This document shows, piece after piece, positions 1 through 64,000 of a DNA stretch of 64,000 nt; the stretch's first letter is position 1; every line of letters starts with the position of its first letter. A program made the translations under genes and the position numbers. The DNA is from Pohlia nutans (lineage: Eukaryota > Streptophyta > Bryopsida > Bryales > Mniaceae). The DNA is taken from NCBI GenBank assembly GCA_022496805.1, contig CM040097.1, positions 22,744,072 to 22,808,071 of the forward strand, read 5' to 3'. The notes beneath the pieces are model-generated. The model saw only the letters and a list, made by a program, of their open reading frames with translations. It did no database searches and was not told the origin of the DNA.

Positions 1-294
1 AGTTCTGACGAGTCCCCAAATTTGGAGTCTGAACACTTAGAGTGCACAAAGCCCTTTGTCACGAGACTGAACAACGTCTAGGGGCTCGTGACACTCCAAT
101 ACTTAGATGTTACTAGTGTATGGTTGCAAGAGTTGATTATGCATTTTAGGGTCCCGCGAGTGAGAATGCAATTTTGTTTTGCCCACGACGGTTGATTGCA
201 CTGGAATCAGTTAGCAGGCTGAGGTCTCGATCGTTAACGGAATTAACCAGACCAATCACTCCACCAACTAAGAACGGCCATGCAGCACCACCCA

Positions 295-376
295 ATCCCA
301 CTTGTGGCCAACTAATCCCCACTTGTGGCACCTGATCCCCACTTGTGGCACCTGATCCCCACTTGTGGCCACCAAT
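295..376. repeat. 20-bp minisatellite, about four copies
   Basis: The unit ATCCCCACTTGTGGCACCTG is repeated head to tail about four times with a few changes in the outer copies. No coding sense is visible. Bases 1-294 and 377-483 hold nothing I recognise. Confidence 0.85.
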
Positions 377-483
377 TACAAGTGGCACTGGACTCCGAGC
401 CACCTAATCTCTAGTATCTCGGACTCCTCCCCGGCCACTCAAACCCGAGCCCCCAGGGGGTGCACTCCATTGTCAAGTTGAAC

Positions 484-829
484 ACCACGTGCGAGAAAAA
501 AAAATCTACTTTTTCTAAGTAGCATCACCAAAACGGGTCAAAATTTTATCAATTTTTTTTCATGAGTAGATATACACGGTATCTATTACATAGTAAAAAA
601 TGGTAACCATATTTGATGATTTGTTTTTTTTAATAAAACATACCGTTTCTAACTAGAATGACGCAAAATTGAACTAAAACAATTACTACAAAAATGAAGA
701 TGACGAAAAATTTCAAAAAAATACACAAAAGATATTATCAATGGTTATGTATATGTAGAAAAAATATCATAATTTTTAAAATTATCTATGGCATATAATA
801 TAGGGTAGCAAATTTTTCTCGCACGTGGT
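484..829. mobile_element. MITE with 17-bp terminal inverted repeats
   Basis: The left end ACCACGTGCGAGAAAAA is matched in reverse complement at the right end (813-829). The 346-bp interior is AT-rich and non-coding. I could not find a convincing target duplication: the left flank ends TTGAAC and the right begins TATGAAAC. The superfamily is therefore undecided. A non-autonomous DNA transposon is the simplest reading. Confidence 0.7.
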
Positions 830-1039
830 TATGAAACGTAAGGGGGTGTGATCTCCCCGAGCCCGAGCCCAACCAGCCCATGAGGAGAATATAGTCTCGC
901 GACGGCGATCATTTTCTTAGCGCCTCCATTCGTTTGTGACGTAAGTCCTGGTTCACTCATGAGTTCCGCCATTTTTTTGTGATGTTCATGGTCAAGACAG
1001 GTGCTGATCTTCGGGATGATCGGTCGTGGTGATCGCGTC

Positions 1040-1640
1040 GTGGTGATAGTAATTTCTAAGTTCTGAGTTGGTCAGTGAGCGCGCGTAACGCGTGGGAGTG
1101 CCACTCGTGCTGGGAGTGAGCGGGCGTAATGCGTGGGAGTGACACCGGAGCTCGTGCTGCTCGTGACGCTCTCGTGCTGGTGTTTGTCGTGATGATTGAG
1201 TGCTGGTGAATCTCTGTCCGTGATTATGTCGTCGTGATCGTGGTGATCATAAGTTCTAAGTTGGTCGTTGTTTGTGGTGATCGTAAAGACTGAGTTCTGA
1301 GTTGGTCAATATGCGCGCGTAACGCATGGGAGTGTTACTTGTGCTGGGAGTGAGCAGGCGTAACGCGTAGGAGTGCGATCGTTCTGGGAGTGACACCGGA
1401 ACGCGTGGCAGTGACATTCGTTGTGCTGGGAGTGACACCATAATGCGTGGATGTGACACCATAATGCGTGGGAGTGACACCAGAGCTCGTGCTACTCGTG
1501 ACGCTCTCGTGCTGGTGATGGTATTTGTGACTGGTGTTTGCTACTCGTGACGCTCTCGTGCAACTCGTGACGCTATCGTGCTGGGAGTGACACCGTAGCG
1601 CGTGGCAGTGTGAGCAGTGGTGAGGGGTGTGCTTCTGGTA
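1040..1640. repeat. GTG-rich degenerate minisatellite
   Basis: Short phrases such as CGTGGGAGTGACACC, GTGCTGGGAGTGA and CTCGTGACGCTCTCGTGCTG recur with variable spacing. The GTG/CGTG-rich texture resembles the minisatellite DNA inside the 26302-39302 MULE (31.8-36.5 kb). Minus-strand open frames here are repeats read through, not genes. Confidence 0.7.
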
Positions 1641-2399
1641 GTGGTGAGGCAGTGCGAGGCAGTGGCGAGAGATTCGCTTTTGAGCCTCGACTTGTTACGA
1701 CGTTGGACTCTGATCTTGGACCATGAGCTTCACTCAGAGTTTGTGGACTCGTCACGTCTTTGGATACCGAGTAATTAGAATGAATCGTGAGAGCACTGAG
1801 TGTTCTTGAGAATGTGAGGGGGACAAGTGAAGTTGTAAATGACCAGTCTCAATTGCCTTAGTGCCGAGTCCAATTGTCAATTTGCTTTCAATTAAGTCGA
1901 TCAAGAATTTGCTCTATATCTCAAGATGAAAATCTAGAAGCTCTAGGTTTACGGTAAGTTCAACAAAAAGGATTCTAACTCGATAGTAACAATAGATTGA
2001 CATGCAAGGTATTCAAGTACCATTTTCCTGCGCAATGGCCACTGGCTCGGGGCTCCCAGTACCTTGCATCGTGGGAGAGGCTCTACCACGATCTCCTCGT
2101 CACGTGCAGCATGTAGGAGAATGTTCTACTTCATCCACTAAGTTTATTCAAGTTTTGTGAACCGTCGAGACGGTCCACTTTAGCGGTAAACCTTTACCGC
2201 AAAGGTTTTGTTTTATTTTGCATTATTTATTTGTCTAAACACGGCATTTTAGCCGATTAGACAATTTCCCGCTTTGTGTGCATTTAGGTTTGGTTTTGAT
2301 TGCCCTATTTTATGATGTCGTTTTGTCTAAGTAATTTTGGTTGTTTATTTATTTCTAACTATTTAATCGTTGGATTTTGGGCGTTTGAGCCATTTGCCC

Positions 2400-3070
2400 T
2401 ATTATTTTATTCTATTGTTATAATCTATTATTGTGGCCTATTATTCTAGTTCATTCTTTTAGTCTAATTCTTTTAGTCCATTCTATTAGTTTATTTTAGT
2501 CCGTTCTTTTGGGTTATTATTTTAGTCTATTGTGTTAGCCTATTATTTCGGTCTATTATTTATTCTATTATTTATTCTATTATTTAGTCTACTATTTTAG
2601 TTCACTAATTTAGTTCATTATTCTAGTTTATCCATTTAGCCTATTCGTTTATCTATTCTTTTGCTCCAGTACTTTATTCTATTATTTTATCCTACCCTTT
2701 TATTCTATCTTTCTAGCCTATTATTTATTCTCTTCTTTAAGCCTATTATTTATTCTCTTCTTTAAGCCTATTATTTATTCTCTTCTTTAAGCCTATTATT
2801 TATTCTATCCTTTTAGCCTACTATTTATTCTATCATTTTATCCTATTGATTATTCTATCATTTTAGCCTATTATTTAGTCTATTCTTTTGGTTATTATTT
2901 TAGTTGATTATTTGCCTATTATTGTAGCCTATCATATTGGTTTATTATCTAGCCTATTATTTTGGACTATTATTCTAGTTATTATTTTGACCTATTATGT
3001 GAGTCTAGTCGTTTAGCTTATTCTTTAGTGTATTATTTAGATTGACTAGTTTAGCTTATTATAATTGTAA
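2400..3070. repeat. T-rich degenerate repeat field with a 25-bp tandem
   Basis: Variants of CTATTATTTTAGT and CTATTATTTATT are repeated dozens of times. Within it, 2716-2810 is a clean tandem of the 25-mer GCCTATTATTTATTCTCTTC+TTTAA, at least three perfect copies. No gene is visible. The flanks 1641-2399 and 3071-3440 hold nothing assignable. Confidence 0.75.
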
Positions 3071-3439
3071 TTTCTTAGTATAAGTGGGCTTGTTATTCTC
3101 TTTGTAAACTAGTGTAGACTCCTTGTGTTCTTTGGGTGAAGAGGGAGTTTAGTGGGTGATTGAACTAGAGTTTTAGTGGATGACAATTCGTGGATGAACT
3201 TAGTTGGATGGATGTAGCTTTGAGGTGAGAATTTGAATCCCACCCCTGTCGATAAGCTTGGGCAGTTAGTTAGTTTGCGTTGTGAGCTTGTGGAAAGAGA
3301 GACGATAGAATTTTAGATCTAGATCTAAGTTTTTGAACTTGGGATTTCTTGAAGAATAGTTTTGGACAATAGTTTTGGAAATTAAAAAGAGATTAATGTA
3401 GGATTGTGGAAGGTGGAGATTGTAGGGAACTAGGAAAGA

Positions 3440-5434
3440 ATTAGTGTGGTTATTTTCTGTGGTTGTGTGTGCTGTGGTCTTGAGCGGGGATTGTGAGCAA
3501 CCGCGGAAGGCAAAAGCGGGGACGGGAAAGGATTCCAGCATCTTCGTGACTGTTGTGAGGGAAGTCCGTCTGGGCAGTCTGGCGATTGTGCAGGGTCGAG
3601 ATTCCTACGCAGGAGACTCCGGAAGAAGTCGAGGAATACAAAGGAGAACGCGACGGAGGATCAGAGCGACATCACCGACAAGGCATGAGCGAGTGTTGCA
3701 CGGCGCGGATTCAGGCGGGCCAAAGCGGCGCAACATCGGAATAGCGACGCAGCGAAGGGCACGAACCAGTAGGGGGCAACCATGTTCACGAGAACTCCGG
3801 ACCCAACAACGACAACACACGGAGGGACGTGTGGCCAGTGAATGCTGCAGAGTAGCCAGGGACGTCAAGGTCCACGGTGAGCGAGAAGAGCAGCAGGCTA
3901 CAGGGCGCGCTGGAGAGGCGAGGGCGGCCCTTAACGAGACCAGGGAAAAACTCACGGTGACGAGGGCTGGAGCAAGGTGATCGGCAGCGGCGCAACATCG
4001 GCGCCGAAGGTGAATTTGAGCTGCGCATCGACGGAGAGGGCATCGACGAAATCTCAGCAAGGCGGAGTGCCGAGTGCTGCTGCACAGGCGGGCGGAGCAG
4101 CGATGACTTCAACTGCGAGGCAACGGTGAGGAGAAGGCAACATAATCCGGAAGAGGCGGCATTGGCGGAGGCGGTCGCGCTCTCAAGCAACAGCGTGGAG
4201 CCGACAAGGAACCTGCGCAAGACCAGGGCGGAAACGAGCAAGACAGCGACGATAATTGAGGAGGACGCCCAAGATCTGTAGCAGCCTTGAAGGAAGTGGA
4301 TCTCGTTATCATCCTCGCAGAGGTGCCGCGAAAACCTGGCAGCGATGGAAAGCAAGGCGCAGCGGCGACATCGACTACAGCATTCACGATCCTCCTTCAA
4401 CATGCACAGGGTGATAATATAGAGGGCAACATGACAATACGGAGGGAGGTTTCTATTACCTCCCCCCTCTCCAATTTTTGGTACTTGTTTAGTCTTTAAT
4501 GCTTGCTTCACTTGTTAGGATGATTAGGAACCAAGTGTGTAAGTTGTGATCCGGTAATTGTAATTGCCAATCTCTTAAATGTGTGTTCTTGGAACCCTTT
4601 TAATTGTTGTTTATTAAATGAGGTTTGAATTTTGTTGTTGAAATTGGTGGTGTGGTAAGAATTAGGGTTCAAAAATTCCGGTTTGTGGCATAGCGCAGAA
4701 GCACTGCTGAAATTACACCAGAATTTTATCCCCAACTCTTGCAAAATTAGGCTAATTGTGATAAAAAGAATTAACATTATTTGTGATTAAAGAATGTGTG
4801 TTGCTTCCCAAGCTCCATTGAGGTGTTGTAGCATTGTGAGTAGGTTCGTCGGGAATTAAGACATTTGATTCAATTTTGTGGCCCATTTTAGGTTTAGAGA
4901 TAGTGCTGCCATTTTAGGTGAGGGTGCAAATTCACCTCACCTATCCATTTTTTATTCCAATTTTAGCTTATTTTCAAGTACTTGGTACTTATAGGCAAAT
5001 TGAGGTGGAAATTAGGCACTTTTGGCCCATTTCCGGATCAAAGTGTGTGTGGTGAGTGTGCTGTAATTTCTATCTATGAGTGTCAAAACCCTAATTTAAG
5101 GGTTTCAATCACCAAATTGACTCATTTTTATGGCACGTGGTGCATAAGGGAGATTAGTGAGGTATTTGTGAGCATTTTAATATTTATTGTTGATCATTAG
5201 AGCACTTGTGAATGTGCTGTAATTTTTGTGTTTAAGTCACAAAACCTTAATTAGAGGGTTTAAATCCCTAATTTAAGCCCATTTTAGAGCACTAAGTGGC
5301 TAGGGTAATTGGTGAGGGTTTGTGGGTTGTTTAGGTGTTTGTTGATTGCCATTTGTAATCCTTTGGGTGTGCTGTAATTTTCATACACACACCCGTTTTG
5401 GCAAATTTTTTTAGCTTGTTACCATTTGAACTTA
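3440..5434 (+). other. Probable leader region of MULE copy 1
   Basis: A GC-rich island (about 3460-4430) is followed by AT-rich DNA running up to the 7.7-kb insertion. Long open frames occur on both strands of the GC-rich part, with no recognisable domain and very Arg/Ser/Ala-rich translation, so I do not call a gene. The stretch 4675-4745 resembles the reverse strand of 21021-20964, which lies upstream of another ParB-methyltransferase copy; both share a block with GGCATA(G/A)CGCA(G/A)AAGCACTG. That places this DNA upstream of the gene at 13.6 kb in the same element, now interrupted by 5435-13108. The role as promoter/5' leader is inferred from position and similarity only. Confidence 0.4.
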
Positions 5435-5880
5435 AACAAGGGTTTCGTTAAAAGTGCCTATTGAAATGTGCACTATTTTTTGGGATTATTTTTTGATATT
5501 TTAATCACAAATTTTGGTATGTATAAGCAATAATATTGTACTTTGGCTAGAGTCTTTTCAGATATTATTGATTGAAAATAAATCCAAAGCAAGCTATGTA
5601 AAATATATGTGTGTCATATTTATTTTGTGCTTTAAGTTTATAATCAAGAATTTTTTATAATATTAGATCAATTAAATGGCTAAAAAACATTATTTTGTGC
5701 ATCTTCAATAATTGTTCGTAAGTTTAATAGAAAATGTAACACTTACACCCTAATTTTTAGTTAAAAGATAAAAAATAAACCAATCCTAATTGGCAAGACA
5801 CACCATGGAAGCAAAAACATTCAAAATGATAAATTTAGAAAAAAAGAATAATGTACTTGTGTCACTTTATATTTGAATAC

Positions 5881-6699
5881 TTAACCCCTAAGCGTCCCGG
5901 CGTCCATATTATGGACGTTTTTGGGGGTACAGTCACCTTCGAAGAGCTGTAACTTTTGCAAAACGTGTCCGATTTTGCTGAAATTTCGAAAAAACTCCCC
6001 GCATGATGTATGGAATGTGTGGTAACAATTTCAGATCAATCCGAGATGAATTGAATTTTTGGTGATCATTTGAAAGTAGGTATGTTTTTTTTTTGGACAG
6101 TTCTGTGAATTTTGATGGCAGTAACTTCGGGAGCTTGTATCTCCTTCATCCCAAGTCCGTTTTCAATAAAACTTGTTGGGTTGAATTCCCCTTGAAGTCT
6201 AGTTATCATGATAAAATTTTCAGGTCAATCCATGTTGTTATGAATGTTTGGGAGTCATTTTAGTGCACGGGTCTAGTTTGGACCCTTTTTGCTTTTTGGT
6301 TCAAATGGGTCACTTTTCGGGCTACTTTTTGACATTGCAAGGCCATTTTAGGGCACATTAAATTTTTTTCATGAGGCTTTTTTGGTACTAATGTGTTTAT
6401 ATGATGATTTTGAATAAATTTTTAGTTCAACGTTTTTTCATTTGAGTAATTTTGAAAACGAATTTCACCTCTAACTGTGTCGCTAGGAAAAATTCAGCAT
6501 CCTTTTTTAGCACTAAAACACTATGATCTTGCAATCTATATGGCCAAATGACCCCAAAATTGATCCACATGATCTACAACATGTATGTTACAAGATTGTA
6601 CAGTTGAGATTTCTATACCTCACTTACATTTAGACCTATAACACATCAAAAGCGATGATGATTTTAAGCCCAAAAAAGCTAGGGACCTTTAGGGGTTAA
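5881..6699. mobile_element. TTAA-flanked piggyBac-like element
   Basis: TTAA is present at both ends (5881-5884 and 6696-6699). The left end reads CCCCTAAGCGTCCC and the right end, reverse-complemented, CCCCTAAAGGTCCC. TTAA target duplication with CCC-starting inverted repeats is the piggyBac hallmark. The interior (about 810 bp) has no recognisable transposase frame, so it would be non-autonomous. Related ends occur at 24969-25296 and 62972-63782. Confidence 0.7.
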
Positions 6700-7399
6700 A
6701 AACAATAAAGTCAAACAAAAAAATAAAGCATGTGTCTTATTTATGTATTTGAAGTTCTGAAATTTTAATAATTAGAACAACAACTAAAAAATATATACTA
6801 AGTTTTGAGAACCATATCCATAGTGGTAATCTTAATAAATCCATACAATCAATTAAACCAATTTTGTATTTAAATTTACATATTACAATGTATACTATAA
6901 TGAGATTGAATGTGTGGTACTTTTTATGAAAATAAACTTTAAATCATAAAAAAATCTTATTGAGGCAATTCCAAGCAAACAAACTAAATTCAATTTGTTG
7001 ATTATGTGTTTATACAGTAAATTCTTTGAAGGAATTTGAAAAAAGATACACCATGATAGTAAAACACAATAATATATAGTATACTCAAGTAATAAGTTAC
7101 ATGGTAACAAATATTCTATACTCTGTATCATATCACTATAATACTATAATATATTATTAATATCAACTAAACAAATCTAGCCATCCAAAGAGTCTAAATC
7201 CAAGCCTAGAAAAAACATATCCTTGCGCACATCTGGATGTATCAATGCATTTTCTTCTTTGGGAGGGCCTTTGAAGGTCCGCCCCCTTTACTCCGCATGA
7301 GAAGTCCTCCAAAAAGACCTCCTAAAATCACACAATAACATCAACAAACAAACAAATAGTCAATATGCATGAAAAACTATGAATAATAAGAATAAGTGA

Positions 7400-8820
7400 T
7401 CTTTACTAAAAGAGTGCGACATGTGCCACACCTCCAAAAACTCCAACTGCAAAAACACTCAAATTTATAAAAGATTCATTCTTTGTACAATCAATCAAAG
7501 AAATGCCACACCTTTCAATATAACATCAACAATAGGAGTAAAGCATGTGCATCACCCCCTCAATCCTACATAAGCAAAGAAACTTAAGTACAACTAAATT
7601 CAAAATTATACAGAAAGAGTGTGGCATGTGCCTCACCTCCTAAATTCAAGAAAAGCAAAAATGCAAAAAATACATACAATCACATTGAGAATAAGAATTA
7701 AACACATTGAGTGAGACATGTGCCTCATCTCCGAAATCCCATATGAAAAATAACAACTAAAAACGTTATAAATAAAAATTAAACACAAAGGGTGCCACAA
7801 CCTCACAAAAATATGAGAGTATAAATTCAATGACCTCAAAAAAAAAAATCAAACACAACGGAGGAGGCATGTGCCTCACCCTCACAAAAATACAAGAGCA
7901 TAAACTCAAGAACATAAAGAAAAATTAAACACAAGGGAGTGAGCCATTTGCCTCACCTTCACAAAAATATGAGAGCTTAAACTCAATGACATCAAGAACA
8001 AAAACCAAACACAAAGGGGTGAGGCATGTGCCTCACCCTCACAAAATTATGAGAACATAAATATAAGGGCATAAACTAAATGACATAAAAAAAATCAAAC
8101 ACAAAAGGGTGAGGCATGTGCCTCACCCTTACAAAAAGATGAGAGCATAACCTCAAGGACATAAAAAGAAAACTAAACATAAAGGGTGGGGCATGTGCCT
8201 CACCCTCAGAAAAATATGTGAACCTAAACTCAATGATATCAAAAACAAAAATCAAACACAAGAGAGTGAGGCATGTGCCTCACCCTCACAAAAATATGAG
8301 AGCATAAACTCCATGACATCAAAAACAAAAATCAAACACAAGGGGGTTAGCCATGTGCCTCACCCTCAAAAAAATATGAGAGCATAAACTCAAGGACATA
8401 AAAAAAAAAAAAAACTTAAACACAAAGGGGTGAGGCATGTGCCTCATTCTTAGAAAAATATGAGATTATAATCTCATTTACATCAAAAACATGAATCAAA
8501 CACAAAGGGTGAGGCTTGTGCCTCATCTCCAAAATGTCACATGAGCAAAATCAATCAAGTACAATCAAAATTGAAATCAAACACAGCGGGGGTGAGGCAT
8601 GTGCCTCACCTTCTAAATTCTACATGAGTGAAATGCATAAATACAATCAAAACAAGAACCAAACACATGGAGTGAAATATGTGGCATACATTTGGTATGT
8701 TTGCATAATGAACATAGAATGAGATTGTGATTACAATGCAAGCAATGAGGTATGTGGTGAGTTTAGAAATTTAAAATCAGATTGCAATTCAAGTAGTGAG
8801 GCATGTGCCTCACTCCAAAA
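7400..8820. repeat. Tandem array, about 80-bp unit, core GGTGAGGCATGTGCCTCACC
   Basis: Well over ten copies of a unit of about 75-85 bp. Each holds the near-palindrome GGTGAGGCATGTGCCTCACC (9-bp arms, 2-bp centre) followed by an A-rich spacer with CACAAAAATATGAGAGCATA and ATCAAACACAA phrases. Copies are clearest from 7860 to 8620 and decay outward. Short open frames here are read-through of the repeat. It forms the left array of the 5435-13108 element. Confidence 0.9.
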
Positions 8821-9960
8821 AATGTTCACGGAAACTCCACACATCCTCCTCAAATTGAAAATAAAAGACATTGAATTTTAAAAATTTAGAATTTGGTAAT
8901 AAGTGAGATGAGAACTTAATTACAAAACTCATAATCTAGATTTTGAGATTGTGTCATCAAGTGATATATGTCCAGAACCCTAACTATTTAGAACTTTAAA
9001 GGAATGTGAGTTATAATACAAATAATTTAACATACTGATGATTCAAAAATTCTCAAAGATGCAAATTTCAGAGTTTCATAAATACAAGCAAATGTTATTG
9101 GAAGTGAGATTTGAGATTGTGATGTGCACATAGCAACAATTTGGTGGTTGAATACTAAATGAAGCTGGAAACCCTAAAAAGAATTTAGATCTAGATCTAG
9201 ATGAAATTTGAAAGTCGGAAACTTACCCTTATTTAAGTACTGAAGTGATAAATACAATAGATCTGAAGGAAACTAAGAACCAGAAGCGCTCCAAAGTAAA
9301 TCTTAGTACGAGAAGTTGGGGCCCAAGTGAGATAAATCAACAAGATTCTTGATAGTGTGCTGAAACTTGTTTATAGATGAGGTGTTAACCGCATAGTAGA
9401 GTTGAAGTGATGCGAACTGTAGCAAGAAGGTAGAAGGTTTAGTACCACACAAACAAGGTTATCTAGATATGCAGAACAAGTAGATCAGAACGTGGGTTGT
9501 ACCAAGGCGGAGGCATTAATGTTGCAAATCATCACTATACAAGATTCGGCACTTTGCAAGCAAAGCAAGACGGTGGAGAAGAGAAGCGCCGCACAAGCAA
9601 GCAGCGGCAGAGAGGAAAGGCGGTGGAGAAGAGAGAAAGGTAGGAAGAAGTGAAAACACGACCTAAACCCTAAACGGCCGTTTAGGTTTTTCAAATTTTA
9701 ATTTATTTATCTTTTGTGAGATCTCCAAGTCTGTATAGCTCTAACTTACACAGATTTAAGAATTTTGACTTGAATTTTTTTTGGAGCGCCGGTGGCACTA
9801 TATTAATAGCACCCTTAAAATGGTTAGGCATGTGCAATATTAATTCCTCTACTTAGTTTCATTTACTTCAACTTATTACTCTGCAATTTAATTTTGCTTG
9901 TGACTAAACAAGGTGACGCAAATCTTACAACCTTAATAAATTTATTTGGTTTTATGAGGT
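8821..9960. other. Central segment between the two arrays
   Basis: AT-rich DNA with a short GC-rich patch at about 9480-9700 rich in GCGGCAGAG and GGCGGTGGAGAAGAG phrases. I see no supported gene, and the minus-strand frame over 9485-9694 has no recognisable features. It sits at the centre of the foldback-like element. Confidence 0.4.
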
Positions 9961-12060
9961 TTAAAAGGGTGAGGCACATGCAACACCCTTTATGAGAATA
10001 ATCACCTTTGTTGAAGTTAATTTCACTTAAGTTTATGAGGGTTGAGATACATGCTACACCATCTATACATGTAATTGGTTAAGTTAGGATTTTAGGGGTT
10101 ACGCATGTGCCACTTCCTTTATGAATTTAATTGCTAGGCTTGCGATTAAGACACATGCTACACCCCATATGACACTAATTAACTTTGTTAGAATTTTAAG
10201 AGGTGAGGCACATGCCACACTCCACATAACAGTATTAACTTTGTTCAAATGTGAAGGCATAAGGTAGGTGGGACACCCCGTAAGACAATAATTTGCCTTG
10301 ATAGAAATTCAAGGGGTGAGACATGTGCCACACCCCATATAAAAATATTTTTCCTAGTTAGAATCTTAAGAGGTGAGGCACATATCACACCCCTTATGAC
10401 AATATTTTGCCTTATTTGAATCTAAAGAGGTGAGACATATGCCACAATCCTTATAACAATATTTTGCCTAGTTTAAATCTTAAGGGGTGAGGCACATGCC
10501 ACACCCCTTATAACAATATTTTGCCTAGTTTAAATCTTAAGGGGTGAGGCACATGCCACACCCCTCATGACGATATTTTGCCTAGTTTGAATCTTAAGGG
10601 GTGAGGCATATGCCATACCCCTTATACCGTAGTTTACTAGCAGGTTCGGCAGAAAATAATTCTAAATATAGATGCCTAAAATTTCGGAATATCATTGGCA
10701 TTTTTTGCCGAATATAATATAAATTATAATTTAAAATTGCTGAAAAGTGAGAAATTGTTACCTTCCACTAGATTTTTACTTCGTTTGGAAGCATGTGTGA
10801 ATTATAGTGGAGAGAAGGTGTTGCTCTTGTAATCAAGTTCATTTACATCCGTCCACAAAGAATATGGGTTTAGAAGTAATAAGACTCTAGCTTTTGAAAT
10901 GTGTCCTACATAGATTTTTGGAGTCCAATTGAACATAGAAGATGAAGTTTTATAGAAATTTGTCCAACTAACAAAAGTTGAGAAATCAAGCCTTCTTCCA
11001 CCTCCAACAAGTTTTGTGTCAAAATAAGGCTTTTATGCAAAAGATATAGACAAAACAGAGCAGCCGTGTAAAAGTCAAAATCAAAATGCGTTCCTAACAG
11101 TTTTTCGGAGCTCATTTGTGCATAGAACATCAACTTTTTGGAATTCTGTTGGTCTAAGAAAAGTTTAAAAATCAAGTAATCTTTCACCTCCAACAAATTT
11201 TATGTCATTTGAAGACTCTATGCAAAAGTTATGCGTGTTATAAAAATGAAGACTAACTAGGTGCTTCACCTCAAAGTTTACATATCCCATATGCCTTGTT
11301 GGATACAACTCCACTCCACCAGCATAAAGCACAGAGCATTTTCCACTCTTATCTCACATCTTACTTGCCAACCAATGCAAGAGAGTTGTACATGACAATA
11401 AGCCGAATTTTAAAAAATTAAAAGAGAAAATTGCCGAAAGTATTAATATACTATTTTTAGGTGTCGAACCTACTTTTTGAACTTTAATTAAATATTAGGT
11501 AGCAAGTTGCCGAACCTGCTAGTAAACTACGGTAACAATATTTTGCCTAGTTTAAATCTTAAGGGGTGAGGCACATGCCACACCCCTTATAGCCCTATTT
11601 TGCCTAGTTTAAATCTTAAGGGGTGAGGCATATGTCACACCCCTCATGACGATATTTTGCCTAGTTTGAATCTTAAAGGGTGAGGCATATGCCACATCCC
11701 TTATAGCCCTATTTTGCCTAGTTTAAATCTTAAGAGGTGAGGCACATGCCACGCCCCTTATAGCCCTATTTTGCCTAGTTTAAATCTTAAGGGGTGAGGC
11801 ATATGACATACCCCTTATAACAATATTTTGCCTAGTTTAAATCTTAAAGGGTGAGGCACATGCCACACCCCTTATAACAATATTTTGCCTAGTTTAAATC
11901 TTAAGGGGTGAGGCACATGCCACACCCCTTGTAACAATATTTTGCCTAGTTTGAATCCTAAGGGGTGAGGCACATGCCACACCCCTTATGACAATATTTT
12001 GCCTTATTTAAATCTTAAGGGATGAGGCACATGCCACACCCCTCATGACAATAGTTAATT
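9960..12060. repeat. Tandem array, about 57-bp unit, core GGTGAGGCACATGCCACACC
   Basis: About twenty copies of a unit with GGGGTGAGGCACATGCCACA, then CCCCTTATAACAATATTTTG and CCTAGTTTAAATCTTAA. The core is the same imperfect palindrome as in the 7.4-8.8 kb array but in the opposite orientation, with an unrelated spacer. The array is split by a 906-bp insertion (10627-11532), and the unit reads continuously across that site when the insertion is removed. Confidence 0.9.
10627..11532. mobile_element. 906-bp element with 25-bp TIRs and TA duplication
   Basis: The ends are CCGTAGTTTACTAGCAGG+TTCGGCA and its exact reverse complement. TA flanks both sides (10625-10626 and 11533-11534), and the interrupted array unit supplies the pre-insertion sequence CTTATAACAAT. 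The interior contains two diverged direct copies of about 190 bp (about 10905-11080 and 11095-11270) sharing phrases such as CACCTCCAACAA and ATGCAAAAG. No transposase is visible. A TA duplication suggests Tc1/mariner-type integration, but the ends are not a familiar mariner terminus. Confidence 0.85.
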
Positions 12061-12238
12061 TTGTTCGCATTTAAGAAATTAAGGCATAAAGTTACATCAT
12101 CTATTTTGATTATTGTTGAATTACATAAAACTTTTTTTTTAACATGTTCTTACAATCATCTTGTTTTTTTTGTATGACCAGGCATTGTTTTATCTTAAAA
12201 CAAATCATATGGATTGAAACTTAGGCATTCCTTTTTTT

Positions 12239-12562
12239 TTGGCAAAAGTGCTCTCTCTAAGTCAACAAGCTTGTGAGAACGGTATTACAAACGTTCTATG
12301 GTATCAACCAAGAATGCCAAGAGGATTACAAGATGAAGAAGGGACGTTTCACAATCGGTACACGGATTGTATACACCGTGCTTGGGAACCCTCTCGAGAA
12401 CCACATGGTTGTGTTCCAATTGATTCTATTTTTACTGCTTGGGAGAATACCGTTGGGACCCAAAATTTGATTACTGTTTTGGGTGTTAGAACCGAGAGAG
12501 AGTTAAAAATTCCAAATGGTGAAAAGTTTCATTTTGAATATCACCTTAACCTTTTAGAATAG
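12239..12562 (+). CDS. Hypothetical ORF (107 codons), unrecognised
   Basis: An open frame of about 107 codons ending in TAG, with no ATG at its beginning; an upstream splice acceptor or decayed start would be needed. The composition (Trp, Cys and charged residues well spread) looks more protein-like than the surrounding AT-rich DNA, and an overlapping frame on the same strand is also open. I recognise no family. It lies between the right tandem array and the right end of the 5435-13108 element, so it may be a gene remnant of that element. Confidence 0.25.
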   Translation: MAKVLSLSQQACENGITNVLWYQPRMPRGLQDEEGTFHNRYTDCIHRAWEPSREPHGCVPIDSIFTAWENTVGTQNLITVLGVRTERELKIPNGEKFHFEYHLNLLE

Positions 12563-13580
12563 ATTTGCCATATTAGCTCTATATTGTACTTTATACTTGA
12601 CAATTTATACAATACGATATTGATATATAATTTTGTCAAGGTTTCATGTGAATGAGATTTTTTTATGACTGAAAATATCTTGCTATTAAGTGTGTATTTA
12701 AATATCCAAACTTTGTCATATGCAATGATGCTTTCTCAATATTAGATGTGCATGTACATACCTCAATCTTTTATCTTGTAAGTAAAATATATATTTTTTC
12801 AAATATATATTTAAATTTATAACCATATTTGAATTATTAATATAAGAAATAATTTAAAATTATAAGAAATTTCTAGCAAGGTTTCTCATATTATTGTTAA
12901 CTCAACTTTTTTTATAAAAATCACAAAATTGTAATTTGATCAATATCCAAGCATAATGAACCTAAAATGTACCCATGTCTATATTCTTTATTTTTCTTAC
13001 TAGGATAATTATAAAATGATCATATTTTCAATGAAATTTATAAATTTCCAAGAAATTGTTGATGTGCACTTTTACATATTGAAGTGCACTTTTAACGAAA
13101 CCCTTGTTCTTAGAAATTTTCCCCATAATTGCCTAGATAATAAGGAGTCTATTGCTTGGAATAGTTGTACACACCCACCCTCGGCCGGCTTATGACATTT
13201 TGACCGAGCAACCGGTCAAAGTGCTCATAAGTTCATTAAATTTTTAAAATACTAAATCGGCTGAGCAACTAAACTCTTCAAGTTTTTAGCTTCTCGCGCG
13301 TCACGCGAGTGACTAGCGAGCAGTAAAAAAGGACAAAAATTTACCCCCCCTGGGGGGATAAATTTTTGCCCTTTTTTTTGCTCTAAAAGTTGACCTCTTT
13401 AAAGGTTCTGAACGTTTAGCTACTAAATGTCAGTTTCAAATACCTTAGCTGCTTAATACTTTATGATTTTTTATTCCACGCATTTTTACATACGCGATAA
13501 TCGGATTATTTCTCGCGCGTTTATCGTGCAGCGTTCTGTTGATATTGTTCACGATACTCAAACAAATGTGCGTCACCAAA
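12563..13580. other. AT-rich spacer with a C/G hairpin
   Basis: The right end of the foldback-like element lies at 13108. At about 13327-13378 an inverted repeat (AAAGGACAAAAATTTA, a run of C, a run of G, then TAAATTTTTGCCCTTT) forms a strong hairpin, perhaps a tiny foldback insertion. A CG-rich patch (TCTCGCGCGTCACGCGAG) precedes it. No gene is supported. Confidence 0.4.
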
Positions 13581-13584
13581 ATAT

Positions 13585-16500
13585 GAAGGAATCCCAGGAT
13601 GAGAATGCTGCTCAGCCTCCTCTTCTGCCTGAGGTATTATTTTTATTCCAAGACAATCTGGGTATATGAATCATGTCATTTCATTCGTTTGTCTGCATTA
13701 TTCTCATTCACTCTGGATTCTTGTCATAGGTTTCGGTTGCGGGTAATGCAGCTCACTTGGTCGAGGTTATCAACCTCAGTGACTTCAGTAGTGACGTTAA
13801 TTATTTTTGTACCTGCCCTCGTGAGTTTGAGGAGGTCGCTAGCATAAATCCTCACTGCTTTCTCTCAGCTGCTCCTAGTTTGCCCAATAGTGTCTCGCAT
13901 CCTATTATCTACCGTGATGAGTTCAGTCCCAGTTGCAGCCCACCGTATTCTCTAGTTTCTAGAGAGTATGTGCCCACTTTGCCGGTAGTGTCTGTACCAT
14001 GTTTCCCTCTAGGTTCTCATCCCCCTTCTCCTCCAGGGTTTCTTCCTACCTCCCTCCAATGTCTGCTCCAGATTCAGATATTGGATTTGTTCCTACTTCT
14101 CCTCCGGATTATGTTGTTGCTTATCCTCTGGGATTTGTACCTACTTCTCCTCTTGAGTTTCTATCTCGTCCTCTCCAGTTTCTCCATACGTCCCCTACGA
14201 TGGATTTTCCTAGGTTACCTCCTTTGTTAGCAGAGTCTGTTGAGATTGGCTTCTCAACTTCACCAATTTCCCTACTAGGCGTTAGCTTTGCAGACTTCCG
14301 TGGGTTAGGTAGATGATCAACTACACGAGGTAGAAGAGATTGCAGGCGATTGGCCTAGCTCTGTATCGTTGCATTTTTGCCTCGTGCAGTTTATATCATG
14401 ATTCTCTACTTGGTTTATAATTGTATCATGATGTTTCAGAATCCAGTCAGACGGGTTATTGTTGATGATGGAGCTCATTCCAATGATGAAGACCCACAGC
14501 CGGCTCTTGGAGAATCCGATGGCGAATCTAGCGACGCTGAGGAATTGGATGCAGCCGACCTTTCCAATGATCAGCTTCGAGCGATGAACAAACTTAACTC
14601 CGTCGCAACGATTGAGCAGCTCCGTATTGCTTTGACCCAGGACTCTCGCATGCCAATACCTTTATGCCGAATGGTGACAATGCCCAACTTTGTCTTGTGA
14701 TCTTACTATGCTTGAAGCTGACTTTGTTCACGGATATCGGGAGGGAGCCGCAATGTTCTACGTTTCTACAATGGACGAGCAAGGTGTTGTTCACAATGTC
14801 TCTGATGATGATCATCAATCTTGGAGTGAGCATTGGCGTGCTGCTGATTTGTAATTCGAGGAGTTCTTGCTCAGCAGACCTTCTCTACACCATTTGAAGA
14901 ATGTTAAGTTCTTTGTATGCGATGGTAATCACCGACTGCAAGCGTGGATGAAGGTAATTTCCCTTGATCACTCAGAGGAAAGGAAGTGGCATTACTCAGT
15001 TGACTCCATCGTGCTCGACACCAACGGTCGCATCGGTGCCGTAATGCAAGCTATGCACGACGTAACACTAGTAGAAAACATGGTCGAAAAGAACCGCAGC
15101 CAAAATCGGCTGCGGTTCTTTTGACCACCCTGATCTGCAGTCGCATAGCGACTGCAGATTTTTCTTTTTTGATTTACGACTGCAATTTTAGGAATTCTAG
15201 GGCGTGTAATATACCGTTGGAAAGGTCTTGAAAATACCTTTCCAACGGGATATTACACGCCCCTAAATGATTAAAATTGCAGTCGCAAATCCAAAAAAAC
15301 AAATCTGCAGTCGTTTAGCGACTGCAGATCAAGGTGGTCAAAAGAACCGCAGCCGATTTTGGCTGCGGTTCTTTTCGACCATGTTTTCTACTAGTGTAAA
15401 TAAGAAAGCCCCATTTGAATACAATTTACATAATTATGGTCTGAAATTTTATTCATTATGTCGTTCAACCATTCTCAAAACTTTGTCTTCGCAGATCTAC
15501 GGAAAATTCGCACGTGAAGACAAACCTGGTGCATGATTTGCACCAAGTTCGCATATTTGGTTTAATGCCGGTGGAGCAGTTTAAGGGCATCATCAGTACC
15601 TCGGACTTTGAACGGGTCAAGACCTATGTTCAGCAATCGTGGTTTACTCTTCCAGCGGACGTCTTCACCACTCTGATTTTCAGTGTAAGTCCATTCCGCA
15701 GATTGCGTGTCATCACTTCCCTTACATTTAATTTCAATACCTAATTTTTTCCTCATGTTTTTGTTTACAGCAAGATATAGCTGTGGCAGGAGATGAAGAA
15801 GTGAAGAAGTACTGTGAGGTCACGCCGGAAGCAGATTTAACAAGTGACAACATAAAGTAGGCTTTCGTGAAGGGCATGAAGGACAAGACCGCTGCTTTGA
15901 GAACTAAATTGCGGAAGATGACTTCCGTTGCAAATCCGATCTATTGTGATTGGATATTGCAAGAGGTATATACCCTAAACCTCTCCAAATGACCTGCTCA
16001 ATGATCAAAGCTCAAATCTAATTCATTTGTGTTGTGCAGGTTGAGAAACACTACGCCCGCAACTCACTCTACCCAAGAGATGCAACTAGAGAAACTGCAA
16101 CTCATCACATCATGTAAGGGCAGTAAGGCGAGCCCGGAAAAGAAGATTATGTGGGTATGTTGGTGGAACAGTTCTCCACAAAGTCAGGCCGCACGAAATT
16201 TTCTCACGAAGGCCAGTGACGAAGTTCTCAGTCTATGGCTTGACAAGGCGGTTTGGTATGCGGGGGTGGGTAAAGCTGTATCGTCTATACTTTTGCTTTC
16301 ATCGTGCTGATTTTTTATTTGGCTCTTTATTCCTAATCTCTAAATTGGTTTGTTTCAGTTCATGGATGCCGCCATTGAGTTGTTCAACTCAATCGCAGAG
16401 AAGGATGGCTTCCACATCGATTATTCACTTGCTGATTCTATCGCTTCTTATCTCGAGAAGTGGAGGATGAAGTTATGGGACGTTGGCTTCACAGACATGT

Positions 16501-18897
16501 TCAAAAAATCCGGCTTTAAGAAGAAGGATGAATTCGCCAAACACGCTGATGCATCCCTGTTGGTCAATCGTGTTATTTATCGGTTCGTATTCAAAATTCA
16601 CAAATTCTCTTTCCTCTAAATTATTTCTAATTCTTCTTGATGATTCATATTTTGATAATGTTTATTCTACGCAGGTACTTCATGTTGGAGTTGATTCCAA
16701 AGAAGGCGTTAGCAAGGATGATCTACCTCCTTTCTTATTCTCATGGAGTGATTTGTTCAGCCCGACTTGCATGTTCAATCCGTATCAGATGAAGACGTGG
16801 ACGTCTGCTCATCTTCGCAGCACTGGCTGGTACCTTGAGTGTGGTCCTAAACACATACCAGAGGCTGAGAGGGCCCTCTACACAGCAGCAAAGAATTCCA
16901 AGGACGTCATTCTTGTCGAAAAAAACGACGGGTCTCTGGACGAGGCTGCGAGAGCTAAAGCAATTGCAAAGATTCATGCCCAAGACCTCTAGAAGAAAGA
17001 GAACTTGAAGGCCCTTGTTGAGAAGGAGGTTGCCAAGGAGGAAGCACGGAAGGCGAAGGAGGCCAAGAAGAATCAGATGAAGGCCGAGAAGGGAAAGGGG
17101 AAGAAACAGAAGGCGGATGTTGTTGCCAACACAAACGACTCTGCGGTGGTGGACGAGGCCTAGAGCAACCGAGCTTCAAAGGAGGTGGGCAATAAGCGAG
17201 GTTCTCCTCTGATTTCTTTCACACAGGAGCAATTGACTCAAGGTCCAGCCATCGCGGCGGTTGCGGATGACGTTGATTTGCCAAACGACGAGCTCTTCAT
17301 GAACTTCTCGCTTGGAGCACTCTTGTCGGAGGGTAAACCTGCACTTCCTACCATGCAAGAAATCACGACATTCCTCAAGAAGGTATTACTAATCCTGTCA
17401 CAATAGTTTTGACCCATTTCTAAATACTTCACATTCAAATTACTTGTAATCATTCTCTAATGCATTCCACTATTTTGTTATATGTCTGATGCAACATCGA
17501 AGAGACTAAGATCGCATGATCGATGGTCGCCGCGAAGGGCTCTATTGACCTCATGTTGGTGGACTACCAAGAGGATTTGCGCGTCCCGACTGTATCTGAT
17601 CCTCCCATCGAGGTCCCCCTTTGGAATAAATTCTCGCAATCCAATTTCGATGCCATTTTTGACTTTGCTGATAATCACATTCAGGACGATGGAGCCATGG
17701 TTGTCATCCACCCTTACGACGTAAAAGCGAAGTCGGCCGTTCTCGGATATGCGGAGAGTTATGGGTTTGTGGAACGGAAAAACTGGGTCTGCATGAATCG
17801 TTTGCATCTGTGTTATCCGGCCAATCCGCAGTTGACGGTACGTTTGACTTCGTTCTTTATCAAAGTCTATAATTTCTCATTAATGACCTTCTAATAACAT
17901 TGACTTAATTCGTTTGTGGTTCTCATTGTCTCGTGATGTTTCAGACACAGAGATTTGGAGCCTACCTATTGGTGAGGAGGGAAGGCTCCAACTTCCAATT
18001 CAATCCAGTTTCATCTATGTACGAAGTCGGGGTGGACATCGGATCAGATGAGTGGCTGCAGAACTACACCACCAAATCAGACCAGGCCATGAACGGGACC
18101 AAGCCGTGGCGCAGACCCCGAGAAAAGAACAGAGGGTTTTGGCACGTTCTCATTGAGGCTTGTTCTAAACCGGGAGACATCGTTCTTAACTGCAACGCGA
18201 TGACTGGTAATCTTCAGTCATCCAGGTTTTTCCATTCATTCGCAACTTGTTTAATGACTTCCTTTTGTGCACGGACAATCCGCTTATGATCTTCGTGTCT
18301 GTGTGTATTCTAGGCGCTTCCATTCATGCTTGCAGGAATGTCAACCACCACATTGTAGCTTTGGAGAAGGACAAAGCTATCTATGATGCACTCATAGCTC
18401 CTCTAGTGCGTGCTAAGGCTACCTCCGTTGCAGCGCGGCCTTCAGCATCGAAGTGCTCTCACGATCCAGATACCATGGAGATTGTACCGGCGCAGATCAA
18501 GACAAGACGTCAGAGTTAGTAAGTTTGTTTGAATTAAAATTTGCTAGCTACATGATGATATCAATTTTGAGCAGCCCAAAGTACTAATGTTCTTCCTATG
18601 TTTTATAGACATTTGATTGGAATGAGCCCTCCTCGACAGAAGCCTTTTTTTGCTGCCCGCGGCTTCTTCCCAAGTCCACCAAAACCGTTTGAGCTCCTTG
18701 TGTACGTGGAGCCACTTGCTAGGGCACTTGCTGAGCAAAGTCTTGATGACGTGGAGATGACAGAGGGAGCTGTTGATACTGGGATTTCACGGTTCATGGA
18801 TGTAGAAGCTGCGGAGACTTCTCGCACCCATAGTTCTAGCTCTTTTTCTAGGACATCATCTTCTACACATGAGGACTCTTCTGATGATTCCTCATAG
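13585..18897 (+). pseudogene. ParB-like / DNA-methyltransferase-like MULE gene, copy 1
   Basis: Multi-exon gene; about ten exons can be followed by similarity to the 33-38.5 kb copy and by GT/AG junctions. A Ser/Pro-rich N-terminal part (13585-14316) precedes a ParB-like core (14441-15061) with FFVCDGNHRLQAW, the GxHR signature of ParB/sulfiredoxin-like folds. A long middle region (15495-17394) contains a WWNS motif and a Lys/Glu-rich stretch, and a C-terminal domain follows (17523-18510). That domain has the beta-class methyltransferase order: motif IV position first (LMLVDYQED, where DPPY is expected), then motif I (GDIVLNCNAMTG, intron, ASIHACRN). It is damaged by a frameshift near 14680 (11 nt short relative to the other copy), another near 16075, and stops at 14852, 15858, 16990 and 17161. 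The N-terminal exons could belong to another gene. DNA binding or modification is inferred; activity is doubtful. Confidence 0.6.
15066..15396. mobile_element. 331-bp CACTA-type hairpin MITE
   Basis: Begins CACTAGTAGAAAACATGGTC and ends with its reverse complement. TAA on both sides (15063-15065 and 15397-15399) is a 3-bp duplication as expected for CACTA elements. Almost the whole element is self-complementary: arms with GAACCGCAGCC, CTGCAGTCGC and GGGCGTGTAATATACCGT pair across the centre. It sits in an intron of the ParB-methyltransferase copy, four bases after the start of the splice donor GT. Related sequence occurs at 23957-24610. Confidence 0.92.
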
Positions 18898-19189
18898 TGA
18901 AGTGTAATTTGCATTTCTATGTTATTTTATGATTGGTACTGAGACTAAAAGGGCCCCTACACTCATGTTTTCATACGAGCATTATTTTTCACGTCATTGT
19001 TTTTTGTGATCTTTGATGCCTTCATGAATTGTTGCATTTTCTACAACCCTAAACCCTAAAGCACGGTCAATCTCATCCTAAACCCTACATCCCAAACTGA
19101 ATATCAAATTTATTCTACATGGATACAATATCTAAAACCCAAAATTAGTAATCCATCATCTCTAAAAGTCCCTGAATCCTACAGCCTAG

Positions 19190-19304
19190 TCCCACGGTCA
19201 TAGGTATCTTTCAAAAAAAAAAAAAAAAAACTCAAAATTTCCTACGCTCTCAGGCTCTCCTGCTCTTTTGCTCTCCGCTCTTGGGCTCACATACTAGCAC
19301 CCCC
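19190..19304. repeat. Right terminal repeat of MULE copy 1
   Basis: Reading inward from the end (reverse complement), the sequence starts GGGGGTGCTAGTATGTGAGC and continues with AGAGCGGAGAGC-type repeats. This matches the ends at 39302 and 50601. A second block CCCACGGTCATAGG at about 19190-19204 lies roughly 100 bp from the end, as in the other copies. Directly outside (19305 on) the sequence is the coding DNA of a reverse-strand relative of the same gene, so this element landed inside an older copy. The left end of this MULE was not found in the window. The interval 18898-19190 is 3' flank with short CCCTAAA-rich patches and a run of A. Confidence 0.7.
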
Positions 19305-20500
19305 GTCAATCTTGTCCTTAATGCACTTCAACATTGTTAAAACTATGCTATTCTTGGTAATATCTTCTTCTGCAATTTGTTCACAAGAGGCCCTAGTTGC
19401 AATATCTCCCGCTGCGGATATCTCTTGTTGTAAGCAAAATATGGTAAGAATGGTTAGTCCAAAATGTAAAGTGCATTAAAAATGATATGTAGAGTGAGTG
19501 TAGTGCAAGACTTACACGAAATATCTATTTAGTGAACGTCTCTACTGGAAGATGATACTAAGACTGGCGAACGGAATTTTTACATCTTTCTATATCCACG
19601 CCACTAATGATTCCATCTAGCTGCTCGACCATCATTAGTCCAAACTTGCGAACTTGATACAAAGTATATACCTAGTTCATTTTAATGTGCAAATTCTTTG
19701 TGTCTACAATCACAAATACCAAAGCGTGAGACATTGATATTTATATATACATAACATTGATAGAAGTACATGAGCAGGACGGAATGAACATTAGGAACTT
19801 GTTAATGTCGTGCATGACCTGCATGACTGCACCGATGTGGCCTTTTGTGTCAAGTATGATATATAATGTCTATGGAATAGTGCCATTTTGGGTCATTTGG
19901 GTGGTCCTAGACGGTCACATTCGACCACGCTTGTAGTATGTGGTTACTATCACATACGAAGAACATCACAGGGTCCAAATGAGGTAAAGCGCTCCACTAA
20001 GCACATCATCAGTGCTTTTTTTGAAGAATCTTCATCATAACAATTGAAAAAAATATACAAACTACTAAAAAAGATTATAGTCCAATGTTCTATACTTATA
20101 GATGTATCAAATATCCAAAAACAAAAGATTTTGTGAATATTACAAGTATCCAAAGGAAAATTATGTCTTTGTCATCACTCCTCATTAGTCCTTGATTAAA
20201 GACTATTTTGGATGAATTATCTAATATTTTGGATAGAATATGCCATTAAGGACTCCACTAAGTGTGCATGGTTGACTTGTTTCACCTCATTTGAACCCCA
20301 CATTGCGTAAGTGATGCAACAAAGGCTTGCTCTCCAAGTACATCTCATATGGACACTTGACTGTGCGGACGATCAATGCTTCATAAAAGTTGGGCTGAGG
20401 GGGTTGCGGACTTAGAAACCTCTAAGCAATGGACTCCTACTTAGTCATGGAATAACACAACAATCAAGAGAAATATCATGGCCAAAAAGAATGAGGAAAT
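19305..20500 (-). pseudogene. ParB-like / methyltransferase-like MULE gene, decayed copy 4
   Basis: On the minus strand, translation gives pieces collinear with copy 1. At about 20390-20285 is YLESKPLLHHLRNVGF (copy 1 has FLLSRPSLHHLKNVKF). At about 19990-19815 is FFVCDSNHILQAW followed by GHIGAVMQVMHDIN (copy 1: FFVCDGNHRLQAW, GRIGAVMQAMHDV). Next comes an exon with YQVRKFGLMMVEQLDGII, closed by a GTAAGT donor, and an exon at about 19425-19305 with EDITKNSIVLTMLKCIKDK. About 280 bp of unrelated sequence separates the first two pieces. Stops are frequent, including one where copies 1 and 2 have Trp. The gene breaks off exactly at the right end of MULE copy 1, which inserted into it. The methyltransferase half is not present here. 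Confidence 0.7.
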
Positions 20501-21356
20501 GTGCCAATGGATTGAACCAAGGGTTAAAGTGAACCCTCCACACAAAATGATAGTATGCTAGATAATTTGGCAACACACACGAATCACAAAATACTCCACT
20601 ATTTCAACCGTAATTGTTGTAGGTAACTAGAGTACCTAAAAAAAGGTTAAAATGGTCAAAATCATAGCAAAAATTTGAAAAAGGGTAAATTGCACTTTTG
20701 CAACAAAAGGACAGCACACATGCGGGTACACCGTACACAATTAGCACTCACACATTCAAATTACACCAAAATTATGCACAAAAACATTCCACAATGCTAA
20801 GCAATGACCCTACATACCAACTACACGTTGAAAGTAGGGAAGCGGATGAATATTGTATTTTTTTGTGAGGGTTTGGACAACTCTTTTGCGTTGTGCCCAC
20901 AATCCTAATTTTATACATAAAATTGCATATCAATCACCAATTACCTAATATACTAAATTGGGGAATAACCCTAGTGCAATTTTGGCAGTGCTTTTGCGTT
21001 ATGCCGTGCACCGGGAATTTTTCCACAAAATACACCACAATCAATTTGAAATTGCAATGTTCACCACAAAGATCTTCTAACCTAATGCAATAAATGAGAT
21101 AGAGGACCAAACCACAAAATACCTAGTAGAACAATTAGGGTTGCAATTAAGAGATGACAATCTCTACAAGACACACCAAATGACGAGAGGTAGCTTTCAC
21201 CTCTAAAAAATGTCGAATCATCAAGAAGAGGGAGGTAGCCAAGCCATCCCCCTCTTATATCATTATGTCTACCCCCCCCCCCCCCGGTAATATGACACGG
21301 AGGGAGACAGGGGTTTTGGGCTATTGCAAACTATGGTTATCCAACTGGGGGTTGAA
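20500..21356 (-). other. Upstream leader of decayed copy 4
   Basis: Non-coding, AT-rich. The reverse strand of 21021-20964 resembles 4675-4745, upstream of copy 1, supporting a shared 5' leader in this MULE family. A run of 15 C lies at about 21271. The 10 bases 21357-21366 are the left target duplication of the next MULE. Confidence 0.4.
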
Positions 21357-21883
21357 GCTGAAGCACGGACGACACTTCTATGTGAGCGTAGAGCGGAGAG
21401 CGCAAATTTGGAGAGCATAGAGCGGGCATAAATTAAAAATAGTAATATTTTTACTATTTTATAACTTATTTTTGAAAGATTCGAATATTCCAAAGAATAT
21501 TTGAGATTCATGCTAATAATAGTATAATTTTTTGACCCATTACCGTGGAAATGAGGGCCACGAAAAACAATCACTTTTTTTTTGGTACACTTTTGATTGT
21601 TTTTAATTACTTAAAATAGACACAGAAATAGATAATTGAGAAATAGAGGTTCTGTATAAAACCAAAGCAAATGAAGAGGTCAATAAAGGTTTCAATGAGT
21701 GAACAAGATTGATGCCATTGAAGACTAAGTGAACAGAAGGACAAGGCACAAGGGACAAAGCACGTAGTTGTGGCATTCTTATCTCATCAATTTTGTCTTT
21801 GTTCTAGGTACTTGTTGATTTGATTCCTACAACTTGGACTACAGCAATAATTCATTGTGGTGGACGAAGTTGTCGGGACTCAA

Positions 21884-21890
21884 TATATAA
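21884..21890 (+). promoter_or_regulatory. TATA box candidate for the left-end ORF
   Basis: TATATAA lies 50 bp upstream of the ATG at 21940, inside the left end of the outer MULE. The spacing suits a short 5' leader. No other core element is identified. Confidence 0.5.
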
Positions 21891-21939
21891 GGACGTCCCT
21901 AAACTCAAACACAACAAGAATGTAGACGAGTAGTGTACG

Positions 21940-22585
21940 ATGGAAGAGGAGAGATACATGTTTGACGGCCTAGGACGGAATGAGGAGATAGTAAGTTTAG
22001 AAATTCCCCACATTCCATTTAATCCATCGCCGGAACGTGAGAGGAATGAGAAAAGTGCTGCAGAACGATATCGTTATGAGTATGTGATGACACCCTTCTC
22101 ACAGTCCACGCAAGCTTGGAAGTGGAGGGTGGAAGAGGAGGAGCGGCAACGATATACGGACAAATTGAAGAGGGAAGATGTGGTGGAAAGAGAAGAAGAT
22201 GCGGTGGAGGAGTGAGAAGAGGTGGAGGATGAGGACAACACGGTTGACGACGAAGAGGAGGTCAATGAGGCAATGGATTCTTCGAAGCCGTTGTCATTTT
22301 GTGAGAGCATGCGAGGGTTATCACCACATCCTTTGCCATTGAGAGAATGGATGAAGGACCGAACCATTAGCTATGTAGATTTATTTCGACCCAATCTAGT
22401 AAGCCCGCCTTGATCAAATGAGGAACATGCAGCAAGAGCTTCAAGGAGCTGGGCATATCGGTTTCGTAGTTAAAAAGACAATGAGAAGTCTAGAGTTGAA
22501 CGGTGTGAAAGACCTGCAAAAATTATTGTACTGCAATGATTGGACAAGAATAAAGATCATTGAATATGGTTTGTACTTTTCGTAG
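21940..22585 (+). pseudogene. Acidic left-end ORF of the outer MULE
   Basis: ATG at 21940 opens a frame running to 22413, broken once by TGA at 22213-22215 and continuing in the same frame. The product is highly charged: an Arg/Glu-rich middle, an EEDAVEE-type acidic stretch, then LSFCESMRGLSPHPLPL and a tail with WMKDRTISYVDLFRP. A separate 55-codon frame from ATG 22418 to TAG 22585 (KTMRSLELNGVKDLQKLLYC) may be a further exon. I recognise no family. It lies between the left terminal repeat and the transposase 3' end, convergent with the transposase. No equivalent is seen in the inner MULE, so it may be a captured fragment. Confidence 0.35.
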
Positions 22586-22699
22586 AGTGGAGAAAGACAT
22601 ATTTTTATTTGCTTGAGTGATAGAGCAAGTACACACGCGGTCAACAAACGACCACGTCCATTAGGGACAAAGTATTCCTAAGCCGGGTACAAGTCTAGG

Positions 22700-23956
22700 T
22701 GGTAGAATGTGTCAAGAGGCCACCTTCGAGGATGAGCTTGACCTTGTTGAAACTAAAGGTCCGGGCGTGTATGAACATGTTAACTTTGGGATCTAAATTA
22801 GAAACATTGACGAATATGTAGTAGAGGTGCTTACAATTCAGATAGGAATTGCGCCTGCTTCCAAACTAGATAATCATATTTTTGAAGGCCGCGCAAGTAC
22901 ACTCCGGGTGAGAGCTCACCGTCACTTGGTAAACGGCATCCGTAGGAGGAGGTTTGGACTGCAACATGATAATACAATCGAACCCCGGGTGGAGGATCAT
23001 GGTCAACTTCAAAATGGTTCCGTGCATGGCTTGAGCAGATCCAACATTATCCCTGCGTTTTTCGAGGACCCAGTGCCGGAGCGTCGAGTAGCCTTGGATT
23101 TCCTTGTGGAAGGAATGTAGTCGGGGTTGTCGGGAATTCCAACCCTTGACAAGTCGAGTGGGGCTGTGGGGGAGCAGAGTTCTTGAAGAATCGAGTTGGA
23201 TTGACGCGCTCCTTAGAAGGGAGTTGGAATCCTGCATTCTCAAGGGCCACGATCTCTGGGCAAGTGAGTTTAGTACCAAGTATAACAGGCCACACGGAAG
23301 GAATTGGGAACTTGCCTTGGGTGTCTGAAAATGGGATGACCCACTTGCGACAGAAGCCCTTCACATAACGCTCGATGTCGTCCGGACATAAGAAGAACTT
23401 TATAGATTTCTGTTTTTGCATTGTGTAAAAATCCCAAACTCCAGAGTAGGCCGGGCAAGCAACACTCCGATTGTTGGTGACGAGCTTCGCAGTGCATTTC
23501 TTTTTAGTACCCGTATGCATGGTCTAACAAGACTTGCTAGAATTGTAAGGGACACGGGCTATATGCCAAACCAACTCGTCAACCTTGATTTTTTGAACGG
23601 CGGTGAGTCGACGAAAATCAAGCCCGGACGGTGGAGGCTCTTGAATTTCTTGCACGTCTAGAGAAGACTCTTCAACAAATGTAGGTAGGATTACGGGATT
23701 AGATCTAGAGAGTCTCTTACCGGGACGGGGGCGAGAGTAGTTGACGGTGTCGGGGCGGTGTGTCTCATCATCTGCACCAATGGGGGTATCGGGCCTACGA
23801 TTCTGCGATCCAAACACCTCAGCGCCCTCGAGGTGTGGATTTTGAGTGCAAAACTCCTCGCCTCCGGGTATGTCTAACAAGACCTTCTAAAGCACAGCAG
23901 GATCACCGGTGCGCTCGGCACGGCGTTGGGCGCTACGAAGTTTCAATTCCTCCTTG
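22700..23956 (-). pseudogene. MULE transposase remnant (C-terminal part, SWIM), outer MULE
   Basis: Read on the minus strand, this matches the C-terminal half of the transposase at 26.8-28.3 kb. Its pieces are EEFCTQNPHLEGAEVFGS, then CPDDIERYVKGFCRKWV and a SWIM zinc finger with CTCAAF followed by CKHLYYIF. The tail FIHARTFSFNKVKLILEGG closely parallels the inner copy. SWIM fingers bind DNA in Mutator-type transposases. Frames shift at least twice and a TAG lies inside the SWIM motif. The 5' part (zinc finger and DDE) is absent because the sequence is cut at 23957 by CACTA-like DNA. Confidence 0.8.
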
Positions 23957-24610
23957 CACTAGTAGAAAACATGGTAAAAAAAAACCGCAGCCAAAATTGG
24001 TTGCGGTTCTTTTGAACACCCTAATCTGTAGTCGCTTAGCCACTACGGATTTTTCAATATTTTTAAATAATCCATTTTTAATCATTTAGGGGCGTGTAAT
24101 ATACCGTTGCAAAGGCATTTACAAGACCTTTCCAAGGGTATATTATAAGCATTAAAATTCTAAAAATTGCAGTCGCAAATCCAAAAAAACAAAACCCACA
24201 GTGGCAAAATCCACAGTGGCCAATCCCACGGATCTGTGGGATTAGCCACCATGGAGTTTTTCGCAACATAAAACCCAAAGTGGTTCTTTTGACCACCCTG
24301 ATCTGCAGTCGCTTAGAGACTACAAATTTTTCTTTTTTGATTTACGATTCCAGTTTTCATCATTTTGGGGCGTGTAATATACCGTTGGAAAGGTATTTTC
24401 AAGACCTTTCCAGCGGTATATTACACGCCTTGATATTCCAAAAATTACAGTCGCAAATCAAAAAAAACAAAACCACAGTTGTCAATCCCACGGATCCGTG
24501 GGATCAACCACCGTGGAGTTTTTTGCAGCGGAAAACTCCATGGTGGCCAATCCCACGGATCCGTGGGATTAGCCACCATAGAGTTTTGTGCAACGGAAAA
24601 CTCACTTGTC
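23957..24610. mobile_element. CACTA-like element fragment with repeated hairpins
   Basis: Starts CACTAGTAGAAAACATGGT, the same end as the 331-bp hairpin element at 15066. Inside, the hairpin GGGGCGTGTAATATACCGTT...TATTACACGCC occurs twice (about 24090-24150 and 24368-24430). The palindrome AATCCCACGGATCCGTGGGATT occurs at 24484-24504 and 24549-24570, with a one-mismatch copy at 24222-24242. No matching right end was found. The sequence to 24968 is AT-rich and unassigned. Further copies of the palindrome at 25655 and 47957, on either side of the LTR element, suggest the retrotransposon inserted into this CACTA-like DNA. Confidence 0.6.
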
Positions 24611-24968
24611 CTATCGATTTGTTCAATTTTTCATTATTTTTCATCAGTTTTCACAATTTTGCACCATTCTTCATCATTTTATTTCAAAGGCTGCACTTTT
24701 TATGACTAGTTGGAGTTATGATATATAGTTGCACTCTATTTATTACTACTTGGAGTTAATTTTCCTTCACATCTGTGAATTCTGTCACCATTTCTCACCA
24801 TTTCTATTTTAAGTTTGTGGAAATTTAACCTCAGATCTTCTTTTCTCACATAACTAATTTTTCCAATTTATCTTGTTTTTTTACTCCTCTTATATATTTA
24901 ACTAATTCTAGTTTAACGTTCTTACATGTTGTCTTATTCTCGTTTGCCATTTTTAATCTCCCTTTTTA

Positions 24969-25296
24969 ATAACCTCTAAACGTTCCAGCGTCCAGAAACT
25001 GGATCATGAACAGATTTGAAGCCTTGTAGCTTTCTCATACAACCTAGGATGATTTTCATCCAAGTCACTTTTCAAAGCCTAATAAATTATGTACCAATTA
25101 CAATAATTCTATTGTGACGGGGAGTTCTTAATAATATTGAAGAGGCCTTCAACTACAAGTATGTCTAATTTGTTGGGTAGATTATATGCTCAATGGTCTT
25201 CTCATGTACACCTCATTTACATATAAGCTATGCTAATATCTACTTTTGACACAATAATCTACTTCTGTTCAACGGGTTGGTACGTTTAGGGGTTAA
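24969..25296. mobile_element. Short piggyBac-like element (328 bp)
   Basis: The left end ATAACCTCTAAACGTTCCAG and the right end (reverse complement) TTAACCCCTAAACGTACCAA are inverted repeats of the same type as 5881-6699. The left TTAA has decayed to ATAA. No coding capacity. Confidence 0.6.
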
Positions 25297-25699
25297 ACTT
25301 TCTTGTGGGTATCGTGGGGCGGGTATCGAGGAGGCGGGTATCGTGACGAGGGTTGGTATCGGGGGCATGTACCACCCAGCTCCTATCGGTCCAGGAATTA
25401 GGGTTTGAATTCTCGGGTCCTGCAGACTGCCGCTCCTGTCGCTTCCACGCGGCAACTGCGAATGGAGTCCAGGGCCTTTGCTCCGATTGCTCCGATCACC
25501 ATCTCTGTAAGTTTCTCCAGAACAGCACCTCTGCAAGTTTCTCTCCGATCAGCATCTCTGTAAGTTGCTCCGATCAGCACCTATCTAGGCATCTGATGCA
25601 GAAGATTTCGAAGTAGTAATTCATCTGCTTGGAGACAGAGGTTCTGGAGTTGGCAATCCCACGGATCCGTGGGATTAACTTCAATGCCAAAAATGGCAT
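25297..25699. other. Repeat module flanking the LTR element (left)
   Basis: Contains the phrase GCAGAAGATTTCGAAG and then the palindrome AATCCCACGGATCCGTGGGATT at 25655-25676. A matching module lies at about 47905-47990, beyond the right LTR. The last bases before the LTR, GGCAT, correspond to GGCAC after the right LTR. No gene seen. Confidence 0.5.
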
Positions 25700-26242
25700 T
25701 GTTAAGGGGGTTTTTCTAGGAACCGACCTTAAACGAATGAGACTACTCCTCACAAGACTACTCTACGCTAGACTAGTCACTAGAGATTGAGGGTAGTAGT
25801 AAGAGGTTTCTACAAAGGAGAACGTACTATCGACTAGGAAAAAGCACCAGTATGCTAGAGAGTCGACTCCTGCATACCCACAGACTACTGCAACTAATCA
25901 AGATACAACCACAAAGAACGATACAAGAGCAAGAAACAACAGTAGTCTAACAGCAGTAGTCTAACATACTAGTGCGCACAACAATAGTTAAGACAAGAAC
26001 GACGTACAATTGAGGCTGCCAAGAAGATGTACAAAATGTATAGCAACCACCCTCTCAACGAGAGGGGCAGTACATATAGGAGACTAGTCTGACAGTGTGT
26101 CAGACTGGTCGACCGAAAAAGTCGGGTCGACCAGTCTGTGCCAGTCTGTACTACCGGGTATCGCCTGCCGGGTCTATACCTGTCGGGTATAGACTAGCCT
26201 ATACTTAGCCTAAAGGAATATCCAACAAATATTCGGTTAACA
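25700..26242 (-). repeat. 3' LTR of the Ty3/gypsy element
   Basis: 543 bp, beginning TG and ending CA. Near-identical to 46959-47501; differences include A/G at about 25780 and 25830 and C/A at about 26009. Confidence 0.95.
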
Positions 26243-26256
26243 TTGCCCTCCCTCTG
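26243..26256 (-). other. Polypurine tract
   Basis: Read on the minus strand, AGAGGGAGGGCAA lies directly against the 3' LTR. This is the expected place and composition for the plus-strand primer, and it fixes the element's orientation as minus. Confidence 0.75.
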
Positions 26257-26820
26257 AGCTAAGTACACTCCTGTGGACTTTAGTCTACCCCAGTAGGCGA
26301 CGGACGAGGATACTATGCGAGCGGTGAGTAGAGAGCGGAGAGCAGAGAGCAGAAAAAAAGCGAGCCAAGAGCACAAATTTGGGAACATAATTTATAAATA
26401 GATTTTTTAAAACTAATTTTAGAAGAATTTTTTCAAAATATTTGAATATTCTGTGGAATATATTTTTTGAAATAGACTATTCAAATATTCGTATATTTTT
26501 AGAAAATAATATTGACCTATGACCGTGGGCTGAAACGTGGAAAAATGGTATTTGATTTACACTTTTCTTTCAACCGCATGATTTTTTTATTTCAGGGTTT
26601 ATTGCTTATTCCATCAATTTTGGTTTAGGGTGTCCTCAAAGCTGTGAGTGAACACATACACTTGTTTGGATGTTGATGCAGTAATTACAAAACTTCAACA
26701 TGTGACAAAGAATTTTGAAATAATAATAGATAGAAGACACTTTATATTGCTGAAATCGTCAAATAAGCCTGGAACATAAATGGTAGGTCATTGGACTCCG
26801 TTGAATGTACTATAGGACTC

Positions 26821-29800
26821 CTACTTTTCAACGAAAGGGTGGGTCAAGATCCCACTTTCAAGGACCAGTTTGACTTCGTTGAAGCTGAACGTTGGCGCGT
26901 GGATGAACATGTCAATCCAAGGATCGAGATGGCAGACCTTCAAGAAGATGAAGTACACATGCTTGCAATATGAGAATTGGTTTCTCCCACGAAACTTTGT
27001 CATTGTCATCTTGAATGCAGGGCAGCTGCAGCCTGGTAGGGAGCTAATTGTGATCTGATACTGCTTCACATCTGGTGGCGTTCCCGAGTCTAGAGCGATG
27101 ATGCAGCCATGGCCAGGGTGAGGAATCATTGTCACAGCATGGAGTCGAGCTTTGAGGGACTCTGAAGAGCCCAAAGCCAGCCTCTGCTGCGGATTTGGAC
27201 GACCAGCAGTTCGCTTGACGATCTTCCCTTCTCTTTTTGCAAGATACCTACCCGCGTCTGCAGGTACGGGCACGGTGTCCAGACTTGCAGGAGGCTTTGC
27301 TGTGGAAAACAGCCTTCATGGAGAGACAGGCAGTTTCTGCGGTAGTTGGAACCCAGCAGCTTGGAGGGCAAGGATCTCACTTTGCTTGAGGTTTGTTCCA
27401 AGCTTCACTGGCCAGACATCAGGAATGTTGGGCCTCTCTTGCTCCCTAGAGTACAGAACTACCCATTTCCGCCTTGTACCTTTGACACACCTTTCGATAT
27501 CGTCCGAGCAGAAGAAGAATTCTGAAGACTCTTGTACGTTCTTCCTAGTGTTGTGCCATAGACCGGTGTACGTAGGGGCTGGGGTGGGTTTCGCACCCCT
27601 CACAATTCTCTCTAGACACTTCTTCTTTGTAACAGCTCTTTGGGCCCAACAACACTTAGCTGAAGTCTTTGGCAACCGAGCAATGTGCCACTCCTTCACG
27701 TTAACTCTGGTCTCCTCAACACTAGAGACGTGACGAACCCGTCCTTGACTACGGGGAGAAGGAACTGCGTCGTCGGCTTGTGGTGAAGAAGGTGCAACTT
27801 CGAGGACGTTGGATTCATCTTCCTCAGCTATCACTGACATGTGAGCGGTGCGCACCGTGGTTGTTCTGCCACAGCCACGGGGATGCGAGAAGTTTACCTT
27901 ATCCGGCCTGTGTGACTCATCATCAGCTCCAAGTGGCAAATCCACACTGCGCTTCATGGAGCCAAACACTTCCTCTCCAGCCATGTGAGGATCACGTGTA
28001 CAGAACTCGTCGGCCCCAGGCATATCGAGCATGGGGTCCTTCAGGCCCTTGGGGTCACCTGTCTTTTGAGCCCTACGCTCAGCCATGCGAAGCTTCAGCT
28101 CTTGTTTGCTTGGTCCAATTCCCCCTACATCACCCTTCAAATACTGGTAGTAATTGACGACTTGCAGAAAAGCCCGAATGTAGTCATCCACTATAGCAAC
28201 CTAGAGATCACCACCGTTGTTGCCGGACGCTTGAAGCCACTTGTTATGGACAGACTCTGCAAGATTGCACGACGGCATCTCCGCGAGTTTGTCCTCTGAG
28301 AACATCTAAAGAAGTCATGTGAAGAGAAGTTAGCCAAAATTAGTGGTCGGGTCCGACTCATGCGTAGATTGTAAGGGCATGGAGCTGAAGAAGACATGTA
28401 AAGAGAAGTTAGCCAAAATTGGTGGTCGGGTCCGACTCATGAGTAGACTGTAAGAGCATGGAGCTGAAGAAGACATGTGAAGAGAAGTTAGCTAAAATTG
28501 GTGGTCGGATCCGACTCATGAGTAGACTGTAAGGGCATAGAGCTGAAGAAGTCATGTGAAGAGAAGTTAGCAAAAATTGGTGGTCGGATCCGACTCATGA
28601 GTAGACTGTAAGGGCATGGAGCATGCAAGAAAGGACGTGTGTACTCACCCCGACCATAAATCCTCCCCATTGGCGATAACGGAAGTGCTAAAATGCCAGC
28701 CACAACTCAAGTTTGCTCAAGGCTGACTCGGTCACAGCCCCAACGGATACCCACCATGCTTTAAGTCCTTGATACAATCTCTCAGCCTCGGCCATTGTTT
28801 GAGCCTTCTTGTACTGGTGACACAACTGCTTGTGTTGGTCCCACAGATCTTCAGCGATGTATTTCTCAGTATGCTTCACCATGGACTGGGTCCAGTGAAA
28901 TTGACAAGTCCTCTCACGGTCGTCCATACGTTCCTCCTTGTTGCCGGACCCATAGACAACCCGGACAGCGTTCCAGTTGGCTTGGGCACTGTCTGCCATG
29001 AAGCCTTTGAAGTTAGGCATGTCAACACCGTGTCGCTTCATCACGGCGTTGAGATTCTTCCAGAAGATCATTTGGGCTTCAATGTCCTCCGATTGCATGT
29101 CGCAGCAAGCAATAGTCATGACACGGCAGTAAGTGGAGTCATAGACATGGCAAGCCATCGTTGTCCATTGCTTGACTCGTTTCACATGATCGAACATCAA
29201 CCAGGCATTCTCAAGATCACCCTTGGGTTGCATCCGCTTCACTAGGTCCACCCCACTGCCGGGGCCCACTTCAGACATCTTGAAGACGTACACCTTGTCC
29301 AGCTCAGAACCTTGGCCAGGGAACATGTTCATTTGAACAAAAGCCCAGTTGCTAAGGCCTCGCAACCTAGTGATGCTGTCCATGACACCGTACCTCCTCA
29401 AGTACCTGAAGGTGATAACCTTATTTCGAATATTGGGTGAAGCCATGTCTTTGCATCGATCCAGCACCGGAACTAGTTCCTCAAAGCTCAACGTCTTGGG
29501 CGGATCGTCCTCGGACCTCAACAAGTAGCCTCCGATGAGAGTCTTGCTTGCCTCTAATACCAATGCACTCTTTGTCGCTTGCGGAGTCTTCTCAACCTAA
29601 TCTCCAATTAGACTGTTGATTTCGACTTTGGTGTCCCTATAGTCACCAACCTTAACAAGATGCTCGTGAGATCCAAGGTGGATGCAAACACGGGTTCTGT
29701 TACATTTGCCGGACACATAGTAGATCTTTGCTCCACAAGTGGCAAGACAGGAGGGCGGTTCTTTACACACCTTGCACACCACGGTCGAGCCTCTAGGAGG

Positions 29801-30040
29801 ACCCTGGCCCACAACAAATGCTAGCAGTGTGCATCCATCAAACTCACTCTCGTTCACTTCATAGATGCGATGTTCACGTCTAAGGTAGTCGCACTCTTTA
29901 TTCTCACATCGCAGGTGCTCTACACAGCAAGAGAATCGAAAAGAGAGACCCATGGTATTAGTAATGTTAGATGTGATGGTCTTGGTCCACACATGGCCAT
30001 CGTAGCGCTTATCCATTCCATGCATAGCCTTTGCCTGCGA
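26821..30040 (-). pseudogene. MULE transposase (zinc finger-DDE-SWIM), inner MULE
   Basis: Catalyses cut-and-paste transposition in intact relatives. In protein order: a Cys/His-rich N-terminal domain (CCVEHLRCENKEC ... CIHLGSHEH, 29.6-30.0 kb) resembling WRKY/GCM1-type fingers; a catalytic region (28.69-29.56 kb) with the candidate acidic residues VYDSTY and FMADSAQ followed by CQFHW; an intron of about 340 bp (about 28306-28648); a linker domain (27.3-28.3 kb); and a SWIM finger, CSCPAF ... CKHVYFIF (about 26.91-27.03 kb). Stops lie in frame at 29597 (TAG), 28201 (TAG) and 27316 (TGA). Removing them gives one continuous frame on each side of the intron. The exact intron ends are uncertain because phases do not join cleanly at the obvious sites. 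Likely non-functional. Confidence 0.85.
28311..28625. repeat. 79-bp tandem repeat in the transposase intron, four copies
   Basis: Four head-to-tail copies (CATGT anchors at 28316, 28395, 28474 and 28553). Each includes GGTCGG(G/A)TCCGACTCATG, so each carries one copy of the GTCGG-N2-CCGAC motif seen elsewhere in this MULE. Confidence 0.9.
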
Positions 30041-30185
30041 ACGAGAGGCGGACGCTTCAACAGGAGATTAGAGCTTAGTAATTACATTGCGCCAAGTTGT
30101 GCGACCATTGAAAGATTGTGACTGGCATGCATAAGAAGATGGGAAGAAATCGGAATTCTCAAAATGTGAGTGCAAGTAGTAGCTA

Positions 30186-30452
30186 GTGAAAGAGGGAGCT
30201 TTTCAGATGCATGACGTCTCACCATGTGAAGGTGCAACACCTTCAATTGCTAAGACGAGGAAAAGGGGAAAGCACCTATTCTCTAGTGCGAAAGAGCTCA
30301 AGCGTTCTAGGATGAGAAATGCAGAGAGTAGGAACAGACGTTATGCTAACTTGAGGGGCACCATCAAGACATTATCAGCCAAATTTGCCAAACTTCCAGT
30401 GGAGACCGTGCCTCGCCCTTCAGTAGAGCAAGAAGACAATATACGATCCTAG
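30186..30452 (+). CDS. Small basic ORF, 88 codons, unrecognised
   Basis: Lies in the middle of the inner MULE, upstream of the transposase on the other strand. The product is strongly basic (KTRKRGK and KRSRMRNAESRNRR), followed by a heptad-like segment (LRGTIKTLSAKFAKL) and a short acidic end. It could be a DNA-binding peptide or the first exon of the downstream gene. Start assigned to the frame opening at 30186 or the ATG shortly after it. I know no family that fits. Confidence 0.3.
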   Translation: MKEGAFQMHDVSPCEGATPSIAKTRKRGKHLFSSAKELKRSRMRNAESRNRRYANLRGTIKTLSAKFAKLPVETVPRPSVEQEDNIRS

Positions 30453-30599
30453 TCCGATTGTGAGACAAAGGTGCAACTATCTGTGGACCTTCGTGTTCCT
30501 AACGACAATCAGGTATCACTTCTATGAAGCACTTTTTTCCATTAGGATATCAAAACTTCCACTTGCATTTTTCAAGGCGCAGCGGTGACATATGTTTGG

Positions 30600-30790
30600 A
30601 CAAGGGGCAGCTTCTTGGGCATGGGGAAGCGAATTTTAGCATGGGCAACATTTTGGGCATGGGGCAACATTTTGGGCATGGGGCAGCATTGTTGGCTTGG
30701 GGCAGCATTATTGGCTTGGGCAGCACTTTTGGCTTGGGGCAGCACATTTGGCTTGGGGCAGCAACGGCGGGCAAGGGGCAGCAGTCAAAT
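30600..30790. repeat. About 21-bp GGGGCA minisatellite
   Basis: Roughly nine tandem variants of GCATGGGGCAACATTTTGG and CTTGGGGCAGCA. Both strands are open through the repeat, but this follows from the unit length. Confidence 0.85.
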
Positions 30791-31249
30791 GTTTCAGCGG
30801 CCGCCCAAAACCCTAATCACGAGGGACTGTCTTTGTGAGCCTGTCTTTGTGAGCCTTGTCTTGCAGGGCCCGGCTTCTTTACTGCGAAGCTCGCGGAGCT
30901 CGTGGACGGAGTTGTGCCAGCAGGTACTGGTCCTCGTGATGTTTGCTTGAAGGCGTTTTACTCACGTGCTCTTCTTCTTGCGCATGACTAGCTCGTGACT
31001 CACAATCCTCACACACTTGCTGTCCCTTGCGTGCCAGGTGCTCGCATCCTCAAGTGCACCTGTCGAGGTACTCATCTACTCTTGTGCATGCTTTCTAGTT
31101 CGTTTAGTTGCTGCTCTTCTCACTAGGTTGCATCATATTTCTTCTCACTGATGCAGGATGCACCCACTCACACGTCGCCCGCAAGCTTGCTCAACTCGCG
31201 CCCACAGGTACGGAACCCTAACCCTACTCAACCCTAACCAGTGATCACG

Positions 31250-31610
31250 AGGCAGTGATGCGTGAGATCACGAGGCAGTAGCGTGAGATCACGAGGCAGT
31301 GATGCGTGATTCTAGGGCACAATGACACAATGATTCTAGGGCAGTGCGGAATTAAGGGTCGGGTCCGATCCATGATCTAGTGGCGTGAAGCCAGTGATTC
31401 AAGGCCAGTGATTCAAGGCCAATGATTCAAGGCCAGAGACCACGAGGCAGTGATGCGTGAGATCACGAGGCAGTGATGTGTGATTCTAGGGCACAGTGAT
31501 TCTAGGGCACAGTGACACAGTGATTCTAGGGCAGTGCAGAATTAAGGGTCAGGTCCGATCCATGATCTAGTGGCGTGAAACCAGTGATACTAAGGCAGTG
31601 CCTCGCCACG
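31250..31610. repeat. Duplicated block of about 185 bp
   Basis: The phrase set GATCACGAGGCAGTGATGCG, GATTCTAGGGCA, AATTAAGGGTC(G/A)GGTCCGAT, CATGATCTAGTGGCGTGAA occurs twice (about 31250-31400 and 31440-31590). Confidence 0.8.
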
Positions 31611-31789
31611 CATCACACTTTACTCCCTTTCGCTCCAATTATGCTGCCCAGCACGCGTGTGAGTAATGAGAGTGACTGAGTGAGGTGCCAATTTGAGATC
31701 ACGAATCATGGGCTGCAGTGATGCAAGTGATGCGATTGATCCAAGTGATGCGAATGATGCGATTTTAGGGTGGCGAGGCGTGATAAGTG

Positions 31790-32890
31790 GCGAGGCAGTC
31801 AAGCGAGGGGAGGGAGTGGCAAGGAGAAATACATGGAATTTTCGACAGTCAAGAAATAGGGGTCGGGTCCGAATTCCCAATCCGAGTGGCGTGGCGTGGC
31901 GTGATGAGGGAGTGGCGTGGCGTGGCGTGGCGTGGTGAGGGAGTGGCGGCAGTGCGTGGCGAGGGCGAGGGCGTGGTGAGAGAGTGCATATACATTGAAA
32001 TTTTGATTCTCAAGAAATGGGGGTCGGGTCCGAATTCCCAATCCGAGTGGCGAGGGCGAGGGCGTGGTGAGGGAGTGGCGTGGCGTGGTGAGGGAGTGGC
32101 GGCAGTACGTGGCGAGGGCGAGGGCGTGGTGAGGGAGTGCATATACATTGAAATTTTGATTCTCAAGAAACGGGGGTCGGGTCCGAATTCCCAATCCGAG
32201 TGGCAAAGGCGAGGGCGTGGTGAGGGAGTGGCGGCAGTGCGTGGCGAGGGCGAGGGCGTGGTGAGGGAGTGGCGGCAGTGCGTGGCGAGGCGTGGTGAGG
32301 GAGTGGTCTGGCGTGGTGAGGGAGTGGCGTGGCGTGGTGAGGGAGTGGCGGCAGTGCGTGGCGAGGGTGAGGGCGTGGTGAGGGAGTGGCGGCAGTGCGT
32401 GGCGAGGGTGAGGGCGTGGTGAGGGAGTGGCGGCAGTGCGTGGCGAGGGCGAGGGCGTGGTGAGGGAGTGCATATACATTGAAATTTTGATTCTCAAGAA
32501 ATGGGGGTTGGGTCCGAATTCCCAATCCGAGTAGCGGGGGCGAGGGCGTGGTGAGGGAGTGGCGTGGCATGGTGAGGGAGTGGCGGCAGTGCGTGGCGAG
32601 GGCCAGGGCGTGGTGAGGGAGTGGCGGCAGTGAGTGGCGAGGGCGTGGTGAGGGAGTGGCGAGGGAGTGGCGAGGAGATATACATTGAATTTTGGACAGT
32701 CAAAAAATAGGGGCCGTGTCCGAATTCAGAATCAAGTGCGAGTAATGGACTGTGATAAACGTTGGGTTTTGCTACACTGTGATACGTGGCGAGGCAATGA
32801 TGCGTGGCGAGTGCAAGTGATGCGAGCGAGTGCGTGGCGAGGTAGTGATGCAAGCGAGTGCGAGTGATGCGAGCGAGTGCGTGGCGAGGC
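31790..32890. repeat. GTG/GAG minisatellite with embedded higher-order unit
   Basis: Dense repetition of GTGGCGAGGGCGAGGGCGTG, GTGAGGGAGTGGCGGCAGTG and a longer block, CATATACATTGAAATTTTGA, TTCTCAAGAAA(T/C)GGGGGTC, GGGTCCGAATTCCCAATCCG. Open frames of up to about 230 codons on both strands are a by-product. It forms the untranslated region between the two MULE genes. Confidence 0.9.
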
Positions 32891-32958
32891 AATGATGCGA
32901 GCTAATCTCAAAAACCCTAAACCTTACAATCCACGAGTCATATTTGCAAGTGAGGCTG

Positions 32959-35900
32959 ATGACACGGATGGTGGTAATGCAAATGCAGGACCTTGAAATG
33001 AGAGGCACAGAAGCCATGGAGGAATACTCCCAAGACCATATGGAAGTAGAGGTGGTTGAAGCAACGCCCAACCCGGGTGGAGATGGAGTGCCCTCGTGCG
33101 AGAGACGGCAATTGATCTTGGACTGCGCGTCAAGCGAGAGTGGGTCTGGAGCTAATGGCAGTGGCGGGTCTGGAACTCATGGTGATGGATCAAGTGGAAC
33201 TCGTGACGGTGGCGGGTCAATGGCTCGTAGTGGTGGCGAGTCAGCTGCTCGTGGTGGTGGCGGGTCTCATGCTCATGGTCGTGACGACTCAGTGACTGGT
33301 GGTGGTAGCGGGTCAGTGGCTGGTGATGGACTCGTGGTGGTGGGTGCTGAAGGAGGCGGGTCTGCCGCCGGTGTTGGTGTCGAGTCAATTGCTGGTGATG
33401 GTGGCGGGTCTGCTGCTGAGCCAGAGGAGTGCATTGGTGACGGTAGCAAAGGGTCAGAGCCATTGCCCCCATTAGAGCGTGCGCGCCGAAAAGTCCTTGG
33501 CCTTACAAAAGCAGGGGACAAAATTCGTGCTGGCTTAATTCATGGGAACTTGCATGCACTAATTGAAGGAATGAGAACAAAACCCTTTTCAAAGGATGTC
33601 CTAAGAATCCCACTTTGCAGAATGGTCTACATGCCAATGGTAAGGCCAACACTTTGATGTGATGTAGTAAAGCTCATGGGAGCATTTCGCTATGGATACA
33701 AAACCAACTCGGCTGCCATGTATGTTTCTGTGACAAACGATGAAGGCGAGGTGAGGAATGTGAACCAAGAAATCATGGACCAATGGAACCCGTGCTGGCA
33801 TCTAGAGAATGATGCATTTGAGCAGAGGCTTAGGTCAGATCCTGATCTACAGTGCTTAAGTGGCTCAATGTTCTTTGTCTATGATGGAAACCATAGACTT
33901 ATGGCGTGGAAGGAGGTGACTGAAAGTATTCATGCAGATGATCAACAGTGGTACTCAAAGAATGGAAATCCCGAGTGCGTTGTACTTGACACCGCTGGAG
34001 GTCGTGGAGATATCCACAGTGCAATGCACGACATCAACTCGTAAGCTATGACTTGTACTTGGATTGCTTGATTTTGGTTGCTGGAATTCTGTTGAATTTT
34101 TAGTCTCTTGGAATCGAGATTGAGGACTCTTGAAATGACAAATGTGCAGTTCTAATCAAACAGCTCACGTGAAAACTAGTGTGGTTCACACGCTTCATCG
34201 AATTCAAAAGTATGGATCATATGACTTAGAGTACTTTAAGCCAATGCTTACAGCAGAGCAATTCAAGTCATGCCAATCGAAGTCTGTGAAGACTTGGTAC
34301 CCACTCACTCGAGACTTAATGGTGAACTTCATTTTTAACGTAAGTATCCTCTCAAGCAATACTATCTTCACGTGTTTAGCTAGTAACTCTATAACCAGGG
34401 GCTGAACTTTGTGACTTTACGTGACAATGTAGGATGAAATTCTCCAAGTTGCAAATGAGGCTGGGCAGATGTACTGGGAAGAAGTAGAAGAGAGCAAAAA
34501 GAAAGAGGAGCTTTCTACTACGTTCAAAAAGGCGTCATCAGTTGCTAATCCAGCCTTTGGAGTTGAGTTTATGGAGCAGGTGAGTGATGAGATTGATTGC
34601 AATTAATGTGTCAAGTTATTTTGACTACTTGATCGTAACCAATTGTGAATGAAGTGAGTAATGCGCGTGAATGTGAGATGTACTTGTGGACCCAGCTTTT
34701 TCATCTTGTGGATTGAGGTGTAGACAGCAGTATTGGAATAGGTAGAAATCATAGGTCGGGTCCGACTTAGCTTGTGTGCGAGAGAGCGTGCAATTGCGTG
34801 TGATGTTGCATCACGTGATAACAGCAATAGCGCGCGTGATGCATGCAAGTGATGCATGCGAGTGATGCCTGCGTGCGAGTGATGCCTGCGTGCGAGTGAT
34901 GCACCAAGTTGTGGAGAGACCATAATTAGGAGTCCGGTCCGACACTCCATTTAGCCACTGAATTGAGTATTGTGTCAAAAGAGTCGTTGTGGTGGCGAGA
35001 CTTGGGTACTGGGTACGAATGCGAGTGATGCGAGATGAAAGTGATGCGCAAAGTGTCAAATGTGAATATAGGTACTGCAACGTGATTAGGAAATCCAAAA
35101 TTCAAGGATCGGTGCCATTGAGCCTTGAGCTGAGCTATGGGTGGGTTTTGGCTAGAAGTACGCATCTTGTTGATGACAGGGTGAATTGAGGGGTCGGGTC
35201 CGACTCCAACTACTGAGAGTGTGAGCTACAAGAGTATGAGACTTTGAACTGGTAAGTGATGCGTGCGAGTGAAGTATTCTAGCAACTGTTACCAGCAGTG
35301 GGGAGACCAGTGAGTGGGGAGACAAGTGAGGAGTGACGCGTGCGAGTGTTTCGTGCGTGATGCGTGGCGAGGCAGTGATGCGAGGCAGTGATGCGAGCGA
35401 GTGAAGCGTGCGAGTGATGCACTATGATATGGGCAATCAAGAATGAAGGATCGGGTCCGATCTATAAGAATGCGAGTGTAGAATTGAGCAGTGTTTGGGT
35501 GAGTGATGTGCGAGTGATGTGCAAGTGATGAGGGCAAGTGATGGGCGAGCGATGGGCGTACGAGCAAATTTCCAAGTTTCTAAGCTCTCCAGGTTTCCAA
35601 GTTTCCAAGTTTCCATGTTTTCGAGCGAGTGAGCGAGCGATAGACAAGTCAGTGTGAGATGTATGTAGCGAGTGATGAAATATGCATGGGACAGTCACAA
35701 TTCAAGGGTCGGGTCCGACTGGTGTAGTTGAGCATTGCACAAGGCTGGTGATGCATCGTGCGAGTGATGCGTGCGTTGCGTGCTAGTGACGCGTGCAAGT
35801 ATTGCGTTGAAATATGGGAGTCAGAATATAAGGGTCGAGTTCGATGCTACTAGACTTAAGTGTCTAGTTCTATTGACATTTGAGTGTATTCTCCTTTGAG

Positions 35901-38550
35901 ATGCAGATTGTGGAGCATTACAGTGCGCATGTTGCTGCCAAAGTCGAGATGACACTAGAGAAATTGCAACTGGTGGCAACAGCAGTAGTGGAGCCGAAGT
36001 ATAAGGTGCGCTGGCTGAAATGGTGGAATAGTCCATCATTTGTTTGATTGGACCTAAGGTTTCCAAAGTCTCCTGCAGGTGAGGACACTCTAAAGAAGTG
36101 GTTGGATCGTGCTGCGTTTTGGGCAGGGATAGAAGAGACCGCCAATCAAGAGCTAGTTGGTTATCTAGCTCTAGTTGGTGGTGTTGATAGTTCTAAAGTT
36201 GTTGATAGTTTCGAGGACTACATTGAGAACTGGCGGATTTGCCTTTGGGACAAGGCGTACAACACCTATTTTATGGGCCCTGACGCGTATGGAAAATCCA
36301 TGAAGTTTGAGAAAATCAAAGACGGTGACCTTGTTGTGAAACGACTCTGTCTAAGGTTAGTTATCCATTCTCACAAACGTGGGTAATGCGAGAAACTGAG
36401 TAATGCCAGTGACGCGAGGGCACTAACGCCAGCTCACGTGAGTAGTGATGTTTGGGTAATGATACAAGTAATACAATGCGACTAATGCGAGTAACTGGCA
36501 GTTTCGAAAGTATTGAGTTATGCGAGTAATGGGTGGGATTGCGAATGATGGGCACTGAGGGTACTACTTTGTTCATTGTGTAGGTACATGAAGCAAGTGC
36601 TCCTCAAGGCAGGTGCAATTCAAAAGTTACCACCGTGTGTACAAGGATGGTGCGATTCTTCCTCACCGACCTACATCTTCTCAAAGACGCAGAAGAGGAA
36701 CTTCAGCAGAGACCACCTCATGGAATGTTGCTAGTACATCGAATGCCCCAAGAGTTTTGTACCTGATTCCGAGGCTGAGCTCAAGAAATCATTGACTGCC
36801 ACGGTCGAGTTCTCTGATGAGGACGAAGATGAGGATGAGGATGCTGATGCTGATGAGACTGCAGCCGTGGATGCACAGAAGTCGAAGAAGAAGGCGCCAA
36901 CGAAGGAGAAGGCTACATCGTAGAAGAAGGCACCAACGAAGGGTGACAGCACTGTCACGGAAGTTGCATCGAAGAAAGTCACTACCAAGGGCAAGGCTGC
37001 ATCCACTGTTGCCTCCAAGACTGGAAGCAAGTCTGCTCCAGGAGACGACACGGTGATGACTGATGCCCACAGTGAGCCCCTTCCACTCACTCAGAGCCGG
37101 GTGAAGCAGCCGACTCCTCCTACTTTATCACAGCCTGCACCCACTGAGTCTAGTCCGCAAGCACTTGTCATCAACCACTCCGTTCTTGAGCAGCAAGGAT
37201 TATTTAAAAAGGTTCAAAATTTTGCTCTGTCATGCTCTCCTTCTCGTTCATGTAGCTTCCGTGGGGTGCCATCAGTGCTTGGACATGCAGACTTGGTGAT
37301 TGCAGACTTACCAGAGGGTCTACCGGTGCCAAATGTCTCGGTGCCATCATCCGTGGTGCCCACTTCGAATGTGAAGTCTGAAGCCTACTTGCAGGAGTCG
37401 TTCGAGTTTGCAGATGAGATTCTACATGATAGTGGGGCACTGCTGCTTTTCTTTCCATTTGACAATGGCGAGTTCCTTGAGGACATTGAGACCTTTTTTG
37501 ACTCTTTTGGATTTGCAATCTGCAAGGAGTGGATGGGGGTCAACTATTTGCCCATGAGTTCAGCAAGGGTTTCCAATACCACAACCAACAGATTCAATAT
37601 GCTTCTGCTCAAGCGGGTGTCTCGGCCCGAGGACTCAGTGTCTTGGAGTTCAACCTTTTCCATTCGTGATGTGCCAGAGTTGGTTGCCCATGGTGTAAAC
37701 GTTGGCCTCAACGACACATTGATCAATCACTGCACCAATCCTCTGATGGATGGTGTTCGTCCATGGCGAGGCCCAAGGGAGAAGGATGAATACTTTTTTT
37801 CTTGCCTTGTTATGGCTTTGACCACGGTTGGGGACATTGTCATTGATGTAGCAACTGGCACTGGTAAGAAATATTCTTCTTTGCTTTCCTTGCAAACTAT
37901 TGGCCTTTGCTTTTTTGTATGTTAATGTGTACTTATCTATTTATGGTGTGGTTCTTTTTAGGGAATTCCATCACTGCTTGCAAGAATACTGGTAGGCACG
38001 TTCTGGGCATGGAGAGTGACAAGAAGCTGTTCGAGGCTGTTCTAAAGCCCATGATTTCTCTTGCAAAGGCTCCACCAATTCCTTCTGCTCCTGTACTATC
38101 TGCAAAGAAGCCAAAGAAGGCTGCTGCAGTGAAGCGCCGTCGTGTGGAGGACCCTCAGTAAGTAAGTGCCGCTTACTCTTTCTTTTCATTTGTAGCTTCT
38201 ATTGTATTTTGATCTTTATGATATCACTTGTGTCTAAAATTTTCCTTGTGTTACTGCATTCTAGACTCTTTCCAAGTCCGGCTAAGAGTTGGAGACTTCC
38301 TTCATATGCAGAAGATGTTGCACAGTTGCAAGCATTGCAAGTATCTCCTCCTCTTCTATTAGATCCTCCCCCGAAGTATGACTCTTGTGTTTTAAAATAT
38401 TTAGATGTTGCTGCAGAGGTTGATTTTGATCTAAGTGTGTCTCAAACTCAACCCAGTGCTAGTGAATTTGAGGAAGGCTCAATGTCGCAATGCACCAGCA
38501 TGGTTAATAATGGTTTGATTTATGTGGATGATGAGGCGATTAGTGAGTAG
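32959..38550 (+). pseudogene. ParB-like / DNA-methyltransferase-like MULE gene, copy 2
   Basis: Best-preserved copy. Exon 1 (about 32959-34041) starts with a Gly/Ser-rich tail, then IPLCRMVYMP and the ParB-like signature FFVYDGNHRLMAW, and ends at a GTAAGC donor. Later exons cover 34149-34339, 34433-34578, about 35906-36356 (WWNS, WLDRAAFWAG), 36583-37864 and 37962-38160, with a last exon at about 38264-38550. Methyltransferase motifs: ADLPEG at the DPPYG position, then GDIVIDVATGTG, intron, NSITACKNTGRHVLGMESD for motif I and the following acidic residue (37.28-38.06 kb). The usual catalytic DPP is altered. Stops at 33655 (TGA), 36045 (TGA) and 36921 (TAG), and a frameshift near 36620, break the frame. 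The first TGA aligns with a sense codon in copy 1. It probably arose from a prokaryotic or phage-like ParB-methyltransferase fusion; the present function is unknown. Confidence 0.7.
34620..35905. repeat. Intron filled with GTGATGC minisatellite and GTCGG/CCGAC motifs
   Basis: Between two exons of copy 2 lies about 1.3 kb of degenerate GTGATGCGTGCGAG repeats. GGTCGGGTCCGACT or close variants occur at about 34756, 34932, 35195, 35450, 35708 and 35832. The same intron in copy 1 (about 15967-16038) is short, so the expansion is specific to this element. Confidence 0.8.
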
Positions 38551-39302
38551 ACCTCAATGATATTGTATTTCCCTACAGCTATATTATATCTATATTTTGC
38601 ATAGCCATTGTAATGGCTAGTTTTATGTTTATCATTTGTACTTTATACTCTTGGTTATATTCTTTGAGCTCATTGTTTTAGCTTACTAGCTTACTTATAT
38701 GGTGTTTGGTGTTGTTTGGGCAGTGAGTGTATTAGCAATTAGTGTAATAGTGTATCGTATGTATGTTTGGTGTAATCTCCTAATTTGTGTATACTCTTTA
38801 GTGGAATAATATTGTTTCAATTATGAGATTGTATAAGAGAATGTTAGAATTCAAAATAATCTGATATGAGAGAATGTTAGAATTCAAAATGAGATCTTCA
38901 TACGAACCTAAACATCCATCACTAGTACATTGACATCATCACTTTATTCCCTCTTAGACTAAATATTGTGAATTCATTCAATCCTAATTCACTCCTAAAC
39001 ATTCACTCCTAGACGTCAATCCATTCACTCCTAATTCAACCCTGGCTAGACAAATTATCGTATGTAACAAGCTTACATGAGTGATCCAAGTCCGTGAATG
39101 AATGTCCCAAAATTCTATATCTCACTGCTAAATTCTCCTAAATTCCACGGTTATACACGCCAATTCTCCTAAAAAATATTAATAAAAAAATGAAAAAATC
39201 CATGGTTATAGGAACCCTAACCCTAAAAATGACTGCGAAAATGTTTAAAGTCTGCTCTTTAATTTCTGCTCTCTGCTCTCCGCTCACATACGACCTTTCC
39301 CC
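38551..39302. other. 3' flank and right terminal region of the inner MULE
   Basis: AT-rich DNA containing a repeated phrase (GAGAGAATGTTAGAATTCAA, twice near 38840-38890) and a CTAACCCTAA patch at about 39217. The terminal repeat begins with CTGCTCTCTGCTCTCCGCTC at about 39267. No gene. Confidence 0.6.
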
Positions 39303-39462
39303 GGTAGGCGACTAGGGAAAATGGTCACGAGGAGTGACAAAATTACCCGTGGTTGAGACGTCTGCGAGTAGTCGACCCGTACTATTGTCGACTCGTCACT
39401 GGTTGGAGTCTTGGGTCATGATGGGGTAGGTGATTCCTGCAGGCATCCCTGAAAAGTCGAAG

Positions 39463-41706
39463 CTAGGGGATTGCTGAAGAGAATGTGGTGGGTGAGTCGA
39501 CTCGAGTGTCAACTGCTGTTGGTGTGCTTGCTGCTATTGTTTGGTCGGGTGCTGGGTGCTGCTTGCCTTGCTGCTGTGGTGGAGGCTGTCGCTCCTCTTC
39601 GGTGGTTGGATGCTGCTGTGCTGGTGGTTGTTGCTGCTCCGCTTCTTGTGGGTCGGCTGGTGGTGCCTGCTGTTCCTCTTGCTGCTGGTCTCTGTCCTCG
39701 TCTTCGTTGGTCGACTCACTATTGTCCGCGTCCTCGTCTTCACTCAACTTGACATTGGTAGTCACTACCTCGTCGTCGTCAGTCGACTGGTTCTCCCAGA
39801 GTGAATGGTCGGGTTCGTGGTGGCTCTTATCTTCGTCTTCTTCTTCGTCGACAGGTGGAATCTTCAAGTCGGGGTGGTCGAGCTGTAGTTGGTCGAGGGG
39901 AGGAGAAACTTAGGGAAATGGCGGTGAAGCAAGAGGGGGAAGAAGGGGCGCGGCCATAGTACTAAATACTTGCCCTATTGGCCTTGCATTCAAAACTGAT
40001 GTGACAGGTGAGGTCGGCATCCATAAGTGTGGCGGCTGGTCTAGGGTTTGACCAGTCAGGTTGACCAGTTGAGTCGACCAGTCGAATCGACCGACTAGGG
40101 CTACAGCTACAGAGGGCGGCGCCCATAAATATGGCGGCTGGTCTAGGGTTTGACCAGTCGGGTTGACTAATGGAGACGACCAGTCGAGTCGAGCAACTGT
40201 GGCTACGGCTACAGATGTCGGTGTCCTTAAATATGGCGGCTGGTCTAGGGTTTGACCAGTCGAGTAGACCAGACGAGTCGACCAGTCGAGTCGACCGACA
40301 GTGGCTATGGCTACAGCAGTTGGCTTGTGTCGGCTGGGCTCATCTTCATTCTGTACTAGCATTGACTTGATGTCAGATTTACTAGTGGGTGGGCTTGACA
40401 AATCCGTGGGGAAGCTATCGTGTAGGACTCGGTAGGGTTTAAGTTTGTTGACATTGACTACTACCGGGTCGGGGTCGAAGTGTTGGAGACTGACTAGGAA
40501 GACAGTGTTGTTGGGGAGGGCGTACTGTACTCGATACGGGCCGAACCATTTGCTACGGAGTTTACCGGCATGGACATTTGTACCTTTCGGGTGCCATAGG
40601 ACGTAGTCGCCTACGTTGTACAGAGTCGACTGGCCCTGGGTCTGGACCCACTGTGCTCGGTTCCACTGCTTTTCGCCATGCTGGATGGCAGCTGCTAGTC
40701 GACTCTCATCCAATTTTTCCAGGTCGGATACGAGGGCTGCTAGTACTCGCCTGGGTGTGAAGTCGGTAGTCGCTCTCGACCGTTGAGTCGGGATGATGTA
40801 CTCGGTAGGCATCAATGGTGTCAGACCATAGACCAATTAGAATGGGGTGTGACTAGTGATGACCTTGTATGCCGTCCGGTACGCAAAGAGGACTGTATGT
40901 AGCTGTAAGTCCCAATCGGTTCGATTCTCGTTGACTAGCTTCTGCAGCATCCGGACTATGATCTTGTTGGTCGACTCTGCCTGGCCGTTACCTTGTGGGT
41001 AGTAGGTTGTGGAGGTCGTATGTCGAAGTAAAAAATGTTCGGTGAGGGTGTGGACCGTGCTATTGATAAAGTGAGCACCTTGGTCGCTTACTAAGTGAAG
41101 TGGACAACCAAATCGGGTAAGGATTGCCTCGTACAGGAACTGTGCAGTTTCCCTGGCGGTGTTTCCTCGGAGAGCTCGAGCCTCGACCTATTTGGTGGCA
41201 TAGTCGGTAGCCACCAGAATGTATCGACAGGCTGTATGTCGGGTCTTCTTGATGGGGCCGATGAAGTCGAGTCCCCATTTCATGAAGGGTTCCGCCGGTA
41301 GTTGGGTGACGAGCTTGGAGGAGACGGTCTTGGGTAAGCCGCCTGTCATCTGGCATTCATGACACGACTGGCAGTACCGCACAGCGTCTTGGTGTAGAGT
41401 CGGCCACCAGTAGCCTGCGTCTAGTATTTTTCGTATAGTGATGTCATGAGAAAAATGTCCTCCAGCGTTGCCTTTGTGTAATTCTTGGAGGATTGTTGTA
41501 GGCTGACTGCCGGTTAGGACTTGTCGGAGCTGGTGGTCCTTACCGAGTCGGTACAGTCGGCCGTCGAGTACTTGGTACGGGATGGCTTTGTGAGCTATTC
41601 GCTTGCGAGCTTCCTTCGTCATGTAGGCTGGAAAGGTCCCGGTAGTCAAGTAGTCGACTATCGGGTGTAGCCAGTCGGGTTCGGTGGAAAAGAGCTGCGC
41701 GTTCAT
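39463..41706 (-). pseudogene. Ty3/gypsy integrase with repeat-rich acidic C-terminus
   Basis: Inserts the retroelement cDNA. Read on the minus strand: an HHCC zinc-binding module (H at HKGNAGGH, CQSCHEC), then the DDE core with the first Asp in WGLDFIGP, second in LVSDQGAHF and Glu in NGQAE. A GPY-like module follows (KWFGPYRVQY ... NKLKPY), then three tandem copies of a roughly 35-residue unit containing (S/T)GQTLDQPP. The end is a long Gln/Pro/Asp/Glu-rich tail with DEEEDED. In-frame stops: TAG at 41188, where the conserved sequence has Trp (YATK-W), TAA at 40837 where TPFQLVYG is usual, and TAA at 39910. The C-terminal repeats and acidic tail are not a standard chromodomain. Confidence 0.85.
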
Positions 41707-43114
41707 TTCTTGATAGTGCGTCGGCTACTCCATGCGTTTTCCCTGGTTTATAAACCACAGTGAAGTCGAATTCAAGAAAAAGTAGTAGCCAGCGTGCCAG
41801 TCGACCCGATACCTGGGGTTTGTTGATCAAGTACTGGAGCGCTAGGTGGTCGACATAGAAGACAAATTTATTACCGAGGAGGTAATGACGGAATTTGTTG
41901 ATGGCGTACACCATTGCAAGGGCTTCCTTCTCGGTTGTTGTATAGTTCTTCTCTGCTTTGTTGAGTAGTCGGGAAACGTAGGCTATCGGTTGGTCGATGT
42001 TGCCGGTCGGGTTCTGTGCTAGCATCGCTCCGACTGCTATGTCGGATGCGTCTGTGTGTATGTGGAAGTCGAGGGACCAGTCGACTCCGATCAGGATTGG
42101 TGCAGTCTGGTATCGATCCTTGATAGTCTGGTATGCTGTCGCACAAGCCGGCGTCCAGTCGAACGGTTCGCCTTTCCTGGTCAGCTTGGTGATGGGCTCC
42201 ATGATGGCAGCATAATTTTTTATGAAGCATCGGTTGAACTGGGCTAGTCCGTTGAACGTCTGAATGGCTTTGACGTCCTTTGGTGGTGGCATGTCGACTA
42301 GGGCCTGGATCTTCTTTGGATCCGGAAACTTGCCTTCCCGCCCTACAATGTAGCCCAAAATTACACCAGAAGGGACATAGAAGATACACTTTTCTGGGTT
42401 GAGGTTTACCCCGTACTGTCGACATCGGTCGAAGACTAGTCTGAGTTTCGGTATGTGGGAGTCGATGTCGCTGTAGACACTGAAATCGTCTAGGAATAGC
42501 TTCATGAAGTCGCCCAGGTACTCTTTGAAGATCTGGTTGACGATGCGCTGGTAGGTAGGCGGGGCGTTCTTCAATCCAAACGGCATCACGACCCATACGT
42601 ACGCGCCCCACTTGGTGATGAAAGCTGTTTTCGGGCGGTCGGTCGGGTCGATCAGTACCTGGTGGTAGCCTTAGAAGCAGTCGATGAACGAGTAGGCTTC
42701 ATAGCCTATGACTGCGTCGAGTACCTCGTCTGTGAACGGGAGGGGGTACGGGTCTTTCTTGGTTGCCGCATTAAGTCGACGAAAATCCACGCATATCCGT
42801 AGTTTCCCATTCTTTTTGGGAACCACGACTATTGGGGATAGCCATGTAGCCTGGTCGACTGGCGCAATGAACCCTGCCTTTAGAAGCCGCTCCAAGTCGT
42901 CCTTCACGGCTTGTGCATAGTTCGGGTTCATGCGGTAGCGTGCCTGGTGACTAGGCCAGATGGTCGGGTCGAGCTCGATCCGATGAGTCGCTATATGTTC
43001 TGGTATGCCTCGCAGATCTTCGTAAGAGAAGGCAAAGATGTCTATGAACTCCTTGAACAGGGATTCGGCACTGGCTCTGAGACTAGGGCTCAGATTCGCG
43101 TTCAGCTTCAACAT
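41540..43114 (-). pseudogene. Ty3/gypsy reverse transcriptase-RNase H
   Basis: Copies element RNA to DNA. Motifs in order: LSPIVVVPKKNGKLRICVDF, then DPYPLPF, MPFGLKNAPPTYQ, the catalytic LFLDDFSVY, and LGYIVG. The RNase H domain has TDASDIAVGA, EKEALA and FYVDHLALQYL, and the stretch ends in KTHGVADALSR. A TAA at 42671 interrupts the conserved F-x-GYHQ motif, where related elements have Ser or Gln. A one-base insertion in an A run near 41702 shifts the frame between RNase H and the integrase region. Otherwise it is well preserved. Confidence 0.93.
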
Positions 43115-43174
43115 CTTGGGGTCGGTAGAGGTACCGACGTTAATATGGTCGAGTCGATCCTCCTCATTGTGATT

Positions 43175-44296
43175 CTAATGGGCAATGTCCATGAATCTCA
43201 ACTTGTCTTGTATTGGTGTCTCGTCCACCAACATTGTTCCTGGTGTATGCTGAATACCCTGGTGTCTAGTGGTACTGGCCGTCGTAGTCGATTCTGTCCT
43301 AGTCTGGTCGACTGTCGACTCTGTCCTAGTCTGGTCGACTGACGACTCTGTCCTAGTCTGGTCGACTTTTGACTCGGTAGCTAGGAGGTTCCAATCGATT
43401 GTGCCCACTGTGTGGAGGGTCGGGTCGGAGGCCATCAAGATTTCCTCCTCCTCATCGGTGATGCCTTCCGCGAAGTTATAACATACTAGCGCATGTGGTG
43501 TAACCGCTTCGTATCCTAACTGTCGATTAATCTTGACGGTCTTGACGGTGCCGTTGCCCATGATCTGCACCTCATTGTTGCCCCAGTCGTGTATGACTTT
43601 GGCGTGTCGAAGCCAGGGTCGACCGAGTAACAACCGGTAGTCTGACTTGACTGTCGAGCAGTTGATGACTATAAGAGTGACTATGTAGGGGATGCCATGA
43701 ATATGAATTTTGACATCCCTTATCAATCCTTTGGGCCGCGCTATGGTGCCATTTGCCATCTTGAGGTTGAATGGTGCAAGTGAGGGCTTGGATAGTCCTA
43801 GGCGTCGGCGTTCGTCTTCGGTGATCACATTGATGCCGGATCCACCATCAATTAGAACGTCTTCTACCATATTTTTGCCGACTGAGACTGTGATGACTAG
43901 CATGTGTTTGTCGATGACTGCTGCAGCGGCGATCATCACCTCCTCTGTAGTCGAGTGGGGTGACTCTGGAGTCGACCATGGGTCAGGATGAGTTAGTCGA
44001 TCCCGAACAAGTGTGGTGAGGGTTGGTGATAACTGTAGTAAGTCGCGGATGGACACCTGCAATTTGCAGTCTTGTAGTTGATCGAGGATCTGCTGCTGGA
44101 CGGCGCCAAATGCAATGCTGCCCTGGTCGACTGTGGCCCGAGTCGGTTGGTCTGGGTCGTCTCGAGGGGTGATCGTTTGTTGCGGTAATGCATCCGCGTC
44201 CCAGTCGAGTGAAGGCGAGTCCTCAGTCGACTTTGGGTCTTTAGTGGAAGTCGGTGTTTCCAACTCGGCTTGGAGTTGACGAACTTCCTGCATCAT
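43175..44296 (-). pseudogene. Ty3/gypsy protease region
   Basis: Contains the retropepsin-type motif VLIDGGSGINVI (about 43.83-43.86 kb), the DGGS form used by many plant Ty3/gypsy elements in place of DTGA. LLGRPWL follows downstream. The C-terminal part has three tandem VDQTRTES(S/T) repeats before a TAG at 43175 that separates it, in the same frame, from reverse transcriptase. It is separated in frame from gag by TAG at 44324. Either TAG could in principle be a read-through signal, but the same element has stops at residues that must be sense. Confidence 0.8.
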
Positions 44297-44323
44297 TTGA
44301 TCACGTAGTAGTTCTTGGGCAGT

Positions 44324-46660
44324 CTAGTCGGTCGTCTCCGTGGTCTCGTCAGGAGTCGACTGCTCAGGGGTCGACTGGCTTCTGGTAATCGCTGCGACCG
44401 TCAGGACACCAACTGTAGTGTTCGGTAGTTCTTCAATGACTACTGACGATGTGTTGGGCTTGTTTTCGATCTGCTGATTAAGGAATTTGACGACCTTCGG
44501 ATCCTTCAGTAGGGGATACATAAATGTTGGATGGTCCAAGGTCTTGCAAAGATAACAAGGGAATATCCGTCGTGGTGTGCTATCCCGGGGCGGTCGACCC
44601 CTTGATTCGGAGGTAGTCGATACTGGTGTGGCTGCTGCTACCGGGACTGTCGTATTAGCCGCTGCACGCCTTTTTCCAATCTCGCTCTCTGGATTGAGCC
44701 AACAATCGCGTTCGAGATGGCCTGACTTTTTGCATCGGTTGCAAAATGCTCGTTTGGTAGTCTCGGCCCGCTCGGTAGAGGTCGGGTCGGGTTCCTTAGG
44801 TAGTCCGCTTTCTACTAGCTTAGCCGATTTCTTGGCCTGGGCTAGTGTCGATCTCGGTAGTCCGACTATGGCTACCTGTAGATACTTCAACAGACCAGCT
44901 TGGAAATTGCGTAGTAGGAAATTATCAGCCGGAAGGACCTCAAACTGGCTGGCTAGTTTCATCATCCGTTCGTAGTAATCGTCAACCGACTCTTTGGCAT
45001 CTTGTTTCATACTGCGGAAACGTAGGTAAGTCTGGTCGTCATTGTCGATATCCTGGTAGCGGTGTTTGAAGGCATCGAGAATGCCGTGTAAGTCTTGGTG
45101 TGGGTAGGACGTTCGTTGAGTCGAGAACCAATTATAGTTAGCCGCGTCGACTAGCAAATTTCCAAATAAGGCTATAGTAATAGCCGTATCAGTTTCACCA
45201 TTCAAAGTGAGGGCATTGAGAAATCGATGGACATGAGTAATGGCACACTTACCTTCCTTGTAGGTGGGCATTGCTACCGGTTTCCTAGCAGTCGTCCGAG
45301 TCGGGAGTGTAGCTGCTGGTAGGAAGGCTGCTGCTGAATCTGGACTGCAGGTACCGAATAGTCTATCGACCGAGGGTTGTATAGTGCACACTGTTCGAGA
45401 AGGTGACCATAGGAACCACAAGATGCACACATAGGTATGGTGGGTTGATACTGGTTGACAGTCGGTAGGACTGATGGCTGGGAAGCTATCGGTCGACTAT
45501 AAGGGTTCTGTGGTAGAGGCGTGGTATATGCTTGTGAAAGCGATGGTTGGTTGATAGGCTGAATCATAGGAATGCCTATTGCGGGTTGGTTTTGGTAACT
45601 AGGTGGTAGGCTAGTCCGAGGGGTCGACACTCTGGGAGTGGTGGTTTGAGCTACCCTCGACTGATCTAGGTATAGAATATTTGGCTCATGAGTATGAGTG
45701 CGAATATTCGGGAGAGTGGGTCGAGTTACAACCTGGTCGACTCGTTGGTTAGATTGATAGATCTGTCTGATCCTATCGACTAGGTCAGTCTCGAAGTCGT
45801 CTGGGCCAATCGGATACTGGTTGGCGGTTCTAGGTGTCCCGGGTCAACTATTCATTTGACTAGGAGAACTGGGTTTTCTGGTGAAATGTAGTCGACTGGT
45901 CTAGTCGACCTGGTTGAGATTCTGAGTGTAGTTATTCAGACGTAGGGTTTTGGCTTGATAAGAGACCGGCAAGGCGGGAGTCTAATTCGTCCCTACTACG
46001 ACGTAGTTGATTTATCTCTAACTGTCGTTGATGCGAAATGATGGGAGGGTCGGTAGTGTACCTTACTAGTCGTTGATACGCACTGGAAGGTCGTTCCGGT
46101 AAGTCGAGTGGGTCGTCGGGGACCCTTCGTGGAGAAGACGGGTTGGACATCGTCTGGAACGCCACCGTCGGGCGGGTAAATTGATGAGCCGTGGTATACG
46201 TGGTCGGTAGTATTGCCAGGGGTCGGGTCGGGAGAGTTGGGATGCCTCGTCCCATCGGTACAGAAGTTTCGTGAAAAATGGTACCTTCCGGGGTGTCCAT
46301 CATTCCTTGTGTGAACTCCATGTAGTGTTGTAAGGACGGGTCGGTAGAGGTCAATGCTGCGACTTGCCGTTGAATCTCGTATGTCGGTCGGAGATCCATT
46401 CCCGTGGTAGTATCGTGTACTACTGTCGGTGGGATGGTCTCCGACTGTAAGTTTCGCCACTCTCTGTGAAAACGGGGGTTAGAGAGCTGGTCGGTAGTTA
46501 CTTCTAGTGGTAAGGGAGAACCGGTAGCTCGTGTACGCGGTCCTTCTCTACTGGTGACGCGGCAGTTATCCGATCTAGATCTGGATCTACTAGGTAGGTC
46601 GGGCTCTGAGATCTGTTTGGCTAGTCTTTTGTGCTGGCCTAGTCGGTTGCTCTTTGGCAC
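44324..46660 (-). pseudogene. Ty3/gypsy gag
   Basis: Structural capsid/nucleocapsid protein. The N-terminal Arg/Ser/Pro-rich frame (46660-45932) shifts to a frame with a CCHC knuckle, CASCGSYGHLLEQC (about 45.42 kb). It shifts again to the capsid-like domain (45.24-44.8 kb, with FLNALTLNGETDTAITIALF and LRFRSMKQDAKESVDDYYE) and a second knuckle, CNRCKKSGHLERDC (about 44.73 kb). A third, incomplete knuckle (CYLCKTLDH) has lost its last Cys. At least two frameshifts and several stops are present. The ATG at 46660 is the first long frame after the 5' LTR. Confidence 0.8.
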
Positions 46661-46939
46661 CGTAAGCCTTGTTCACAGACTGTTCTTACAGATTCCTGGT
46701 CAGTAGCATTATTGACTGTTGACTACCCTGGTCGACTGTCACACACAATGATCTCCGAGGCTCTTTACGGCTACTCGGGCTCTGGATTTTTCTCAAGACA
46801 TATGATGTTAGTGTAGGAAGCAGATGGCTGTTGTTTCCCAGGGACGTATAGCGCCTAGCGATAGTCAACAGGATCGACTAGGATCTAGATCTGGATCTGG
46901 ATCTGACTAGCCCAACAAAAAGACTGGTGTCTGAGCTGA

Positions 46940-46958
46940 ACTTTGCATGGTCGCCAAA
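46940..46958 (-). other. Possible primer-binding site
   Basis: Reading inward from the 5' LTR on the minus strand, the sequence is TT then TGGCGACCATGCAAAG. TGG shortly after the LTR is typical, but this is not the initiator-Met site (TGGTATCAGAGC) common in plant elements. The matching tRNA is not identified here. Confidence 0.45.
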
Positions 46959-47501
46959 TGTTAAGGGGGTTTTTCTAGGAACCGACCTTAAACGAATGAG
47001 ACTACTCCTCACAAGACTACTCTACGCTAGACTAGTCGCTAGAGATTGAGGGTAGTAGTAAGAGGTTTCTACAAAGGAGAACGTACTGTCGACTAGGAAA
47101 AAGCACCAGTATGCTAGAGAGTCGACTCCTGCATACCCACAGACTACTGCAACTAATCAAGATACAACCACAAAGAACGATACAAGAGCAAGAAACAACA
47201 GTAGTCTAACAGCAGTAGTCTAACATACTAGTGCGCACAACAATAGTTAAGACAAGAACGAAGTACAACTGAGGCTGCCAAGAAGATGTACAAAATGTAT
47301 AGCAACCACCCTCTCAACGAGAGGGGCAGTACATATAGGAGACTAGTCTGACAGTGTGTCAGACTGGTCGACCGAAAAATTCGGGTCGACCAGTCTGTGC
47401 CAGTCTGTACTACCGGGTATCGCCTACCAGGTCTATACCTGCCGGGTATAGACTAGCCTATACTTAGCCTAAGGGAATATCCAACAAATATTCGGTTAAC
47501 A
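46959..47501 (-). repeat. 5' LTR of the Ty3/gypsy element
   Basis: 543 bp, beginning TG and ending CA; partner of 25700-26242. The internal palindromic phrase GGTCGACCGAAAAAT-TCGGGTCGACC near 47367 is one of many GTCGAC motifs in this element. Confidence 0.95.
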
Positions 47502-49320
47502 GGCACTTTCGCCAATCCCACGGGTCTGTGGGTTTAACTTCAGTTGATTGCTCATGTCGCTGACTCCTGTGGATTTAGTGCTGTATTTTGCCTGTAGATT
47601 CAGTGCTTGTGAATTCAGTGCCGTCTTCTGCCTGTAGATTCAGTGCCGCATTCTACCTCCGGCCCGATGGAGGTCCTGACTCAGGACTTAGAACTCTTTG
47701 ACCACCCCATGAGTCCGGAAGCCAAGATGAAATCCAAGAGTCCACGAAGTATAAAGTTCACGATGCCTAGATCCACGTACTATGAAGTTCAATCTTGTCC
47801 TATTTAATCCTGTTATCTCGTAAATGTTCTGTGCTTCAGATGTAGATTCAGTGCCTATAGATTCAGTGCCTGTGGATTCTCTAGGCACACGATTAATTCT
47901 GAGCAGAAGATCTCGAAGTTGCAGGAGTTTCAGGAGTCAGAGGGACAAGAGTCATCAATCCCACGGATCCGTGGGATTAACTTCAGTGAGAATTTCGGGT
48001 TGTGGTTCTCCTGCCTGGCCCGTTGCAGGTCCACTAGATGCTCCTGAACCTGGTCTTAGATACTGTAATGTGTAGTGAACCTCAGTATCTAATTTAATCA
48101 ATCGAAGTCCAACTCTAGCATTACGGATTCGCCTTCCAAGAACTCAAGAAGTAGGCTTAAAGAGAAAAAACGAATTGATCTCTGGAAACGTACACCAACA
48201 ATATGATAGGTCGTTCTTGGCACTTGTTTCAACCAGGACATCCATATTCATGCATGACGTCAATCACGTGAAGGAGAACAATTTGAGCTCTAGTTTTTCT
48301 TTCTTGATTTAGGAAATTGATTCATAGTCGTTTCTTTCAAGACTGTCATGACATATTAATTGAATTTAGTTTTTTGGTATCTTCCCTTTAATTCACAAAT
48401 CTTACTCGGAGTGCACAACAACTTAACCCCTAAGACACCAAGGTTTTAAAATAACAAATTCTATGTGAAAACGCAGGAATTTTTCTCCTTTTATGCTAAC
48501 CATATCACCCACTTACTAGTAACAGGATCGTCAAATTTTCAACATGGAACCACATTTTATATCATTGGAATCTGTAGGGCAAATTGTTACTATTCTAGCA
48601 TTTTAAGTAGAACATGCCAATTGGTTCTAGGAGCGTCCTAATTGATTGATCATTGATAACTCAGAGGGAACCAAATTTTATATCATTGGAATTGATCATT
48701 GATAACTCATGAGGAACCAAATTTTATATCATTGGAATCTGTAGGGAAAATTGTTAATATTCTAGCACTTTGCCAATTGATTAATTGTAGGAGCCTGATC
48801 ATTGATAATTCGCATGGAACCAAATTCTATGTCATTGGAATCTGTAGGGATTTAGGGTCACTATTCTAGCATTTCAACTAGAACGTGCCAATTGATTGTA
48901 GGAGCCTCCTAATTGATGGAACCAAATTCTATATCATTGGAATCAGTAAAGATAAAAAATAAAAAGCAAAAGCAAACCCCTGCTCCAAAAAATGCACAAG
49001 TGCAGTAGACAGGTTTAGAATGTGCCAATTGATTAATTGTAAGAGCCTCCTAATTGATTGATCACTGATAGTTCAGATGTGAGATTATTGATAATTCAGT
49101 AATCTAAGTGTTAAAAGCAGCTCAACTTTTCAATGAAACTTGGAGGTGTGTATACCAGCAAGCTGAGCCTCTTAATGCTCAGAAAGAAAATGAGAAAATT
49201 CTCAAGCTTGCTTCTGTTGGGCCACTGAATGGCCTGCTGCAGCTTGGCATCACCTGATGCGCAGTGGGTTCCACTTCGAGTTGCCTCCATCACCTTTAGA
49301 AATCATTCTGCTCTAGAAGT
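47502..49320. other. CACTA-like and repeat DNA right of the LTR element
   Basis: Contains a degenerate palindrome at 47514-47535 and a perfect one (AATCCCACGGATCCGTGGGATT) at 47957-47978. Several GATTCAGTGCC(T/G) phrases (47570-47880) and GCAGAAGATCTCGAAG match the module left of the left LTR. From 48530 to 48960, a degenerate tandem repeat has GGAACCAAATT(T/C)TATATCAT, TGGAATCTGTAGGG and AATTGATTG phrases, about four copies. No gene is supported up to about 49320. Confidence 0.5.
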
Positions 49321-49329
49321 TTAGAATTC

Positions 49330-50132
49330 CCTGCTCTCGAAGTTGGGCTTCTCACTTGAGAAGGACTCCCTCCTTCACAACTTCACGGATGAGGATACCC
49401 AACTCTTCAAGGATGGCACAGTGGCATGGAGAGGGGCTCGGGGGAAGCACAAGGAATTCTTGAGCATCATCATCTATACTCTCACCCGAATGCATGACAT
49501 TGTCTTGGATTGGCACGCGGCCACAGGTTTCTCCCTTACCTTCCTTGCATTGTCTTCGTTCAACATTTCTTGCATTTCTTGTGGTTTTGTTTTGCTCATT
49601 CATTTTGTTTCTTCTAGGTGCTTCCATTAGTGTGTGTCGTAAGGGTGAGCGCCACATTGTGGCGTTGGAGGCGGACGCGGAGATCTTTGAGGCCATCCTT
49701 CGCCCCATGCGGGAACCCGTGCCTCCACCCCAGCCTACTGTTGACCTCGAGGAACCTGACTCTGAGTAGCCTCCCCAGAAGCTCGTACGACGCCATATGC
49801 ACTGTAAGTAAGTCGGTTTGTTCACTTGGCACACCATTGTTCATCTTCTTCTCTTCTCCTTCTTTACTAATGCTTATGTATCCTCTTATATTCTTGTTTC
49901 CAGAGTTCCACGGGCGAGCCCGATCCGTGTTCTCTATCCGAGCTTGTTTGGAAGCCCTCCGAGGAGATTCGAATTGCCATCGTATGCTGCTGAGGTTGCC
50001 CATAAACAAGCGGTTGCAGCTTCACCACCCTCTCGTCGCATTCAGAAGTTTGATAGGGAGGTATACGGATTATTAGATATAGAGGCTAAACAAGGCAAGG
50101 GTAGTGATGTTGAGAGGAGTCCTAGCCCTTGA
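49330..50132 (+). pseudogene. ParB-like / methyltransferase-like MULE gene, copy 3 (3' end)
   Basis: Belongs to the outer MULE. The first exon ends VLDWHAATG at 49525, then an intron; the next (49619-49806) continues ASISVCRKGERHIVALEAD. This reproduces methyltransferase motif I split by the intron at the same place as in copies 1 and 2. The last exon (about 49906-50132) has FGSPPRRFELPSYAAEVA, matching SPAKSWRLPSYAEDVA in copy 2. TAG at 49767 interrupts the second exon, where the frame continues PPQKLVRRH to a GTAAGTAAG donor. The ParB half and motif IV are missing. Confidence 0.75.
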
Positions 50133-50489
50133 TTAGGCCTCTTGATTGTGGAGACTTGAGCTCCTTATGTTTTGGTTTGATTTGGATTTTATATAAGGTT
50201 TTTTGTGTTGGTTTATTTACCTCGGTGTTCACAAGAGTCCTTATTCTATTCGCACTTTTGAAGGTTTTTAATGATGACGTCAACCCTAATTTAGTTGTAA
50301 ACCATACAAAAACAAAAATGTATTGTTTTTTGTAAGTAATGCCGTGGAAAATCATTGAAAATCCATTACTTTGTTTTGAACTAGGATTTCGAGAATTCTA
50401 CCCATTTCCACGGATTTGGGGTCCCTTTCTTTTAAAATTAACTAAAAATAACCTAATTTCCAAAAATACAAGCTAAAAATAACCCAATG

Positions 50490-50601
50490 TCCGCGGTCAT
50501 AGGCATTTTTCCTACCAAAAATGATTTCTTAAAATGAAAATCTGCGCTCTCCAAACTCTGCTCTCCGTTCTTCGCTCTATGCTCACACGACTAAGTTTCC
50601 C
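50490..50601. repeat. Right terminal repeat of the outer MULE
   Basis: Contains CCGCGGTCATAGG about 105 bp from the end, then GCGCTCTCCAAACTCTGCTC, CTCCGTTCTTCGCTCTATGC and TCACACGACTAAGTTTCCC. The layout is the same as the ends at 19304 and 39302. The interval 50133-50490 is 3' flank. Confidence 0.85.
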
Positions 50602-50611
50602 GCTGAAGCAC

Positions 50612-53600
50612 TAAAAGCTCTCTTTTGGTTTGTATGGTATGCACTTGTGTACAATTTTTGTCCTTAAATTAGACTTTGCGGTTCACCTTGTTAGATGCTC
50701 CAAAATAGGGTTTTCACAATGTCAGGTGCTCAGCGGCAACGTCTTTTCTTGGAGCTCAACATTTTATTTTTTTGGTTTGGAAATGTTTCATGGATGTTCT
50801 CATGGTACATGTGACTAGAAAGCCTCAAAATCAAGTACCTCTTTCTGAAATAGTGAATGTAGTGGTAAAAATGTCTTTAATTAGAAAATCGTTTTCAATT
50901 ACAACTTTTTTTTTTATCTAATTATTATGTCCATCAAATTTATTTTTCAAAAAAATTCATCTTTGATGCATTAAATTTGATTTGTGATAACAATGTAAAA
51001 AACTTGTTTGCCCCAAAAAAATGATATTTTAATGGTTTTACACTACTTTTGGAATAAAACTTTTATGTTTCAGTAAATCACCATATGTACATGTGTTTTA
51101 AAAAACAAACCAACCCTTCATATGAATTTCATGATCTTGCACATTTTTCCATTCTTAGATTTTTGAAGCTTATTAAATATCATCGAATAGAAGGATTCTA
51201 ATTTTAGAAAATAACTTTGTAAATATTCAACATCTAATCACATTAGACCACCTAAAATTTTGAATAATGAAGTTCTAATTATATACGGTCCATTTTCTCT
51301 ACATTTAGTTGAAAGACTGCATTGTATTTTTTACTAATATGGTCGTAGTGGAGCACTAACCCAAAAATAAACCTAGCCAAAAATATCATTGTGTAGATAT
51401 CCCTCATACGCCTAAACCTTCAAAATCTCGTACATCCATCATTTACAAAAATTAACTAGAATTTTTCAAAGACCATTTCTCAAAAAATCCATCACTTCGG
51501 ACTACTTTTTTCACTCACATGTACCATAAGAACGCCCTCATGCAATGGAAAAATAATAATAGAAGCAATGGATTTATCACTAGCGCAAATTCTTTGTTTT
51601 TTAGGCAATACGGTGTCAATTTGGATTTCAGTGCAACGGTAGTGAGTCCAAGAGGTTTCTGTGAGGTGCACCCGCCAAGGCGATCACAACGACGAGGGTA
51701 TTCTGGCCAAAGTGACGCGATGGACACTGCGACGAAGGGACAAGATAGTTAGAGTCAAGGTGACGAGCAATTGGTCACTGCGAGCCGAATTTGCGATCAG
51801 GGGATTCTTGCAAAACGCAGAGACTAGAGCAACTTGGTGTTTGCATGTTTTCTTCACGGCGACAGAACCATTGGGCTTCACAGCAATGGATTTTCAAAGC
51901 TTCACGGCAACGAGACGACTAGTGTAGAGGAGACGAGTGCAAAGGAAGTAGAATTTTGGAAATCGCGGCGACAAGTATCAGATGAGCATTGGCCGACCAC
52001 ATTCCATGTATTAGTCAGCATCGACACCGCCACAGAGCATTCCTCTTTATCACAGCAACAAGGTGATGGGACAAGGAGCTTGCAGCGGCGAGAAAGTCTG
52101 CCGTGGATCTTACCAACCGCGAGGTACCGACAGGCTAAAAAACTAACCCAATTTCTAATATAGAAGTCATCTTGCATTATTCACTTGTGCACCTGGTTAG
52201 TACAAATTCAAGTATAACCTAACGACCTCTAATTTGATTGGCCTTGAGTCTGTAATCACTAATATTACTTTTGTGTTGATTAGTATGTGCTGTATCAACA
52301 TGTATATATATATTTGTGCCAATTACAAAAAAGGAGATTTGTATATGAATGTTGATTATTTTTAAACGTATATTTTAGTAATTTTTAGGGTTAAAATATT
52401 TTAGTAATTTTTGATTCTTTAATTTTCCATTTTTAAGTTAATTTTTTCATTACGATGGGTTAGTATTAACTCATGATTATTTTTCAAGGTTAGGGTGAAT
52501 TAAGAATATTGAACCAGGTTGTTTTTTAGAATTGAGTTGTGTAAATTAATTTTCCAGTGTTAAATTTGTTTTCTTTGTTTTATAGGGTTAGTATTAATAT
52601 AGGGTAAAGTCTCAGTTAATTTATTCAGGGTGATTTATTTAGTAGTAAGTTAGGTTTTTTTTTTTTTTTTTGAATTAAGTTCATTATTTAGTTTTTTTTA
52701 GTATTAAGTTCATTTTTTAATTTTTGCAGTCCTAAGTTTGTAATTTATAGTCTTATTAAGTTAGTATTTGTTCAATTAAAACTCTATAAATGAGTAATGT
52801 GTTCATTTAGAATTCAATATATGATTGGTTAATTTTATTGACCATCAAAAGGTCGTGAAATGATATGGGCCCCATAGGACAATGATTCAAGTAGATCAAG
52901 CATCATGTTTTTTTAGGGTTAGATGTTGGGGGTCTCGTCAAGGTATGCTAAATTTTCTAGAAGGGAAACTCTAAAGCTGGGGTGATGAGTAATGATATCT
53001 TCAAAATGCCTGATTTGGCATCCTAGTATTTGGGCATCGCACGTTAGATCAGGGTACATTTGAATCATCTTCTCCTTTATAAAAGCTAGAGGTAAGAGCT
53101 TCCCTCCATTCTTGTGTTCTTTTCTCTCTACTGTAGCTCATTTCTACTTGCGCCCAAGTTATGTTGATCCTTTAGAAAAGCGTTGTGAATAAGGCTGCGC
53201 GCATGAGTTGGTGTGTGGGTGCATGCGCTTTTTTCTAATTTTTAGTGCTACCATGGTTTAATGCGCCTCTTTTTCTGTTTGTTGGGGTTAGAGTTTTGCA
53301 AGGTTTCCTCTTGTTTCTTGTATAATCATTACACATGCAATGTTGGCCGTATCAAGGTTAATTTTCAGGGTTCCTCATTTCTCTTGCACACAGCTATAAA
53401 GTGGTCAACTTTTTTTGGGTAGGAATAGGGTTTTTCTTCTTTATTCTGGGTAGAGCTTTATTGTTGCCAAACATTGCAGAGATTTTGTTGGGATCACAAC
53501 ATTGCAGGGGTTTTGTTGAGTGGTCAAGTGGTGTGTTTTTTGACTAAGATTTGGATGGGTGTTATAAACAGCTCAACCCTAAATCCTAACCTACGGCCAT

Positions 53601-53640
53601 AGAGTTGGGGGAGGGCATTGTGAATGATGCTCTCGTCTAC
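50612..53640. other. AT-rich DNA with a GC-rich island
   Basis: 50612-51500 and 52200-53640 are AT-rich with no supported gene. 51600-52130 is a GC-rich patch (GCGATCACAACGACGAGG, CAGCGGCGAGAAAG), similar in style to 3460-4430 and 9480-9700. It may be the leader of another element copy, but I could not show homology. A run of T (52650-52668) and TTAGTATTAAGTTCATT phrases resemble the T-rich field at 2.4-3.0 kb. Confidence 0.4.
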
Positions 53641-53659
53641 TATGTCTTTGATTTTTTAT

Positions 53660-54040
53660 GTTTGTATGCTTATCCTTAGGATCATTTTGAGCGCCGTCAT
53701 AATGATCGGGGCGCTTTGCTGAAGCTGTTGTTTGCTTTAGCGAGTGTCTCGACCAAATCCCGACACAACGTTGTTTTCAGAGTGCACCATGCGGCATTTC
53801 GGTTAGCGTCATACGATGTAGAGCTGGTTGCGGGGAATTTTTCCACAGCAAGGAAGATGAATTTACGCTTTGCACGTTCGACATCTACATTGAGGTCTTT
53901 AGCAAGTATAGGAAGCTAGACTCTCTACTCCTGCAGTACTTCTGCACAAGCCCCCTCCACGAGCTAAGCGTAGGAGAGCTTCATCATCTTCGAGCAATTC
54001 TTTGTGGAGGTTAACAAGAGGAGATCACATCGCATAGAGG
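53660..54040 (+). other. Possible coding remnant, unrecognised
   Basis: An island of higher GC with partly open frames. One (53692-53919) is Arg/His/Ser-rich, another continues with FTLCTFDIYIEVFSKYRKL, and a third ends KPPPRAKRRRASSSSSS (a nuclear-localisation-like basic run with Ser tail) before TAG. Frames would have to change twice to join them, so this is either a decayed gene or spurious. No family recognised. 54041-55150 is AT-rich and unassigned. Confidence 0.25.
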
Positions 54041-55149
54041 CGATGTGCAATTCAAGTCTCCCAGCGTGTGGGTGACACCAATATAGTGTAGTTGAAGTAA
54101 TTAAACCCTAAACCTTGAATTATGGTACACTGCGATTGTTTGTACATAATTGATTGCACATAATCCACTTCTTTGAGTGCCACTGATATTTGCTTGTTTG
54201 TAGTGTTTTGTAGGAAACCAACATTAGTTTTGCGCATTCACGATGATGCATACTTAGGGCTTCATGTTTTTTGAATTTGATTTGTTGAATTTCAGGGATA
54301 TTGTTTGGTAATCAACCTAAACTTTAGCTCTACAATTTTGAACATTAAACTTTAAAGATTACAAATTGCACACTAACGTTTTTGTACACATGTAAATGCT
54401 ATATACTGTGTTGGTAAACACAACCCTAAGCTCTTCTATACACGCTGTCATGTAGTTTTAAATTATCAAATGTATTGTTTTTTTGTATGGACTCATGTTT
54501 TATGTTTGTTCTTCTTTTTTCCAAGCAATTTTTTGTATACGCAATCTAAATGTTTGTTGTATTTATAATGAACATAGCTTACAAATAATTAATGCAAGAA
54601 AAAAATTACTATGAAAGGTAGGGTACATGAAATGAACAGAATTTAGAAATTTAGGTAAACACAAGCATACATTAATCCACAAAATTTAAATACATAGCCC
54701 CCATGTAATAGGGGCTTGAACGTACGTGATCCTCAAACACCCTATGTAGTGCTCCCCTTGAGGCGCCGCTGGAACCTCCATCTCCCTAAACCCTACTTCT
54801 CCACTACCTCTCAAAAAAATGAAAATAGAACGCACGAGTACACGGGGAACACACGAGTACACAGAAAAACAAAGGAACATAGTAAACACGGGGATCATCT
54901 GGCCAATGATACAATGCCAAACTTGTTTAGTCTTACTATTAACTCCTAAAGGTCTAGAGAGTCCTTTTCGACTAATATTATACAACAATATTCTATTGTA
55001 TTTGGCATAGTTCACACTTCCTATGGGTTTATAATCAAAAATGAAGTTAAAATTCACGTCGACGTCATTTTAATGAATTGTTGAGATCTCAATTTGGAAC
55101 TTTCTATTTACAACAAATGTCAAATTTTTACCTTGCACCACAACAGGAT

Positions 55150-55835
55150 AAAGTAACATTAGTAGCCGCGGTGACCAAGGACAACATAGACGTCAGACGG
55201 TAACACTGAGAGTTGCTCGCGTATAATTAGAGCAGAGTAGTATAAGGGATGCAAGAAGTTAGAAGTAGGATACTCGCCTGCCTCAACTTTGGGCCGTAGT
55301 CATGGTTAGTTTGGACGTTGGGTCGCCCACTGATGTATACAGGGTGTGTATGTATGTTGTACTCCCAATGGGACCAAGTAATGAATGAATGTCCGTTCCC
55401 TTATTGTTCTCTATCATTGTTTCTTACTACTGCTTGTTTCTCTTATCATGTGTTGTGTTGTTTATATAATACTCTTTGATCTACTCAAAAATGTTCCCCT
55501 CTTTTGAAACCCCGCTGCCTGAGAACTGTCTTAACAACCACGTATAGACTTGGCCATGGACACCAACATCTGATCTACTTCTCTCTCCAGATAGTAAAAC
55601 TACACTTCTTCTATTCACCTTGGATATCTTGGTTGTCTTATGCTCTATCCCTGACGCTCTAGGTCATCCAAAGTATAGTACCCTCACCTTTTGTCTGTAG
55701 AATTTTGACTACTACTAAAATACGTTCCTATACTTAGAACGTTACTTGGTCATCTGATCTAGCTTACTCCCAAGTTCTTGAACCACTGACATCCTGGTAA
55801 ACTTGACGGACTACCAAGTTATCAAACTCTTGAGA
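55150..55835 (+). other. Possible 5' LTR/leader of a second retroelement
   Basis: Precedes a gag frame and contains short-leader-like, pyrimidine-rich DNA. No second LTR copy is present in the window, so boundaries cannot be set. Confidence 0.3.
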
Positions 55836-56592
55836 ATGGCATTGACTGTTTGGGAGACTGGGACGTCCCTACTTGGTAATCACGAACTAGAATCCATGAA
55901 AGAATTTCTGCAATAGATGAAACAACATATGACAGATTTAGCAGCAAGTAATGATGCCACAAATGCTAAACTAGAAATTATGAGTATGCAATACCAAAAT
56001 CTCCAAGTAGGTAGACCTCTGACCTCACGATGCCCTTGACATACCATCCCAAGATCTCCAAGAGCAGGCCTTGGAAGCCCAAATGGAAGCACTGAGGTCG
56101 ACTACAATTCCAAGAGAAAATCCCACCGCGGCAACCTCGCGAAGTCTCGGAGATCTAGACAGTCAAACCAAGTTTCCCAAGATACCTTACCCTATATACA
56201 ATGAATCTGGAGACCCAGATTGGCACATAAGACGATTTAAAGTCATTGCCGAAACCAACGGTGTCACTAACCAAGCAGACCTACAAAACATATTTAGCAC
56301 GACACTGCAAGGGAATCATATTAATTGGTATATTGGTTTTAAAATCCAACACCCCCACGCTAGTTGGGAGGACATGGAGTGGAGCTTCTTACAAATATTT
56401 CGAAAACTCAAGACCAGTTCAGAAATACTACGGGCTTTAGGTAGCATTACCCAAAATAAGGACGAACATATAGACAAGTTCTACGACAAATTCAAACAAC
56501 TGGCGGATAAACTTAGCCAGGAACCTGAAGAAGACTATCTTTGTGAATGGTTCAAAAAGGGATTACTACCCTGGATTCAACCAAGTGCGTAA
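55836..56592 (+). pseudogene. Retrotransposon gag fragment (second family)
   Basis: ATG at 55836. An N-terminal segment with a coiled-coil-like stretch (MKQHMTDLAASNDATNAKLE) is broken by TAG at 55914 and a frameshift near 56036. It then runs into a clear retrotransposon gag domain: FPKIPYPIYNESGDPDWHIR, LQGNHINWYIGF, WEDMEWSFLQIF, DEHIDKFYDKFKQLADKL. It ends at about 56592 without protease or polymerase. Different family from the element at 25.7-47.5 kb. Confidence 0.75.
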
Positions 56593-58205
56593 ATAGCGAA
56601 TTGCGTGTTTGTAATGTTTAGATCTCCCGGACCGTGAGCCCACCGACTGCGATCTTAGTTTTGTTGAAAAGCTCTGGACAAAGAAGGGTGCACCAAAGTC
56701 TTTTCGTCGCTTTTGGATTTATGGTGTGAGAAATATGGATTTTTGAGTGATTCCGGTCACTATAAATTGAATTAAATTATTGAAAAATTAAATACATGAG
56801 TTTTTGATGTCATTCTTGGCATCGTCGAAAATAATTCCTACCTACAACTGCATGGTTGAGGTTTCAAACCCCCATAGTGGGTAGTCAATTTACTAGGTGG
56901 GGGTAGTCGTCCAATCATGATGAAAGGCAATTGCCCGTAAAAGGAGGCAATTGCCTGCCATAGAAAATTTGAATGTAAAATTTTGACACTTTATTTTGAC
57001 ACTCTTTTGAACATTTGTTTGACATTTTTAACGACATTCTTTTTGGTGTATATCAGGTTTGACACTCTTTTCGGCATTGATTTTTCCACTAATAAAAGCA
57101 TAGAAAAACGAGGATTTTTGGGAGAGTTTTTGACACTACTTTAATAGAGTCGATTTAATTAGTTTTTAGTGGAAGGCAGGGTATAAATTTGGCAAGCTGT
57201 GGTTTGTCCCAAAACAAGATTCTTGTCAATGAAAAGTGATTTTTTGAGAATCTTTTCTCATGTGAAAAGAGAAAATGAGGGAAACTTTTCAATATGAAAA
57301 GTCTTTTATTTTTTCATCTTGTCCTCTCTAAGTTCTGTCCAAATTTCAATGATATGTAATTGGGGATTTGTTGAGGCTCATGTGGAGATCCACTAAGGAG
57401 AATTTTTCAAAGACAAAGACCTCAATATTGTCCTAGTGTTATAAAGTTTACTACATGGGGAAACTAATGATGTTCTCTCCATTGTAAATTTGTTTTTTAA
57501 AATTTTTAAAATAGAATGTTTAGTTTTAACCAATCATACCAAATTTCAAATTCTAAAAATAAATTTTTTGATCTTGGTGGATATTAAATGATAAATGCTT
57601 CTAAATTCATTTAATGATTATCTAAAACATTTTTTTGAAAGTTTGACCATACGGATTATTACTAAACATCATAATTCTCATTTTCTCTTTCAGACCAAAC
57701 TTCATCAAAGTTGCAGTAGTAACATTTAAATTTTGTCCTTACCCCTCTATCATTTAGGGGTTAAGACTTGTGAAAATATAAACTTCCTAGAACTTGTCCT
57801 AGTGAATGGAAGAAGCTAAAGAATCTTGTCCCGGAAGTGTTCTTGTGAAAAGGAGAGTTACTAGCGGTAGTCAACTGAAATGAATGTATGCTTTGGTGGG
57901 AGGAGGCGGGGAGCGGAATGAGTGAATGGCTCGTGGATGCGAGACGGCGGCGACGGGGGCATGGCAGGGGAGCGGGCGGCAGCGTCGTTGCCTGTCGCCC
58001 GCCTCGCATGCACACGCTCCGCACGCAACCACGACGCACCCCTGCGAGCGTGCCATGAGATCTCCGCACGCCACTGCACTCAATGTCTGCCTGCCTCCCT
58101 CCCTCGCCGTGAGATCCCCACCATGGGTTCCCCTGGGCCATGGCTGCTTTCCATTCCCGCCGGGCCCTTCTTTCCCCTGGACCCAAATCACCTGCAATTC
58201 GCTCA
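56593..58205. other. Intergenic region
   Basis: 56593-57760 is AT-rich, with several TTTGACACT phrases near 56980-57150 and no gene. 57761-57764 (GGGGTTAA) looks like a piggyBac-type right end, but no partner was found. 57900-58200 is GC-rich, upstream of the TATA box of the N-demethylase-like gene. Confidence 0.45.
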
Positions 58206-58213
58206 CTATATAG
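58206..58213 (+). promoter_or_regulatory. TATA box of the N-demethylase-like gene
   Basis: CTATATAG in a GC-rich setting, followed about 390 bp later by a strong splice donor (CAG|GTGAGTG at 58601). This suits a transcript starting near 58235 with a non-coding first exon of about 365 bp. Inferred from sequence only. Confidence 0.4.
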
Positions 58214-58956
58214 CATGCTTGCGTGCTTGCTTGCGTGCGTTCATGCTTGGGGTCCGTCACGCCAGGCAAATCGTCTTGTCTTGCCAGTGGCCAACGTTGT
58301 TTTCCCAACCGCAAGCTACGCGGCTTATACCTTTCGTGCCCCTTGGGGTTGTGTGTGAGAGCAGAGTCTGTGTTCGTCCGCGCTCACTCTCTTCGTGAAT
58401 TTCTTTCTTGTGCACTGACTCTCTCTATCGATCGGTCGTTGCTCATGCTGCAAGTCATCGAGCAGAGCACGTCATAGTTCCGAGCGAGCGAGCGGCCTGG
58501 CAGATTGTTCATTGCTTCTCCTGTCGTAGTGGCCTGTTGGGATCGGCGAATTTCGCTGCAATTCGGCGATCGACTGGGTTCCGGGAGCATTCGGGATCAG
58601 GTGAGTGATGGGAAAAATTCTGGGGGTGGATCATGTCACCTGTTCTTGTTGAGACAGATCGTTGTTGCAAGAGAACTCGGAGTTAAAGTGGTCATCAGTT
58701 TATGGCGATGAGTCAATTGATAAGTCAGACTCGTCTCTATCGTCTCTTTAGAAATCAAAGTCGTGGTAGATGTTGTGGAGCGGACGATAAGTCAATTTAT
58801 TACTGCCAAGAGAGAGGGACAAGATTATTTTATTTGATTTTAATGTTTTTCAAATTTGGCTCTTGGAAGCAGATGCATGTCACGTACTAACTATGTCCTG
58901 CCAGGTGCGGATCGAAGGCTCACGGACACAGCACAGGACCATATTTGAGCGTGGAG

Positions 58957-61427
58957 ATGGCGTCTCTCCAAGTGGCGACCACTTTTGTAAGACTACACCT
59001 CACCCTTCGATCTTGCTTCTTCCTTCACCAAGATGGGGTTGAATTCTGGGCAGTACGTTCTCCGGGATCCTGTCAGCTTGTGCAAGAGCAGATTCCTCTT
59101 CAGTTTAGGCAGCCCAGCCAGCCGGCCAGCCTTAAGGAGCAGAGTTGACACTTCTCGGGTAGAAAGATTGACTACCAGTACTCTGCCTACGCTGTTACAT
59201 TTTGCTCTGTCGCGTATGATGGTTGGTACCATCTAATGTGGACTGTTAAGGGCCCTCGTGATAAGGACCAGCATTGAACCAAATCGTTTTGACCAAGCTG
59301 GTTTCCGTGCAGATGCAGAGAAACGATTTGCGCCACTTGCGCATGAGTACGTGGACAAACTGCTCATCGTCATTCCTCTCCGTGGATCGCTATTGCGCGG
59401 AATCCACTTCTACGGCTCCCAGTCTCAACGTAAGTGGCTGTCAGAGTTTGCGTATCATTTGGTTTGGTATAAATATTGCGTGGCCAGTCGATGGCCAGAA
59501 TTGCATTTTGGTTACGGGGGGGTGGGGGGTGTGTGTGTGTGTGTCGATTTTTCAAATCGCTGAAACTCATGTGCGAGGGGGGGTGTTGCACCCACATTGT
59601 GTATACAGACTTCAAGAAGACGACGACGACGACGACCGTGGATCGTCCGAGCAGGGGGATGTCCTTTCGGATTTAAAAGCTCGATCGCCAAAGGAAACCG
59701 CGAATCATCGATGGAAACGAACGTTGCTGCAACTTTCAGTCCTCCCGTCATCACAACCCCAGAAGCGCCAGCTCCATCCGCTGAGGCACCGGACAGCGTC
59801 AACCTGGGACCCGGTTCGATCTCGTTGCCCTAATCCTTCGTCACGGAATCCATTCCAAGCTCAATCGTCAATTGTTTGTTCTTTCCACATTGGGATGGTA
59901 GGGCCGGCACTACTATTCCAATGTGGCCAGTAGTCGTAGTCGTCGTCGTCCTCCTCCTCCTCGTCCTGTATGTATCTGGGAACCTCTCGAGTTCACATTC
60001 TGATGAAAGCAATTAAGCGTGCATCGCTTGGCGCGATATTCCAGGAACATTCGAGTACTTGCCATTGACAGTGCCGTTCCGAATGACGATGGGCACGGAG
60101 GCCCTGAACATGAAGGACTGGATTGAAATCGACGTGTTCTACGACGAAGAGATGGCCCTGCGCCGGGAGATTCTCCAGAGCCGCAAGGAAATGGCCATTG
60201 TGAGTACACCTGAGGCTGCGGAAGCAAACTGGGAAGCTCTGGAGTTGTTAGCAGAGTTCCTTCCGGTGCGATTTCCTGATCGATTTCGCCGAGACGGCGG
60301 CATGTTGTGTAACCTCACCACGGGAGAGCGATTCAACCTCAATGACAAGTCCCTGAATCCACTCGAAGTGACATCGCGTCTCATCCAGGTGCGTCCATGG
60401 CCGTCCGTCCGTCCTTCCCTCGGCCATTATGAATCCACCCGTGCTTCATCCCTTGGTCATTCAATTCAAGAGTTCATGCATCGTGACGACGGACTTACAG
60501 ACGGAGTCTCATAGTTTGTAACAGGGTTGTCATATCTGACACTATTTTTTAACTTGACGTCGTATTAAATGTCTAATTACACAAGTGTTAAATATATGAG
60601 GCAACTTGGATGAAACATTCTCGAATATCTAAGAATATTCTAAAATGTTCTAAAACATTCTAAGTATATTCTAAGAAGAAGATTGTCTGACAGACGGAAA
60701 TGTCTACTAGACGTATTTGACGTTGTGTTGGACAGTTTATCTAGTGGTCGAGTAAGACAACCCTGGTTTGTAGGGTGGGTGGGTTTGGATGATGATGATG
60801 ATGATGTTGCTGCAGGAGGACGTGTGTGTGCTGATGAAGGTGGACGGCACCTTGCGGCTGGTGTCGGGCGTAGTGTTGTTTCCGCAACGGTGGCAGTTGC
60901 TGGAGAAGTTGGGATCGGACATCGCGTCTATTCACCGGCCAGTGCCTCGCTTTGCGGACGAGCTCGCCCATGCCGTCAACCAGTTCATGGCGCGCTTGAA
61001 AGTGGGTAAGCCTGTGTGGCGTGCGAATTGGGCCATTGTGGACGATCCCACGCTCTTCCAACCCTTGAGTGAGGCGGACATCTATGCCGCCCTGCAAGGC
61101 CAAGTGACGAAGCACCACTTGGACGACGACGTGCCTGGATCCGCGCACTGTAAGCGGGACTTGAATACTGTGGGTTCTCGGCTGTACACACGGTGTGAGC
61201 GAGAGACGTTGATGCGGCTGCCCAAGACGGACGCCATTCTCTTCACCATTCGGACGTACGTGAGACCCCTCACCGTGTTCGAGTCGCGACCCCTGCTGGC
61301 CCAGCAGCTGGTGCGCGCGCTGGAGACGCTGCCGGAGTCCATCACCAAGTACAAGACCATGGCCCCCTTCTACGACGTTGCCCTCCACTACCTCCGCCAA
61401 TGTGCCAGCCGGCCTGTGCAATCATGA
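58957..61427 (+). CDS. Heme-dependent oxidative N-demethylase-like protein (DUF3445)
   Basis: The only clean host-type gene. Two coding exons are well supported: about 60045-60388 and 60816-61427, joined at CAG|GTGCGT...TGCAG|GAG in frame, giving IQ-EDVCVLMKVDG. Family landmarks: TVPFRMTMGTEALNMKDWIE, ELLAEFLPVRFPDRFRR, then LFPQRWQLLEKLG, the IHRPVPRF segment, VWRANWAI, and RCERETLMRLPKTDAILFTI near the end. These match the HODM/DUF3445 family; bacterial members oxidatively demethylate small amines using heme. N-terminal exons are unresolved. ATG at 58957 or 59033 would start a Ser/Arg-rich, transit-peptide-like segment. A hydrophobic stretch (MWPVVVVVVVLLLLVLYV, about 59920-59975) could be a membrane anchor. 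No internal stops, unlike the neighbouring transposon genes. Confidence 0.75.
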
Positions 61428-62971
61428 TCAATGGATCCATCCAACCCACGCTCGCCTTGCCTCCATCTCTCCGCACTCTTAGTGCATGCATGGCGCTCAA
61501 TCATCAACGTCAGTACGTTTCAACGGCATCAATTCATTCCCTGCTGATCCAGGATCCCTTCCCCCGGTCCACAAAAATTGTACAGACACAACTTGTGCGT
61601 GATCCAGTCTCTGAAGAAGAGGCCGAAGACGATTACGGACCACACAGTTACCGTTAGTAGCTGTTTTGTATAGCGCAGCGTGATCTAATCTCGTTTCGCC
61701 CGGATGCCATTTCCAGCGATCGAGTGGCGGATCGAGTGGCGGGTGAGACTGATGAGTGGCATGACCTGGAGATGTGTCTGGAGATCCTCCTTGCAGATAA
61801 TAATTATATCACTTCGGTGACAATTACATCAATGATGTGTAAGTTAATTGACAGCAAGAAATGAAGTATGACACGTACAAGGTTAAACATTTGTGTGCAA
61901 GCAAAGTAAAGCAAGCAAAACCGCCTGATCAATGGACACTATGAAGCTGGAGCCTGGGTTGTGGGAATCTAGCATGACAACAAATAGAGTGTAAGAAGTG
62001 TGGTAACAGGTGGAAAGGGGCAATCGCTTGCTGTAGAGTTGTTGGACGAGAGTGTCTGCGCATTTTATTTCGTGTGTGCTTTGGAGTGCTGGATGGTGCA
62101 TTGATGGGGAGTGGCATTGATCAGCTAAACAAGCGAGCGTGCACTGATCATTTCTCTCTGAGTCTGAGTGAGTGTAGGATGTGGTGAAAAAGGCTTAATA
62201 TCACTGATTTGGCTTTCGCGCCAGCCACCACTCTTCTTTCCTCACATGTAGATTTGGAGAGACTTTATGAATTATGTTTGCTGTCCTTCAGAGCTAAGTT
62301 CGACCTTGACGCGGAAGGACGTGGAAAGACGTGGAGAAGTGAGCGAAGACTAATGGATAGGATAGCAAGTTAGAGTCTACTCCTCCACTACAAGGAGTCG
62401 CTTTTCACACGGTAAGTGAGTCAAATGGCGCCACTTCGCACTCACCTGCCCAAGTGCTTAAGACTTGGTGGATGTGATTCGTCCCGTAGGACAAGTGTGT
62501 ACAATGAACTTTGACACTGTTCTGAGTGAGAAACAACGCCTTTGCTAGTAGTGCTTTGTTCCATATTAAGCTTCCATAACGTCTTGAGAATCTGTCCCAC
62601 ATTAAGCTTCTTGTTTCCTCAAACTACTACTCTTATTGCCTGAGGATCCGTTGTGTTTAGGGTACATACCATTGGACTAGTTAAGAAGTCTATTTTCAAG
62701 GTACATGGAGCCTTATAGGGAATAGAAGAGTAATGAAATGATGGGTTGTGACCTCAGGACTACGCAAACAACTTCCATAGTCATGAAGCTGACATAGGGA
62801 GCAACTAATTTGAGTCATGGGCAAGCAAACATGCAAGTTGTTCGTTCACCTCCATCACCATTTCACTTCATCCATAACATTCTTAAGTCCTAGACTTTGT
62901 ACTCCTACTAAAGTTTCCAAAATTTTCTCTAATAGTCTTGGACTCTCTTGAATGCTCTTTGTTTTCACATC
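61428..62971. other. 3' flank of the host gene, no further gene seen
   Basis: Mixed-composition DNA. A plus-strand frame to about 61657 continues past the stop in another frame and is probably 3' untranslated sequence. No RNA gene or repeat recognised. Confidence 0.4.
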
Positions 62972-63782
62972 TTAACCCTTTAGTGCCCAGGGTACTGTAG
63001 CTGGGAGCACTGGATTTCAGTGGATTTTTCCACTGCGATTGAGACTATCATAAATAGAATGGATTAAATTAGAAAGTAGCCGTACAATTCTATTATCAAC
63101 TAGAGAGCACACATTTTATTAAAATTTGAGAATCATCCAATGGTGGGATTGGAAGATTATAGTATGTATTTGAACTGTATAATGCACGCTCAAAAATGAG
63201 ATTTTGGGGGGTGTGTGACTTCAAAGTTAAATAGAATTTGGATTAAATTTTCAAAAATGAAAGGAAAGAAGTTCAGCTATGCCCTATGTCAACACCTCTC
63301 CGTTGCAATCTTTCATATCAAGAATAGACTCACACATAATTATTGTGAATTTTATAAGTGAAAGTGACTTATCCATATATGGTTTAGGACAAAATTTTAT
63401 ACGTTGAAAATTGACAGGAGTGGGTACATTAGTCAAGATCGGATTACACACACTAATGGAAGATGAAGAAAAGAACACAATCCAAAAAAATAAAACAAGA
63501 TAACAAACTTCCAAACACAAGAAATACTGCATAATACATGTGTTGTATTTGTAAGTATTTACTGTATTTTCAAGTATTTGCAGTATTTTTGCATTCTGTT
63601 GATAGGTATTTTGATAGTTGTACAATTCCAAATTGAAAATTTCTTTTTCTAGAAGGTGCGTAATGTAAATGGGCAAATCTGAACTTCAAAACTGAAGTTC
63701 CAATTCTTCACGGATTCTCTGCTATTTGCATTTCGGACGTTGTAGTGACCCTAATGTGGTCAGCTGGGCACTAAAGGGTTAA
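62972..63782. mobile_element. piggyBac-like element, 811 bp, TTAA duplications
   Basis: TTAA at both ends (62972-62975 and 63779-63782). The inverted repeats are exact over CCCTTTAGTGCCCAG. The interior is AT-rich; a 130-codon minus-strand frame (63284-63676) has no recognisable domain. Non-autonomous. Bases 63783-64000 hold nothing recognised. Confidence 0.85.
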
Positions 63783-64000
63783 GTTTGTCTTACTTGCTTG
63801 ACTTCTACTAAATTCCCTCAAATAATAGCAAGTGTCATCTTTCACTCCATGTTCCAAGGAAAGTTATTGTATTAGTAAAAAGCCAACCAAGTAGTAGGCA
63901 GTGCAGTACCCTACCGCTTAAAAATGTTATGTAAGCATGTTGTATTTGCACATTGCATCGAATATTGGATAAAATATGTTTGATCAACCAATTATCCATA

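Follow-up and report, generated by a model that had tools for sequence, protein, structure and literature searches.

What does a gene that joins a ParB-like part to a DNA-methyltransferase-like part do inside a Mutator-like element (MULE) of a moss? The question is raised by a 13,001-bp element of the Antarctic moss Pohlia nutans, which lies in a 64,000-nucleotide stretch of contig CM040097.1 (the window, whose numbering we use throughout). An earlier note on this DNA, made from the sequence alone, had proposed that the gene, here called gene 2, is a standing component of a MULE family, that methylation might mark element DNA, and that no described MULE with such a gene was known. These proposals fared differently, and the reading that we tentatively favor is that gene 2 encodes a DNA-binding accessory protein of the element that counters silencing and whose methyltransferase module is mainly noncanonical or catalytically silent.

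Nested elements and their transposases

The inner MULE spans 26302-39302 and is flanked by a target-site duplication at 26292-26301 and 39303-39312 that agrees in 9 of 10 bases (AGTAGGCGAC and GGTAGGCGAC, exact over the nine bases GTAGGCGAC). Its left terminal inverted repeat region (26302-26355, plus strand) starts GGACGAGGATACTATGCGAGCGG, its right terminal inverted repeat occupies 39265-39302 on the minus strand, and the terminal inverted repeats of the MULEs here are short, imperfect repeats of the GAGCGGAGAGC type. The outer MULE (21367-50601) carries an exact 10-bp duplication, GCTGAAGCAC, on both flanks, so that the sharp ends and 9- to 10-bp duplications first noticed from the sequence are borne out. 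With up to three mismatches, the pattern of the left outer end matched the window twice, at the outer left end and the inner right end, and it found no match in 100 shuffles of the window. A Ty3/gypsy long terminal repeat (LTR) element on the minus strand (25700-47501; LTRs at 25700-26242 and 46959-47501, 98.3% identical; flanks GGCAT and GGCAC) lies within the outer MULE and itself contains the inner one.

Excerpts of a survey of MULEs give a target-site duplication of 8 to 11 bp as a criterion for these elements (PMC6446971). Both ends were recognized in 4 of 10 genomic copies that were fetched, and among these four plus the inner and outer elements, a 10-bp duplication was found in four of six (inner, outer, C17:0.33 with 9 of 10 bases matching, and C5:38.3 with an exact match), while C1:39.5 and C8:8.7 have both ends and no target duplication.

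The inner transposase lies on the minus strand in two blocks, a catalytic block (28688-30067, one in-frame TAG at 29597-29599) and a C-terminal block (26821-28200, one in-frame TGA at 27316-27318) with a weak SWIM match (E of 0.003 to 0.0086, under the SWIM cutoff). Fold prediction for a homologue supports an RNase H-like enzyme of the IS256/Mutator kind. At the sequence level, Pfam Transposase_mut matched 2 of 54 transposase members (best E of 0.034), a Pfam scan of the 54-member alignment listed no MULE profile, and a PDB sequence search with the alignment gave no match of note. That the outer MULE holds the same two genes is right as far as remnants go, since only C-terminal parts are kept: a decayed transposase part with a SWIM-like motif (22707-23955, minus strand, 45 to 50% identity to the inner transposase) and the C-terminal, motif I end of gene 2 (49397-50132, plus strand).

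The window holds a third, more complete copy of gene 2 on the plus strand (14431-18900), divergent in sequence (37% identity in the ParB part, 34% in the methyltransferase part) and interrupted by a frameshift, by stops, and by the insertion of a palindromic repeat. It ends shortly ahead of a right MULE-type end on the minus strand (19265-19305), and no left end was found within the window. This copy and a ParB fragment on the minus strand (19550-19980) had both been missed in the earlier note. Such nesting and clustering of copies is what one might expect if the gene 2 protein, rather than helping its own element, repressed or competed with related elements or with the host DNA repair or methylation machinery; we consider such interference very unlikely.

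Structure of gene 2

Gene 2 runs on the plus strand, divergently from the transposase, and its exons lie within 32959-38550; the pairing of a minus-strand transposase with a many-exon plus-strand gene thus resolves into two transposase blocks and seven exons. The predicted protein of about 1,180 amino acids has a ParB/sulfiredoxin-fold domain followed by a domain resembling beta-class N6/N4-methyltransferases. Exon 1 (32959-34041, in-frame TGA at 33655) encodes a Gly/Ser-rich N terminus and then the ParB-like domain, exon 2 (34148-34339) continues past the ParB core, and exon 3 (34433-34579) and exon 4 (35907-36356) follow. Because the third copy shows 35907-36356 to be a single exon, the TGA at 36045 is counted as in frame. 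Exon 5 (36582-37865, in-frame TAGs at 36732 and 36921) encodes a linker and then the methyltransferase-like domain, exon 6 (37961-38158) the end of the motif I loop with the next strand and helix (GNS...GMESD), and exon 7 (38263-38550) the C terminus with the stop codon. With these four in-frame stops in gene 2 and one in each transposase block, the inner element is broken in both genes. An alternative genetic code was ruled out, as the stops are of both the TGA and TAG types and vary by copy, and several copies are open at these sites.

The ParB module

The ParB-like signature reported earlier, a box at about 33870-33910, reads DGNHRL and presumably sits where ParB/Noc/KorB and sulfiredoxin have GxxR. 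Comparison of a predicted structure, made for a homologue of the ParB exon, points to a ParB/sulfiredoxin fold, which the module would share with sulfiredoxin and with the CTP-dependent ParB/Noc/KorB clamps, but unlike those clamps, it has no Pfam-level sequence match. A Pfam scan of 30 ParB-exon members gave no ParB family, a PDB sequence search with the ParB alignment gave no match of note, and Pfam searches with single sequences gave neither a ParB nor a methyltransferase family, so that profiles and fold comparison were required. Full-length gene 2, searched against 5.8 billion proteins, returned nothing at an E of ≤1 from 7,989 candidates; a length filter is the likely cause, given that 30 relatives at 42 to 81% identity came up with the ParB exon by itself. 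Among viral sequences (IMG/VR), the pattern from the ParB alignment occurred in 126 stretches, none of which encoded a relative.

A methyltransferase-like module without DPPY

The beta-class order of motifs, with a motif IV-like site at about 37300 ahead of a motif I-like site at about 37864-37961 that is split by an intron, is upheld by profile comparison. A hidden Markov model aligned the module along CcrM in permuted order (E of 1.5e-6, profile positions 21-241), PF01555 was found in four of five members (best E of 2.7e-6; member 1 reached 23.6 bits, under the cutoff of 26.7), and PHROG methyltransferases matched with E values down to 5.6e-8. The permuted order and overall profile are thus common to gene 2 and the CcrM- and DpnA-type beta-class adenine DNA methyltransferases (6pbd, 5hfj).

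The catalytic motif IV of the beta class is defined as [DNS]PP[YFW]. In contrast to the CcrM- and DpnA-type enzymes, gene 2 has the catalytic DPPY tetrad replaced in all 29 loci read; none has [DNS]PP[YFW], residue 2 is never proline, residue 4 is never aromatic, and the substitute is mostly D[LVI]P[DE]. The first aspartate is kept in 27 of the 29 loci, the exceptions being L047 and L058 with asparagine, and exon 5 of the inner copy reads IADLPEGLPVP at this position. The first glycine of the motif I GxG is also replaced in a second-subfamily copy, the third copy, and the outer copy. Because motif IV fails in every locus read, we do not class gene 2 as an active beta-class methyltransferase; for the same reason, ordinary adenine methylation by its product appears doubtful, and with it the suggestion that methylation marks element DNA.

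Nevertheless, gene 2 might encode an active enzyme for which D-x-P-[DE] serves as a functional motif IV; it would place 6mA or 4mC on the element that encodes it, and this mark would recruit the transposase or counter 5mC silencing. The beta-class order, the similarity to CcrM- and DpnA-type enzymes, the near-constant first aspartate, and selection on the methyltransferase domain would all fit such an activity. A search of IMG/VR with the methyltransferase alignment found a relative in 1 of 108 stretches (L044, a 55-residue match), whose frame has TDIPYD as motif IV and DPCMGSGTT as motif I, and the D-I-P-Y of this viral methylase-like frame means that the second proline of DPPY is not fixed. 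A ParB-methyltransferase protein of the brown alga Ectocarpus is moreover predicted to make 4mC or 6mA (PMC12477816, in excerpt). Set against the residues at positions 2 and 4 of motif IV and the replaced glycines, we judge active modification to be distinctly unlikely.

Known systems

ParB-methyltransferase accessory genes of transposons are, as a kind, already known from brown, red, and green algae, according to excerpts of PMC12477816. The Ectocarpus element Sola1-1_Ec32 carries one large ParB and N4/N6-methyltransferase protein of 1,104 amino acids opposite its transposase, and similar proteins are reported there from green and red algal transposons, citing Iyer et al. 2011 and Petroll et al. 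2025. Gene 2 likewise combines both domains in a single element-borne protein opposite the transposase, which is the criterion for the algal accessory proteins. Sola1-1_Ec32 belongs to the Sola superfamily of a brown alga, whereas the element here is a moss MULE, and the two are likened by domain layout; the green and red algal proteins are likened by their description. In the open-licence literature searched, PMC12477816 was the one source found to report ParB-methyltransferase genes of eukaryotic transposons, and no such gene was found in a MULE or a moss; the gene has its precedent in the algal elements.

As excerpted, the MULE survey describes VANC and vanB of VANDAL/Hiun elements and maize mudrB as accessory genes beside the transposase, as is gene 2 here, with VANC acting in anti-silencing; its main text mentions neither ParB nor methyltransferase nor methylase (PMC6446971). 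A paper on polyvalent proteins uses ParB 31 times and adenine methylase 6 times, but those proteins are prokaryotic, from phages and plasmids, and gene 2 is part of a moss MULE (PMC5512222).

Genome-wide linkage and selection

The Pohlia nutans set of ParB exons comprises the best 150 matches, 109 of them close and 41 distant, the latter forming a second subfamily. For at least 66 of the 109 close exons, a divergent transposase is listed no more than 15 kb away, against a random expectation of 0.2, which rules out chance association. The same divergent layout is seen for at least 15 of the 41 distant exons. It had been held against the proposal in advance that the gene might lie mostly outside MULEs; at least 81 of the 150 listed exons stand beside a divergent listed transposase and 69 have none listed, which may reflect decay, insertions, or unlisted transposases.

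Gene 2 could also be a captured passenger of no benefit to the element, as in Pack-MULEs; gene capture is frequent in MULEs (PMC6446971, in excerpt), and the window copy is broken. The layout common to the inner and outer elements and, genome-wide, to two subfamilies speaks against this, as does a dN/dS between subgroups of 0.07 to 0.21, which is far below 1 and indicates purifying selection on gene 2. Because of this selection, the passenger reading is largely refuted and hardly probable. These observations support the view that MULE subfamilies regularly carry gene 2.

In a sister transposase lineage of 83 copies, 76 to 88% identical to the query, only one copy lies within 15 kb of a ParB exon on the list, a count that rests on the best 150 ParB-exon matches. 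This sister MULE lineage seems to be without gene 2, and gene 2 is apparently not obligatory for these MULEs, so the claim of a standing family component holds for two subfamilies but apparently not for their sister. The same count weighs against the possibility that gene 2 is a transposition helper similar to mudrB, which would assemble or bridge element ends, target integration, or partition element DNA and have no role in silencing, since the sister lineage has spread with a listed ParB exon in 1 of 83 copies. ParB folds are known for DNA clamping and bridging, and the fixed divergent layout fits coexpression with the transposase. Considering also that mudrB is apparently needed for integration (PMC6446971, in excerpt), we regard such a helper as rather unlikely, if by no means far-fetched.

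A DNA-coating accessory protein?

Our tentative preference thus remains a DNA-binding, anti-silencing protein encoded by the element. Its ParB/sulfiredoxin-fold module would load onto element DNA, and the CcrM-like, methyltransferase-derived module next in the chain would act as a noncanonical or catalytically silent DNA- or SAM-binding domain. We propose silence because a conserved D-x-P-acidic motif stands in place of DPPY in the subfamilies examined; METTL14, which stands beside METTL3, offers an analogue of a catalytically silent partner domain. The protein may coat or clamp its own element and exclude the host silencing machinery or open the chromatin, and the outcome would be help for the transposase, a function like that of VANC in VANDAL elements built from unrelated parts. 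In its boldest form, in which MULEs of land plants carry a ParB-type clamp fused to a family-wide pseudo-methyltransferase (D-x-P-[DE]) that coats the element, blocks silencing, and methylates nothing, the proposal is possible but on the unlikely side; if it is true, anti-silencing factors would include a mechanistically new class, built from prokaryotic components.

Our findings add a MULE, and with it a land plant, to the algal transposons from which ParB-methyltransferase accessory genes were known. The Pohlia nutans genome holds over 100 ParB-exon copies, shows selection that can be measured, and allows MULE lineages that carry gene 2 to be set beside a sister lineage that apparently does not. 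That all loci read lack DPPY raises the question of whether such proteins are transposon methylators or DNA-coating pseudoenzymes, and because mosses are transformable, this question can be answered.

Association of gene 2 with MULE transposases

The earlier note had proposed that gene 2, the second, multi-exon gene of the nested MULEs with its ParB- and methyltransferase-like domains, is a standing component of a MULE family, and a search of the host genome (697,796,988 bp, 332 contigs) for further copies with both genes bore this out. Among the matches listed (the best 150 of 1282 candidates for the ParB exon and the best 130 of 2115 for the transposase), at least 66 of 109 ParB matches at ≥74% identity had a transposase 5' on the opposite strand within 15 kb, with a median start-to-start distance of 5.2 kb, and one of the 109 had a transposase in another arrangement. 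Random placement, by comparison, gave 0.22 such pairs on average and a maximum of 3 in 200 draws. At least 63 of 75 listed transposase matches at ≥92% identity had gene 2. A methyltransferase exon (best 150 of 2312 candidates) lay downstream within 15 kb of at least 78 of the 109 ParB matches, all three parts occurred together for at least 52 (counted with the best 72 transposase matches), and at least 102 of the 150 methyltransferase matches had a same-strand ParB match up to 20 kb to their 5' side, again among the matches listed. These association counts are lower bounds, since each list holds best matches only. None of the best 72 transposase matches lay within 20 kb of 46 of the 109 ParB matches, some of which may reflect insertions, decay, or older transposases. 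Both genes were present in 8 of 10 fetched copies.

The same arrangement recurs in a second subfamily. Its transposase set comprised 100 of the best 130 matches, 30 first-subfamily transposases having been removed; among the matches listed, at least 15 of 41 ParB matches at ≤50% identity had a second-type transposase within 15 kb and 26 did not, and at least 14 of 17 second-type transposases at ≥89% identity had a ParB exon. In a sister lineage of 83 further transposase copies (76-88%), a ParB exon was listed within 15 kb of 1 and a methyltransferase exon within 30 kb of 3. Either gene 2 was lost from this lineage or never present in it, or it has diverged beyond what the ParB list would capture. 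The lineage is numerous, and some of its transposases are single open frames of 1037-1265 aa. The model of P0002, a transposase homologue, has a predicted N-terminal beta-grasp-like domain (residues 28-115) and a putative GCM-like DNA-binding domain (residues 204-390).

Methyltransferase domain and catalytic tetrad

Gene 2 encodes about 1180 residues from seven exons on the plus strand. Against the PDB, a profile of the three window copies hit DpnA-type adenine methyltransferases at E 2.1e-7 and CcrM at 7.5e-5, and a five-member profile matched CcrM in permuted order (profile 21-241, E 1.5e-6). PF01555 was found in four of the five members, at E 2.7e-6 for the best of them, and PHROG methyltransferases matched down to E 5.6e-8. 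In the alignment with CcrM, its DPPY corresponds to D-L-P-E in gene 2.

Motif IV was read in 29 loci, 21 from one set of 22 rows (the incomplete L063 left out) and 8 others; 28 came from the best 150 of 2312 methyltransferase candidates, picked to span subfamilies, and the remaining one is the divergent third copy in the window. DPPY occurred in 0 of the 29. Most had D-[LVI]-P-[DE], the exceptions being D-Y-Q-E in the third copy, D-L-L-E in the genome copy C1:39.5, asparagine at the first position in L047 and L058, and asparagine at the last position in L049. The tetrad is thus conserved yet non-canonical across proteins only about 35% identical. Its second residue should not be over-read, because a methylase-like frame found with the methyltransferase profile in an IMG/VR viral contig (L044:2611-3189, motif IV TDIPYD) has D-I-P-Y, with a non-proline second residue and the aromatic fourth residue intact. 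The distinctive change is the acidic fourth residue.

Nested elements and the state of their copies

The inner MULE (26302-39302, 13,001 bp; left flank AGTAGGCGAC, right flank GGTAGGCGAC) lies within a Ty3/gypsy element that spans 25700-47501 and has 543-bp LTRs of 98.3% identity; this element in turn lies within the outer MULE (21367-50601; GCTGAAGCAC at both flanks). The outer-left-end pattern had 2 matches in the window versus 0 in 100 shuffles. The gypsy copy is broken, as its polyprotein blocks (39463-46672, minus, one frame) are interrupted by single in-frame stops. The stretch that separates gene 2 from the divergent transposase in the inner MULE holds GC-rich minisatellite arrays (31800-32730 and 30590-30780; spacing 41 and 19 bp).

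The inner-element copy is dead because of in-frame stops in gene 2 (four) and the transposase (two). Two genome copies are more open: gene 2 of C1:39.5 has zero stops in aligned stretches of all seven exons, and the transposase of C5:38.3 has zero in those of both blocks, the second of which breaks near residue 440-450. No single copy intact in both genes was found among the genome copies examined. The third gene-2 copy (14431-18900, plus) finishes just upstream of a MULE-type end at about 19305. No left end for this copy was found within the window, and a fourth ParB-exon fragment (19980-19550, minus) lies directly beyond the right end. A palindromic MITE-like repeat (copies 81-90% alike) has inserted at the edge of the ParB exon in the third copy (15065-15397) and, in the outer MULE, next to the transposase (23957-24472). 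Elsewhere, the window holds long tandem arrays (7792-8652 and 10149-12066, about 75-94% alike) and a host-type gene for a haem-dependent oxidative N-demethylase alpha-subunit-like protein (60017-61427, plus; PF11927, E 5.9e-49 and 8.2e-20).

Selection and exchange between lineages

Nei-Gojobori dN/dS values between subgroups were 0.07-0.11 in the ParB part of gene 2, 0.11-0.21 in its methyltransferase part and 0.14-0.18 in its exons 2+4+6, while the transposase had 0.25-0.31; gene 2 therefore stayed functional while the family spread. Within subgroups dN/dS was 0.28-1.13 on few changes, as expected when copies have begun to decay. Between the inner copy and C1:39.5 (L035/L036), dS falls from about 1.1 in the ParB exon through 0.36 in exons 2+4+6 and 0.19 in the methyltransferase part to 0.11 in the transposase, a mosaic suggesting that 5' exons were exchanged between element lineages.

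Comparison with known systems and proposed role

One study (PMC12477816) describes an Ectocarpus Sola1 element carrying a ParB-methyltransferase protein, likewise on the strand opposite the transposase but in another superfamily and a brown alga rather than a MULE and a moss; it also refers to examples from green and red algae. In the main text of a MULE survey (PMC6446971), the extra genes are mudrB, vanB/vanC, and mutB, with zero occurrences of ParB, methyltransferase, or methylase; the main text of the Pohlia nutans genome paper has zero of "MULE" or "Mutator". The earlier note knew of no described MULE with this gene, and the literature searched yielded no report of a ParB gene from a moss or from any MULE, but the protein kind itself was already known. 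ParB-methyltransferase transposon genes have algal precedents, and what is new here is therefore the transposon superfamily, the land plant host, and the altered catalytic motif.

Our results show a MULE-borne, selected protein of two modules, ParB-type and CcrM-type, with a non-canonical catalytic motif, and the identity of element and domains is, taken alone, very probable. More tentatively, and at somewhat less than even chances for the statement as a whole, this protein would bind element DNA without methylation of the usual kind and may shield the element from silencing or aid its transposase.
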